Of a stretch of DNA of 64,000 nt, positions 1-64,000 are shown in pieces. Origin of the DNA: Vicia villosa (taxonomy: Eukaryota > Streptophyta > Magnoliopsida > Fabales > Fabaceae). Below the pieces are notes generated by a model that saw nothing but the letters and a program-made list of their open reading frames with translations, made no database searches and was not told the DNA's origin. The translations under genes and the position numbers were made by a program. How positions within the stretch are numbered: the stretch's first letter is position 1; each line of letters begins with the position of its first letter. Location of the stretch: the NCBI RefSeq assembly GCF_029867415.1, contig NW_026705217.1, positions 620,001 to 684,000 of the forward strand. Reading direction: 5' to 3'.

Positions 1-2759
1 AGGAAAAGAGGGCTGAAGAACAAAGGTTCCAAAAGTGAAGAAATATAAAGAATTAGGGCATAAGTCAATTCGTGATTCAACAAGTTTCAAAGCATCCCAC
101 CCATCCCATTCAACTTCTGAGGTAAAAAAGAGTAGGTTTGAATCAATAGATGATCTTGATAACTCTTATAATGCTCGTATCAAACTCTCCATGTTCATGC
201 ATAAATTGAATTTTCTGTGGTTCATATTTTATCATTCTTCAATACAAACTAACCTTTGGTATGAGTTTCTAGTGTTATTGAGAGCAGCTTTGAACCCTTG
301 AGCATGAGTTTTTACGTGGGAATTGCGAGACACCATGGCTATGGCTTGCAAGTTGCAAGCTTTCGTTTTCAATGGTGGGAGCCGTATCCGATCCAAAAGA
401 CTGTGCCAATCGGTTCAGGAGGCCGTGAATAAGTGATATGGGCATTTACTTTGTTTTACTAATGTTGTTTTTGCTGAGTTTTGAGGTGTGCAGAATTCGA
501 AGGAATAACTGCAGGTAAAATCGCAGTAGATTTCCCAGCAATTTTCGCAGGAAATCCAAGGAGGAAGATGAACAGTGATGTTGAATTGTTGACCACACGC
601 GATTGGCCAGTCAGCGCGGTCCACCACCTTATCCGTTCGTTATTGGTCCACGCGCGCAATCAGGGACCCCACACTGACTCATTTGACTTTCTCCCATTAA
701 TCATTATGTTTTCTTATTTTTTTTATTTCGTTTGATTATTTATCAATTAATAAACATAACACAGATGGCTACTTGGTTGCGCTGGTAACCAACAACACCT
801 GGGTTTGAACCCAGTGTAAGACATATTATTTTTCTACTTTCATTTGTTTGCGTTGCTACAGGATCCAGCGCATCCAGCCCAGGGATGACCACAGTGAGTC
901 CTCATGCCAGAACCGTTGGATTTCCTCAACACAGATCCAACATCCAGGACGCTGCAGTTGCACCATGGACCATCAAAGACTCTGCCTCACAAGATCATAG
1001 CCAGGTTCTGTTGTTTTTTTTTAGATTACTTCTTTTTTTTCTTTTTTCTCTTTTTTTCTTTTATAATTTTCTTTTTTATTGAATTAATATATTTTCACAC
1101 AAGAATTATTTTATTTTTATTTCACAAAATATTAAAAATGTTTTTTTTTAATTAATAATTTAATTTTTTTTATTAATTAAGTTTGTTTGGTTTAATTAGA
1201 TAATTAACATAAAAGGTTTAAAATTAACATTAGCATTTAATTTTCTTAAATAATTTAATTAATTTTTTAGTTAAATAATTAGAATTATTTTTTTTTAATT
1301 TTAATTTTAGGTTTAGCCTTTGATTTCAACAACCATAGATAACCCTATAAATCTGTAGGTATGTATTGTCCATTAACTTAGTGTCTCTTCTCCTAAAACC
1401 TTATTCCCTAAAAAAATCAGGGTTTACCCTGAGTATTTTCAAAACCTTTTTCAGAACCTCTTTTATTTATTATCAATGCCTAATATTCGCCACAAAAAGT
1501 TTTCTACCTTTCTTTTCTTCATTTTTCAGGGTTAATCAAAAATCCTTCCGACTACGCGCCATGCCAATCAAAAGCTAAGTTTCTATTTCTTTTCTCCTTT
1601 AAAATATCATTTTAATCTTATTCTTCCTTTGCCTAAAAATAGGGTTTATTTCAAAAAGTCAATGAATCTCTCCTACACTCACCTCCCCATTATTTTCTGT
1701 TAATTCTCAGATGATCAGAGTCAATCAAGGGTTCGAGGAAGATCAAGGCTCAAGATCAAGATGATTAAACTAATTATTATTCCCTCTTATTCTTCCGCCT
1801 TTTAATTTCCCCCATCCCCGCATGTGTTTATTGTAATAGCGTAGGAATTTATTTTCTGCCTTTAATTTCCGTAATATTAATTGTTGTGGTTAGTAAAGTA
1901 GGGAGTGCCAGATCATCAATCAAACGTTAGATCACTAACAATACAAGATTAAATATTCGAATTGATCCATGTGATTGTTGCACCCACACACCTTTAGGGT
2001 AATCCCTCTTGTTGCCTTATATTGTTGCCTTATTAATTGGTTGCCTTAATTTTGTTGCCTAAAAATAGTCAAGTCCCTCGATTCCGAGGATACCTAAAGC
2101 AATGTTGCCTGTCGCCTTCAAAGTTATTGAAACTCCCTCGAGGTTGCCTTATAAAGAATAAATTGCTAAGGTATCCTCGCATGATGCCTAAAAAGATAAA
2201 TTGACTATTATATCCTTCCCTTAGACTACCTGCCCTCTTTATGGCAAGGGACAGTTTTGTGCGAACGATAAACCTCGATGACCCTTAATATCCAATTGAA
2301 AGACTTCCCGCTCTCTCATGGTATGGATAGATCCTTTCGCCCGAAAAGCTAAAAGAACGATTTTTCAAACTTAGGGTAGTTGCTACTAATTGCTTGCTCT
2401 AAAAATCAAATTACATTTCACACCTCTCTTTTCAAATAATTTCAAATAAGGCTACACTTATTTACAAGCTAAAGTCCTTAAACTAAGTTTTTCTATTCAC
2501 ACACGACACTTTAAACTTTTCAAAAAATTCAAACATTTTTTAAAACGAAGTGAGCTAAGCAATTAAGAGCCCATGGAAAACCATGGATGCAAAGGGTGCC
2601 TTACACCTTCCCTTTGTATAACTTACCCCCCGAACTCAAAATCTTTTTAAAAGGTCTTTTCCTGTTCTTTTAGCATTTCCTAAAATTGGATCAAATAAAA
2701 GTCGGTGGCGACTCTTGCTATTCGCAACATTTCAAATAAAGTCAGTTCACCGTATTACA
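1..2759 (+). repeat. 5' LTR of element A (3' part; left end outside window)
   Basis: It matches the right LTR from 25044 onward and ends in ATTACA immediately before the primer site. Comparison with the right copy implies a full LTR of about 4.0 kb. The last 200 bp (about 2570-2759) are the conserved Ogre-type LTR end also seen, reverse complemented, at 7465, 8091 and 16728. A stretch at 492-547 is missing from the right copy. The interval 1020-1300 is T-rich low-complexity DNA. Small ORFs here have no recognisable domain. Confidence 0.88.
761..816 (+). other. tRNA-like module inside LTR A
   Basis: The segment contains GGTTTGAACCC, close to the tRNA T-loop / Pol III B-box consensus, within a perfect CTGGG/CCCAG stem. 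Upstream is an A-box-like TGGCTACTTGG. It lacks a matching acceptor stem and the T loop is one base short, so it is not a functional tRNA gene. The same module is at 25747-25802 in the other LTR. It lies in the direction of element transcription. Confidence 0.45.
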
Positions 2760-2763
2760 GAAC

Positions 2764-2781
2764 TGGCGACTCTGCTGGGGA
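2764..2781 (+). promoter_or_regulatory. Primer-binding site of element A
   Basis: TGGCGACTCTGCTGGGGA begins four bases after the LTR end. The same 18-mer sits next to the 5' LTRs of B (16706-16723, minus) and D (61179-61196, minus). Ogre elements are known to use a tRNA-Arg primer; the assignment here rests on that family knowledge. Confidence 0.88.
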
Positions 2782-3939
2782 TGCTTTCAATTAAAAAGAG
2801 GGGTTACCTTAAAGCTTAGGATTCACTTTAAAATTGTTTGATTTGTCTGCTTTATATTTCAAAGGTTGTTTTGGGTATTTACTTGTGTGAAAGATCCTAA
2901 CCCAGATCTGAGTACCTTAGGTAAATGGCATGAGACCAAGGAGACTGCACAGCGTATACTGATGTGGTTGATATGGTGGCCATCATTAGTGTGACACATT
3001 GGTTTGTCCTGGTGTTCCTTGGGATCCAACTCGAGGAAACACTTGGCTGCTGTGTGGTGTCATTAAGCACTAATTTGCCCTTAGAACCCTAGTTGAACTT
3101 GACTTTGGCCTACTAGAAAATAGTGAGGTGGCTGGCTTTGGTTCCGACTAAAGTTGGTTGATACTCGAAGCTACACTCATATGGACTGGACTTTCAGGAC
3201 CTTCTCGGTTGGTGATTCAATTGCCGAACTGAGATAAGCGCCTTCGAGAAAGGTCAATGATATGAGCTCCCTAGAACCCGGTCTTTATATAGGACAGGTT
3301 GAACCAACTTAACTTCAGTGGGGAGGGTACTTACCTACAAACTTCATGCAAGCCTCTAAACCTAAGGACCTTTGTGTGACTTGCTTGTGTGTTCTACTAA
3401 CCCCTCTATTTCCTTGCAGGATTTACTTGTAGGAAATTCCGTCCTTATTACCTTATGCTTTACCTATTGTATTACATTCGCATAACACCATGACATCATG
3501 ACATTGCATGTTTACTAACCCTTTCAAGGATCTTAGGGATTTAGGGCGCACGATTTCAGGTACTCTTATCAAGGACTGAACTCCTATCTAGGGGCAAGAG
3601 GATTTATTTTCCTTTGGCCGTATGCCTTCAAATTCAAAGACACAGTACCTATCAAGGGGCAAGAGGATTTATTTTCCTCTAGCCATATACTTTCAAATTC
3701 GGAGGTATCCCGAATCAGAGGCGATGACCCACTAGATATGGTGAGCTTGATTCCCAAAAAAGAATACCCAAGAATCAGAGTTCTTCGAGCGAAGACGCGA
3801 CCAAATCATGTTCTAATGTTGATAACTAAATTCCTAAAGATCCTTGAAAAGATTGCATTTTCATTCATAACATCACATGGAACTAACTTTGCTTTTCAGG
3901 TCGACCAACTGGTCAGACAAATACCATCAACAAATCAAT
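2782..3939 (+). other. Leader of element A with splice-like sites; no ORF1
   Basis: This non-coding stretch corresponds to 15431-16705 of B in reverse orientation. CCTTAG/GTAAAT at 2920/2921 resembles a 5' splice site. TTTCCTTGCAG (ending 3419) and CTTTGCTTTTCAG (ending 3899) resemble 3' splice sites. They lie where element D has acceptor-like sites in front of ORF1 and gag. ORF1 itself is absent. A CATGACATTGCATG-rich patch lies near 3487-3512. Confidence 0.6.
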
Positions 3940-3945
3940 CTCTGT

Positions 3946-4145
3946 CAGATATACATTCTGGAAAGCATATCCCTCCAGACATTCTGAAGACACCTACATC
4001 AGATATACATTCCGGAAGCTCGAACCCCAGACATTCTGAAAGTTCCAATCAGATGAACATTTTGGAAGCTTGACCTCCAGACTTCTAAAACATTCCAATC
4101 AGATATACATTCCGGAAGCTCGAACCCCGGATACTCTGAATCTCT
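3946..4145 (+). repeat. Tandem repeat, about 50-54 bp unit, four copies
   Basis: CAGAT(A/G)(T/A)ACATT recurs at 3946, 4000, 4050 and 4100, each followed by a GGAAGC(T/A) block and an AGACATTCTGAA-like block. It sits just upstream of the gag remnant. B has a related CAGATATGG tandem at the equivalent place (15000-15430). Confidence 0.75.
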
Positions 4146-4476
4146 ACACCAGTTCCACAACAACGACGCAAGCCAGATGCACCTAAGCGTCAATTCACCA
4201 AAATCAATATGTCGTCAGCTCAAACATTACAACATCTGTTGAAGATCAGATTGATTACTCTGAGGGATGCTCCTAAGAATTCTAACACCTCTGGCTAAAA
4301 ACTCAATGCGAGGTGCGCGTACCATTCCAACATTCTTGGACATTACAAAAAACAATTGTTGGACATTGAGGAATAAGATTCAAGATCTAATCGATAACGG
4401 GGAAATCAAATTCAACCCTCCCGAAACTCCTGTGATGATCACCGCTCCTATGCCTAGTCATGACAAGACTGATTGA
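4140..4476 (+). pseudogene. Decayed gag C-terminus of element A
   Basis: Translation gives a recognisable Ogre gag tail: DAPKRQFTKIN, then LQHLLK, then CAYHSN, then NKIQDLID and finally PMPSHDKTD followed by TGA at 4474. This parallels residues about 378-510 of the gag-protease ORF of element D, including the Cys/His-rich CAYH...GH region. It is broken by an in-frame stop near 4297 and a frameshift near 4345. The N-terminal and central gag domains are missing. It ends at the same homologous point (P-x-P-x-H-D) as the gag remnants of B and E, whereas D reads on into protease. Confidence 0.8.
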
Positions 4477-6585
4477 CGTCTAGACGGACGAACTTTTGGA
4501 TCATTAGATCTACTTTCATTTGCAAGTTTCTTTTCTGTTTGTTTAAACATTTGACTTATAATAGACATTATATGTTTTAATAATCATCATCAGTGCATTG
4601 CATATGTTTGTCTTGAATAATTTACTTCGCTATCACTCATTTTAAATTGTGTCTTTACTTTGCATCTGTTTTATGATACTCAACTCCTGCTAAAGTTGTA
4701 AGCCTTTTGAGGGAGGATGACGAAGATGATGCCGCAACCTCATACAGTGATGCTTTTGAACAGACTATGCTGACGATGTACATGCATTGTTTCAACTCCT
4801 AAACAGTGGAGATATAAGGATGTTAATCCCTCGTCAACCCCTTTGAGCCTAAGGAGTACAAGTTTTCTTTCTTGCACAATTTAAAACCCTTAATCATAAC
4901 CTGGGGCAGGGTAGTTACTCAGTTAACTCGATTGTACTAGCTGTTGTTTATACAAATAATGATGGGTCCCCGCAACCAGTAAGTCATGCAGTCAATATCC
5001 ACCAAAAAGAAAAAAGTTGTTAAGTCAAAACTTATGAAGGAGACTTATCGAAAAGTCGAAACATCCCGCTGACTGTAATCACAAAATAAGCAGTTCAGGC
5101 AAAAGTTAGGGATAACAAAAATCAAAGAAAAAAAGAGGTCACTACAAATCCCCGACCAAAGCAAAAAGAATTACAAAGAAGGATGATTGACTGTCCAAAT
5201 AAACTTCTGGTGCTTCAACCACTATCAAATATCAATGTTAACACTTCAAGCTTTGCTAAAGATGAAACGTAAAGTTAACTGAGCATAGGATCGAAGAACA
5301 TCTCGAAGTTGGGGATGGGTATAAAAATTTTTTTTGAGCCTTTATCCTTTGTTTCTTAAACCATGAACCAAGCCATGTTACAACCCTTGAAAGTCCTAAC
5401 TGAAGCATGGTTAGTTCGAAAGCATACTGTCACAACAAAGGTATCCTGACTCCTTAAGGTTTACCACAAATGCTGAGTTGATATTCTTTTTTTACAAGCA
5501 TCATGTTTTCACAAACATCACGTTTTTACAAACACCACGTTTTTACAAATATCACGCTTTAATGTTTTCCAAAAACTCAAGACAGACGTATGCATTGCAT
5601 CTCATGAATTCATTATTAAACATATTTTGCTACATAATTTCAAATGTTAGCAACATAAAGAACCTGCACAGGGTACAACTAATGACTAACAGTTATCCCG
5701 ACAGACAAGGTTACTCCAAGAAGCCATGTCTCTTACGTATACAAGGGGCATGACACTATTGCCCAACCAATCTGGGGCAATCAAGTCAAAATTTCAAAAA
5801 TCTCTCAGAAGCATCAACAATCAGGGACATGCACCCAAGTGGGGCCGAAGCTACCGCTCGATCAGTCAGGGGCATCACACTAAGTACTGGGGGCATGTCG
5901 CCCATAGTGCACACCTCATAGAGTCCTCATGAGGCGAATCTTTCTAAAGTTCCTACTAGCAGGGGCAAATCTATGCAAGTCCAGTCAGACATCTTGATCA
6001 ATACTCAGTGGTGTGTCCTAATCAAATCCAGGAATGGTAGTTACTATAAATATTGGGGGCAACTTTCAAGGCATCCATTCCTCCTCACAAAATCGACTTC
6101 ACAGGATCATATCCCCACAGAGCAATCCTCAAAAAAGATATCTTAAAACGTACTCGTCCAACAAAAGACATAGCTCCTCGACAGAGTTCACATCTTTGAC
6201 ACCGTCGGTTCCCCGACCTTCTTCTCCTCTCCGAGCATGGTTTATTAATATCTCTAATCCTCAGTCAGGGTACATCAAGTTACTGGTCATCCCCAAGCAG
6301 AAATCATAAATCCCCGGTTGAGCATCTTCAAAACAAGATCAGACATCAAAATCACAAAGACATAGAGATTTATCTTCTCAATCAAAACAACATAAATCAT
6401 ATTCACACGTCATATGTCATAAACATATTCATATATTGCATACATTACCTCATAATGAATTCATACATAACATGCAAGTTTCTCATTTATTTTGAGAGAC
6501 TCGTCACATAATACATGCCTCATGACATTGCATAAAGACTAACTTTACCTTTTTCAGGGTACAAGTACAAGCAGATGAACAAAAT
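4477..6585 (+). other. 3' untranslated region of element A, conserved with B and E
   Basis: No credible gene. Blocks shared with B (12231-14574, reverse) and E (36689-39900) include a region around ACCTGGGGCAGGGTAG (near 4900), a hairpin pair at 5020-5098, and six or so GGGGCA motifs between 5744 and 6060. An ATGCAT/CATGACATTGCAT-rich patch lies at 6415-6540. The length and order of blocks match across the families, indicating a common non-coding 3' region. Confidence 0.7.
5020..5098 (+). other. Paired hairpins in the 3' region of element A
   Basis: TAAGTC (5021-5026) pairs with GACTTA (5042-5047). CTGACTG (5069-5075) pairs with CAGTTCAG (5091-5098) with one bulge. The second is followed by GCAAAAGTTAGGG, and ATCCCGCTG lies between the two. 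Equivalent hairpins occur in B, D and E. Confidence 0.6.
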
Positions 6586-6589
6586 CTCC

Positions 6590-7410
6590 AATTTTCAAAG
6601 ATCTAATTCAGTTACTACGAACGGTACTGACACGGTTAACTCTCAAAGATCTAATTCCATCATCACGAACGGTGTGGACACGATCAACATTTCCAAAGTC
6701 TAATTCAGTTACTACGAACGGTGCTGACACGACAAGAAATCTAATTCCATCATCACGAACGGTGTGGACACGATCAACATTTCCAAAGTCTAATTCAATT
6801 ACTACGAACGGTGCTGACACGGCAAGAGATCTAATTCTATCATCACAAACGGTGTAGACACGATCATCTTCCCCAGATCTAATTCAGGTGCTACGAACGG
6901 TACTGACACGATCAACCTTCAAGAGATCTAATTCTATCATCACGAACGGTGTAGACACGATCATCTTCCCAAGATCTAATTCAGTTACTACGAACGGTGC
7001 TGACACGATCAACCTACAAGGGTCTAAATCTATCATCACGAACGGTATAGACACGATTATCCTTCCAAGGTCTAATTCAGTTACTACGAATGGTGCTGAC
7101 ACGATCAACCTACAAGGGTCTAATTCTATCATCACGAACGGTGTAGACACGATTATCCTTCCAACGTCTAATTCAGTTACTACGAACGGTGCTGACACGA
7201 TCAACATTCCAAGATCTAATTCTATTTACCACGAACGGTGTAGACACGATTGTCCTTCCAAGATCTAAATCAGTTACTACGAATGGTGCTGACACGACAA
7301 ACTTTCAAAGATCTAATTCAGTTATTACGAACGGTGCTGACACGATCGACCATCGAAGATCTCATTTACCACGAACGGTGATGACACAATCAACATCCAA
7401 CAGACACTTC
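6590..7410 (+). repeat. Satellite-like tandem repeat of element A, alternating 47-48 bp monomers
   Basis: Two monomer types alternate. One reads TCAGTTACTACGAACGGTGC followed by TGACACGATC; the other reads TCTATCATCACGAACGGTGT followed by AGACACGAT. Both share TCTAA and ACGAACGGT. The alternation makes a dimer of about 96 bp. Because the monomer is 48 bp, a frame stays open across 6888-7268; I regard that as a by-product. The array lies between the conserved 3' region and the 3' end of A, where Ogre elements are known to carry variable tandem repeats. Confidence 0.9.
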
Positions 7411-7459
7411 TCAACATACTAAGCTCACATGCAGCCTAACGTATGGCTCATTCTAGTAC

Positions 7460-7464
7460 TTCTC
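7460..7464. repeat. Target-site duplication of solo LTR C (left copy)
   Basis: TTCTC directly precedes the LTR start TGTAATACGG at 7465 and recurs at 23261-23265 directly after the LTR end. Five bases is the usual size for Ty3/gypsy integration. Confidence 0.9.
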
Positions 7465-8090
7465 TGTAATACGGTGAACTGACTTTTTGAAATGTTGCGG
7501 TAAGCAGGAGTCGCCACCGACTTTTATTTTATCCAAATTAAATCAGAAAGGCTAAAAGAAACAGGAAAAACCTTTTAAATAAAACAGGGTTCGGGGGGTA
7601 ATTATGCAAAGGGAAGGTGTAAGGCACCCTTTGCATCCATGGTTTTCCATGGGCTCTTAATTGCTCTGCTCATTGATTTCAGAAATGTAGAAGAAGTGAA
7701 TATGGACTTTAGCTCGTAAATGAGCGTATCCATTTTGAAGGTTTATGAGAAAGAATATGAAAAAGTTTTTAGCCAGAGCAAGGCAATTAGGGGCAATTAC
7801 CTTATTAATGTAGAAAATCCGTTCTTTTAGCCTTTCAAGGTGAAAGGGTCTATCCATACCATAAGAGGGCAGGAAGCCTTTCATTTGGAGGTTGAAGGGT
7901 CATCGAGAATTCGTTTGCCATAAGACTGTCCCATGCCATAGAGAGGCAGGTAGTCTAAGGGAAGGATCAGAATAGCCTTTCGTAGGCAGCCAGAGGACAC
8001 CTCAGCCTTTCGTAGGCAACTTCCGAGGGTCGAGATCATGTTTAGTGTATCGAAGGCAGCATCATTAGGGACCCATGATCTTAATCGAGG
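7465..8090 (-). mobile_element. Solo LTR C, part 1 (split by element B)
   Basis: It starts TGTAATACGGTGAACTGAC, the reverse complement of an Ogre-type LTR end. No primer site lies outside it; the flank is the target duplication TTCTC. It continues at 20181. Removing B gives an uninterrupted LTR of 3706 bp. A single LTR with a matching target duplication is the product of recombination between the two LTRs of a former complete element. Confidence 0.88.
8086..8090. repeat. Target-site duplication of element B (left copy)
   Basis: CGAGG precedes TGTAATACGG at 8091 and recurs at 20176-20180 after the last base of B. The C sequence reads smoothly across the site if one copy and B are removed. Confidence 0.92.
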
Positions 8091-11079
8091 TGTAATACGG
8101 TGAACTGACTTTATTGGAAATGTACGGTAAGCAAGAGTCGCCACCGACTTTTATTTTATCCAAATTTAGGAAAGGCTAAAAGAACAGGAAAAACCTTTTA
8201 CATAAAAACAGGGTTCGGGGGTAATTATGCAAAGGGAAGGTGTAAGGCACCCTTTGCATCCATGGTTTTCCATGGGCTCTTAATTGCTTTGCTCTTTGTT
8301 TTCAGAAATGTAGAAGAAAAAGAATATGGACTTTAGCTCGTAAATGAGCGTAGCCATTTTGAAGAATTATGAGAAAGAATATGAAAAAATTTTAGAGCAA
8401 GGCAAAGCAATTAGGGGCAATTACCTTATAGTTTGAAAAAGGAGTTCTTTTAGCCTTTCAGGGTGAAAGGGTCTATCCTTGCCATAAGAGGGCAGGAAGC
8501 CTTTCATTTGGAGGTTGAAGGGTCATCGCGTTATCATTCGCACCCATGCCATATGGAGGCAGGTAGTCTAAGGGAAGGACCAGAACAGCCTTATTCGTAG
8601 GCAACCAGAGGATACCTCAGCCTTTTCCGTAGGCAACTTTCAAGGGTCGAGGTCATATAGTGTATCGAAGGCAGCATCATTAGGGTCGTATGACCTTTAT
8701 TTATCGAGGCAGCATGGCTGAGGTATCCTCGTATTCGAGGAACATGGCTTATTCTGCAAAAACACAAGGCAACAGGCAACAAGGCAACAAGGCAACAGAG
8801 AGGTTACCCCAAAAGCGTGCGTGTGTGCAGCAATCACGTGGTTCAATTCGAAATATATTATCTTGTAATTTAATGACTCTAGTTCAGTTCAGAGTTGCAC
8901 TCCCTAAGATTACTAACCACGCAGTTTAACATAAAGCAGTAATAATAGCAATATGGGGAAGGGGAAAATGAAACCAGCGGATCCCCCAATAGGGTTTGGC
9001 ATAAGTAATAATAAAAGACAGAAAATATCAGGGTTAAGGTTTAGGGTTACCAATACTCGTGGCATCGGCAATCGACAAACCCTGAAAATTGGAAAAGAAA
9101 GAATAAATAGACAAATGGGTGAGTGCATTATCGATTCAAATGATAATTAGGGTTAACCTAATCAATAATAATAACAATAAAATAAAATAAAAAGGTAAAC
9201 GAAACTTAGCTTCGATTGATGAAGGTTGAGAATTGTGGGTAGCTCGAAGCATTGACTCTGACCATCTGATAATTGAATAGAGAAATAAGAGGAAGTGAGT
9301 GTATGGGCAATTCATTGGCATTTAAGAATAAATGCTAATTTAAAAGGGCAAAATAAATATTCAAATAAATAAAGAGATCAGGACTTAGCTTTTGATTGGC
9401 GTGGCGCGTAGTCGGAATATATTTGGAAAGCAACCCTGAAAAACTTTGGTTCATTGTGGCAGCCTTTAAGGGTGCATGGTAAACCGTCAGCTTTGTGTGC
9501 GTTAGATCTGGATGGTAGGAGATTGAGGATGAATTTGCGAATATTCGCCAGAATAGATGAACAACTCGAATGGACCTCGCAATAAACAAGAAAATGTGAG
9601 TACGGATACATTAAAAATGATGTATGAATAAAATGAAAGAAAATAAATAAATAAATAAATAAAAAATAAATAAACAATGATTAATCAAAAATCAATAAAA
9701 AGACAACAAACATATTAATTTTCAAAAAAAGGGAAGATATTATTATTATTATTATTATTAAAACTAAACTAAACAAAAAAACAAAAAAATGGGGAGACTA
9801 CAAAAGGGGTGGCTGAACGTGATACTCTCCCCTCTAAAATATTTTACTAATTTCCAATTATTTATTTAAAAAAACAATTTAAAAAAAAAGAAATAAGAAA
9901 AAAAAGAAATTTAAAAAAAGGCGGATGAAAGATCAACCGGTGTACGTCCCGTCCCATTCATATTTATCTCAATGTGTATTTTTTGTTTGTTTATTTTTTA
10001 TTCAATTAGTAAAACAACAAGTAATTAGGAAAACAACAAGTAAATAATTACCATGCCATGTCAAATGTTAAATAGAAACAAAATGAGTGTAAGAAACAGA
10101 TTGGAAAGAACACATGATAGTTACATCACAGGTTTCTCACACGGTCCTTCTTAGTCTCTCTCTCACTCCATTACTGTAAAGACACTTTCTTTATCCCAAA
10201 ACAATAAATTAAACAATTGCTATTGAAACAATAACAGCCCTGATTCACACAACAGCAATAAAATACACAACAATCGATTGCAATAATCAAGTAAAGAGCG
10301 AAGAAAACCGAACCGGATCCAACGGCATGGTGCGCTCCCTAGTTGCGGGGGTAACCGGAATCGTGTGTCCGGTCGGCGCGATCTGGACTTCGTGTCGTGG
10401 TGGCCTTCGCGGTGGAAACGGTACGGTGTCCGGCGATTAGATCGGAGGTGAGGTGCGGATGGTGTTGATGTTCGGCGGTGGTGTTTCGTCGGGAGTTTTG
10501 TTGGAAACACGTGGATCTGCGGCTTCGACGGAGCTGTTGATGCGGTGATCCTTCTCTGCTCTTTTGATAAGTGCTGCAAAACAAAGCAAAAAAAAACAGA
10601 AAAAAACAAGTGATGTTCCTTTGAGAGTTAATGTTGTTTATTCAAAGAAGAAGATGAAAGTATTTGGTTTCATGAATTTGTGAACGATTTGGTGTTTTGC
10701 AGGTAATTGGTTTGAGGATGTTTCCGTCGCGGTGTCTCCGGCGAGTTGCACATGTCGTCTCCAATTTGACATCTTCTTTTTCCTGTGTTTTGTTTTATTC
10801 TTTTACATCTGTAAAAAACTTGAAACTACAAACATTTGTTAGCCGGATAAAAAAAAGAAGAGGTGTTGTTACAGGTTAGTTATGTAAGATTCTGATGTCA
10901 TATGTGACGACAATCGGCGGGTTTATGGCTATGGCTTTTTGGTGATGTATCTGTAAGTGAAAAAAAAATATAGTTTAGAAAAGGTGGAGATCCTTTGTTA
11001 AAATATGTACAGTGTGACTGAGAAATTTGTTGTACGTGTGAATGGTTAGGATTCCCCCCGAATAGGGTTAACTGTGTTA

Positions 11080-11092
11080 GTATATATAATAG
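11080..11092 (-). promoter_or_regulatory. Candidate TATA box in LTR B
   Basis: On the minus strand TATTATATATAC lies within the LTR; the other LTR has the same sequence near 19723-19733. No start site can be read from sequence alone. Confidence 0.4.
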
Positions 11093-11261
11093 CAAGATTA
11101 GGTTAAAATGAAAAATAAAATATGGACCCTAAAATAATTGAAAGCCCAAAGATTAAAATAAATAAAATAAATATTAAAATAAAGATATTCAACATTTAAA
11201 AAAAAATCTCTTTTTGTGAAAATAAAATTGAAAGTAAAGTAAATAAAAGAAAACAAATGTT

Positions 11262-11332
11262 AGTAATTGGGATTCGAACCTGAGACTTCTCATGTGCAAG
11301 TCTTACCTTTTTACCAGCTGTGCCGACTTATT
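11262..11332 (-). other. tRNA-like module in the 3' LTR of B
   Basis: On the minus strand it carries a perfect B-box GGTTCGAATCC, an A-box-like CACAGCTGGTA, and between them a GACTT/AAGTC anticodon-like stem with a 9-base loop. The order and spacing resemble a tRNA. The T-stem and acceptor stem pair poorly, so a working tRNA is unlikely. It is repeated at 19906-19975. Confidence 0.5.
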
Positions 11333-11531
11333 TATTCGAAACTGAATGACATTTGAAAATATATGAATGTCATGCAAATATTTGTTATTTAAAAGATACG
11401 AATAGTTTAAATAAACCATCGAATATTTTAAATAAGCAAAATTAACTAATGTCAAAGTGTCAGTAGCAATAGACCATCATCTTCGTAAAGATCAAGCTTA
11501 AAATAATGCGGGAAAATTTTGGGGTATGACA

Positions 11532-11544
11532 GCTGCCCCTGTTC
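11532..11544 (-). promoter_or_regulatory. Polypurine tract of element B
   Basis: On the minus strand GAACAGGGGCAGC lies directly before the LTR start TGTCATACCCC. The same motif precedes the 3' LTRs of A (GAACCGGGGCAGC), D (GAATAGGGGCAAC) and E (AAATAGGGGCATC). Confidence 0.85.
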
Positions 11545-11814
11545 AATTATCTTAAACCTGAAGATGTAGAGTGGTTTGTATGCCAGTCGGTATCTGAAGG
11601 TGGAAGATGATTGAACACTAGAATACCAAGAAATTTGCCCTAGCTGAAGTAGTGACTTTTGTTGGAGATGGGCTTGAAGATGCCATCCAGGTGTTTCGAG
11701 AAGATGTATGATGGAGATGGGCTTGAAGATGCCATCTGACTTGATATACTTGAGAGTCATAATGTGTCGTACGTTAGACTGTTTCTGAGGAATAGGCTTA
11801 GGTTAAAGTGGGTC

Positions 11815-12230
11815 TAATTTGCATCCGCAGATGTCTGGAAAACCATGTGTTAGGTTGAAGAATATGTCGTGCGTCAGACTATTCTCAATTGCATCCTCAG
11901 ATGTCTGGAAAACCGTGCGTTAGGTCGAAGAATAAATCGTGCGTAAGACTATTCTCAATTGCATCCTCAGATGTCTGGAAAACCGTGCGTTAGGTCGAAG
12001 AATAAATCGTGCGTTAGACTATTCTCAATTGCATCCTCAGATGTCTGGAAAACCGTGCGTCAGGTTGATGGATGAGTCGTGCGTTAGACTAATCCAAATT
12101 GCATCCGTAGATGTCTGGAATGCCGTGCGTTAGGCTGACGGATGAGTCGTGCGTTAGACTAATCCAAATTGCATCCGTAAATGTCTGGAATGCCGTGCGT
12201 TAGGCTGAAATTTTTTGTATTGAGGAATAT
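11815..12230 (-). repeat. 70-bp tandem repeat of element B, about six copies
   Basis: ATTCTCAATTGCATCC recurs at 11881, 11951 and 12021, and AATCCAAATTGCATCCG at 12091 and 12161, a 70-bp period. Each unit carries two GTGCGTTAG(A/G)-type motifs. A diverged version in the opposite orientation lies at 23270-23590, in the homologous place before the 3' LTR of A. Confidence 0.9.
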
Positions 12231-14574
12231 TTGTTGGAGATTTCGTTCATTTGTCTGTACCTGTATCCTGCAATAGGTATAGTTATTCTTTATGCAATGT
12301 CATGATGCATGTATTATGTAATGAGTCCCTCAAAATAAGTGAGAAACTTTGTATGTTATGGATGAATTCATTACGAGGTAATGTATGCAATGTATGAATA
12401 TGTTTATGACATATGATATGTGATTTATGTTGTCTTGATTGAGAAAATAAATCTCTATGCCTTTGTGATTTTGATGTCTGATCTTGTTTTGAAGATGCTC
12501 AAGCTGGGGGTTTATAATTTCTGCTTGGGAATAACCAGTAACTTGATGTACCCTGATTGGAGATAAAGATATTAGTAAGCCATGTTGGAGAAGAGCAACG
12601 TGTCGGAGAACCCGTAGTGTTGAAGATGTAAACTCTGTTGGTGAGCCATGTCTTTGTCGGGACGAGCACATTTGAAGATATCTTCTTAATGATTACTCTG
12701 AGGGGATGTGATCTTGTGAACCCGACTCTGTGGGGAGATGTGGGTGTTTTGAAAGTTGCCCCCGGTATTATAGTAACTACCATTTGATTTAGGACACACC
12801 ACTGAGTATTGATCAAGATGTCGAACTGGACTTGCATAGATTTGCCCCAGTTAGCAGGAACTTTGGAAAGATTCGCCTCGCGAGGACTTTATGAGATGTT
12901 CACTATGGGCGATATGCCCCCAGTAATCATAGGCTCATGACAATGTCTCATGTTGATTGGAGAGTAGCTTTAGATATACTTGGATGCATGCCCCTGATTG
13001 TTCGAGCGTCCATGAGAGATTCTCGGAATCTTGACTTGATTGCCCCAGATTGATTGGGAAATAGTTTGAAATCCACTTGGGATGTATGCCTTTAACTGTT
13101 TTGGCATTTGAGAGATTCTTCGAATCTTGACTGGATTGCCCCAGATTGACTGGGCAAAACGTGCCATGCCCCTTGTATACGTAGGAGACATTGCTTCTCG
13201 GGGTAATCTTGTCTATCGGGATAACTTCTAGTCATTAGTTGTACCCTGTGCAAATTCGTTCTGATGCTAACATTTGAAATTATGTAGCAGAATGTGTTTA
13301 ATAATGAATTCATGAGATGCAATGCATACGTTTGTCTTGAGCTTTTTTTTTTTTTTTTGAAAAACATTTAAAATAAGAGATGTAAAAGCGTGATATTTGT
13401 AAACACATGATACTTGTAACAACGTGATTTTTGTAAAATGAGATGTTTGTAAAAACGAAATATCAACTCAGCATTTGTGGTAAACCTTAGGGAGTCGGGA
13501 TACCTTTGTTGTGACAGTATGCTTTCGAACTAACCATGCTTCAGTTAGGACTTTCAAGGGTTGTAACGTGGCTTGGTTCACGGTTTAAGAAACAAAGGAT
13601 AGTGGCTCAAAATTTATTTATACCCATCTCCTTCTTCGTGCTGTTCTTCAGTCCTAAGCTCAGTTAATTCAACTTATGCATTCAGGTTCCAAGAGACTTT
13701 TAGATTTGCATTTTTTATAATGTTGATGGTTCATAAGCAAAGAGAACTTTTGAGATGGCAGTCACTTCTTCCTTTTGGTAGTCACAACATTGTGTTGTTC
13801 ATGAATTTATTGACTTCCTTTTTTTCCATCTTTTTGATATCCCTAACTTTTGCCTGAACTGTCTATTTTGAGCTTACAGTCAGCGGGATGCCTTGATTTT
13901 TGTCTAAGTCTTCTTTTTTGATTTGTGACTTAGCAGGCTTTTGTATATATGTTTTTTCCATTTTTTTTGAAAGATATTGACTGCCTTGTTTGATGATTGA
14001 TGAACCGTCATTGTCTTTTGATTGACATTTCCAACACTCCTTTGATGTGTGCGGTTGAACGTTTGTGATTGAAACCTTTGTTGAAAGGTGTACTAAATGA
14101 TTCTCTTAAAATAGAATGCACAGCCAAATTAACTGAGAACTACCCTGCCCCAGGTTATGATCAAGGGTTTTAATTAGTACAAGAAAGAAACTTCTACTTC
14201 TTAGGCTCAAAGGGGTTGGCGAGGGATTAACATCCTTATATCTCCACTGTTTAGGAATTAAAACAATGCCTGTACATCGTCAGCATAGTCCATTCAAAAG
14301 CATATTGTATAAGGTTGCGGTATCGTTTTCGTCATCCTCCCTCAAAAGGTATACAACTTTAGCAGGAGTTGAATATCACACAACATATGCAAAGTAAAGA
14401 CATAATTTAAAATGAGTGATAGCGAAATAATTAATTCAAGACAAACATATGCAATGCACTGATGATTATTATTAAAATATATAATGTCTATCATAATTCG
14501 AATGTTTAAACAAACAGAATAGAAATTGCAAAGGAAAGTAAAGTTAATGATTAAAAGTTCATCCACTTCAGACA
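12231..14574 (-). other. 3' untranslated region of element B
   Basis: No credible gene. It is the reverse complement counterpart of 4477-6585 in A, with repeated GGGGCA motifs (12740-13160 on minus), the CCTGGGGCAGGGTAG block near 14140, a poly-T run at 13344-13358, and an ATG/CAT-rich patch at 12290-12430. Confidence 0.7.
13854..13933 (-). other. Paired hairpins in the 3' region of element B
   Basis: On the minus strand CTAAGTC (13910-13904) ... GACTTAG, whose + strand partner is 13927-13933, form a perfect 7-bp stem. CTGACTG (13883-13877) pairs with CAGTTCAG (13861-13854) with one bulge. ATCCCGCTG lies between them and GCAAAAGTTAGGG follows, as in A and E. Confidence 0.6.
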
Positions 14575-14972
14575 TTAGTCAGTCTTGTCGTGACTAGGCA
14601 TAGGAGCGGTGATCACCACAGGAGTTCTCGGATGGTTGAATTCAATTTCTCCAGCATCGATCATGTCTTGAATCTTGTTTTTTTTAATGACCAGCAACTA
14701 TTTATATCGTGTCCAAGGCTATTGGAGTGATATGCGCACCTCGCATCGGGCTTATAGCTAGGAGCGAAAGTGTTGGGCTTTATAGGAGGATCCCTCACAG
14801 TAATCAAGTTTGCTCTCAACAAATGTTGTAATGCCTGAGCCAACGATATGTTGATCTTTGTGAACTGACGCTTGGGTGCGTCTACCTTGCGTCTTTGTTG
14901 TGGAACTGGTGTAGAGATCAAAATTGTCCCCACAGATTGGTTGTGTCCATTGCGACCTTTCAGATTGTGCAC
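14575..14972 (-). pseudogene. gag C-terminus of element B, frameshifted
   Basis: The reading frame from 14972 encodes VDAPKRQFTKINISLAQALQ, a LITVRDPP block, and CAYHSNSLGHDINSCW, all matching the Cys/His-rich end of the D gag. At an A8 run (near 14679-14686 on +) the frame slips. The next frame continues NKIQDMIDAGEIEF to PMPSHDKTD and a TAA stop at 14575. Gag domains upstream of this tail are missing. Either a sequencing or replication slip in the homopolymer or a genuine mutation explains the break. It ends at the same homologous residue as the remnants in A and E. Confidence 0.85.
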
Positions 14973-14999
14973 ATCATTGTTCGTGATGAGAGAAACGAG

Positions 15000-15430
15000 T
15001 CATACATTAGACCATATGTGATGGAGGACCTCAGGGCGAATAGATCATATATATTGAAGGATGTCAGAGCGAGTCATTCATTAGACCATATCTGAAGAGG
15101 AATATCAGAACGAGCCATACATTAGACCATATCTGAAGAGGAATAGCAGAACGAGTCGTACATTAGACCATATCTGTTGAGGGTGTCAGAACGAGTCATA
15201 CATTGAACCATATCTGAGGAAGGATATCAGAACGAGTTACTCATTAAACCATATCTGAAGGAGAATATCAGAACGAGTCATACATTAAACCATATCTGAT
15301 GAATAATGCCAGAACGAGTCATACATTAGACCATATCTGACTGAAGATACCGGAACGGGTCATACATTAGACCATATCTGATTGAGAAATACCGGAACGG
15401 GTCATACATTAGACCATATCTGATAGAGAA
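15000..15430 (-). repeat. Tandem repeat upstream of gag in B, about 45-48 bp unit
   Basis: On + the core GAACGAGTCATACATTAGAC followed by CATATCTGA repeats eight to nine times with variation. On the element's strand each unit reads CAGATATGGTCTAATGTATG followed by ACTCGTTC. It lies immediately 5' of the gag remnant, as does the tandem at 3946-4145 in A. Confidence 0.88.
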
Positions 15431-16705
15431 TGCTTGCTCGTTAAAGTCGATGAGTTATTTGACGAAGTTTTGGAATGTAAAAAGGCTTGTCAGAATGAAT
15501 CTCCAGCTCGATTATATCTGAGAGGAATGATTGTCGAGGCGGAACCTGAAAACAAAGTTAGAAATATGCAATTTCATGAATGCAAATGAAATGTTTTCAA
15601 GGATCTTTAAGGATTTTAGTTAGCAACATTGGAAAGTGATTTGGTCGCATATTTGTTTGAAGAATTCTGACTCTTATCTTTGAACATCCTTCTTTGAGAA
15701 TCAAGCTCACCATATCGAGTGGGTCATCGCCTCTGATTCGGGATACTTCTGAATTTGAAGGTACATGGCCAGAGGAAAGTGAATCCTCTTGCCCCTTGCT
15801 AGGTACTGAGTCTTTGAATTGGAAGGCATATGGCTTGAGGAAAATAAATCCTCCTGCCCCTTGATTAGGAATTCAGTCCTTGATAAGAGCACCTGAAATA
15901 GTGCGCCCTAAATCCCTAAGATCCTTGAAAGGGTCAGTTAAATCATGTTATGCTTATGATGTCATGATGTCATGAAGTTATGCAAATGCAGTTCATTAGG
16001 CATAGTGTGGGGTAGTAAGGACAAACAAGTCCTTTTAACAAAACCTGCAAGGAAACGAAAGTTAGTAGCAAACACAAACAAGTCACGCAAGTCACACAAG
16101 TCACACAATTTTGCCTTATGGTTAGGCTTGCACGTGGTCAAAAGGTGTGTACCCTCCTCCTGAAGTTTAGTTGGTTCAAACCTGTCCTATATAAAGATCG
16201 GGTTCTAGGGAGCTCATATCATTGACCTTTCTCGAAGGCGCTTATCTCAGTTCGGCAATCGAATCGCCAACCGAAAAGGTCCTGAAAGTCCAGTCCATAT
16301 GAGTGTAGCTTCGAGTATCAACCAACTTCAGTCGGAACCAAAGCCAGCCATCTCGCTACTTTCTAATAGGCTAAAGTCAAGTTCGACTAAGGTTCTAAGG
16401 GCAAATTAGTGCTTAATGACACCACGCGGCAGCCAAGCATTTCCTCAGGTCGGATCCCAAGGAACACCAGGACAAACCAATGTGTCACACTAACGATGGC
16501 CATCAGATCAACCACATCAGTATACGCTGTGCAGTCTCCTTGATCTCATGCCATATACCTAAGGTACTCAGATCCGGGTTAGGATCTTTCACACAGCAAA
16601 ATACCCAAAACAGCCCTGCAAAATTAAAGCAAACAAAGCAAACAATAGAAAACATTTAAGGTGAATCCTAAACTTTTAAGGTAACCCCTCTTTTATCGAA
16701 ATTTA
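15431..16705 (-). other. Leader of element B with splice-like sites; no ORF1
   Basis: On minus, CCTTAG/GTATAT (G of GT at 16558) resembles a donor. TTTCCTTGCAG ending at 16045 and CTTTGTTTTCAG ending at 15546 resemble acceptors, matching those in A. No ORF1 coding sequence is visible. Confidence 0.6.
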
Positions 16706-16723
16706 TCCCCAGCAGAGTCGCCA
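16706..16723 (-). promoter_or_regulatory. Primer-binding site of element B
   Basis: On minus, TGGCGACTCTGCTGGGGA follows the end of the 5' LTR (16728) after four bases, as in A and D. Confidence 0.88.
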
Positions 16724-16727
16724 GTTC

Positions 16728-19700
16728 TGTAATACGGTGAACTGACTTTATTGGAAATGTACGGTAAGCAAGAGTCGCCACCGACTTTTATTTTATCCAA
16801 ATTTAGGAAAGGCTAAAAGAACAGGAAAAACCTTTTACATAAAAACAGGGTTCGGGGGGTAATTATGCAAAGGGAAGGTGTAAGGCACCCTTTGCATCCA
16901 TGGTTTTCCATGGGCTCTTAATTGCTTTGCTCTTTGTTTTCAGAAATGTAGAAGAAAAAGAATATGGACTTTAGCTCGTAAATGAGCGTAGCCATTTTGA
17001 AGAATTATGAGAAAGAATATGAAAAATTTTTAGAGCAAGGCAAAGCAATTAGGGGCAATTACCTTATAGTTTGAAAAAGGAGTTCTTTTAGCCTTTCAGG
17101 GTGAAAGGGTCTATCCTTGCCATAAGAGGGCAGGAAGCCTTTCATTTGGAGGTTGAAGGGTCATCGCGTTATCATTCGCACCCATGCCATATGGAGGCAG
17201 GTAGTCTAAGGGAAGGACCAGAACAGCCTTATTCGTAGGCAACCAGAGGATACCTCAGCCTTTTCCGTAGGCAACTTTCAAGGGTCGAGGTCATATAGTG
17301 TATCGAAGGCAGCATCATTAGGGTCGTATGACCTTTATTTATCGAGGCAGCATGGCTGAGGTATCCTCGTATTCGAGGAACATGGCTTATTCTGCAAAAA
17401 CACAAGGCAACAGGCAACAAGGCAACAAGGCAACAGAGAGGTTACCCCAAAAGCGTGCGTGTGTGCAGCAATCACGTGGTTCAATTCGAAATATATTATC
17501 TTGTAATTTAATGACTCTAGTTCAGTTCAGAGTTGCACTCCCTAAGATTACTAACCACGCAGTTTAACATAAAGCAGTAATAATAGCAATATGGGGAAGG
17601 GGAAAATGAAACCAGCGGATCCCCCAATAGGGTTTGGCATAAGTAATAATAAAAGACAGAAAATATCAGGGTTAAGGTTTAGGGTTACCAATACTCGTGG
17701 CATCGGCAATCGACAAACCCTGAAAATTGGAAAAGAAAGAATAAATAGACAAATGGGTGAGTGCATTATCGATTCAAATGATAATTAGGTTTAACCTAAT
17801 CAATAATAATAACAATAAAATAAAATAAAAAGGTAAACGAAACTTAGCTTCGATTGATGAAGGTTGAGAATTGTGGGTAGCTCGAAGCATTGACTCTGAC
17901 CATCTGATAATTGAATAGAGAAATAAGAGGAAGTGAGTGTATGGGCAATTCATTGGCATTTAAGAATAAATGCTAATTTAAAAGGGCAAAATAAATATTC
18001 AAATAAATAAAGAGATCAGGACTTAGCTTTTGATTGGCGTGGCGCGTAGTCGGAATATATTTGGAAAGCAACCCTGAAAAACTTTGGTTCATTGTGGCAG
18101 CCTTTAAGGGTGCATGGTAAACCGTCAGCTTTGTGTGCGTTAGATCTGGATGGTAGGAGATTGAGGATGAATTTGCGAATATTCGCCAGAATAGATGAAC
18201 AACTCGAATGGACCTCGCAATAAACAAGAAAATGTGAGTACGGATACATTAAAAATGATGTATGAATAAAATGAAAGAAAATAAATAAATAAATAAATAA
18301 AAAATAAATAAACAATGATTAATCAAAAATCAATAAAAAGACAACAAACATATTAATTTTCAAAAAAAGGGAAGATATTATTATTATTATTATTATTATT
18401 AAAACTAAACTAAACAAAAAAACAAAAAAATGGGGAGACTACAAAAGGGGTGGCTGAACGTGATACTCTCCCCTCTAAAATATTTTACTAATTTCCAATT
18501 ATTTATTTAAAAAAACAATTTAAAAAAAAGAAATAAGAAAAAAAAGAAATTTAAAAAAAGGCCGATGAAAGATCAACCGGTGTACGTCCCGTCCCATTCA
18601 TATTTATCTCAATGTGTATTTTTTGTTTGTTTATTTTTTATTTAATTAGTAAAACAACAAGTAATTAGGAAAACAACAAGTAAATAATTACCATGCCATG
18701 TCAAATGTTAAATAGAAACAAAATGAGTGTAAGAAACAGATTGGAAAGAACACATGATAGTTACATCACAGGTTTCTCACACGGTCCTTCTTAGTCTCTC
18801 TCTCACTCCATTACTGTAAAGACACTTTCTTTATCCCAAAACAATAAATTAAACAATTGCTATTGAAACAATAACAGCCCTGATTCACACAACAGCAATA
18901 AAATACACAACAATCGATTGCAATAATCAAGTAAAGAGCGAAGAAAACCGAACCGGATCCAACGGCATGGTGCGCTCCCTAGTTGCGGGGGTAACCGGAA
19001 TCGTGTGTCCGGTCGGCGCGATCTGGACTTCGTGTCGTGGTGGCCTTCGCGGTGGAAACGGTACGGTGTCCGGCGATTAGATCGGAGGTGAGGTGCGGAT
19101 GGTGTTGATGTTCGGCGGTGGTGTTTCGTCGGGAGTTTTGTTGGAAACACGTGGATCTGCGGCTTCGACGGAGCTGTTGATGCGGTGATCTCATCCTTCT
19201 CTGCTCTTTTGATAAGTGCTGCAAAACAAAGCAAAAAAAACAGAAAAAAACAAGTGATGTTCCTTTGAGAGTTAATGTTGTTTATTCAAAGAAGAAGATG
19301 AAAGTATTTGGTTTCATGAATTTGTGAACGATTTGGTGTTTTGCAGGTAATTGGTTTGAGGATGTTTCCGTCGCGGTGTCTCCGGCGATTTGCACATGTC
19401 GTCTCCAATTTGACATCTTCTTTTTCCTGTGTTTTGTTTTATTCTTTTACATCTGTAAAAAACTTGAAACTACAAACATTTGTTAGCCGGATAAAAAAAA
19501 GAAGAGGTGTTGTTAGAGGTTAGTTATGTAAGATTCTGATGTCATATGTGACGACAATCGGCGGGTTTATGGCTATGGCTTTTTGGTGATGTATCTGTAA
19601 GTGAAAAAAAATAGTTTAGAAAAGGTGGAGATCCTTTGTTAAAATATGTACAGTGTGACTGAGAAATTTGTTGTACGTGTGAATGGTTAGGATTCCCCCC

Positions 19701-20175
19701 CGAATAGGGTTAACTGTGTTAGTATATATAATAGCAAGATTAGGTTAAAATGAAAAATAAAATATGGACCCTAAAATAATTGAAAGCCCAAAGATTAAAA
19801 TAAATAAAATAAATATTAAAATAAAGATATTCAACATTTTAAAAAAAAAATCTCTTTTTGTGAAAATAAAATTGAAAGTAAAGTAAATAAAAGAAAACAA
19901 ATGTTAGTAATTGGGATTCGAACCTGAGACTTCTCATGTGCAAGTCTTACCTTTTTACCAGCTGTGCCGACTTATTTATTCGAAACTGAATGACATTTGA
20001 AAATATATGAATGTCATGCAAATATTTGTTATTTAAAAGATACGAATAGTTTAAATAAACCATCGAATATTTTAAATAAGCAAAATTAACTAATGTCAAA
20101 GTGTCAGTAGCAATAGACCATCATCTTCGTAAAGACCAAGCTTAAAATAATGCGGGCAAATTTTGGGGTATGACA
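16728..20175 (-). repeat. 5' LTR of element B
   Basis: It is nearly identical to 8091-11531, from TGTAATACGG to GGGGTATGACA in + orientation, then the target duplication CGAGG. It is seven bases longer because of small indels, including TCATC/TCC near 19190 and homopolymer length changes. The tRNA-like module is at 19906-19975. Confidence 0.92.
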
Positions 20176-20180
20176 CGAGG
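20176..20180. repeat. Target-site duplication of element B (right copy)
   Basis: CGAGG, identical to 8086-8090. Confidence 0.92.
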
Positions 20181-23100
20181 AAACATGGCTGAGGTATCCT
20201 CGTATTCGAGGGACATGGCTATTCTGCAAAAACACAAGGCAACAAAGGCAACAGGCAACAGGCAACAGGCAACAAGAGGGGTTACCAAAAAGTGTGTGTG
20301 GGTGCAAAAATCACGTGATTAATTCGAATATTTATCTTATAATTAGTTATTCTAGGTTAATTACAAGCTTGCACTCCCTAGAATTACTAACCACAGCAAT
20401 TAATATTAACAATTAAAGCAATAATGGGGAAAGGGAAAATGAAACCAGCGGGATAAACAGAGCAATACGTCTGAACAAGTAATAACTAAGATCAGGGTTT
20501 AGGGTTACCGACTATTCGAAGCTTTGGCAATTGGCAAACCCTAAAAAGGTGGGAAAAATAAGAAACAAGATATATGTGAGTGCACTATCAGTCCAGAAGT
20601 CAAATACAGCTAACCCTAATCAATAAAAGTAAAAATACAAGAAAAGGGGTAGAAATACTTAGCTTCGATTGATGAAGGTTGATGGGCAAAAGTTTGCCTT
20701 GAGCATTAAGCATTGACCCTGATCATCTGAGAATTGATAGGAAAAATAAGAGGCAGTGAGTGTAGAGGAAATTCATGGATCAGGGTAGTCAAACCCTAAT
20801 AAAAGGCAGAAAAATATTTAAATAAAATAAAGATTAGAACTTAGCTTTGAATTTGACGTGGCGTATAGTCGGAGTGTATTTGAAGAGTAACCCTGAAAAA
20901 AAGGCACAGAAAAAAAAACAAATATTCTCAGTGTATGGAATGATCGTCGTAAACCCTGATTAGGGTACGAATTGAATGAAATAACGTAGACGATTTAATT
21001 AATTATTGGTCTCACGACCTAATTAATTAAATCGAGAAGAGAAAATAAAATCGGACACAAAGATATTTTTTATGAATTTTTTAGAATAAAAATAAGATAT
21101 ATATGAATTTTTGAAAATATAAGTAAATAATATAATTATAAGAAAATAAATATAATAAATTATTAATATTAATTATAAGAAGTTTTGAAAATAAAAAAAC
21201 GTATAATAGTTTTTTATATATAATAGAAAAGAAAAGATATAAAAACAATATACATATATATGTTATAAATAAAATAAAATAGGCTATGTAATTAAAAATA
21301 AAAAAATTGCAAAAAACTTAACTTGCGATCAGGTGTGGCTCACGCGCGTGGACTATGGTGCGTCCTCATGTCTGGAAGCGTTGGATTGAGAGAGAGAGAG
21401 AGATGCATCCTGTGATTGAAAGGCGAGGGTGCATGGCATGTGCGTACGTCTTAATCCACACGATCCATCTGCTCCAGAATTTGAAAACGCGCGCGTATGG
21501 CCTCCAATGAGAGAGCGACGCGTCATCGTCTCCTTCCCCAAAAACCTGTAAAAACATCTTTTACAGCGCCTTTTGGCTGATGCGCTATAAAAGCTCTTAC
21601 ATACCACACCTGAAAAAATAGCGAATAGGACCAGAACACCATAGAAATTTGGCGCACCCCTACCAATATGTTCGTCTGGTTCTTGCGAACATGGCTATGG
21701 CATTGATTAGCCCTAATTTTACCTGTACTAAAAAACTCCAAATTGGAGCTTCGAGCCCTAACATGGCACCATGTTCATACTAGCATCACATCATTCCAAA
21801 CTTTCCAGAATCGGTTAATATAAGATGCTAAACAAAAATATGCAATTGAATATGACTAATAATGCTTGTATCATGCAAATCGAGCCAAGTTTAGTGACGA
21901 CAAACCGTGACTTATTAGGGCGAATTGGCAATGTGTCTGGGCTCGATAATGATTGGGAATCCTTCAGAGAAGTATCAGGAACGTGTTCTGATTCTTAGAA
22001 CCTCTTGGATCAAGCTGCAACCACCAAACCGATTCTGAAAATTTTCTTGAGATTTTGCACTTTGTTAGAGCTCTTGAACTGCAGAAATTCGTAACCCTTG
22101 GCATTTGGATTTGTTGCATACTTATAGGTGTGTGATTAGGGTTGATAAAATTGGTTTAAATCTTCTTGAATCTTGAGATTGAATTTGATTGAAATATGCA
22201 TCCAAATCTTTCTAAAATTTGATTTTCTTGGGCTCCAAGCATCATGAACGAAATTGGCATTATTTGTGGGTGAGATCTGATATATTTCTTGGCTTGAAAT
22301 TGAAGCACAATCAAATCTTGCATTATTTTTATATTTTATATAATTAAATCATGATTTTAATGAATTAAAACCATAAAATAATTAATAAAAATAGTAAAAA
22401 TAAAAAACCTTTGTTTTCAGCACGTGGATGGGCCTATAATAAGGTTTGGATGAAAATAATATGGGCTCATTTGGGACATATTCATTTTTGAAACCTTTTT
22501 CTTCACACTTTCTCTCCAAAATTAGCCCAATTTTGACAAAGTCTATCTCTCTCAATTTTTAGGGTATGGAAGTGTTCTAGGACTTTTTAGAAACCTTAGA
22601 GAGTCCTCTAACCAGTGTCTTTGGTCTCATATCAAAATTATTTTCCATGCTCCTTATATATCCTTTTGAAAAAAGTGACTTTTTGTTGACTTTTGAAAAG
22701 GACCTATACTGTTTTAGTTCATATCTCTCAAATGAAGCATTTTTAGCCTTGGCTTGTGAGACACAAATTTGTAGAGAATCAAATTTCCTTCAAAATGAGC
22801 TTTGGATGGAAAATTTTGGATATTCTGTGTGAGAGTTATGGCTGGTCAAAGTTCAGTTGACTTTCTCCTATACAAACCCTAATTTAGAAACTTTTTGATT
22901 TGTTGATTTTTTATCTTTCCTTGATGAACCATGATCAATTCTTGATCAAGTGGTGAATGATGCTTCAATATGAGGATCTTGACAAAAAGTCAGGAGTTTT
23001 GACTTTACTTTGACCCCAGTTGACTTTCTGAACATTTGAGTGACCAATCTTTTAAGCTGAGACTTGATACTTGTCATAGAGATAATGTGAGATATATTGA

Positions 23101-23260
23101 GCCATATAGGATGCCTTGGAGCCATTGATTCATTGTTTTTCCTTTGAACAAACCAAACCCTAGTTTCTGAGCCTTGTATAGGAGAATGTGTCTTGGAGCT
23201 TTATGTATTGATTTGAATTTGTATAAGAGAAATAGTGTGGGCAAATTTTGGGGTATGACA
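20181..23260 (-). mobile_element. Solo LTR C, part 2
   Basis: It continues the LTR from 8090 and ends GGGCAAATTTTGGGGTATGACA-like in + orientation, which is TGTCATACCCC on minus. A (GA)n run is at 21389-21403, and 21040-21310 is very A/T rich. Around 22550-22870 it shares a block (the AGTCCTCTAACC, TTTGGTCTCATATCAAAA and ATAACTCTC motifs in + or minus sense) with the LTRs of D and A. No gene is seen in the segment. Confidence 0.88.
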
Positions 23261-23265
23261 TTCTC
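23261..23265. repeat. Target-site duplication of solo LTR C (right copy)
   Basis: TTCTC follows the LTR end, matching 7460-7464. Element A resumes here. Confidence 0.9.
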
Positions 23266-23806
23266 AATACAAAGGATCCAGTCTAACGCAAGACTCATCT
23301 TAGGATACAACTTGACGTATGGTGTATTTTGACAACTATCAATACAGGGAACCTGGTCTAATGCACGACCTATTCTAAGCCTAACGTACGACTTTCCAGA
23401 CATCTACGGATGCAAATTGGATTCAGTCTAACGCACGACTCATCCTTCAGCCTAACGTACGGCTTTCCAGACATCTACCGATGCAAATGGGATTCGTTCT
23501 AACGCACGACCCATCCTCCAGTCCAACGTACGACTCATCCTAAGTATATCCTTCAAATACGATCTAACGTACGATGTACTCTGACTCTCAAGTCTATCAA
23601 GCTGGATGGCATCTTTAAGCCCATCTCGATCAAGTATCTCAACATCTAGATGGCATCTTTAAGCCCATCTCCGAAAAGGTCCCTTCACCATCAGCAAGGG
23701 CAAATTTCTTGGTATTCTAGTGTTCAATCCTCTTCTACCTTCAGATTTCGACAGGCACACATGCCAATCTACATCTTCAGGTTTAAGAAGATTGAACCGG
23801 GGCAGC
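23266..23806 (+). other. 3' end of the interior of element A with tandem repeats and polypurine tract
   Basis: GTCTAACGCACGACTCATCC-type units repeat from about 23270 to 23590, a diverged counterpart of the 70-bp array of B. Two copies of GATGGCATCTTTAAGCCCATCT follow with a short spacer, in fragments matching B. The polypurine tract GAACCGGGGCAGC (23794-23806) directly precedes the LTR. Confidence 0.8.
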
Positions 23807-26800
23807 TGTCATACCAAAAAGTTTGCCCAACATATTTATCCATGTTTCAGTCCATCTGACTTTCAAATGCTCAAAGATACACAAGAAGGGGTCGTACAGT
23901 CTCTCTCCTAAACAACAGCCTCTAAATTAGGGTTTCGGATTTAATCAAGGAATTTGAACTTCTGATACCTCAAGTGGATTCCATGATCTCTCATATGATT
24001 CAAAGTACCCTCATCAAGTTTCAAGCCCTGATTCAAAAGATTGCTCACTCAATGGCCCAAATAATCAACAATCGACTGGTTGACCTAAAAGTCAAACTAT
24101 GGTCAAATCACAGTCAAAGTTCCTGATTTTTTATATGCATTCTCATTTTGAAGTGTCATTCATCATTTGATCAAGGGTTGATCATGATTCATCAAGAAAA
24201 GGTCAAAAATCCACAAAAGTACAAAGTTGCTAAATTAGGGTTTCTAGGTAAAAGTCAACCGAACTATGACCAGCCATAACTCTCTCATACTTTCTCAGAA
24301 ATTCCTCAAACAAAGCTCATTCTCAAGGAAATTTGATTCTCTACAACGTTGATGTTGGGCCCAAGGTCAAGAAATGCTTCCGCATAAGAGATATGAGCCA
24401 ATACATTACAGGTCCTTCTAGAAGATCGCAAAAAGCTGTTTTTTGTCAGGAGCCATATCATCAAGATAAAATCTCCAAATGCAAAATATGTTCCAAAATA
24501 GCTTGTAGAGGACATCTTGAGCTTTCCAAAAAGTCCTAGAATATCTCCATATGATTAAAATTGAATGAGTTATGGTTTGCATAAGCTGGGCGATTTTGAG
24601 AAAACGCATGAAATACAAAGTGGAGAAGTTTGAGGTTTTTGAACCTTTGGGCCTAACTTTTTGATTTCAGACATGTCCATGGGTCTTATAGTTACCATTT
24701 AATTAATTATTTTATTTTTATAATATTTATCTTATTTATTTGAATTTTTAATTCATTTAAATATGAATAAATCATTATAAATGTGAAGAATTAATTTTAA
24801 ATCAAAGATTTGATTTTGTAATCAAATCCAATCATCCAAATGCTCCATATTAGCTGAAAATTTCGTGCAAAGTGGATTGGCAAGAGATTGATACAAGAAT
24901 AGCAACTTTCCAATCTAATTTCAATCAAATTTTTTCACCATCAAAACACTTGATTTTTATTTGATTCACTCAACATATTCTAACCCTATTTCATTCCTCT
25001 ATAAATAGACAACAGACACATAGTGTTAGGGGACGAAAAAAAGAGGAAAAGAGGGCTGAAGAACAAAGGTTCCAAAAGTGAAGAAATATAAAGAATTAGG
25101 GCATAAGTCAATTCGTGATTCAACAAGTTTCAAAGCATCCCACCCATCCCATTCAACTTCTGAGGTAAAAAAGAGTAGGTTTGAATCAATAGATGATCTT
25201 GATAACTCTTATAATGCTCGTATCAAACTCTCCATGTTCATGCATAAATTGAATTTTCTGTGGTTCATATTTTATCATTCTTCAATACAAACTAACCTTT
25301 GGTATGAGTTTCTAGTGTTATTGAGAGCAGCTTTGAACCCTTGAGCATGAGTTTTTACGTGGGAATTGCGAGACACCATGGCTATGGCTTGCAAGTTGCA
25401 AGCTTTCGTTTTCAATGGTGGGAGCCGTATCCGATCCAAAAGACTGTGCCAATCGGTTCAGGAGGCCGTGAATAAGTGATATGGGCATTTACTTTGTTTT
25501 ACTAACGTCGTTTTTGCTGAGTTTTGAGGTGTGCAGAAAATCCAAGGAGGAAGATGAACAGTGATGTTAAATTATCGACCACACGCGATTGGCTAGTTAG
25601 CGCGGTCCACCACCTTATCCGTTCGTTATTGGTCCACGCGCGCAATCAGGGACCCCACGCTGACTCATTTGACTTTCTCCCATTAATCATTCTGTTTTCT
25701 TATTTTTTTTATTTCGTTTGATTATTTATCAATTAATAAACGTAGCACAGATGGCTACTTGGTTGCGCTGGTAACCAACAACACCTGGGTTTGAACCCAG
25801 TGTAAGACATATTATTTTTCTACTTTCATTTGTTTGCGTTGCTACAGGATCCAGCGCATCCAGCCCAGGGATGACCACAGTGAGTCCTCATGCCAGAACC
25901 GTTGGATTTCCTCAACACAGATCCAACATCCAGGACGCTGCAGTTGCACCATGGACCATCAAAGACTCTGCCTCACAAGATCATAGCCAGGTTCTGTTGT
26001 TTTTTTTAGATTACTTCTTTTTTTCTTTTTTCTCTTTTTTTTCTTTTATAATTTTCTTTTTTATTGAATTAATATATTTTCACACAAGAATTATTTTATT
26101 TTTATTTCACAAAATATTAAAAAATGTTTTTTTTAATTAATAATTTAATTTTTAATTAAGTTTGTTTGGTTTAATTAGATAATTAACATAAAAGGTTTAA
26201 AATTAACATTAGCATTTGATTTTCTTAAATAATTTAATTAATTTTTTAGTTAAATAATTAGAATTATTTTTTTTAAAATTTTAATTTTAGTTTTAGGTTT
26301 AGCCTTTAATTTCAACAACCATAGATAACCCTAGAAATCTGTAGGTATGTATTGTCCATTAACTTAGTGTCTCTTCTCCTAAAACCTTATTCCCTAAAAA
26401 AATCAGGGTTTATCCTGAGTATTTTCAAAACCTTTTTCAGAACCTCTTTTATTTATTATCAATGCCTCATATTCGCCACAAAAAGTTTTCTACCTATCTT
26501 TTCTTCATTTTTTAGGGTTAATCAAAAATCCTTCCGACTACGCGCCATGCCAATCAAAAGCTAAGTTTCTATTTCTTTTCTCCTTTAAAATATCATTTTA
26601 ATCTTATTCTGCCTTTGCCTAAAAATAGGGTTTATTTCAAAAAGTCAATGAATCTCTCCTACACTCACCTCCCCATTATTTTCTGTTAATTCTCAGATGA
26701 TCAGAGTCAATCAAGGGTTCGAGGAAGATCAAGGCTCAAGATCAAGATGATTAAACTAATTATTATTCCCTCTTATTCTTCCGCCTTTTAATTTCCCCCA

Positions 26801-26874
26801 TCCCCGCATGTGTTTATTGTAATAGCGTAGGAATTTATTTTCTGCCTTTAATTTCCGTAATATTAATTGTTGTG
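23807..26874 (+). repeat. 3' LTR of element A, truncated at the junction with F
   Basis: It starts TGTCATACC after the polypurine tract. From 25044 it matches 1-1888. The match stops at 26874; the 871 bp equivalent to 1889-2759 are absent here. The tRNA-like module is at 25747-25802. The copy lacks the 56-57 bp present at 492-547 in the left LTR. The two LTRs show more differences than those of B, D or E, in keeping with A being the older host element. Confidence 0.88.
24998..25009 (+). promoter_or_regulatory. TATA box of element A LTR
   Basis: CTCTATAAATAGA is a strong plant TATA motif inside the LTR, placing a start of transcription a few tens of bases downstream, near 25030-25045. The left LTR lacks this part because of the window edge. 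Confidence 0.6.
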
Positions 26875-27107
26875 ATCAGGATACTCTAGAAGACTTAGTT
26901 GCGGACTAAGTGGAGAACCATTGTAATCCGTGCGATTAGTGGATTAAATCCTCAGTTGAGGTAAATCATCTCTGCGGGGGTGGACTTGAGTAGTTTAGTT
27001 AACAACGAACCAGGATAAAAATAACTGTGCAATTTATTTTTATCTGTCAAGTTTTTAAAGCTACACTTATTCAAACCCCCCCTTTCTAAGTGTTTTTCTA
27101 TCCTTCA
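26875..27107 (+). repeat. 5' LTR fragment of copia element F
   Basis: The sequence from the A junction to CTATCCTTCA precedes the primer site by two bases. It contains a C-rich tract (near 27076-27083) typical of LTR ends in this group. Full SIRE-type LTRs are about 1 kb or more, so this is a remnant. No target duplication can be identified at the left edge. Confidence 0.7.
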
Positions 27108-27109
27108 AT

Positions 27110-27121
27110 TGGTATCAGAGC
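27110..27121 (+). promoter_or_regulatory. Primer-binding site of copia element F
   Basis: TGGTATCAGAGC is complementary to the 3' end of initiator tRNA-Met, the standard primer of Ty1/copia elements. Confidence 0.95.
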
Positions 27122-27193
27122 GCCGGTTCTAAGGTGCAAACACTTAACCGTGTTTAGAAAAGATTCAGGAAGAGAAAAACGCTTCAGTAAAAG

Positions 27194-28252
27194 ATGGCTG
27201 GTGAATCTCAAGCAAATCCAACTCCATCTACATCTGGCTCTGCTGAGAAATACAATGGTAACAATGGTTATACTAGACCACCAGTATTTGATGGTGAAAA
27301 CTTTGAATACTGGAAAGATAAACTGGAAAGTTACTTTCTTGGTCTAGATGCTGATCTATGGGATCTTCTGTTGGATGGTTACAAACATCCTGTTAAAGCT
27401 ACTGGTGTAAGGCTCACGAGAAGCGAAATGAATGATGATCAAAAGAAAGATTTCAAGAATCATCACAAATGCAGGACTGTTTTGCTGAATGCTATCTCTC
27501 ATGCTGAGTATGAGAAGATATCTAACAGGGAAACGGCCCATGACATATATGAGTCCTTGAAGATGACTCATGAAGGAAATGCTCAAGTCAAGGAAACCAA
27601 AGCTCTTGCATTAATCCAGAAGTATGAAGCCTTCAAGATGGAGGATGATGAAGACATTGAAAAGATGTTTTCAAGATTTCAAACTTTGACTGCTGGATTG
27701 AGAGTTCTCGACAAAGGCTACACCAAGGCTGATCATGTAAAGAAGATCATCAGAAGTCTGCCCAGAAGATGGGGCCCAATGGTGACTGCATTCAAGATTG
27801 CCAAGAATCTGAATGAAGTCTCTTTGGAAGAGCTTATCAGTTCCTTGAGAAGCCATGAAATTGAGCTGGACGCAAACGAGCCTCAGAAGAAAGGTAAGTC
27901 TATTGCATTAAAATCAAATATCAAAAAATGCACTAACGCTTTTCAGGCTAGAGAAGAAGATCCTGAAGAATCAGAATCTGAAGAAGAAGATGAACTGTCC
28001 GTGATCTCCAAAAGGGTAAACCAACTCTGGAAGAGCAAGCAAAGGAAGTTCAGAGGCTTCAGAAGTTCAAAGAGATTTGAACATGGAGAATCTTCTGATG
28101 ACAGAAGATTTGACAAGAAGAAGGTCATGTGCTATGAATGCAATGAGCCTGGACACTATAAGAATGAATGTCCAAAACTTCAGAAGGAGAATCCCAAGAA
28201 GAAGTTTCATAAGAAGAAAGGTCTTATGGCAACATGGGATGATTCTGAATGA
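27194..28252 (+). CDS. gag: Copia element F Gag
   Basis: A 352-residue protein that would form the virus-like particle and bind element RNA in the cytoplasm. The N-terminal half matches the UBN2/gag-polypeptide domain of plant copia elements (FDGENFEYWKDKLESYF near residues 35-51, then ALIQKYEAFKMEDDEDIEKM). One zinc knuckle of CX2CX4HX4C form, CYECNEPGHYKNEC, is at residues 313-326. An acidic ESESEEEDE stretch lies around residue 260. ATG at 27194 is in a good context (AAGATGGCT) about 73 bp after the primer site. The frame ends at TGA 28250-28252 and then continues without another break into pol, so in close relatives gag and pol would be one polyprotein; here the stop separates them. Confidence 0.92.
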   Translation: MAGESQANPTPSTSGSAEKYNGNNGYTRPPVFDGENFEYWKDKLESYFLGLDADLWDLLLDGYKHPVKATGVRLTRSEMNDDQKKDFKNHHKCRTVLLNAISHAEYEKISNRETAHDIYESLKMTHEGNAQVKETKALALIQKYEAFKMEDDEDIEKMFSRFQTLTAGLRVLDKGYTKADHVKKIIRSLPRRWGPMVTAFKIAKNLNEVSLEELISSLRSHEIELDANEPQKKGKSIALKSNIKKCTNAFQAREEDPEESESEEEDELSVISKRVNQLWKSKQRKFRGFRSSKRFEHGESSDDRRFDKKKVMCYECNEPGHYKNECPKLQKENPKKKFHKKKGLMATWDDSE

Positions 28253-31200
28253 GAAGATGAATCTGACTCTGAAGATGAGCAAGCCAACTTTGCGCTGATG
28301 GCTACAGAAGATGATGGATCAGAATCTACATCAGAATCAGATTCTGAAGAGATATCCTTGGCTGCAAAAAGGACAAAGCACAACATGTCATGGTACCTGG
28401 ACTCTGGATGCTCACGACACATGACAGGAAGAAGGTCTATGTTCCAAGACCTGGTGCTTAAGTCTGGAGGAGAAGTCAAGTTTGGAGGAGATCAGAAGGG
28501 CAAGATAATTGGCTCTGGAACTATAAAGTCTGGTAACTCTCCTTCCATTTCAAATGTACTTCTTGTAGAAGGATTAACACATAACCTCTTATCTATCAGT
28601 CAATTGAGTGACAATGGTTATGATATAATCTTTAATCAAAAGTCTTGCAAGGCTGTAAATCAGAAGGATGGCTCAATCCTATTTACTGGCAAGAGGAAGA
28701 ACAACATTTATAAGACAGATCTGCAAGATCTTATGAGTCAGAAGGTGACTTGTCTTATGTCTGTTTCTGAAGAGCAGTGGGTCTGGCACAGAAGATTAGG
28801 TCATGCTAGTTTGAGAAAGATTTCTCAGATTAACAAACTGGATCTTGTCATAGGACTCCCTAATCTGAAATTCAAATCAGATGCTCTTTGTGAAGCATGT
28901 CAGAAGGGCAAGTTCTCCAAACCTGCATTCAAGTCCAAGAATGTTGTTTCTACCTCAAGGCCATTAGAACTCTTGCACATTGATCTGTTTGGCCCAGTAA
29001 AAACAGCATCTGTCAGAGGGAAGAAATATGGATTAGTCATCGTTGATGATTATAGCCGCTGGACATGGGTAAAGTTCTTGAAACACAAGGATGAGTCTCA
29101 TTCAGTGTTCTTTGATTTCTGCATTCAGATTCAATCTGAAAAAGAGTGTAAAATCATAAAGGTTAGAAGTGATCATGGTGGTGAATTTGAGAACAGATTC
29201 TTTGAAAAGTTCTTCAAAGAAAATGGTATTGCCCATGATTTCTCTTGTCCTAGAACTCCACAGCAAAATGGAGTTGTAGAACGAAAGAATAGGACTCTGC
29301 AAGAAATGGCCAGAACCATGATCAATGAAACCAATATGGCTAAGCATTTCTGGGCAGAAGCAATAAACACTGCATGCTATATTCAGAATAGAATCTCTAT
29401 CAGACCTATTCTAAATAAGACTCCTTATGAATTGTGGAAGAACAGAAAGCCCAACATTTCATATTTCCATCCTTTTGGATGTGTATGTTTTATTCTGAAC
29501 ACTAAAGATCATCTTGGTAAATTTGATTCCAAAGCACAAAAATGTTTCCTTCTGGGATATTCTGAACGCTCAAAAGGCTACAGAGTATACAATACTGAAA
29601 CATTGGTTGTAGAAGAATCAATCAATATCAGGTTTGATGATAAGCTTGGTTCTGAAAAACCAAAGCAGTTTGATAATTTTGCAGATTGTGATATTGATAT
29701 ATCAGAAGTTGTTGAGCCAAGAAGCAACGCATCAGAAGCAGAACTTCTCAGAAGCAAAGAATCTGAAGATCAAGTATCAGCTTCTCTGGAGAATCTAAGC
29801 ATTTCTGAAGAACCATCTGTCAGAAGATCATCCAGACTCATTTCTGGTCATTCAGAAGATGTCATTCTTGGAAAGAAGGATGATCCAATCAGAACAAGAG
29901 CATTCCTTAAGAACAATGCAGACTGTCAATTAGGTCTTGTATCTTTGATCGAGCCAACTTCTGTTGATCATGCTCTAGAAGATCCAGACTGGATAATTGC
30001 TATGCAAGAAGAACTGAATCAGTTTACAAGGAATGATGTTTGGGATCTTGTTCCTAGACCAGATGGATTCAATATAATCGGTACAAAATGGGTCTTCAGA
30101 AACAAGCTCAGTGAGAAAGGTGAAGTGGTAAGGAACAAAGCCAGACTGGTGGCTCAGGGTTACAGTCAGCAAGAAGGGATTGACTATACAGAAACCTTTG
30201 CACCAGTGGCCAGGTTAGAATCTATTCGTCTATTAATTTCATTTGCCACTCAACATAACATCACTCTCTATCAGATGGATGTTAAGAGTGCCTTCTTAAA
30301 TGGTTATATAGATGAAGAATTTTATGTCCATCAACCTCCTGGTTTTGAAGACTCTATGTCTCCTAATCATGTTTTTAAACTAAAGAAATCGTTGTATGGA
30401 TTGAAACAAGCTCCCAGAGCTTGGTATGAACGCTTAAGTTCTTTCCTTCTGGATAATGGTTTCACTAGAGGAAAAGTGGACACTACTCTCTTTTGTAAAA
30501 CCTTTAAAAGGGATATTTTAATTTGTCAAATATATGTAGATGATATTATTTTTGGAACATCTAATGCTACACTTGGAAAGGAGTTTGCTGAGTCTATGCA
30601 GGCTGAGTTTGAAATGAGCATGATGGGAGAACTCAAGTACTTCCTCGGAATACAAATAAATCAAACATCAGAAGGAACGTATGTTCACCAAACCAAGTAT
30701 GTGAAGGAACTTCTGAAGAAGTTTAATCTTCTAGACTGCAAAGAAGCCAAAACTCCTATGCATCCAACATGCATCCTAGGTAAGGATGAGGTAAGTAAGA
30801 AGGTAGATCAGAAGTTATACAGAGGTATGATTGGATCTCTTCTATATTTGACTGCTTCTAGACCTGACATTCTTTTCAGTGTTTGTTTGTGTGCTAGATT
30901 CCAATCAGACCCTAGAGAATCTCATTTAACTGCTGTTAAGAGAATTCTAAGGTATCTGAAAGGTACTACTAATGTTGGCTTAGTTTACAGAAAATCTAAA
31001 GAATACAACTTAGTAGGATTCTGCGATGCTGACTATGCTGGAGACAGAATTGAAAGAAAGAGTACTTCAGGAAGTTGCCAATTTCTTGGAAGTCATTTGA
31101 TCTCCTGGTATAGCAAGAAGCAAGCAACTATTGCTCTATCAACAACAGAAGCAGAATATGTCGCTGCTGCTGGTTGTAGTACACAGATGCTCTGGATAAA

Positions 31201-31480
31201 GAGTCAGCTAGAAGATTATCAGATATATGAGAGTAACATTCCTATATTCTGTGATAATACTTCTGCTATATGTTTATCTAAGAATCCTATTCTTCATTCA
31301 AAAGCTAAACATATTGAGATTAAACATCATTTCATAAGGGACTATGTTCAGAAGGGTGTTCTATCTTTAAACTTTGTGGATACAGACCATCAATGGGCTG
31401 ATATCTTTACAAAAGCCCTGGCTGAAGATAGGTTTAAGTTCATTCTGAAGAACATCAGTATGGATTTATGCCCAGAATGA
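28253..31480 (+). CDS. pol: Copia element F Pol: protease, integrase, reverse transcriptase, RNase H
   Basis: The frame is continuous with gag after the TGA; the first ATG is at 28298, giving 1060 residues. Counted from there, the protease motif WYLDSGCSRHM has its active D35-S36-G37. The pre-integrase zinc region runs from WHRRLGHASL to CEACQKGK. Integrase carries D229, D292 and E328 (a DD35E triad). Reverse transcriptase has MDVKSAFLNG and YVDD at 746-749. RNase H begins around GFCDADYAGD (D910) and continues to WADIFTKAL. All catalytic residues are present and there is no frameshift, so only the upstream TGA appears to disable normal expression. The stop codon TGA (31478-31480) lies within the target duplication of element E, so the insertion left the ORF end intact. 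Confidence 0.93.
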   Translation, partial: EDESDSEDEQANFALMATEDDGSESTSESDSEEISLAAKRTKHNMSWYLDSGCSRHMTGRRSMFQDLVLKSGGEVKFGGDQKGKIIGSGTIKSGNSPSISNVLLVEGLTHNLLSISQLSDNGYDIIFNQKSCKAVNQKDGSILFTGKRKNNIYKTDLQDLMSQKVTCLMSVSEEQWVWHRRLGHASLRKISQINKLDLVIGLPNLKFKSDALCEACQKGKFSKPAFKSKNVVSTSRPLELLHIDLFGPVKTASVRGKKYGLVIVDDYSRWTWVKFLKHKDESHSVFFDFCIQIQSEKECKIIKVRSDHGGEFENRFFEKFFKENGIAHDFSCPRTPQQNGVVERKNRTLQEMARTMINETNMAKHFWAEAINTACYIQNRISIRPILNKTPYELWKNRKPNISYFHPFGCVCFILNTKDHLGKFDSKAQKCFLLGYSERSKGYRVYNTETLVVEESINIRFDDKLGSEKPKQFDNFADCDIDISEVVEPRSNASEAELLRSKESEDQVSASLENLSISEEPSVRRSSRLISGHSEDVILGKKDDPIRTRAFLKNNADCQLGLVSLIEPTSVDHALEDPDWIIAMQEELNQFTRNDVWDLVPRPDGFNIIGTKWVFRNKLSEKGEVVRNKARLVAQGYSQQEGIDYTETFAPVARLESIRLLISFATQHNITLYQMDVKSAFLNGYIDEEFYVHQPPGFEDSMSPNHVFKLKKSLYGLKQAPRAWYERLSSFLLDNGFTRGKVDTTLFCKTFKRDILICQIYVDDIIFGTSNATLGKEFAESMQAEFEMSMMGELKYFLGIQINQTSEGTYVHQTKYVKELLKKFNLLDCKEAKTPMHPTCILGKDEVSKKVDQKLYRGMIGSLLYLTASRPDILFSVCLCARFQSDPRESHLTAVKRILRYLKGTTNVGLVYRKSKEYNLVGFCDADYAGDRIERKSTSGSCQFLGSHLISWYSKKQATIALSTTEAEYVAAAGCSTQMLWIKSQLEDYQIYESNIPIFCDNTSAICLSKNPILHSKAKHIEIKHHFIRDYVQKGVLSLNFVDTDHQWADIFTKALAEDRFKFILKNISMDLCPE

Positions 31481-31481
31481 G
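31477..31481. repeat. Target-site duplication of element E (left copy)
   Basis: ATGAG precedes TGTCATACCCC at 31482 and recurs at 44441-44445. Confidence 0.93.
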
Positions 31482-31750
31482 TGTCATACCCCAATTTTTG
31501 ACCCTAAGATCCTATATCATTCATATTTCAATCATTATTCAAGAGCTTCACTTGGAAGTTTTGTTTGTGGTGTTGCACTCACCTCATCAATAAGAGGGAC
31601 CATCAAGCACCAATGATTGTTTATCTTGTATGCATATTATACTAACCCAAATACCAAAAACATTGCTTTATTTCTTTGTAGGCGTTTGTTTTGTAGGTAC
31701 CAAGCCAAGACATGCATTAAGCAAGGCATTTTTCACATTTTTGACTGATG

Positions 31751-31935
31751 AAATCGATTTCCCTACTAGGTAAATCGATTTCCCTGCAGCAATCTTCAAC
31801 AAAATCACATTCTGGACAGCATGAAATCGATTTCCCTCCTGGGTAAATCGATTTCCCTAGTGTATTTTGCGCCAAATTCTCTTCTGGAACAGAGTGAAAT
31901 CGATTTCACTCCTGGGGAAATCGATTTCCTTCAGG
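31751..31935. repeat. Palindrome cluster 1 in LTR E (AAATCGATTT)
   Basis: Six copies of (G/T)AAATCGATTTC occur as three close pairs starting at about 31752, 31821 and 31897, upstream of the TATA box. The core is a perfect palindrome. Four more copies in two pairs lie at 32630-32737 downstream of the TATA box. The 3' LTR repeats them at +9564. Confidence 0.9.
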
Positions 31936-32170
31936 CGAAATTCAAAAAAAATAGAGAGGGAAGCTTGATTTGATTTTGGCACCTATTTTCTTTGACCATT
32001 TTTGTCATTCTACCAATTTTCCACCTCACCAAAATAATTCTCTTCATTAAACCCACTTAAACCCCATTTTACCACTTTTTACCATTTAATTGCCACTTTA
32101 ATCACCAATTAAACACAAGCTAATTACCAAATGCAAAAAGACCAAACTACCACTACTCTTGCTCTCATCC

Positions 32171-32178
32171 TATAAATA
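32171..32178 (+). promoter_or_regulatory. TATA box of LTR E
   Basis: TATAAATA followed by a C/T-rich stretch, a typical plant core promoter. The copy in the 3' LTR is at 41735-41742. Confidence 0.65.
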
Positions 32179-32788
32179 GAGCCCTCTACTCTCTCATTTC
32201 TCAAGCTTTTGAGAGCCAAAAAACCCCTTGCAATTTCTCTTCTCATCCCTACCAAATTCACCAAAGCTCTTTGTTCTTTCATAAAGTTTGTGAGTTACAT
32301 CTTGAACCTCACAAACTTTGAGCTAAACCACCATCCATTTCATTTTTCTTCTTCAATTGTTGAGAGATCAAGATTTGTGTTGGTGATTCTTGAAGTAGAT
32401 CCAAGTTTTGTTCAAGATTTGGTAAATTTTCTTCATCCTTTTTGTATATCATGATGTAGATCCTTGTTGCTTGTGTGTGATGCATCTTTGATGCTATATT
32501 GGTGCCATTTGATGGTGATTTGATGGAAAATTCGTGCTCCAATTGATGTTTGATCATAAGGTGTTTGTACATTTGTTCAAGTCAAGTTTTATGCCTCTAA
32601 ATGTTGTTTTTGCTGAATTTTACACTGAGGAAATCGATTTCCTTAAGGCTGAAATCGATTTCCTGCTGAGCGTGACTTGTTTTTTTTTGAAAACTGCACT
32701 ATGGAAATCGATTTCCCCCTGCATGAAATCGATTTCCTGCTGGCAGAATGTGGTTTTTTGCCTTTTTTATGTTTGTTTTGGTTTCCTA

Positions 32789-33042
32789 CTTCCTCCACTT
32801 CATTAATATCATTGGATCTAGGATGTTGATAGGTTTGAAATGACCTAATCCATAATATTAGATGAATGATATTAATGATAGTGTGAGTTGATTATCTTTT
32901 GTGAATTTTATTCTTCTTCCTCCATTTCATTAATATCATTGGATCTAGGATGTTGATAGGTTTGAAAGAACCAAATCCATAATATTAGATGAATGATATT
33001 AATGATAGTGTGAGTTGATTATCTTTATGCATTTTATCTTCT
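32789..33042 (+). repeat. 127-bp tandem duplication with inverted arms in LTR E
   Basis: Two copies begin CTTCCTCCA at 32789 and about 32916. Each contains TCATTAATATCATT and, about 50 bp on, its exact reverse complement AATGATATTAATGA (32800-32813 with 32865-32878; 32927-32940 with 32992-33005). The 3' LTR carries the same arrangement from 42353. Confidence 0.88.
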
Positions 33043-34882
33043 CCTTCTCCTTTTTTTCTTTTGATCGATGAAAGTCTTAATACTTTGAGAATTCTTATGG
33101 ATTCTTAGTGAAGACTAGATCGTTACCTATTTTCTTTTCGTGCGGTATTGCTTTCGGAAGGCGATCTACATATCGTTCTTCTCGCATACATTAGCACATA
33201 AAGTTTTGACCGGCCTCGTTGTAGGGTGATTTCTACATAAATCACTTGGCGATCTGCTTAACATAGCGCAATATTTCGTGTCCCGAATCAAAAAGATCAA
33301 ACATGAAAGAGAATTGTATGCGGTTGATTTAAGACTTGTGGAGGTTTTATCGTGTAGTCGCTATGATTTTATCAAGCTTCTGATAAGCCCCATTGACTTT
33401 AAATCCGAGTACATCATTCACTCACCATAGATCTTCCTACTAACTTTGATAACATACTTGACAAGTTTCAAGATGGTTATCTTTAACATTTAACAACTAA
33501 CTTTAATTTCCGCACCTTTTATATTACCGCTCTTTATATTTCTCGCCTTATCGCTTTACTTTATCATTTCATCATATTTACTTTCCGTCATTTTCTCTTT
33601 GTCCACTTGGACATATGTTTATGCTTCCGCCATTTTTCCTTTGTCCACTTGGACCATACTTTATCTTTTCTTGCTAAAACACTAATAAACAACCAAAATC
33701 TAAAAAATACATAAGGCTCTCTTTGGACTATCGGTTACTATCCCTAGCACTTTGGAGATTCGGACTTATGGATCTAGTACCTCTGGACTCATTCTATTAC
33801 TATCCTGTGATTGTTCTGTCTGTCTGGCATTGTTCTGCTGTATGTTTATGTGTGCAGGTATTTCCTTGAAAGCCCTTGATGGTTAATTCCAAGGCATTGA
33901 GATAAGGATTTTACCCGAAAACAGCCGTTACTCTGCCCGATTTTCGTCAGAATCTTAATGTGCTTAATGAAAAGTGGTGCTAAGACAATAAGTTCATCTG
34001 GATCCCCAAGTGTTAATGTGTTGGTATCGATAATTCCAAAGGATGGGAAATCTACCTTGACTCTTAATGTCAAGTGTTGGCTTCTTACTTGGTTAGACCG
34101 TTTCTTTCCTTAGCTTTTATTTTACGCAATAGGATAGCCTCTTCATCTCCTCCCATTCTTAAATTTTCAAAATCTTCTCTCTTTTTCCAAAACATTCTTA
34201 TGTTTGCAAACCTTTTCAAAACTTTTTTCTTAAAAATATCTTTCGCCTTTAGTGGCTTTTCTTCAAAAGTTTAGACACCGTTAATTGTCGAAACGAGTGG
34301 TTATACCCCACGATTTTGAAATTGATTGATAATAACGAGATCTTTTCCGCGTGAGAGAGCTAGTGGCATACTCGTTGATTTTATCCGAGTTGGAGCCCTT
34401 CTTTCATTTGCGATGCAAAGAACTTGTTTGTTCTCATGCTCAAGATCAATGGCTGAGTATTTCTCTCTAACGACAACAAAGTGTTTATTCGTTTTAAAAA
34501 CGTTTTTTTTTCTTTCCAAAAAGCGGAACTACATTAGCTCTGACTTCTCCATTGCACCGAGGAGGTATGTATGCCCAAAGCTTAACGCTTTGCCGAGCTT
34601 ATTTTAAAAATAAAACAAACTCTTTTTTAGCACACACACACACAGATTTTCAAAAAGGTTCCCGTGGAGTACCACGGATATGAGGGGTGCTTTAAACCTT
34701 CCCCTCATATAATCAACACCCGTACCTGAGATCTCTTTCTTGTTTTAAAAACAAAACTTTGGGTTTTACGTTCTTTTCCCTTTTCCTTTGAAAAAATAAA
34801 GCGCGGTGGCGATTTCAAAACGGAATATTGATTCGAGTCAATCCCATGGCTTCGATATCAGATTTTCCCCGCTACAGAAAAA

Positions 34883-34900
34883 TGGCGACTTCACTGGGGA
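34883..34900 (+). promoter_or_regulatory. Primer-binding site of element E
   Basis: TGGCGACTTCACTGGGGA begins six bases after the LTR end. It differs at two or three positions from the site in A, B and D, so a related tRNA-Arg isoacceptor may be the primer. Confidence 0.8.
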
Positions 34901-35932
34901 AAATATTTTAAGAGTGTTAAGCCTATTTTTGTTTATCTGTATGCTTTTTATCTATATATATTATTGTGTGCTTTGATTATTTTCTTTTATTCCTTTTGAT
35001 GCTCGATGGTTCCTCTGTGATGAGACAAAGTCCTAACCCGGACTTTTGTGAGTAACTTGAGATAGGAGGTGGTATGACCAATAGTTGCATGTCAGGAGCG
35101 ATCCTTAACATGAGCATCATATGGTGGAACCCCAATCAGTGGAGGCCTCATGGAAGGTAGTAGATGTTGTTACGAGCTATCGTAGGAACGCTATTACTTT
35201 CGATAGTGAGTGTCCGTAGAAGCTGAATGGCCTAGAACCTTTTTAACCCATCTTAGCCTTTTAGGATGTAGCGCAGAAACAAGGTCAAGTACCAATTTGA
35301 GCTTGTTGTCATGCGATGCTACGCTCAGACGAGGTCTTTTTAGGAATATTATTGGTGCCCATGAGCAATTGTGCGTGCCGGTAGTATCCGATAGAAGATT
35401 GAAAACTCTGGGAACCTTTGTAGAACCCGATCGGCAGGTACAAAATTCCCTAGTACATACCTTTGTGGGTGGTTCTTAACCTATGACTCCATGCTTGTGA
35501 CGTCGGACTTTTGAACCTTGCTTGTGTGATTTTGTGTGACTTGATGTGCTCTTGATTGTGGTTGATGTATAAACCATGCATTCATGCATCCATGAAAACT
35601 CTTTTTCTTTTGGTTTTCAAGGAACTTAGAGGTCTTTCCTTGTAAACATCATAAGTTTCATCAAACTCAATGGATCTTGGGTGTTGATGGGGTGAAAATT
35701 CTAATCCACCAAAATGGATGATTGATTTTGATGATAACTTAATCGAAGCTTTAGTCCAATGTTTGAGTGTTTACAAGTTAATATCTTAAGTTCCTTGAAA
35801 CTTAAAAATTAAAACAAATCATTGGCATTGCATGCATCATTCTACATTTGGTCCTGCTTTCTAAAGAAGTTTTTCCAGAGCCTTATTTCCTTTCTTATGG
35901 TATCATCAGTACAACACTCGTGCTAAGAAGAA
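34901..35932 (+). other. Leader of element E
   Basis: No credible gene. The block around CTAACCCGGACTTTTGTGAG (near 35030) corresponds to the leader of the other elements. TTATGGTATCATCAG ending at 35909 resembles a splice acceptor 23 bp before the gag ATG. A CATGCATTCATGCATCCATG patch lies near 35575-35600. Confidence 0.6.
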
Positions 35933-36688
35933 ATGGAAAGCATCAAGCAAGAGATTCGTGAACTCCGTGAAGAGGTGATTACTCTAAAGGCTGGTATGGA
36001 GCATCTGACTGCTCTGGTTGAGGCTCTAGTTGCTTCCCAAGTCAATCCTCCTATGATGGAAGAAAGGATGGCAAAGGTCTTTCTTGAAACTTTGAACTTA
36101 TCCTTTCCTAAGGGGATAATAGTCTGTACACCTACTGACTCCCATGGAGAGGTGGATATGAAAGCGCTTCTAGAAAAGGATGTCCGAAAGGAATGTTTGC
36201 TTGAAGAAGGTAACTCAACTGGTAGTGTGAAAAAGTTTGGTAATGACTTTTCAAAGAAGAGAATCAAGGGAGGAAACAATCATCATCAACATCACCATGT
36301 TTCCTATGTCATTCCTGTATCTAATTCAGTTCATGCAATTCCAGATTATCAGCAGAGTACTCGTCAACGAGCTCCTCCACCGAACGAGCAAAATCAATCT
36401 CAAAAGGGGAATTTTGATCCCATCCCCATGACTTACACAGAATTGTACCCTGCTTTGGTTCGTAAGAATTTGGTTCAGATAAGGTCACCGCCTCCTGTTC
36501 CGGAGAAACTCCCTTGGTGGTACAAAGCTGACGCCACTTGTGCTTTTCATCAGAATGCTCATGGACATGGCTTAGAGGATTGTTGGCCTCTCAAGATTGA
36601 AGTTCAAAGATTAATCCATGCTGGTATTTTGACTTTCCGAGATGTTGGTTCTGATGTTCAAGCCAATCCTTTGCCAAAGCATGATTGA
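35933..36688 (+). CDS. Truncated Gag-like protein of element E
   Basis: An intact 251-residue ORF. Residues 1-50 (MESIKQEIRELREEVITLK onward) form a probable coiled coil matching the MESEASIKNLEV start of the D gag. Residues about 165-251 match the gag C-terminus of D: a YPALVRKNLV block corresponding to LQHLLKADLI, then the Cys/His-rich CAFHQNAHGHGLEDC, ending at PLPKHD. The large central capsid-like domain of about 250 residues is missing. A His-rich HHQHHH run lies near residue 122. It ends at the same homologous position as the gag remnants in A and B. Being open in a young element, it may be translated, but a role is not established; it could also be a passive relic of a required RNA segment. 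Confidence 0.8.
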   Translation: MESIKQEIRELREEVITLKAGMEHLTALVEALVASQVNPPMMEERMAKVFLETLNLSFPKGIIVCTPTDSHGEVDMKALLEKDVRKECLLEEGNSTGSVKKFGNDFSKKRIKGGNNHHQHHHVSYVIPVSNSVHAIPDYQQSTRQRAPPPNEQNQSQKGNFDPIPMTYTELYPALVRKNLVQIRSPPPVPEKLPWWYKADATCAFHQNAHGHGLEDCWPLKIEVQRLIHAGILTFRDVGSDVQANPLPKHD

Positions 36689-39600
36689 ATTACTATTGAT
36701 GGTAGCCTGAAGTTCGAAAGTTGTTTCTTTTAGCATATGTCCTGGTGGAGAGAGTTTTCTCAGTTTTTAGAATTCTTACTGATTTTCATTTGTAATATTT
36801 CTTGTTTTTCAATGCATTGTTTGCATGTAGAAACTTGTTTGCTTTTGAATGTTAATCTTAATACAATGGATATGTTTGTCTTGAAGTAATCCATTTGTTT
36901 CACTCATGTTTATTTGTTTTTATGCATTATGATACCAATTGCTTTTGCCAAACTCTTGCTAATGCAAAGATTGGAGGGAGGATGATGATATGAAAACGCA
37001 AAATTTCTGGTTGTATGCTTTTGAATAAAACCCTGCTGATGATGTACAGGCATTGTTTCAAATTCCCAAACACCGGAGATATAAGGAAGATAATCCCTTG
37101 ATAACCCCTTTGAGCCTTGAAGTAGGAGTTTCTTTTCTAAACGGAAAAACCCTAATATTTAACCTGGGGCAGGGTAGTCTTCAGTTAATTTGACCAAGTA
37201 TTCGTCTTTCCAAAAAGGGAATGTGCATCCAAAAGTAAATCACGTCATATCCACATCAAAGGTTGGATTATGTGAAACCACAATGGTTATCCATCGCGTA
37301 TCAAAAGGCATGAAAATGTGAAACCACAATGGTTATCCTTCATCCGCCAAGGAACGAGGCAGTCACAACCCTCTCAAGAAGTTAAGACAAAGTCAACGTC
37401 ACACGATTTGTTCAAATCAAAAGAATAAAAAGAAAAAAAAAGAGAATAAAAAAAAAAAAAAGAGAAAAAAGAAGAAAGCTCGCTAAGTCAAAAACTTGAA
37501 AACAAGTGACTTAGGCAAAAGTTAGAGCATCCCGCTGGACGACCAATTCAAAAGAATCAGTCCAGGCAAAAGTTAGGGAAAGTAAAAGGAAAGTGAAAAT
37601 GAAAAGAAAGGACTACAAAACAAAAGTCCTCAGCAAAGAACAAATCTGTGTGAATGCAAATACGAAGACAAGAAGGGTGACTGCTATTCCAAGAAAGCTT
37701 CATTGGATCCTTAATAGCATAAAATCCTTTTGAGAAATGAACACTCATGTTGAGTTAACTGAATATAGGACTGGAGAACATCACGAAGTTGGGGTGGGTT
37801 AAATAAACTTTGAGCCTAAAAATCTCTTTTTTCTAAAAAACCGTGAACTAGGCCACGATACAACCCACAAAAGTCCTAATTGAAGCAGGATTTATTTTGA
37901 AAGCATACTTAAAACAAGAAAGCGTTCCTGACTCCTATAGGTTATGCTGAAAACTTGTGTTGGTATCATATGCTTACAAAAATCAATGTCATTCCTTAAC
38001 CAGTGATTCATTCGCAAAGGTTTTGTGACATCCTTTCAATAAAACTTCAAGACTTACATAATTATTGCGTTTTGATTATCATTCTCAAGATAAACATTTT
38101 TATGCTTGTAAATACTTGTTTGACAATCAGGAAGCTTACATCTGATCATCCGTAGAAATCTAAAACATTGCCAGGGGCATGTTGTTTTCCCAATATAATG
38201 CTTTTACAAGTCTGATTACTCATATGGGGCAAAGATTGAAGACTCTGTTGACCAATCAAATGTGACAAGTACAGTCAATCTGGGGCAGTTACGTCGAGAT
38301 TCGACAAATCTCTCCAAGAATCTGTCAATATGGGGCAGATTATTCCAAGTCTTCATGATGCCAAGGATATCTATGAATCCTCTTCAAGCAAGTTCCTCTC
38401 ATAGACTATGTAGTATGGGGCATGTTGTGAATTAAAAGTTACCTTGATCACCTCATTAGCTTGAAGTACAAAGGTCGTTGCGATGATCAATCCAGAGTAT
38501 GTCACTCTCTACTAAGAAGTTTTGAGATAAGTTGTTGACTGTTGGGTTTTCTCTCTCACCTTGTGTTGAGTTTTGAACTAAAATCCTCCGCAGGTTAATT
38601 CTTTTGTTATGATGATAACTTCTTATTTCTCCTGCAAGTTCATAATAGTGCTTTTCTCTAAGGAAATTTTCTCTGATCCCCCCATATTAGAGTTTGCAAG
38701 GATGTGTTGTTCTATCCCTTTTGGTAGAAATTGATGATATGGTATCCCTCTTAGAGGTTGATAGTTCCCAAAGAGTTTGCTTGGTGTGCATCTCCAATAA
38801 GTTTTCCCTCAGTGCGGAGTTCACGTTGTTATTCTTTCAGTGGATTTATGGATATTTGAACTTTGAATTTGAATTTTCCACTTAGTTAGTAGCTTTCTCT
38901 TGAGCCTTGTAGCAAGATTTTGTTCCTCCAACGACCTCGGTTTATCTACAATTGAATCCTCAGCCGTGTTCCTAGCATGGATCTTCAGAAGAATGTCTTT
39001 TGATAATCTCCAACTTTTTGAGATTCACCAAGTCTGTTGTATTGTGATGTCTTGTCACTTCCTAGTATTTTTGTGTTTGTTTTGTCAGCATATACATGAC
39101 ATTCATTCATTCATACATGCAACATGCATAAAAAAAAATTAAAAAGAAAAATATATTCATATCCATTCTTGCATTTCTTAATGTTTTGATCCACTCTGTT
39201 TGATGTTGTTATCCCCCAAAGTATATGATCTCTCTCCATTAGAGTATTTACCTTAAGCAGAAAGTGTTTATCCTTTCTAATTCCCCACAGAGTTTGTTCC
39301 TCGTGGAAGAATTTTGCTTCAGTGTTCCTCCTCAGCTCATTTGTCAGGATGGAACTAATCCCCATTTGAGTTCATTCCTCATTTGCCAGAGTCTTGTTTG
39401 GCCGTTTCTATCCGGTTTATTCGTGGAGTTGAACTTTGATCTCTTGAAGTACTATGTTGGAACCTCTCTAGGATAAGAAACCTAGATCGAGAAGGCATTT
39501 ATTTTGCACCTCTTGAGGATTTTGTTTTCCTTAACAATGGAGAATCTGTTTATGATTGATATCAGATATTGAAATACTTATTTTCCATCAGTGTTGGAAT

Positions 39601-39900
39601 TTGTGCTTGAAAGCAAGGGGCAGGTTTTGACTTTGAGCAACTTATGTTATCCCCATCATGTTTTGGTTGACAAAAAGCCTCTTTATTTGAGCAAGTTTGT
39701 ATGTCTTCACATATCAATCTTATTTTCAAAGCAAGTGATAATCTCTCAGGCTTTATGAACTTCTTGATCCAAGTGGAAGAAGCTCAGCAAATGGCAAGTC
39801 CCTTCATCAGAAGTGACAGTTTGCATCCAATTCCTTTTCTCAAGCCACGTCCTTGATTAAAGAAGAAGTTGATCCCTATTCTTAGCGGCAACTTATTATT
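36689..39900 (+). other. 3' untranslated region of element E
   Basis: No credible gene. It shares blocks with A and B: AACCTGGGGCAGGGTAG near 37160, an A-rich run then AGCTCGCTAAGTC at 37430-37490, the hairpin pair, and five GGGGCA motifs between 38174 and 38422. An ATGCAT/CATTCATTC-rich patch lies at 39095-39130. Short ORFs in the interval are below 85 codons and have no recognised features. Confidence 0.7.
37483..37565 (+). other. Paired two-tier hairpins in the 3' region of element E
   Basis: First: outer stem CTAAGTC/GACTTAG (37483-37489 with 37508-37514), inner stem ACTTG/CAAGT (37494-37498 with 37503-37507), apical loop AAAA. Second: outer stem CTGGAC/GTCCAG (37535-37540 with 37560-37565), inner stem ATTC/GAAT, apical loop AAAA. 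Each is followed by (A)GGCAAAAGTTAG. All stems are perfect. Confidence 0.7.
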
Positions 39901-39919
39901 CTCAGCAGCTTATCGTCAA

Positions 39920-40790
39920 CTATTGAGGCGGTAATTCCTGCATCTTCAATAAACATTGATGTTCAAAAGAAGTTCCATGCATCTTCCAGTAAAAGTTGAT
40001 GTTCAGATGAAAATTCCTGTACCTTCAGTAAAAGTCGGTATTCAGGTGATGCTATTCCTGCATCTTCAGTAAACGTTGATGTTCAGAAGAAGTTCCCTGC
40101 ATCTTCCAGTAAAAGTTGATGTTCAGATGAAAATTCCTGTACCTTCAGTAAAAGTCGGTATTCAGGTGATGCTATTCCTGCATCTTCAGTAAACGTTGAT
40201 GTTCAGAAGAAGTTCCCTGCATCTTCCAGTAAAAGTTGATGTTCAGATGAAAAGTCCTGTACCTTCAGTAAAAGTCGGTATTCAGGTGATGCTATTCCTG
40301 CATCTTCAGTAAACGTTGATGTTCAGAAGAAGTTCCCTGCATCTTCTAGTAAAAGTTGATGTTCAGATGAAAAGTCCTGTACCTTCAGTAAAAGTCGGTA
40401 TTCAGGTGATGCTATTCCTGCATCTTCAGTAAACGTTGATGTTCAGAAGAAGTTCCCTGCATCTTCCAGTAAAAGTTGATGTTCAGATGAAAATTCATGT
40501 ACCTTTAGTAAAAGTCGGTATTCAGATGATGCTATTCCTGCACCTTCAGTAAAAGCTGGTGTTCGGAGAAGCCTTTGTATCTACATCTTCCAGTAAAAGT
40601 CGATGTCAAGATCTTTTTCTACCTTCAGTAAAAGCTGGTAGTCCACCTTCAGTAAAAGTCGGTGTTTTCTTTTGTATCCACATCTTCCAGTAAAAAGTGG
40701 ATGTTGAGATTCTTTCCTACCTTCAGTAAAAGTCGGTAGTCCACCTTCAGTAAAAGTTGGTGTATTCTTTCATCTCCAGTGAACGATGAT
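39920..40790 (+). repeat. Satellite-like array of element E: 120-bp higher-order repeat of three 40-bp monomers
   Basis: GTTCAGAAGAAGTTCCCTGC recurs at 40081, 40201, 40321 and 40441, exactly 120 bp apart; an earlier diverged copy is at 39961. Each 120-bp unit consists of three related monomers of about 39-41 bp, starting TTCAGTAAAAGTCGG, TTCAGTAAACGTTGATG and TTCCAGTAAAAGTTGATG. Right of 40560 the array decays into shorter variants of the monomer. Confidence 0.92.
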
Positions 40791-41032
40791 ACTTTAACCT
40801 TCTGGTGTGAAATATTTTCCCCAATGAACCAAAGTCTCGTTCTCCCAGCGGAATCTGTTTTCTTTCCCCAGTGGTGTCTTGTTTCCCTCTCATGGAAGTC
40901 ATATGCATTACATTCATAATCATAAGCATTGCATGGCATCTTAGGGTCAAAATTGTGTATTCTATATTTAAGTCTCTTCAATCACGTCGAGACGAAGATT
41001 TCAATCTTCATATCTCCGGATAGAAGAAACTT

Positions 41033-41045
41033 AAATAGGGGCATC
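41033..41045 (+). promoter_or_regulatory. Polypurine tract of element E
   Basis: AAATAGGGGCATC lies directly before TGTCATACCCC, equivalent to the tracts of A, B and D. Confidence 0.82.
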
Positions 41046-44000
41046 TGTCATACCCCAATTTTTGACCCTAAGATCCTATATCATTCATATTTCAATCATT
41101 ATTCAAGAGCTTCACTTGGAAGTTTTGTTTGTGGTGTTGCACTCACCTCATCAATAAGAGGGACCATCAAGCACCAATGATTGTTTATCTTGTATGCATA
41201 TTATACTAACCCAAATACCAAAAACATTGCTTTATTTCTTTGTAGGCGTTTGTTTTGTAGGTACCAAGCCAAGACATGCATTAAGCAAGGCATTTTTCAC
41301 ATTTTTGACTGATGAAATCGATTTCCCTACTAGGTAAATCGATTTCCCTGCAGCAATCTTCAACAAAATCACATTCTGGACAGCATGAAATCGATTTCCC
41401 TCCTGGGTAAATCGATTTCCCTAGTGTATTTTGCGCCAAATTCTCTTCTGGAACAGAGTGAAATCGATTTCACTCCTGGGGAAATCGATTTCCTTCAGGC
41501 GAAATTCAAAAAAAATAGAGAGGGAAGCTTGATTTGATTTTGGCACCTATTTTCTTTGACCATTTTTGTCATTCTACCAATTTTCCACCTCACCAAAATA
41601 ATTCTCTTCATTAAACCCACTTAAACCCCATTTTACCACTTTTTACCATTTAATTGCCACTTTAATCACCAATTAAACACAAGCTAATTACCAAATGCAA
41701 AAAGACCAAACTACCACTACTCTTGCTCTCATCCTATAAATAGAGCCCTCTACTCTCTCATTTCTCAAGCTTTTGAGAGCCAAAAAACCCCTTGCAATTT
41801 CTCTTCTCATCCCTACCAAATTCACCAAAGCTCTTTGTTCTTTCATAAAGTTTGTGAGTTACATCTTGAACCTCACAAACTTTGAGCTAAACCACCATCC
41901 ATTTCATTTTTCTTCTTCAATTGTTGAGAGATCAAGATTTGTGTTGGTGATTCTTGAAGTAGATCCAAGTTTTGTTCAAGATTTGGTAAATTTTCTTCAT
42001 CCTTTTTGTATATCATGATGTAGATCCTTGTTGCTTGTGTGTGATGCATCTTTGATGCTATATTGGTGCCATTTGATGGTGATTTGATGGAAAATTCGTG
42101 CTCCAATTGATGTTTGATCATAAGGTGTTTGTACATTTGTTCAAGTCAAGTTTTATGCCTCTAAATGCTGTTTTTGCTGAATTTTACACTGAGGAAATCG
42201 ATTTCCTTAAGGCTGAAATCGATTTCCTGCTGAGCGTGACTTGTTTTTTTTTGAAAACTGCACTATGGAAATCGATTTCCCCCTGCATGAAATCGATTTC
42301 CTGCTGGCAGAATGTGGTTTTTTGCCTTTTTTATGCTTGTTTTGGTTTCCTACTTCCTCCACTTCATTAATATCATTGGATCTAGGATGTTGATAGGTTT
42401 GAAATGACCTAATCCATAATATTAGATGAATGATATTAATGATAGTGTGAGTTGATTATCTTTTGTGAATTTTATTCTTCTTCCTCCATTTCATTAATAT
42501 CATTGGATCTAGGATGTTGATAGGTTTGAAAGAACCAAATCCATAATATTAGATGAATGATATTAATGATAGTGTGAGTTGATTATCTTTATGCATTTTA
42601 TCTTCTCCTTCTCCTTTTTTTCTTTTGATCGATGAAAGTCTTAATACTTTGAGAATTCTTATGGATTCTTAGTGAAGACTAGATCGTTACCTATTTTCTT
42701 TTCGTGCGGTATTGCTTTCGGAAGGCGATCTACATATCGTTCTTCTCGCATACATTAGCACATAAAGTTTTGACCGGCCTCGTTGTAGGGTGATTTCTAC
42801 ATAAATCACTTGGCGATCTGCTTAACATAGCGCAATATTTCGTGTCCCGAATCAAAAAGATCAAACATGAAAGAGAATTGTATGCGGTTGATTTAAGACT
42901 TGTGGAGGTTTTATCGTGTAGTCGCTATGATTTTATCAAGCTTCTGATAAGCCCCATTGACTTTAAATCCGAGTACATCATTCACTCACCATAGATCTTC
43001 CTACTAACTTTGATAACATACTTGACAAGTTTCAAGATGGTTATCTTTAACATTTAACAACTAACTTTAATTTCCGCACCTTTTATATTACCGCTCTTTA
43101 TATTTCTCGCCTTATCGCTTTACTTTATCATTTCATCATATTTACTTTCCGTCATTTTCTCTTTGTCCACTTGGACATATGTTTATGCTTCCGCCATTTT
43201 TCCTTTGTCCACTTGGACCATACTTTATCTTTTCTTGCTAAAACACTAATAAACAACCAAAATCTAAAAAATACATAAGGCTCTCTTTGGACTATCGGTT
43301 ACTATCCCTAGCACTTTGGAGATTCGGACTTATGGATCTAGTACCTCTGGACTCATTCTATTACTATCCTGTGATTGTTCTGTCTGTCTGGCATTGTTCT
43401 GCTGTATGTTTATGTGTGCAGGTATTTCCTTGAAAGCCCTTGATGGTTAATTCCAAGGCATTGAGATAAGGATTTTACCCGAAAACAGTCGTTACTCTGC
43501 CCGATTTTCGTCAGAATCTTAATGTGCTTAATGAAAAGTGGTGCTAAGACAATAAGTTCATCTGGATCCCCAAGTGTTAATGTGTTGGTATCGATAATTC
43601 CAAAGGATGGGAAATCTACCTTGACTCTTAATGTCAAGTGTTGGCTTCTTACTTGGTTAGACCGTTTCTTTCCTTAGCTTTTATTTTACGCAATAGGATA
43701 GTCTCTTCATCTCCTCCCATTCTTAAATTTTCAAAATCTTCTCTCTTTTTCCAAAACATTCTTATGTTTGCAAACCTTTTCAAAACTTTTTTCTTAAAAA
43801 TATCTTTCGCCTTTAGTGGCTTTTCTTCAAAAGTTTAGACACCGTTAATTGTCGAAATGAGTGGTTATACCCCACGATTTTGAAATTGATTGATAATAAC
43901 GAGATCTTTTCCGCGTGAGAGAGCTAGTGGCATACTCGTTGATTTTATCCGAGTTGGAGCCCTTCTTTCATTTGCGATGCAAAGAACTTGTTTGTTCTCA

Positions 44001-44440
44001 TGCTCAAGATCAATGGCTGAGTATTTCTCTCTAACGACAACAAAGTGTTTATTCGTTTTAAAAACGTTTTTTTTTCTTTCCAAAAAGCGGAACTACATTA
44101 GCTCTGACTTCTCCATTGCACCGAGGAGGTATGTAGGCCCAAAGCTTAACGCTTTGCCGAGCTTATTTTAAAAATAAAACAAACTCTTTTTTAGCACACA
44201 CACACACAGATTTTCAAAAAGGTTCCCGTGGAGTACCACGGATATGAGGGGTGCTTTAAACCTTCCCCTCATATAATCAACACCCGTACCTGAGATCTCT
44301 TTCTTGTTTTAAAAACAAAACTTTGGGTTTTACGTTCTTTTCCCTTTTCCTTTGAAAAAATAAAGCGCGGTGGCGATTTCAAAACGGAATATTGATTCGA
44401 GTCAATCCCATGGCTTCGATATCAGATTTTCCCCGCTACA
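41046..44440 (+). repeat. 3' LTR of element E
   Basis: Identical in length (3395 bp) to the 5' LTR. Substitutions seen against 5' positions 32604, 32772, 33925, 34138, 34294 and 34572; five of the six are C/T. The palindromes, TATA box and duplication repeat at +9564. Confidence 0.95.
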
Positions 44441-44687
44441 ATGAGAAGATGAGAAGTTCTTATGTATGAGTATCTTCTGAAATGAAAGTGGATTATTTGT
44501 TAATCAGAAGTTCTGATTAAAATCTTTTAGAAATTATGATTCGGTTATTACTAACGTTTCATTGTCTAAGTTGATTCAGAACCTCTTTTAAAGCAAAACA
44601 GCTGTAACGTTTTATCTCGGGATGGTAAACCTGTCTTTACTGTTCATGGATAAGCGCGCGTGCAGTTGAAGGGACGCCGACCATAGG
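44441..44687 (+). mobile_element. Copia element F, segment after pol, up to the D insertion
   Basis: It begins with the right target duplication of E (ATGAG, 44441-44445). With E removed, the pol stop runs into AATGAGAAGATGAGAAG, a purine-rich stretch that may be the copia polypurine tract, so the 3' LTR of F may begin within the next bases. No second LTR copy is available in the window to confirm this. ATAGG at 44683-44687 would be the left target duplication of D. Confidence 0.7.
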
Positions 44688-47600
44688 TGTGGACCGTCCT
44701 TTCGGGCCATACCCCTCCGTGGGTGGGATACGTGAACTGACTCTTTTTTGTCGATCGGACGCTTTCGCGTCACTTTTGAAAAAGTTTACAGAGTCGCCAC
44801 CGACCTTTTATTTTATCCAATGAAGGAAAGGTTTATAAAAGAAACAGAAAAAAGACCTTTGAGAGATTCTGGGTAAGGGGGTAGGTTATACAAAGGGAAG
44901 GTGTTAGCACCCTTTGTATCCATGGTTATCCATGGGCTCTTTAGTTTGCTTAGCTCATTTGCTTTACTTTTCAATTGATTCGGAATGCTTTACCTGTGTT
45001 TTTGAAATACCTTTGCAAATAGAATTTGTAATGATCCTTGTGCGGATATATACAAATGCTTGTTTATCTTTCGAAAGATGTTTTGAAAAGATCGTTAATT
45101 TTGTAATGATCCATGTTTGGATGTATACAAAATATTGTCTTTTGGAAAATTCGTTTTAAAAAAACAACAGTGTATTAGAATTTTGTTTGTTTTGATTTTG
45201 AGCAAGCAAACTAGGAGGTCTACCCTGAGTTAGGAGGTCTTTATCCTTGTTCCCTTTAAAAATCTATCCATTCGTCGGATATAAACAAAAGGTTCGATTT
45301 TGTACTCGAAACAGTAGAAATGTAACTTTGATTTTGAAAAGAGTGAAAAGGGGTCACCCTAGGAGGTGCAAATGTGATTGTGATTGAATTCAGATATTTA
45401 TCTTTGAAGTTAGTGATCTGACGGTTCAGTTTTATCTTTGACATACACGCAGTTTATATGGGTGCTGGAAATTAAAATGCGGAAATGTAAAGTGCAGAAA
45501 GTAAATCTACGCTATTACATCGATTGTGCGGGAAATGTAAACTAGCCTATTTACATGAATTTGACATCCTATACATTTATCTAGGAATTTTAAATTGCAA
45601 GAAATAAAAGGCATATTTTTGTATTTTTGTGATTTATTTTAAATATAATTAATGCATTATTAATTAATTTAAAATAAAGAAAAGATGGAAATATGATTAA
45701 ACCTAGCAAATAAGTTTAAAAATATGTACAAAATGTTTGTTAATTGATTTTAGAACAAAACTAATTTTTTTGGAATTTTTGAAATTTGTTTTTGGATATT
45801 TTAAGTTAATCAAAACATAATTATGCAAATAATTACACAAATAATTAAAACTTAAAGAGAAAATTATCCTAAATATGTACAAAATTAGTTTATGATATAT
45901 AAACAATATTTAACACAAAGAACAATTTTTTTTTTTATGATTTTTTGACTAATTAAAATAATTAATAAGCAAATATACAAATACATACTAATTAATTATG
46001 AAAAATATTGAAATTTTGAAGAAAAATAAAATATTTTTGTTTCATAAAATAATATATTATTTTAGAAGTTTAAAATATTTTTTGTGGAATTTTTGGAAGT
46101 TTTTAACTATTTTTAATTAATTTATCAAAGAAACTAAAATAAAAATAGAAAATAAAATTAAAAATATAAGGATACTGATCTGGTGTGGCAATTAATGAAG
46201 GAGCATGGTGAGCTTGCATGTGTGAGGCGTTGGATTGGCTTTGAGATTGATCCAAGGGCACAGATTTGTAGGTGCATGGTATGATGGTGTACACTGAATC
46301 CAAGGGGATTCAAAGTCTTTGCAGGGGCCCACGCTGGATTGACCAGCGAATAAGATTTGAGGGAAGGGCCACCTTGGCGCGCTGAAAAGTCAGACGAACC
46401 ACGCTTGGACGCGTGGTCGTCTTCAACCTCCAGAAGTGAGGTTTTCAGCTTCAAATAGCGGGGGTTTTTAACCTCCCCTATTTGGACGTTAAAATTCCAG
46501 TTTTTTAACAACCTATGAACCTGCAAAAAATACGAGTTAGCAATAGAAACAAGTGACCCAGATCCACTAATTAGAGTGTCCTGAATCCAAATATGTCATT
46601 TGTTTTAAGGTTTGAAGCTCCTAGCTATGGATACGAAGAAGATGAAGCTTAAACACTCATGGACTCGTTTTAATGGTGGAGCCTGATCCTCACGTTGGAA
46701 CACTCATGCTAAGGCCCAGATCACACATATAGGTCCCCATAAGGATGTTAGGGTGGTTAGTTTGCAGTGAAATTAGTTGCATATACAAAAACGAAAATAA
46801 AACTCATATGTACATGAAGAGCTTTAAGTGCTTTATACGACTCTCATATGTCTATATTTAGAGCTCAATCTTACTCTATAATGTTTGAGGAGATGATTAG
46901 AAGTGTTTATTGGTATTGATATTGATTGGAAATTTGAATTTGAAAATTACAAAGTATATGCAAATTTTGAGAATTTTTGTGATATTTCTTGCTATACTCT
47001 TGCCCTATTTCGTGTGTCCCCTTCTTTTGCTGAAGTATGATGCTTCTTTTATAGCCCAAAGTTGCTTGGAACTCAAGCTAAGAAGCTTTGTTGTCTTTGT
47101 TGAAAGTTTGATTTTTAAAATATTAAAAATCTTTGAATTGTTGACCAAGCTTGACTCCATTCAATGCTCTTGTCTTGCTCTTCAATTCTTGCAGAAAAAA
47201 TGAAGATTCCTTGAAGTGAGTCATACTTGGTGGCCAAGCAACCATTATCCATGCATTTTCCTTTTAATTTTAATCTTAAAGTAAGATAAAATTATGCAAA
47301 AAATGGCCAATAAAGATGTGGGCTTTGTCTTGGTCGTGGGAGGCCCATAGTAACATGGCAAAGATGTTTGGACCATAAAAACTTGGACTCATTTGGAAAA
47401 AAAACATTTTTGAGCAATGTTGATTTCATGCATTTTCCCAAAATTTAGCCAACTTCAACAAGGTGTAAATCCTTCAATTTTTGTCATATGAAGGAGATCT
47501 TGCACTTTTTGGAAACCTCAAAGAGTCCTCTAACCAATGTCTTTGGTCTCATATCAAAATGATTTTTGGTTCTCCTTGTGTGTCCATTTGAAAAAAGTGT

Positions 47601-49457
47601 CTTTTTGTTGACTTTGAAAATGACCTGTAATGTCTTTGGCCATATTTTTCAAATGGTGAATGCTATGACCATGGGATCAATTGCATTTGAAAGATAATTG
47701 AATTTCCTTCAAAATGAGCTTTGGTTGACATTTTTTGGATGAAGGATGAGAGAGTTATGATCAGTCAAAGTTGAGTTGACTTTTCAGGCAAAAACCCTAA
47801 TTTTGAATCTTAGGGTTTTGTTGATTTTTGATCTTTCCTTGATGAATTGTGATCATCCAATGATCAAATGTTGAATCCTTTGACAAAATATGGACTTTGA
47901 CAAAAAATTTCATTTTTGACTGTCAGTTGACTTTTTTGGTCAAACGGGTCGTCTGTTGACTGTTTGAGCTGCTGACGGTGCGTCTGAGTGAATTGAAGTT
48001 TGAAAATTTGTATGATGGTACTTTGAGATGTATGGATGTATATGAAATCCATTTGAGCTCTCAAAACTTGTTGCTCCTGTTAAAACAAGAAAAACCCTGA
48101 TTAGGGACTGTCTGTATAGGAGGCAGTTAAGCGTACCTGATTTTTGTGCAGTGTTGAGTTTCTGCTAATCATGTGATATTCAGAAGACTTCTAACACAAA
48201 AATCTTGGAAATTTGAATTGTGAATGATTGATTTGATTGATTGTACAAATCACTGTGAATTGTACTGTCTGCAGTTTGTCTGTCAACCGACTGTTCGTGT
48301 ACTGAAGCAGCAGTTAAAGTGAAAAATCAACCGTCAAAGTTAATTTTCTTTTTTTTTTTGTTGTTATTTTTGTTTTTGTTTGGTGTGAAGCATGAAAATT
48401 TATTTACATGACTTGTTAGAAAACAGAAACATAATAAATAACTGATATTTACGGTATGCGGGCAAAATTACCGATAATAACCTGAAAATTATTTAATGCA
48501 CAGAAATAGAAATATTTGACTGGCAGAAAATACACAAAATATTATCTTAGTAATTAAGCAATATTATGACAACTAGTACAACATTTAATACTGACAGTAT
48601 AAATATTACATACTATATTGAAAAGTACGACGAATAAACGGTACGTTTAAGAAAATAAGAAACACGACAAATTTTAAAAATGACGGTTGACGAACCATGC
48701 TATGATTAATAACATGTAGAGGAGTGGGAGTGCAACCATTGCAGGTCCACACTTCTCAGGACTGTGTAGGCAGAAGAAAGTTGTGATCACCGTAGCAATG
48801 GTGACGACTGTAAGAAGCAGTGTTTCTATCCATTTTGCCATTTTTGCTAGGGAAGAAGAAATGATGGATTATGAGGTAGGAATTTGAAAGATGATTTAGA
48901 ATTTGATGTGAGATTTGTGGGAAGAATGAGAGGTATTTATAGAATGGAAAGAAGGAAAGAGACGTTGGGGAATGATGTGATTCCGTACAAAAGGAAAATT
49001 TGAGTGGAAGTAAGATTTGAAAGAAAGTGTATGATAGTGTTGGAAAAAGGAGAGATTTGATTTTTGAAAAAGAGATTTGAAAAGATTTTTGCAAATAATG
49101 GAATATAATACAAAAATTAGTGGGAAACAAAAGATAATAATAATCTACTTGTTACCAGTACAGTCTGAGTTTCCTGATTCTGCGCCTGCAAAAAGATTTT
49201 AACTCTGTACCAATTGTGTCAGTACTATTTATCTGTAAATAAATAAATAGCATGTGTGAAGTAATAAACAGTATTTGGTGTTTGCGTAAGAATAAATTCA
49301 ACTGCAAGCCAAATCACTGTATAAGAAAAGTTCTAAAAACTAAGTATTTCATATGTCAGGATATTTGTTGAAATAAAAATCCATGATTATATGAGACCCT
49401 TAATTTTCAGATTGGAGTTTTCTTGAAAAATATGTGGGCAAATTTTGGGGTATAACA
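44688..49457 (-). repeat. 3' LTR of element D
   Basis: 4770 bp, TGTGGACCGT to GGGGTATAACA in + orientation, hence TGTTATACCCC...CA on minus. It ends with the conserved Ogre-type U5 (GTCGCCACCGAC, CCTTTGTATCCATGG). It is very A/T rich at 45590-46170. The block at 47450-47780 (AGTCCTCTAACCAATGTC, CTCATATCAAAATGA) resembles part of LTR C. A TATA box is at 48933-48943 on minus. ORFs up to 124 codons have no recognisable domain. Confidence 0.93.
48933..48943 (-). promoter_or_regulatory. Candidate TATA box of LTR D
   Basis: On minus, CTATAAATACCTC is a good plant TATA motif, located about 520 bp from the LTR start. The copy that would drive the element lies outside the window, near 65446-65456. 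Confidence 0.55.
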
Positions 49458-49470
49458 GTTGCCCCTATTC
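49458..49470 (-). promoter_or_regulatory. Polypurine tract of element D
   Basis: On minus, GAATAGGGGCAAC lies directly before TGTTATACCCC. Confidence 0.85.
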
Positions 49471-49819
49471 AATCTTCTTAAACCTGAAGAGATTGTATGA
49501 ATCTGAAGGTAGAAGATGATTGAATATTTAGATGCCCTGAAAATTTGCACTTACCTTGATCAGAAGAGATGTTGGAAGTGGCATTTGAATGTCGTCTGCG
49601 AAATGTTGTTGGCAGATTGAAACATTACCTGAGATGGGCTTTCAGATGCCACCAGGTGAATGTGTTGATGGTTTGTTCATCAGAATGAATTCATTGATTA
49701 TATCTTGATGAAGGATTTGAAAGTCTTTGTGTTGACTGTTTCGGAACCGTCCAAGGTTACCGCTTTAAGTCTTGGAAGATAATCGTTACGGAACTTGTCC
49801 AAAGTTTTTTTAGATTTTG

Positions 49820-50060
49820 ATCATTGTGGAACCGTCTGAGGTATCGCTTTTAGATCTGCAATGTTAGATCGTTCTGGAACCGTCTGAGGTATCGCTTTTA
49901 GATCTGCAATGTTAGATCGTTCTGGAACCGTCTGAGGTTTCGCCTTAGATCTGAAATGCTAGATCGTTCTGGAACCGTCGGAGGTATCGCCTTAGATCTG
50001 AAATGCTAGATCGTTCTGGAACCGTCTGAGGTATCGCCTTAGACTAGCAATGTTAGATGA
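49820..50060 (-). repeat. 47-48 bp tandem repeat of element D, five copies
   Basis: GGAACCGTC(T/G)GAGGT recurs at 49828, 49876, 49924, 49971 and 50018. On the element's strand a unit carries GATCTAA, then an ACCTCAGACGGTTCC block. It lies in the 3' untranslated region before the polypurine tract, like the arrays in A, B and E. Confidence 0.9.
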
Positions 50061-51261
50061 TAAATGAGTTGAGAATGAGAGTTCTTCAGAGTGAATCTTT
50101 GGTTTGATTGTATCTGAAAGGACTGCTTGTCTGAATAAGATTCAGGATGAACACTGCATGTGAGTGAGAACATCTTTGCTGAAGACATCTGTCTACCTGA
50201 AAAATCAAGTTAATAATATGCGATGTCTATGATGCATGTATGATATGAGATCCTCGAGCTAGAGGAGAAATATGCAAGTTATGTTGTGTATGAATATGCG
50301 TATGATGCATGATTGTGAATGTGAATATGAGTGTGAATGTGATGCATGGTTTATGCAGCTTAGAGCGTGTCAAGCTCCTGATTGGGAAAATAAATCCCAG
50401 CTTAGTCGTCAAGAAATGAAGGCATTGTGATTGGGAAAATAAATCCCTGCTAGCCATTTGGAAGTGAAGGCATCGTGGTTGTTGATGATCTTCTGTCTCG
50501 CTTGAGTACCCTGGGTTGGGGAAATTCTTTGAGAACCAGGATGTTCTATTGAAGGATCTTTGATTACTGCTCGGGGATGAACAGTAGTTTTGAGAGTTCG
50601 GACTGTGACGCCCTTTGGAGTGGGAATGAGGAAGATGCATAATCCTCCGATGCACTATCTGACCAAGTTTGGGTGCGGAGATCACACCTTCTGAAGACAG
50701 TAATCTGGAACAACCCTGCTGGGGAATAAGACTTCTTTCGAAAGAAAAATCTTTTTGAGGGATTTGTTGAGGAATGTGTCTCCATTGGGGAAACTTCCTT
50801 CTGATGCTGGTTTAGGATAATGTCCAAATAATTGGGACATGTCCGGAATGCTATTCCTGTTTTTCCTGGTAAACATCAATCATATTCAAATGCATATGTT
50901 CATTCAAAATATCATTGGGATGCTCGCGTATTCAAAACAGAAAAAATGAAAATGTTAGTTATAAGCTGCATTGATTTTTGAAAAGGTGCCGTGATAGGCG
51001 GATTAGTATAGGGAGACAACAATCCTAGAAGTAGGAAATTGTCAGAAAGTTTTGAAAAGTATTTATGAAAAGAAATAGCTATGTGAGAACGATCCAGTCA
51101 AGTTTCAATTCTGCTATTGCCAATCTGTCTTCGAGCATCTCATCCCTCACTTGTTGGAAGAAAGTGATTGGACTGATCGGTGTCTTTGAGGTGTTGAACC
51201 TTGTCGGTGAGTAGGCAGCTGAGCGGGACATAGTTGTATGCTTTATTCCCTAATTTTTGCC
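50061..51261 (-). other. 3' untranslated region of element D
   Basis: No credible gene. It holds an ATG/CAT-rich patch at 50220-50345 and two AAATAAATCCC(A/T)GC-type repeats at about 50385-50450. It corresponds to the 3' regions of A, B and E. Confidence 0.65.
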
Positions 51262-51401
51262 TAGGCTGCCCTTTCAGGTTTTCAGCCTACCGGGATTGTA
51301 TTTGTTTTGTCTCTAATTTTTGCCTGGATCGCCCTTTCGGGTTTTCAATCCACCGAGACGCTCATTTTTGCCTAAGTTGCCCTTTCAGGTTTTCAACTTA
51401 G
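51262..51401 (-). other. Three tandem hairpins directly after the pol stop of D, with covarying stems
   Basis: On minus, in order: CTAAGTTG/CAACTTAG (51401-51394 with 51379-51372), TGGATTG/CGATCCA (51352-51346 with 51331-51325, one G-U pair) and TAGGCTG/CAGCCTA (51289-51283 with 51268-51262). Each encloses a 14-base loop AAAACC(T/C)GAAAGGG and is followed by GGCAAAAAT. The stems differ in sequence yet remain paired, while the loops are almost invariant. An A-run of about 14 bases lies between the pol stop and the first hairpin. Confidence 0.75.
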
Positions 51402-51422
51402 CGAGCTGTATTTTTTTTTTTT

Positions 51423-54400
51423 TTAAGCAAAGTACTTTTTGACTATGTCCGCATTCACAGGGTGTGGGAAATCCTCGCCATCCATGGTGGTAAGCAACAT
51501 GGCACCGCCGGAGAATATTTTCTTGATTATGAATGGTCCCTCGTAGGTGGGGGTCCATTTGCCTCTGGGATCACCTTGTGGTAAGATGATGCGTTTGATA
51601 ACCAAGCCACCAGTTTGGTATGCTTGACTTTTGACTTTCTTGTTGAATGCTTTGATCATGCGCTTTTGGTATAGCTGGCCATGACAGATAGCTGCAAGTC
51701 TTTTCTCATCGATCAAGTGTATTTGGTCGAATCGAGTTTGAATCCAATCGTCTTCGTCTAGATCGGCTTCTTTCATGATCCTTAAGGAAGGAATCTGGAT
51801 TTCGATTGGGAGAACTGCTTCCATACCGTAGACTAACGAGAATGGAGTTGCCCCTGTTGAAGTACGCGCAGATGTGCGATAACCATGAAGAGCAAAAGGT
51901 AACATCTCATGCCAGTCTTTGTAGGTTACTGTCATCTTTTGTATGATTTTCTTGATGTTTTTGTTGGCGGCTTCGACAGCGCCGTTCATCTTTGGTCGAT
52001 ATGGAGAAGAATTATGATGTTTGATCTGGAACTGCGTGCAGAGTTCAGTAATCATTTTGTTGTTTAGATTCGTGCCATTGTCAGTGATGATCCTTTCGGG
52101 GATGCCGTACCGACAAATGAGATTGTGCTTGATAAACCTGGCTACCACATTCTTGGTGACAGAAGCATATGAAGCTGCCTCTACCCACTTTGTGAAGTAG
52201 TCAATAGCGACCAGGATAAAGCGATGTCCGTTGGAAGCAGTAGGTTTGATTTCTCCAATCATATCAATACCCCACATTGCGAAAGGCCAAGGAGCCGTCA
52301 GAACGTTTAATGGAACTGGAGGTACATGCACTTTGTCGGCATATATCTGGCATTTGTGACAAGTTTTGGAATGATGATGGCAATCTGTCTCCATGGTAGA
52401 CCAGTAGTAACCTGCTCTCAAGATCTTTTTAGCCATTGTATGTCCGTTGGAATGAGTACCGAAGGTACCATTGTGTATGTCTTCCATGATTTGTTCTGCT
52501 TCCTTCTTGTTTACGCAACGAAGTAAAGTCGAGTCATGGTTGCGCTTGTACAAAGTTCCATTGCTTAGGAAGAATTTGGAGGCAAATCTCCTTAGAAACT
52601 TTCTGTCGTTAATAGATGCCCCTTCAGGGTACTCCTGGGTTTCGAGATACCTTTGTATTTCATGGAACCATGATTTGTCTTCCATTTGTTTGGTATCGAT
52701 CTCATTGCAATAGGCTGGTTCGTCTTGCCTGTAAATGGTGATCATAGGAGCTTCGTCGTCCCAATTGACTTTGAACATGGATGACATGGTAGCTAAGGCA
52801 TCAGCTAGTTGATTTTCTTCGCGTGGGATGTGTTCGAAAGTGATCTCCTCGAAGTAAGGAATCAAACTCAACACATGTTCTTTGTATGGAATTAGATTTG
52901 GGTGCTTTGTGTCCCATTCCCCTTTGACTTGGTAGATTACCAAGGCCGAGTCTCCGTAGACTTCAAGGAATTTGATTTTTAGATCAATTGCAGCTTTGAG
53001 ACCCAGAATGCATGCTTCGTATTCGGCTATATTGTTGGTGCAATTGAAACACAATCTGGCGGTGAAGGGTGTATGACCTCCTGTGGGGGAAATGATCACA
53101 GCTCTGATGCCATTGCCGAGCGCATTAGAAGCTCCGTCAAAAACCATAGTCCATCGGGATCCTGGTTGTTTGTAGTCATTGACTAGCATAATGTCTTCGT
53201 CTGGGAAGTCAAAGTTCAATGCCTGATAATCATCTACTGCTTGATGAGCTAAATGATCAGCTACCACACTTCCTTTGATTGCTTTTTGCGAAGTGTATTG
53301 AATGTCATATTCTGTTAGGATCATTTGCCATCTTGCAATCCTTCCAGAGAGAGCAGGTTTTTCGAACACGTATTTGATTGGATCCATCTTGGAGATCAGG
53401 AAAGTGGTGTGATTTAGCATATACTGTCTTAGTCGGCGAGCCGCCCATGCTAAGGCACAGCAAGTTTTTTCGAGTAGTGAGTATCTTGTTTCACAATCGG
53501 TAAACTTTTTGCTAAGATAGTAGATTGCGTGCTCCTTTCGACCGGAATCGTCATGTTGTCCGAGTACACACCCCATTGAATCTTCTAACACAGTTAGGTA
53601 CATTATCAGAGGTCTGCCTTCCACAGGAGGTAACAAGATTGGCGGTTTTTGAAGGTATTCTTTGATTTTATCAAAGGCTAACTGGCATTTGTCATTCCAT
53701 CTTTCCACTTGATCTTTCTTCAGTAATTTGAAGATTGGCACACAAGTAGGAGTCATATGGGCAATGAATCTGGCTATGTAGTTTAGACGTCCCAAGAATC
53801 CTCTGACTTGTTTCTCGGTACGGGGTATAGGCATTTCTTGAATGGCTTTGACCTTGGCAGGATCAACCTCAATACCTTTACTGCTGACGATGAAACCTAA
53901 GAGTTTACCGGATCTTACTCCAAAGGTACACTTGTTCGGGTTCAGTCGCAATCTGTATTTCTTGAGTCTGTCAAACAGCTTGTGTAAATGACTCAAATGT
54001 TCTTCTTCGGTGTTGGATTTTGCGATCATGTCATCGACATACACCTCTATTTCCTGATGAATCATATCATGAAATAGTGTTACCATTGCTCGTTGGTAGG
54101 TAGCTCCAGCATTTTTTAGACCAAAGGGCATTACTTTGTAACAAAAGGTTCCCCAGGGAGTTGTGAAGGTTGTTTTTTCCATGTCTTCGGGTGCCATCTT
54201 GATTTGATTGTACCCTGAGAATCCGTCCATAAAGGAGAATACCTTGCATTGTGCGGTATTGTCAACTAGTACATCGATGTGCGGTAAAGGGAAATCATCT
54301 TTAGGGCTTGCCCGGTTCAGATCTCTGTAGTCTACACACATTCTGACTTTCCCGTCTTTTTTGGGTACAGGCACGATGTTAGCTATCCAAGGAGGATAAC

Positions 54401-54971
54401 TTACAACTTTTAGGAATCCGGCATTGAATTGTTTTTCAACCTCGTCTTTGATCTTTTTTGACATATCAGGCTTACTCCTTCGCAGTCTCTGTTTGACCGG
54501 AGTGCTTCCTTCTTTGATTGGCAGGCGATGAACTACAATGTCCGTGTCAAGGCCAGGCATATCTTGATAAGACCAGGCGAATATCTCGGCGTAGTCTTGC
54601 AACAATTGAATCAGTCTTTGCTTGACACTGTTTTCTAAGTCAGCCCCAATTCTGACCTCTTTCTTTTCTTCGTCACTGCCCAAGTTGATGACCTCAATCG
54701 GCTCCTCATGAGGCTGTATGGCTTTTTCTTCTTGTTCTAGAAGTCTTGCAATTTCTCTTGACACTTCACAATCTTCCTCACTTTCGTCCTCAGTTTGGTA
54801 GATCGGATTTTCAAAGTCATGACGGGCAATAGCAGAGTCGTTATTGACTGGATCCAGCGTGTATGTGAATCTGCATGGTAGATATGTGAGTGTGTATGAA
54901 GAGAAAAACATAGCTATTTGAAAGCGAATAAAGAAAGAAAAAGGATCACAAAATTTTGAACATGCAAGCAT
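51423..54971 (-). CDS. pol: Ogre D ORF3: reverse transcriptase, RNase H, second RNase H, integrase
   Basis: A 1182-codon frame encoding the enzymes that copy element RNA into DNA and insert it. Residues about 34 onward are probably the true exon, since a splice acceptor-like CTACCATGCAG ends at 54871 and the earlier residues look intronic. RT motifs include VPVPKKDGKVRMCVDYRDLN, FMDGFSGYNQI and YVDD at 311-314. A gypsy-type RNase H follows (from LEDSMGCVLGQHDD to about ADHLAH). A second, archaeal-type RNase H starts at FDGASNALGNG (D612) and includes NNIAEYEA and ADALATMSS; two RNase H domains are a mark of the Tat lineage. Integrase has a zinc region (GTHSNGHT...CHKCQ) and D903, D964, E1000 (DD35E). 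All catalytic residues are present. The end is TAA at 51423-51425. Confidence 0.93.
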   Translation of the reverse strand: MLACSKFCDPFSFFIRFQIAMFFSSYTLTYLPCRFTYTLDPVNNDSAIARHDFENPIYQTEDESEEDCEVSREIARLLEQEEKAIQPHEEPIEVINLGSDEEKKEVRIGADLENSVKQRLIQLLQDYAEIFAWSYQDMPGLDTDIVVHRLPIKEGSTPVKQRLRRSKPDMSKKIKDEVEKQFNAGFLKVVSYPPWIANIVPVPKKDGKVRMCVDYRDLNRASPKDDFPLPHIDVLVDNTAQCKVFSFMDGFSGYNQIKMAPEDMEKTTFTTPWGTFCYKVMPFGLKNAGATYQRAMVTLFHDMIHQEIEVYVDDMIAKSNTEEEHLSHLHKLFDRLKKYRLRLNPNKCTFGVRSGKLLGFIVSSKGIEVDPAKVKAIQEMPIPRTEKQVRGFLGRLNYIARFIAHMTPTCVPIFKLLKKDQVERWNDKCQLAFDKIKEYLQKPPILLPPVEGRPLIMYLTVLEDSMGCVLGQHDDSGRKEHAIYYLSKKFTDCETRYSLLEKTCCALAWAARRLRQYMLNHTTFLISKMDPIKYVFEKPALSGRIARWQMILTEYDIQYTSQKAIKGSVVADHLAHQAVDDYQALNFDFPDEDIMLVNDYKQPGSRWTMVFDGASNALGNGIRAVIISPTGGHTPFTARLCFNCTNNIAEYEACILGLKAAIDLKIKFLEVYGDSALVIYQVKGEWDTKHPNLIPYKEHVLSLIPYFEEITFEHIPREENQLADALATMSSMFKVNWDDEAPMITIYRQDEPAYCNEIDTKQMEDKSWFHEIQRYLETQEYPEGASINDRKFLRRFASKFFLSNGTLYKRNHDSTLLRCVNKKEAEQIMEDIHNGTFGTHSNGHTMAKKILRAGYYWSTMETDCHHHSKTCHKCQIYADKVHVPPVPLNVLTAPWPFAMWGIDMIGEIKPTASNGHRFILVAIDYFTKWVEAASYASVTKNVVARFIKHNLICRYGIPERIITDNGTNLNNKMITELCTQFQIKHHNSSPYRPKMNGAVEAANKNIKKIIQKMTVTYKDWHEMLPFALHGYRTSARTSTGATPFSLVYGMEAVLPIEIQIPSLRIMKEADLDEDDWIQTRFDQIHLIDEKRLAAICHGQLYQKRMIKAFNKKVKSQAYQTGGLVIKRIILPQGDPRGKWTPTYEGPFIIKKIFSGGAMLLTTMDGEDFPHPVNADIVKKYFA

Positions 54972-55164
54972 CCCATGATTTTATTGAATGCACATAATCA
55001 TGATATGACAAACCCTTTTTATAGAAGGACCGTTGTGCTAAGGCACACGGCTTTCAAGCTCATGGTTCGATTGTTCAGGAACCACTTTTATCTTTGCACA
55101 AAGAAAACAGGAAATGGCATTTACTCCTGATCAAAGGAGATCACATCCTCTGCTTTCCAGTTGT
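54871..55164 (-). other. Candidate intron between protease and RT of Ogre D
   Basis: The gag-protease frame ends at 55165 and the RT frame is different. Ogre elements are known to carry an intron here that joins the two when removed. The acceptor is clear: CATATCTACCATGCAG ending at 54871. The donor is not: the only GT close before the stop, in CTGG/GTGC, would not give the RT frame, and GGA/GTAAAT lies after the stop. So the intron's presence is likely but its 5' end is unresolved, and the true span may begin upstream of 55164. Confidence 0.5.
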
Positions 55165-58100
55165 TCAATCAGGGAGCACCCAGCTGTTCCAGTTGCAGTT
55201 GTTCTTTTCGTCTTCCGTAGCATTGATTCCGCTAGTGGGAAAATGCGTAGGTAATTCCTCAGGATAAGTTGGATGATTTGTTGGATATGAGAATCCAGGT
55301 GGAGGTCCCTCTATTGGCTGAGCGAGATGCTCGATAAGGCCGTCCCATGCAGTAGGAATGATGTTTTGAATAGAGACTTGTGCATCCTGATAAGGAGTGT
55401 ACTGTGACAGAAAATAACCTTCGTTGTTTGGCATCTTCCTGGCTTCTTCAAGAGCGAAGTTGTCGTCGTACTGTTCGTCCCATCCAGTCGGGACAATGTC
55501 TTTGATGGGAGTTGAAAAGCTCGGAGGAGCGGAATATTTCACCATATAGTCGTATTTGCCGCTGGGTTCTCCTAGCGTGTCCCATACTTCTTTGGGTGGA
55601 TTTTGATATTGCTGAGTGACGGGACTTGTGATACTTCCTTCATTTTGATTACCCTCTTCTGTTGGAGTAAGATCTTCCAGAGCAATGTAAGAATTCTGAG
55701 GTGTGATATACTGGTAGTTGTAACCGTCATTTGGTCCTCCCACAGCATCCCACATTCCCATGGTAATGGGTGGAATTTCGTCTGGATATGGCTGAATGAT
55801 GTGGTTCAAGTATGTCCCTTCATCATCAATGGCGTTTACTTCTTGGCTGGCGAAGTGTGATATTAACCCTTCAGAGCGAGGATTTTGATCATTCTTTTGA
55901 TTTTCACCATTATAGCCCAGACCTAGCTTGTCGGACTTGTAGGGTATATCAGGGAGTTGTCCCCATACTGTGCGATCACCCTGTTCAATCATGGCTTTGG
56001 CATCTTTGAGAGAAGCCATAGTTGTAGCTGGAGTAGCAGGAATATGCTTGGTGGTAGAGATATCTGGAGATACAACCTCAAAAGCTTGATACGGAGTTTC
56101 GATGGATTCGCCCTCCATCTCAACATACTTGTCGTTGCTCAAGTGACTGACCATATATTCTTCTTCGCCATAGACTGTGACAACCTTTCCTTTTACTGGG
56201 TATTTTAACTTCTGATGCAGGGTAGAAGTTACAGCGTTTGCCCCATGTATCCAAGGGCGTCCTAGTAAACAGGAGTATGTTGGAAGAACGTCTATTACGG
56301 AAAAGATAACATCGAAAGTTTGAGAGCCCACTCTGATTGGGAGCTTAACTTCTCCGTACACCGTTCTTGTTGACCCATCGAAGGCTCTTACAACCACATC
56401 ACTTGGTTGTAGCACAACTCCTTTGAAGTCAAGTTTTTCCAGTATTACCTTTGGTAACACGTTTAGAGAGGAACCATTGTCTATTAGCACATGAGACAGA
56501 GTGGTGCCGTTGCATTCGATAGAGATGTGCAGGGCCTTGTTGTGATTTCTTCCAGCAGGAGTTAGATCCACATCAGAGAAACCAAGACCATTGGGCACTG
56601 TAAGACTGGCGACACAATTCTCAAATTGGTCGATTGGGATTTCTTGAGGCACATGCGCAGCTTGAAGGAACTTCATTAGAGCTTTAGCATGAGCTTCTGA
56701 ATATTTTAGCAGAGATAACATTGAGATTTTTGAAGCAGTATGCCCCAGTTGTTCGACAATATTGTAATCACTTTTGCAGATGATTTTCAATATTTCGTCC
56801 ATCTCTTGCTTTGATGGATCCTCAGCAGTGATCTCCACCGGGGTTTGAATTTGTTCAACTTGTGGCTCTTTGCCTCGAGCGCTGACATTTTGATTAGGAA
56901 CTGGAACTCGGACTGGACCAGCAGCAACATTTGGAGAAATTTCTGGTGAAAAGATTCTTCCACTTCTCGTGATTTTGCTGGTACCCACAATATTACCCAC
57001 AGTTGGAGTAGTTAACTTTGCGGTCTCTTCAGTCGAGGTACTCTGCTTAACTCCATGAATGTAAACATTATTGTCATATCCCCATGGGACAGCTTTGTCT
57101 GAGGAGTATGGAAATGGAGTTGGACTAGCAATGACTACTGATGCCACTTTGAGTGTAGCAGAAATTTTGAATGGAACCTTGGCAGAGATTTTGAAGGGTA
57201 AGCTGGAGATCACTGAGACATCCTCTATTCTCATCCCGTTTGCAAAGACTTTGCCCAACATGTCCATAGAAGGGAGCCTCTCAAACATAATGATACGGCG
57301 ATCCATGTGTTTTTGAATTCCCATCTTTAGATTTTCACAACCATTGGGTTGGCGTGAGCAATAAAAGCAGTCGGGATCACAACCTGGAAAGTAACCAGCT
57401 TGGATGAACTTTCTTTTGACTTCGAGGAGTGGAATTGATACTTCGTTCACATCATAAATGTAAACTGTGTCTATGATAGCATTAACAGTTTTGTCATGCT
57501 TTGGCATAGGTGCTGTGATGACATTTGGAGTTTCTGGAGGATCGAACTCAATTTCTCCAGCATCTATCATGTCTTGGATTTTATTTTTCAGGGCCCAGCA
57601 GTGATCTGCGTCATGTCCTGGACAGTTTGAATGATAGGCACATGTTGCATCAGGGCGATAATTCAGAGAAGAAGTATTGACATTCTTCGGAGGACCCCTT
57701 AATGTGATCAGATCCGCTTTAAGCAAGTGCTGCAATGCCTGAGAGATTGGCATGTTGATTTTGGTGAAAGTTCTTCTTGGTGCATCTGGTCGATGCGTAT
57801 ATTTTGGCTGTTGATCTTTTTGAGGTGCAGATGCGGAGATCATAACTGCCCCTACAGATTGATGCTGATCACTTTTGTGACTTGTCTGAATTTGCGCTGT
57901 ATTGACCTCATTTCTGATGGGCCTTTTTGTAGTACCAGAGGAGGATCCTACTTGAATTTTTCCATTTCGAATGCCACTTTCGACACGTTCTCCGGTCAGT
58001 ATTAGGTCAGTGAAACCTGATGATGAACTTCCCAGCAAATGGCTATAGAATGGGCCAGTTAAAGTGCCCATGAACATGTCGACTAGTTCGCGATCAGATA

Positions 58101-58872
58101 AGGGTGGTTGAACCCTTCCAGCCATATCTCTCCACTTTTGTGCATACTCTTTGAAACTTTCTTTTGGTCCCATAGACATGCCTCGCAATTGAGTACGAGT
58201 GGGTGTAAGATCAGCATTGTATTGGTACTGTTTGTAAAAAGCAGCAGCTAATTCTTCCCAAGTATGAACCTTGGTATTTTCTAGCTGGTAGTACCATTCG
58301 AGTTGTGTACCTGACAGACTTTCTTGGCAAAAGTGAATCCACAATTTGTTATCTGTTGTATGAGGTTGTATCTTCCTCACATAAGATCTCAAATGTAGTT
58401 TTGGACAAGAAACTCCATCATACTTTGCAAAGGTTGGAACTTTGAATTTTGGAGGGATGACAACATCCGACACGAGTCCCAGATCATTGAAATCTAAGCC
58501 AGGTATTTTTTGTATTTCCATAGCTTTCATACGATCCTCCAACTGTTGGTATTTGTCATCATCCTGTTCGTCTCCAGAATGATCTTCTTCTTCATTTGAA
58601 GAGAGAGAGGGTTTAGCAGAACCCTGGTTGCTTTGATTATCTTCTTGTTCACCATCACCGACTATTTCAGGGATTGGTGGCTTTTTGATCTTTTTGACAG
58701 GGATCTTGATCTTCCTTCTCAGGTAACTCAAGCCTGCAGATTCTTTGGGCTTCTTCTTCTTCTTGAGTATCAGGGCTTTCAGCTCTTGTTGCCCCTTTGC
58801 CAGTTCCAGAATTGCCACTTGAACTTGGGCATTCTGTACTTCGAGATTCTTGATGCTTGCCTCAGATTCCAT
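55165..58872 (-). CDS. gag: Ogre D ORF2: Gag-protease
   Basis: The frame opens at 58917, but the ATG at 58872 (MESEASIKNLEV) is the better start: it matches the start of the E gag ORF, and an acceptor-like CTGTTTATTTCAG ends nine bases upstream. Numbering from the 58917 ATG (1250 residues), a coiled-coil, Lys-rich N-terminus covers 16-80 and an acidic linker about 85-130. The capsid-like retrotransposon gag domain is at about 145-320 (FAKYDGVSCPKLHLRSYVRK, ESLSGTQLEWYYQL, ESFKEYAQKWRDMAGRV). A Cys/His-rich region CAYHSNCPGHDADHC starts at 426. An aspartic protease has LIDNGSSLNVLP with the catalytic Asp at 813, and CLLGRPWIHGANAV further on. DNG instead of D(T/S)G is usual in plant elements of this type. 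The C-terminal 300 residues are low-complexity, with repeated P-T-x-W-D motifs. Confidence 0.92.
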   Translation of the reverse strand: MESEASIKNLEVQNAQVQVAILELAKGQQELKALILKKKKKPKESAGLSYLRRKIKIPVKKIKKPPIPEIVGDGEQEDNQSNQGSAKPSLSSNEEEDHSGDEQDDDKYQQLEDRMKAMEIQKIPGLDFNDLGLVSDVVIPPKFKVPTFAKYDGVSCPKLHLRSYVRKIQPHTTDNKLWIHFCQESLSGTQLEWYYQLENTKVHTWEELAAAFYKQYQYNADLTPTRTQLRGMSMGPKESFKEYAQKWRDMAGRVQPPLSDRELVDMFMGTLTGPFYSHLLGSSSSGFTDLILTGERVESGIRNGKIQVGSSSGTTKRPIRNEVNTAQIQTSHKSDQHQSVGAVMISASAPQKDQQPKYTHRPDAPRRTFTKINMPISQALQHLLKADLITLRGPPKNVNTSSLNYRPDATCAYHSNCPGHDADHCWALKNKIQDMIDAGEIEFDPPETPNVITAPMPKHDKTVNAIIDTVYIYDVNEVSIPLLEVKRKFIQAGYFPGCDPDCFYCSRQPNGCENLKMGIQKHMDRRIIMFERLPSMDMLGKVFANGMRIEDVSVISSLPFKISAKVPFKISATLKVASVVIASPTPFPYSSDKAVPWGYDNNVYIHGVKQSTSTEETAKLTTPTVGNIVGTSKITRSGRIFSPEISPNVAAGPVRVPVPNQNVSARGKEPQVEQIQTPVEITAEDPSKQEMDEILKIICKSDYNIVEQLGHTASKISMLSLLKYSEAHAKALMKFLQAAHVPQEIPIDQFENCVASLTVPNGLGFSDVDLTPAGRNHNKALHISIECNGTTLSHVLIDNGSSLNVLPKVILEKLDFKGVVLQPSDVVVRAFDGSTRTVYGEVKLPIRVGSQTFDVIFSVIDVLPTYSCLLGRPWIHGANAVTSTLHQKLKYPVKGKVVTVYGEEEYMVSHLSNDKYVEMEGESIETPYQAFEVVSPDISTTKHIPATPATTMASLKDAKAMIEQGDRTVWGQLPDIPYKSDKLGLGYNGENQKNDQNPRSEGLISHFASQEVNAIDDEGTYLNHIIQPYPDEIPPITMGMWDAVGGPNDGYNYQYITPQNSYIALEDLTPTEEGNQNEGSITSPVTQQYQNPPKEVWDTLGEPSGKYDYMVKYSAPPSFSTPIKDIVPTGWDEQYDDNFALEEARKMPNNEGYFLSQYTPYQDAQVSIQNIIPTAWDGLIEHLAQPIEGPPPGFSYPTNHPTYPEELPTHFPTSGINATEDEKNNCNWNSWVLPD

Positions 58873-58882
58873 CTCTTCTGAC

Positions 58883-59192
58883 TGAAATAAACAGCGAAGA
58901 GATGAGAAACCCGTCATGAGAACCTGTTATGAAATGTGTATGACTGGATGCCATGTGTATGCAATGTATGAAATGCAAATGCAATGTATATGAATGCAAT
59001 GTATGTATATGCAATGCATGAAGTGAAATGTGTGTGCAATGTTTCAAGGATCTTAGAGTTTAGATTTGTTAAAGAAGAAACAAACGTTAGTTAATCAATT
59101 TATTTCTTTTTTCTTTTTCTGCTTCTTTTTTTTGCTTCTTTTTTATTTGCCTCATTTGGGCTTACAAGACAGAAATAAAATGGAATGATCCT
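58883..59192 (-). other. Spacer between ORF1 and gag of Ogre D
   Basis: Non-coding. It holds many ATGCAATGTATG/ATGCATGAA units (58930-59045) and a C/T-rich stretch on the element's strand leading to the acceptor-like CAG at 58882. The numerous ATGs would hinder scanning ribosomes, which fits removal by splicing before gag is translated. Confidence 0.6.
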
Positions 59193-60527
59193 TCAGGTCT
59201 CCCGTGGACGCTTTCTCTTTGCCCCCAGGAATGTGTTGATCTGTTGCTCTTCTTGAAGCTGTCCGGTGAGCTCCAATATCCTTCTCTCATAGTCTTGACA
59301 GTATGATTTGAAGGTGTCTCTTTCCTCTTTGAGTTGAACCCAAGATTTTTGCAACTCTTCTAGGTCAGTTGGCATGTCCGGGTGTAAAGTAACTTGAGGT
59401 TCGTATCCTTCGACCTCTGGCTCAATAGTCACAGGTAGAACAGCAGGATATGGCATAAGGAGTTTCTGAGCATGAGTGCGGACCCATCTGAGGTAGGGTT
59501 CCATAGGAATAGAATTCCATTGCCCCAGAGTATTGCTTTCTATTCTATAGACACTGCCCCATGCATGTATGAACCTTCGTCGGTGTCTATGAGAATCATT
59601 CTCGTAATCAAACACAATGCCATGAATAATCATGTCATGAGGACCATTGCTCCTTGCATATCCGAATTGGCGTAGAGCTAAAGAGGGATTGTAAGTGATG
59701 CCTCCTTTGATGCCAAGGAGTGGCACATTAGGGTACTCTCCACAATGATCAATGATAGTAATGTCTCTTTGAAAGAAGTTGTTCCACCGGATATCTGAAT
59801 GAGACAAAGACATAATCCTGTGAGACCATTGCATTCTTTGTTCATTTCTCAACACTGATCGGGGAAGATGAAATGTAAACCACCTAGCCAGTAGTGGTAT
59901 ACAGCACATGAGAGTTCCTCGTTTCTTCATGGTACGAGTGTGTAGAATGTCTCCCAGCAAGGTTGGTACGGGGTTACGGATTAGGAAAAGGTTGATGATG
60001 TGTACACTTATGAACTGGTCGGGATTTGGGAATAAAACCAACCCATAGATTAAAAGTGCCATAACTTCCTCAAAAGCTGGATAACTTTTGTTTTCTAGCA
60101 GTAGTCGAGCCTTTTCCAATAAGAACTTGGCAAGCAAACCCTCAACTCCACTCTTTGTTTCCCAATTGGATTTGATTTCTGATTTCCGCAAATGTAAAGC
60201 AGCAGCAATGACTTCAGGTTTTGGAATCCTTTCTAAACCATTGAAAGGTAATTGATTTCGAACAGGTAATCCCATTAGTTCAGAGAATTCTTCCAAAGTG
60301 GGTACCAACTGGTAATCAGGAAAGGTAAAGCAATGATGTTCAGGGTCAAAGAACTGGAACAGGACCCGTATCATGTCTTCTTCAAATTTTGAGGTAACCA
60401 AATGGAGTAGGTGACCATGCTTTTCAGTGAATTGAACATTCCTGGGGAATTCTGACACCAAGTCTTTTAGCTCAGACGGTATCGTTGAGATGTTGATTCG
60501 GATGTAATCTTTGGTGGCGGGAGCCAT
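59193..60527 (-). CDS. Ogre D ORF1 protein
   Basis: The frame opens at 60578 (461 codons), but the ATG at 60527 (MAPATKDYIRINISTIPSEL, 444 residues) is preferred because an acceptor-like TTTGTTTTTGCAG ends four bases before it. An extra ORF upstream of gag is a hallmark of Ogre elements, and its function is unknown. The protein resembles the plant mobile-domain/aminotransferase-like family (DUF7745-like in my recollection): FPDYQLVPTLEEFSELMGLP near the N-terminus, WFTFHLP, and HAWGSVYRIES. The C-terminus is a probable coiled coil (DLEELQKSWVQLKEERDTF) ending in a basic KRKRPRE tail that could be a nuclear signal. It is absent from A, B and E. Confidence 0.85.
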   Translation of the reverse strand: MAPATKDYIRINISTIPSELKDLVSEFPRNVQFTEKHGHLLHLVTSKFEEDMIRVLFQFFDPEHHCFTFPDYQLVPTLEEFSELMGLPVRNQLPFNGLERIPKPEVIAAALHLRKSEIKSNWETKSGVEGLLAKFLLEKARLLLENKSYPAFEEVMALLIYGLVLFPNPDQFISVHIINLFLIRNPVPTLLGDILHTRTMKKRGTLMCCIPLLARWFTFHLPRSVLRNEQRMQWSHRIMSLSHSDIRWNNFFQRDITIIDHCGEYPNVPLLGIKGGITYNPSLALRQFGYARSNGPHDMIIHGIVFDYENDSHRHRRRFIHAWGSVYRIESNTLGQWNSIPMEPYLRWVRTHAQKLLMPYPAVLPVTIEPEVEGYEPQVTLHPDMPTDLEELQKSWVQLKEERDTFKSYCQDYERRILELTGQLQEEQQINTFLGAKRKRPRET

Positions 60528-60531
60528 TACC

Positions 60532-61178
60532 TGCAAAAACAAAGGTAAACTCTTTGATCCTTGAAGTGTCTGGTGCAAAAAATGATATGCTTATGATGCA
60601 AACATGTGGCACACAAAAACAAATCAAACAATAGCCTTAGGTTTAAAGGCTTGCATGAAGTTGATAGGTGATACCCTCCCCACTGAAGTTGAGTTGGTTA
60701 AAACCTGTCCTAGAATTGGATTCGGGTTCTATGATCCTTGGAAGTAACATCTCAATACGGCGCTCGAGCGGCCGATCAAAATATTCCTCGAGGATAACTA
60801 ACTTCGATCAATTTCAAAGCTAGCCACTTAAAAGGCCACAAGTCAAGTTCAACTAAAAGGTTCTAAGACAAATTAGTGTTTAATGACACTTCGGAAGCCT
60901 AATATACTCCTTGATCGTTTTCAAGGGACATCAGTATAAACCAAAGTATCACACTAACGATGACTACCAGATCAACCGTATCGGTACATGCCGTACAGTT
61001 TCCTTGGTCTAATGTCATATACTTAAGGTATCTCGAGATTCGGGTTAGAATCTTTCACACAAGCAAAATACCCAAGCAAACCTTTGAAAGATAAAGCAAT
61101 CAAATCAATCAATTGAAAACATCGACCTATTCTCTTAAGGTAACCCCTTTTGAAAACATTTTGTTTTTTGAAAGTATC
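60532..61178 (-). other. Leader of Ogre D
   Basis: Between the primer site and ORF1. On minus, TACCTTAA/GTATAT (G at 61022) corresponds to the donor-like sites of A and B. TTTGTTTTTGCAG ending at 60531 is the acceptor-like site before ORF1. Several blocks match 2782-3420 of A. No gene. Confidence 0.6.
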
Positions 61179-61196
61179 TCCCCAGCAGAGTCGCCA
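61179..61196 (-). promoter_or_regulatory. Primer-binding site of Ogre D
   Basis: On minus, TGGCGACTCTGCTGGGGA, four bases after the 5' LTR end at 61201. Confidence 0.9.
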
Positions 61197-61200
61197 GTTC

Positions 61201-64000
61201 TGTGGACCGTCCTTTCGGGCCATACCCCTCCGTGGGTGGGATACGTGAACTGACTCTTTTTTGTCGATCGGACGCTTTCGCGTCACTTTTGAAAAAGTTT
61301 ACAGAGTCGCCACCGACCTTTTATTTTATCCAATGAAGGAAAGGTTTATAAAAGAAACAGAAAAAAGACCTTTGAGAGATTCTGGGTAAGGGGGTAGGTT
61401 ATACAAAGGGAAGGTGTTAGCACCCTTTGTATCCATGGTTATCCATGGGCTCTTTAGTTTGCTTAGCTCATTTGCTTTACTTTTCAATTGATTCGGAATG
61501 CTTTACCTGTGTTTTTGAAATACCTTTGCAAATAGAATTTGTAATGATCCTTGTGCGGATATATACAAATGCTTGTTTATCTTTCGAAAGATGTTTTGAA
61601 AAGATCGTTAATTTTGTAATGATCCATGTTTGGATGTATACAAAATATTGTCTTTTGGAAAATTCGTTTTAAAAAAACAACAGTGTATTAGAATTTTGTT
61701 TGTTTTGATTTTGAGCAAGCAAACTAGGAGGTCTACCCTGAGTTAGGAGGTCTTTATCCTTGTTCCCTTTAAAAATCTATCCATTCGTCGGATATAAACA
61801 AAAGGTTCGATTTTGTACTCGAAACAGTAGAAATGTAACTTTGATTTTGAAAAGAGTGAAAAGGGGTCACCCTAGGAGGTGCAAATGTGATTGTGATTGA
61901 ATTCAGATATTTATCTTTGAAGTTAGTGATCTGACGGTTCAGTTTTATCTTTGACATACACGCAGTTTATATGGGTGCTGGAAATTAAAATGCGGAAATG
62001 TAAAGTGCAGAAAGTAAATCTACGCTATTACATCGATTGTGCGGGAAATGTAAACTAGCCTATTTACATGAATTTGACATCCTATACATTTATCTAGGAA
62101 TTTTAAATTGCAAGAAATAAAAGGCATATTTTTGTATTTTTGTGATTTATTTTAAATATAATTAATGCATTATTAATTAATTTAAAATAAAGAAAAGATG
62201 GAAATATGATTAAACCTAGCAAATAAGTTTAAAAATATGTACAAAATGTTTGTTAATTGATTTTAGAACAAAACTAATTTTTTTGGAATTTTTGAAATTT
62301 GTTTTTGGATATTTTAAGTTAATCAAAACATAATTATGCAAATAATTACACAAATAATTAAAACTTAAAGAGAAAATTATCCTAAATATGTACAAAATTA
62401 GTTTATGATATATAAACAATATTTAACACAAAGAACAATTTTTTTTTTTATGATTTTTTGACTAATTAAAATAATTAATAAGCAAATATACAAATACATA
62501 CTAATTAATTATGAAAAATATTGAAATTTTGAAGAAAAATAAAATATTTTTGTTTCATAAAATAATATATTATTTTAGAAGTTTAAAATATTTTTTGTGG
62601 AATTTTTGGAAGTTTTTAACTATTTTTAATTAATTTATCAAAGAAACTAAAATAAAAATAGAAAATAAAATTAAAAATATAAGGATACTGATCTGGTGTG
62701 GCAATTAATGAAGGAGCATGGTGAGCTTGCATGTGTGAGGCGTTGGATTGGCTTTGAGATTGATCCAAGGGCACAGATTTGTAGGTGCATGGTATGATGG
62801 TGTACACTGAATCCAAGGGGATTCAAAGTCTTTGCAGGGGCCCACGCTGGATTGACCAGCGAATAAGATTTGAGGGAAGGGCCACCTTGGCGCGCTGAAA
62901 AGTCAGACGAACCACGCTTGGACGCGTGGTCGTCTTCAACCTCCAGAAGTGAGGTTTTCAGCTTCAAATAGCGGGGGTTTTTAACCTCCCCTATTTGGAC
63001 GTTAAAATTCCAGTTTTTTAACAACCTATGAACCTGCAAAAAATACGAGTTAGCAATAGAAACAAGTGACCCAGATCCACTAATTAGAGTGTCCTGAATC
63101 CAAATATGTCATTTGTTTTAAGGTTTGAAGCTCCTAGCTATGGATACGAAGAAGATGAAGCTTAAACACTCATGGACTCGTTTTAATGGTGGAGCCTGAT
63201 CCTCACGTTGGAACACTCATGCTAAGGCCCAGATCACACATATAGGTCCCCATAAGGATGTTAGGGTGGTTAGTTTGCAGTGAAATTAGTTGCATATACA
63301 AAAACGAAAATAAAACTCATATGTACATGAAGAGCTTTAAGTGCTTTATACGACTCTCATATGTCTATATTTAGAGCTCAATCTTACTCTATAATGTTTG
63401 AGGAGATGATTAGAAGTGTTTATTGGTATTGATATTGATTGGAAATTTGAATTTGAAAATTACAAAGTATATGCAAATTTTGAGAATTTTTGTGATATTT
63501 CTTGCTATACTCTTGCCCTATTTCGTGTGTCCCCTTCTTTTGCTGAAGTATGATGCTTCTTTTATAGCCCAAAGTTGCTTGGAACTCAAGCTAAGAAGCT
63601 TTGTTGTCTTTGTTGAAAGTTTGATTTTTAAAATATTAAAAATCTTTGAATTGTTGACCAAGCTTGACTCCATTCAATGCTCTTGTCTTGCTCTTCAATT
63701 CTTGCAGAAAAAATGAAGATTCCTTGAAGTGAGTCATACTTGGAGGCCAAGCAACCATTATCCATGCATTTTCCTTTTAATTTTAATCTTAAAGTAAGAT
63801 AAAATTATGCAAAAAATGGCCAATAAAGATGTGGGCTTTGTCTTGGTCGTGGGAGGCCCATAGTAACATGGCAAAGATGTTTGGACCATAAAAACTTGGA
63901 CTCATTTGGAAAAAAAACATTTTTGAGCAATGTTGATTTCATGCATTTTCCCAAAATTTAGCCAACTTCAACAAGGTGTAAATCCTTCAATTTTTGTCAT
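61201..64000 (-). repeat. 5' LTR of Ogre D (3' part; continues beyond window)
   Basis: It matches 44688-47487 at a constant offset of 16,513 with one substitution seen (63742). About 1970 bp of the LTR, including the TATA box, should lie beyond the window end. Confidence 0.95.

Follow-up and report, generated by a model that had tools for sequence, protein, structure and literature searches.

Nine hairpin units of one shared design, three in the LTR retrotransposon D and two each in the related elements E, A and B, lie in tandem in the window (the whole 64-kb stretch of DNA analyzed), and a covariance model run over all of it placed such modules only 3′ of coding parts. Selection on RNA shape is supported by covariation within the units, by long-range helices around them and by folding energies that favor the sense strand. 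We suggest that the units belong to a cis-acting structured domain of the sense genomic RNA, which may present a repeated docking site and serve most likely in nuclear export, a reading that we put first but hold tentatively.

The window is made up of nested LTR retrotransposons, and its host, going by the encoded proteins, is a legume. Ogre elements are very abundant in the legume tribe Fabeae, and D is identified by its coding content as a full, minus-strand Ogre. Its pol ORF places RVT_3 (620–729) between RNase H (425–555) and integrase (820–993), downstream of RT (202–362; all Pfam), and a second RNase H-like domain at this place is described as a trait of Ogre (Tat) Ty3/gypsy elements (PMC6317226). 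The gag-pro and pol ORFs of D are separated by 193 bases, a distance judged from the ORFs alone, which agrees with the short, intron-like gap of 274 bp on average given for Ogre (PMC6317226). An additional ORF1 upstream of gag ends in a basic KRKRPRET stretch and is a possible RNA-binding or nuclear partner of the module. Relatives of the D pol protein made up 5547 of 7929 scored candidates; among the 120 listed, the named ones were nearly all from plants, the best being from Vicia villosa (79% identity, 97% coverage), followed by other legumes. The LTRs of D are 99.96% identical over the visible 2.8 kb, the 5′ LTR extending beyond the window, and the 3′ LTR starts near 49457, as judged only by the terminal TGTTATACCCC after GGGGCAAC.

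The original prediction had placed the hairpins after the pol stop, which is true of D; in A, B and E, tblastn (E 1e-4) matched gag pieces and detected neither pol nor protease, and these three are filed here as pol-less relatives, the Tat domain order of pol that defines a full Ogre not being found in them. The primer-binding stretch TGGCGACTCTGCTGGGG is common to D, A and B, and a variant occurs in E. The gag-like ORF of E is free-standing and has a Vicia villosa counterpart of the same length (251 aa each, 83% identity across the full length), so a gag-only family of the E type may be maintained. B carries a gag remnant, and A is a related piece that also has one, with 79–85% identity to B in matching blocks. 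The claim that the hairpins are conserved in three other families therefore needed trimming: A, B and E do carry pairs of them, but A and B are close kin, which leaves about three independent lineages, rather than four, in one 64-kb window as the evidence base. B, D and E appear from their LTRs, at least 99.2% identical, to have transposed recently with the module kept. Target-site duplications of five bases flank E (ATGAG, 31477–31481 and 44441–44445) and B (CCTCG, at 20176 and 8090). E lies just where a Ty1/copia pol ORF (28298–31480) ends. Direct repeats 25 kb apart (1–1888 and 25044–26874, 97–99% identical) bracket the region containing A, B and C, and copia genes follow right after the second repeat, an arrangement of nested insertion.

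Table 1. Positions in the window of the units, their enclosing domains and the parts of the host elements
Feature	Position	Strand	Description
Unit D1	51360..51406	-	P1 GCTC/GAGC, P2 TAAGTTG/CAACTTA, P3 CCT/GGG, GAAA loop; covariance model E 1.2e-16, training member
Unit D2	51309..51359	-	P1 GTCTC/GAGAC, P2 TGGATTG/CGATCCA, P3 CCC/GGG; covariance model E 1.2e-19, training member
Unit D3	51245..51296	-	P1 TCCC/GGGA, P2 TAGGCTG/CAGCCTA, P3 CCT/GGG; covariance model E 2.4e-20, training member
Unit E1	37478..37528	+	P1 GCTC/GAGC, P2 TAAGTCA/TGACTTA, P3 CTTG/CAAG, AAAA loop; covariance model E 6.4e-19, training member
Unit E2	37529..37580	+	P1 TCCC/GGGA, P2 TGGAC/GTCCA, P3 ATTC/GAAT, AAAA loop; covariance model E 6.4e-16, training member
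Unit A1, degenerate	5015..5063	+	P1 at best GTT/AAC, loop diverged; covariance model E 1.1e-12, training member
Unit A2	5063..5113	+	P1 TCCC/GGGA, P2 TGACTG/CAGT-TCA, bulged T; covariance model E 4.1e-17, training member
Unit B1	13890..13938	-	P1 GCCT/AGGC, P2 TAAGTC/GACTTA, loop diverged; covariance model E 2.7e-19, training member
Unit B2	13839..13889	-	P1 ATCCC/GGGAT, P2 TGACTG/CAGT-TCA, bulged T; covariance model E 3.5e-18, training member
D whole closed domain	51223..51452	-	230 nt; includes last pol codons and stop 51423-51425
D closing helix, 5′ arm	51442..51452	-	In pol 3′ end; pairs with 51223-51234 in the MFE fold
D closing helix, 3′ arm	51223..51234	-	
E rod domain (predicted)	37014..37907	+	Helices 37014-37037/37884-37907, 37098-37119/37764-37786, 37180-37199/37743-37763, 37358-37367/37676-37685; RNAalifold on A, B, E
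A rod domain (predicted)	4749..5426	+	Helices 4749-4771/5404-5426, 4831-4853/5284-5306, 4918-4937/5269-5283, 4987-4996/5186-5195; RNAalifold on A, B, E
B rod domain (predicted)	13518..14304	-	Helices 14282-14304/13518-13540, 14200-14222/13636-13658, 14118-14137/13659-13679, 13976-13985/13757-13766; RNAalifold on A, B, E
D pol ORF	51423..54971	-	RT, RNase H, second RNase H-like domain, integrase; Pfam order
D gag-pro ORF	55165-58917	-	
D extra ORF1 upstream of gag	59193-60578	-	461 aa, DUF7745 E 8.7e-112; as in Ogre elements
E gag-like ORF, free-standing	35933-36688	+	251 aa
E LTRs	31482-34876 and 41046-44440	+	99.82% identical
B LTRs	8091-11531 and 16728-20175	-	99.28% identical

All the stems quoted at the outset were present, in D at 51262–51401 (−), E at 37483–37565 (+), A at 5020–5098 (+) and B at 13854–13933 (−). 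Read 5′ to 3′, each unit opens with an outer stem P1 of 4–5 bp, two bases (GC or GG; GT in A1) and an inner stem P2 of 5–7 bp; after the apical part come P2′, the 3′ strand of an internal loop and P1′. The hairpins had been described as usually followed by GGCAAAARTTAG, and this stretch was indeed exact in six of the nine units and had one mismatch in a seventh, with A1 and B1 diverged. However, instead of trailing the hairpin, GGCAAAARTTA forms the 3′ strand of an asymmetric internal loop, closed by the P1 stem that had been missed; by hand reading, P1 (GCTC/GAGC, GTCTC/GAGAC, TCCC/GGGA or GCCT/AGGC) is formed in eight of the nine units. This loop is the part common to D, E and A/B. It is two bases short in D1 and diverged in B1, and A1 has lost most of both P1 and the loop sequence; A2 and B2 have one bulged T within P2.

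The near-invariant loop reported for D was confirmed as sequence, AAAACCYGAAAGGG plus the following C being exact in all three D hairpins with no other match within two mismatches in the window (0.32 expected). It is not an open loop, since the apical part in D consists of AAAA and a three-pair CCY/GGG stem under a GAAA tetraloop. Likewise, the second tier predicted for E is present as a four-pair stem (CTTG/CAAG and ATTC/GAAT) capped by AAAA loops, so that the third stem is topped by an A-rich four-base loop in both D and E; no clear third stem was seen in A and B. Kissing-loop dimerization through the apical loops was rejected because, as read from the sequence, they are A-rich and not self-complementary. 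The first unit has a GCTC/GAGC P1 in D and E, and the last a TCCC/GGGA P1 in D, A, B and E; because these types match between elements, the unit positions look orthologous, with an extra middle unit in D. Insertion of a foldback transposon was rejected on account of the identical unit order in D and E. Between the last units of A and B there are four differences among the 15 apical bases and none among the other 34; their first units share P2, with P1 and loop different. An A-rich stretch lies upstream of the first unit in all four elements (e.g. 37422–37477 (+) and 51411–51424 (−)).

In a MAFFT alignment of the units, both sides had changed with pairing kept in 13 of 15 base pairs, a count equaled in 1 of 500 shuffles, and 83.5% of 127 cells were paired, compared with 68.6% after shuffling and 18–50% when the partner was slid by 1–3 columns. 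The number of pair types, one of five measures of covariation, did not exceed the shuffles (473 of 500 as high). A model-based alignment, which itself leans towards structure, gave double changes in 12 of 14 pairs and pairing in 84.1% of 126 cells. Stem arms were also permuted, using hand-read arms with identical arm pairs counted once and the bulged T omitted. The cognate pairing of P1 was the single best of 120 arrangements (five distinct arm pairs), and for P2 (seven distinct arm pairs) two of 5040 arrangements, one of them the cognate, matched the observed pairing. P1 and P2 together contain three G–U pairs versus one A–C mismatch, a small count. We make no claim that mispairing between units within an element is selected against, since P2 cross-pairs in D reach 5–6 of 7. 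These double changes, with the long-range helices that beat column shuffles and the sense-favoring energies given below, bear out the proposal of selection on RNA shape.

A covariance model built on all nine units (MAFFT misaligned P2 in a set restricted to A, B and E) and run unfiltered on both strands of the window returned them at E 1.1e-12 or better; these units, those of D included, are its training set, and such matches are no independent discovery. There was no convincing tenth unit in the window, the next match (E 0.027) having a mostly unpaired P2. A structure-only descriptor of the unit was not selective, with 188 matches on the plus strand versus 141–210 in 30 one-strand shuffles, and the internal-loop 12-mer with up to two mismatches occurred 15 times in the window versus 16.6 expected. 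Single features alone do not exceed chance; tandem order and covariation taken together do.

In A, B and E, BLAST-conserved blocks flanking the hairpins pair with each other, and RNAalifold on the three sequences predicted four nested long-range helices enclosing the units, of which the inner two were recovered from a shorter region. Among 64 hand-listed pairs of these helices, 180 of 187 cells were standard pairs and eight pairs had double changes, as in CTCAGTTAA/TTAACTGAG of A and B versus TTCAGTTAA/TTAACTGAA of E; sliding by 1–5 columns left 28–53% of cells paired with 0–2 double changes, a control that favors the structure, which was derived from the same sequences. A, B and E share two ungapped 11-pair runs, and the longest run in 200 column shuffles was 9, reached once. 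The A, B and E units are accordingly modeled at the tip of a rod about 680–890 nt long. Duplex energies of single elements were matched by 5 and 0 of 60 shuffles for A (200 and 340 nt, respectively), 0 and 5 for B and 1 and 3 for E. D has a shorter closing helix that spans the pol stop, in which GCGGACATAGT, within the final codons of pol, is paired with ACTATGTCCCGC past the third unit in the MFE fold; by itself this helix was equaled in 5 of 200, 29 of 200 and 11 of 60 shuffles, which is weak and suggestive.

Folding energies favored the sense strand. The D fold over 51215–51470 (−66.6 kcal/mol) had a z-score of −3.25 in sense versus −0.56 in antisense. With 24 shuffles per region, the alignment energy of the A/B/E domain gave z −6.47 versus −3.08, and that of the A/B-only domain −6.84 versus −2.23. 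Controls from A and B gave −1.82 (sense) and −0.58 (antisense) for the gag remnant, −3.19 and 0.21 for the downstream region and −3.95 and −1.89 for the 5′ UTR (2760–3500 (+)/15980–16724 (−)); the antisense domain alignment and all three sense controls also beat 24 of 24 shuffles, leaving the effect size as the only special feature. The conserved, sense-biased fold of the 5′ UTR is a candidate for a classical packaging leader. Single-sequence folds (A 4910–5300, z −1.68; B 13665–14140, −4.89; E 37170–37765, −5.30; MFE for B and E) are weak evidence and were dropped as support because similar values were not rare in a scan of the window (541 of 638 400-nt windows scored, 10 shuffles each; mean z −1.2, 5% below −4.69). 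Since many windows fold well, the case rests on the covariation and the size of the alignment energies. A DNA cruciform was rejected in view of the sense-strand bias.

Rfam release 15 had no match in the window at gathering score, and relaxed thresholds for the D and E regions returned one weak, unrelated match each (E 8.2 and 9.1), so that a known ribozyme or riboswitch was rejected; the module would be an RNA family absent from that release. DNA patterns of the module matched nothing in the viral contigs or the genome contigs searched. The D pol protein as a single query had no match in the viral contigs, and a 28-row alignment of it gave 90 pattern matches there and 37 in the genome contigs, none of them confirmed. 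A search with a peptide translated from the strand opposite the D hairpins found nothing, and the titles and abstract beginnings returned by searches of the openly licensed literature contained no description of such an element.

Because recently moved pol-less elements kept the modules, these bear the marks of a cis-acting RNA signal rather than of something that serves pol expression. In the explanation that we propose, this retention is observed, as are the anatomy, the covariation and the sense bias. Two or three tandem modules, each with a conserved internal loop between two helices of free sequence, would be held at the tip of a closed domain, by a long rod in A, B and E and by a short closing helix in D. 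The loop (5′ GS, 3′ GGCAAAARUUA) resembles a protein docking site because it is shared across lineages and presented two or three times; a protein that handles the genomic RNA may dock there, and the tandem arrangement would provide avidity. The step concerned could be nuclear export of unspliced full-length RNA, as for CTE and the transport elements of IAP and MusD. To our knowledge, the use of an NXF1-type receptor is not established in plants.

Export is ranked first because of the position of the modules, the partly unspliced RNA of Ogre and the transport elements of mouse LTR elements. Ogre is reported to have a functional intron (2025 review, PMC12786077) and to require partly unspliced RNA (PMC6317226). 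Only some Ogre transcripts lose the gag-pro/pol intron, so that unspliced RNA would need to be exported. According to the same review, no study has directly addressed how the RNA of plant LTR retrotransposons is exported (PMC12786077); the mouse elements IAP and MusD are described as using structured transport elements (PMC12786077, PMC3362945), that of MusD being a complex fold with a kissing loop and a pseudoknot. A primate retrovirus is reported to have swapped one export system for an element from the non-coding region after env (PMC11379458); retroelements can therefore acquire export elements anew. Against export, the intron-bearing protease-pol region is missing from the pol-less elements, which do not require the export of intron-containing RNA, although their long intronless RNA may need export as well.

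MPMV CTE, IAP RTE and MusD MTE are located downstream of the coding genes, in the interval from the last ORF to the 3′ LTR, and CTE presents the same internal loop twice. The D units (51245–51406) likewise lie between the last gene and the 3′ LTR, and the module is, as in these elements, a structured RNA with repeated internal loops 3′ of the genes. It differs in having a plant Ty3/gypsy host and no Rfam match, and its hairpins stand side by side in tandem, whereas CTE has two loops on one stem. Transport elements promote the export of unspliced RNA and bind an export receptor, roles that for the module are proposed; we therefore liken it to them in position and probable fold and do not file it as a member. 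With Rev/RRE, Rec/RcRE and Cer1 CERV the elements share a large domain, a rod and a module-bearing tip, and Ogre has its extra ORF (DUF7745); in those systems an element protein and RNA export go together, whereas the ORF1 protein is only a candidate RNA partner. It is conceivable, if improbable, that ORF1 (with its basic KRKRPR end) or Gag binds the loop and exports unspliced RNA, and that A, B and E, most of whose genes are gone, parasitize this route by retaining and even enlarging the handle; if so, plant retrotransposons would have a two-component RNA handling system like Rev/RRE or Cer1 CERV.

A packaging signal is a possible alternative and nearly as likely as export: Gag, the element's own or a helper's, would recognize the modules and bring genomic and pol-less RNA into virus-like particles. 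The modules are kept by families with no detectable pol, of which E retains its gag-like ORF; Gag supplied in trans needs a shared RNA tag, for which the internal loop common to D, E and A/B would qualify, and a repeated loop fits a multimeric binder. Retroviral packaging signals are cis-acting, like the module, and are needed by defective elements. They usually lie in the 5′ leader, whereas the modules are 3′ of the genes, and the conserved 5′ UTR fold of A and B (z −3.95) could serve instead. Moreover, the gags of D and E match with an identity of only 25%, and it is not obvious that one Gag would recognize both loops. For export, packaging and parasitism between families alike, a compact repeated module common to full and pol-less elements offers a handle for testing.

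A shield against nonsense-mediated decay or exonuclease, of the type of the Rous sarcoma virus stability element, is unlikely. That element adjoins the gag stop, and in D the first unit similarly starts 16 nt past the pol stop, upstream of a 3′ UTR of about 2 kb and a long LTR; the A, B and E domain, too, is 3′ of the last coding remnant found. The A, B and E units, however, are about 540–790 bases from the nearest such remnant rather than beside a stop, and we know of no covarying repeated modules in the Rous sarcoma virus shield. It is still less probable that the structures have no function, being hairpins or inverted repeats of repetitive DNA that persist through recent kinship of the families. 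Many windows do beat their shuffles in folding, hairpins of the unit geometry are common, and A and B are close relatives; but shared descent alone gives no pairing-preserving double changes, and the sense-favoring energies, the excess (small as the count is) of G–U over A–C and the identical unit order of D and E also speak against it. An effect on translation near the pol stop, whether on readthrough, on termination or on reinitiation, is highly improbable. The last codons of pol and its stop are indeed contained in the D closing helix, but the modules are kept in A, B and E with no detectable pol, and three successive modules after a stop exceed the needs of known readthrough signals.

The lowest fold z-score of the window scan (−10.9, 10 shuffles) was at 49201–49600 (−), across the end of the D 3′ UTR and the start of its 3′ LTR. 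A 25-base inverted repeat (49466–49490/49502–49526, 80%) lies just before a GGGG tract near this LTR.
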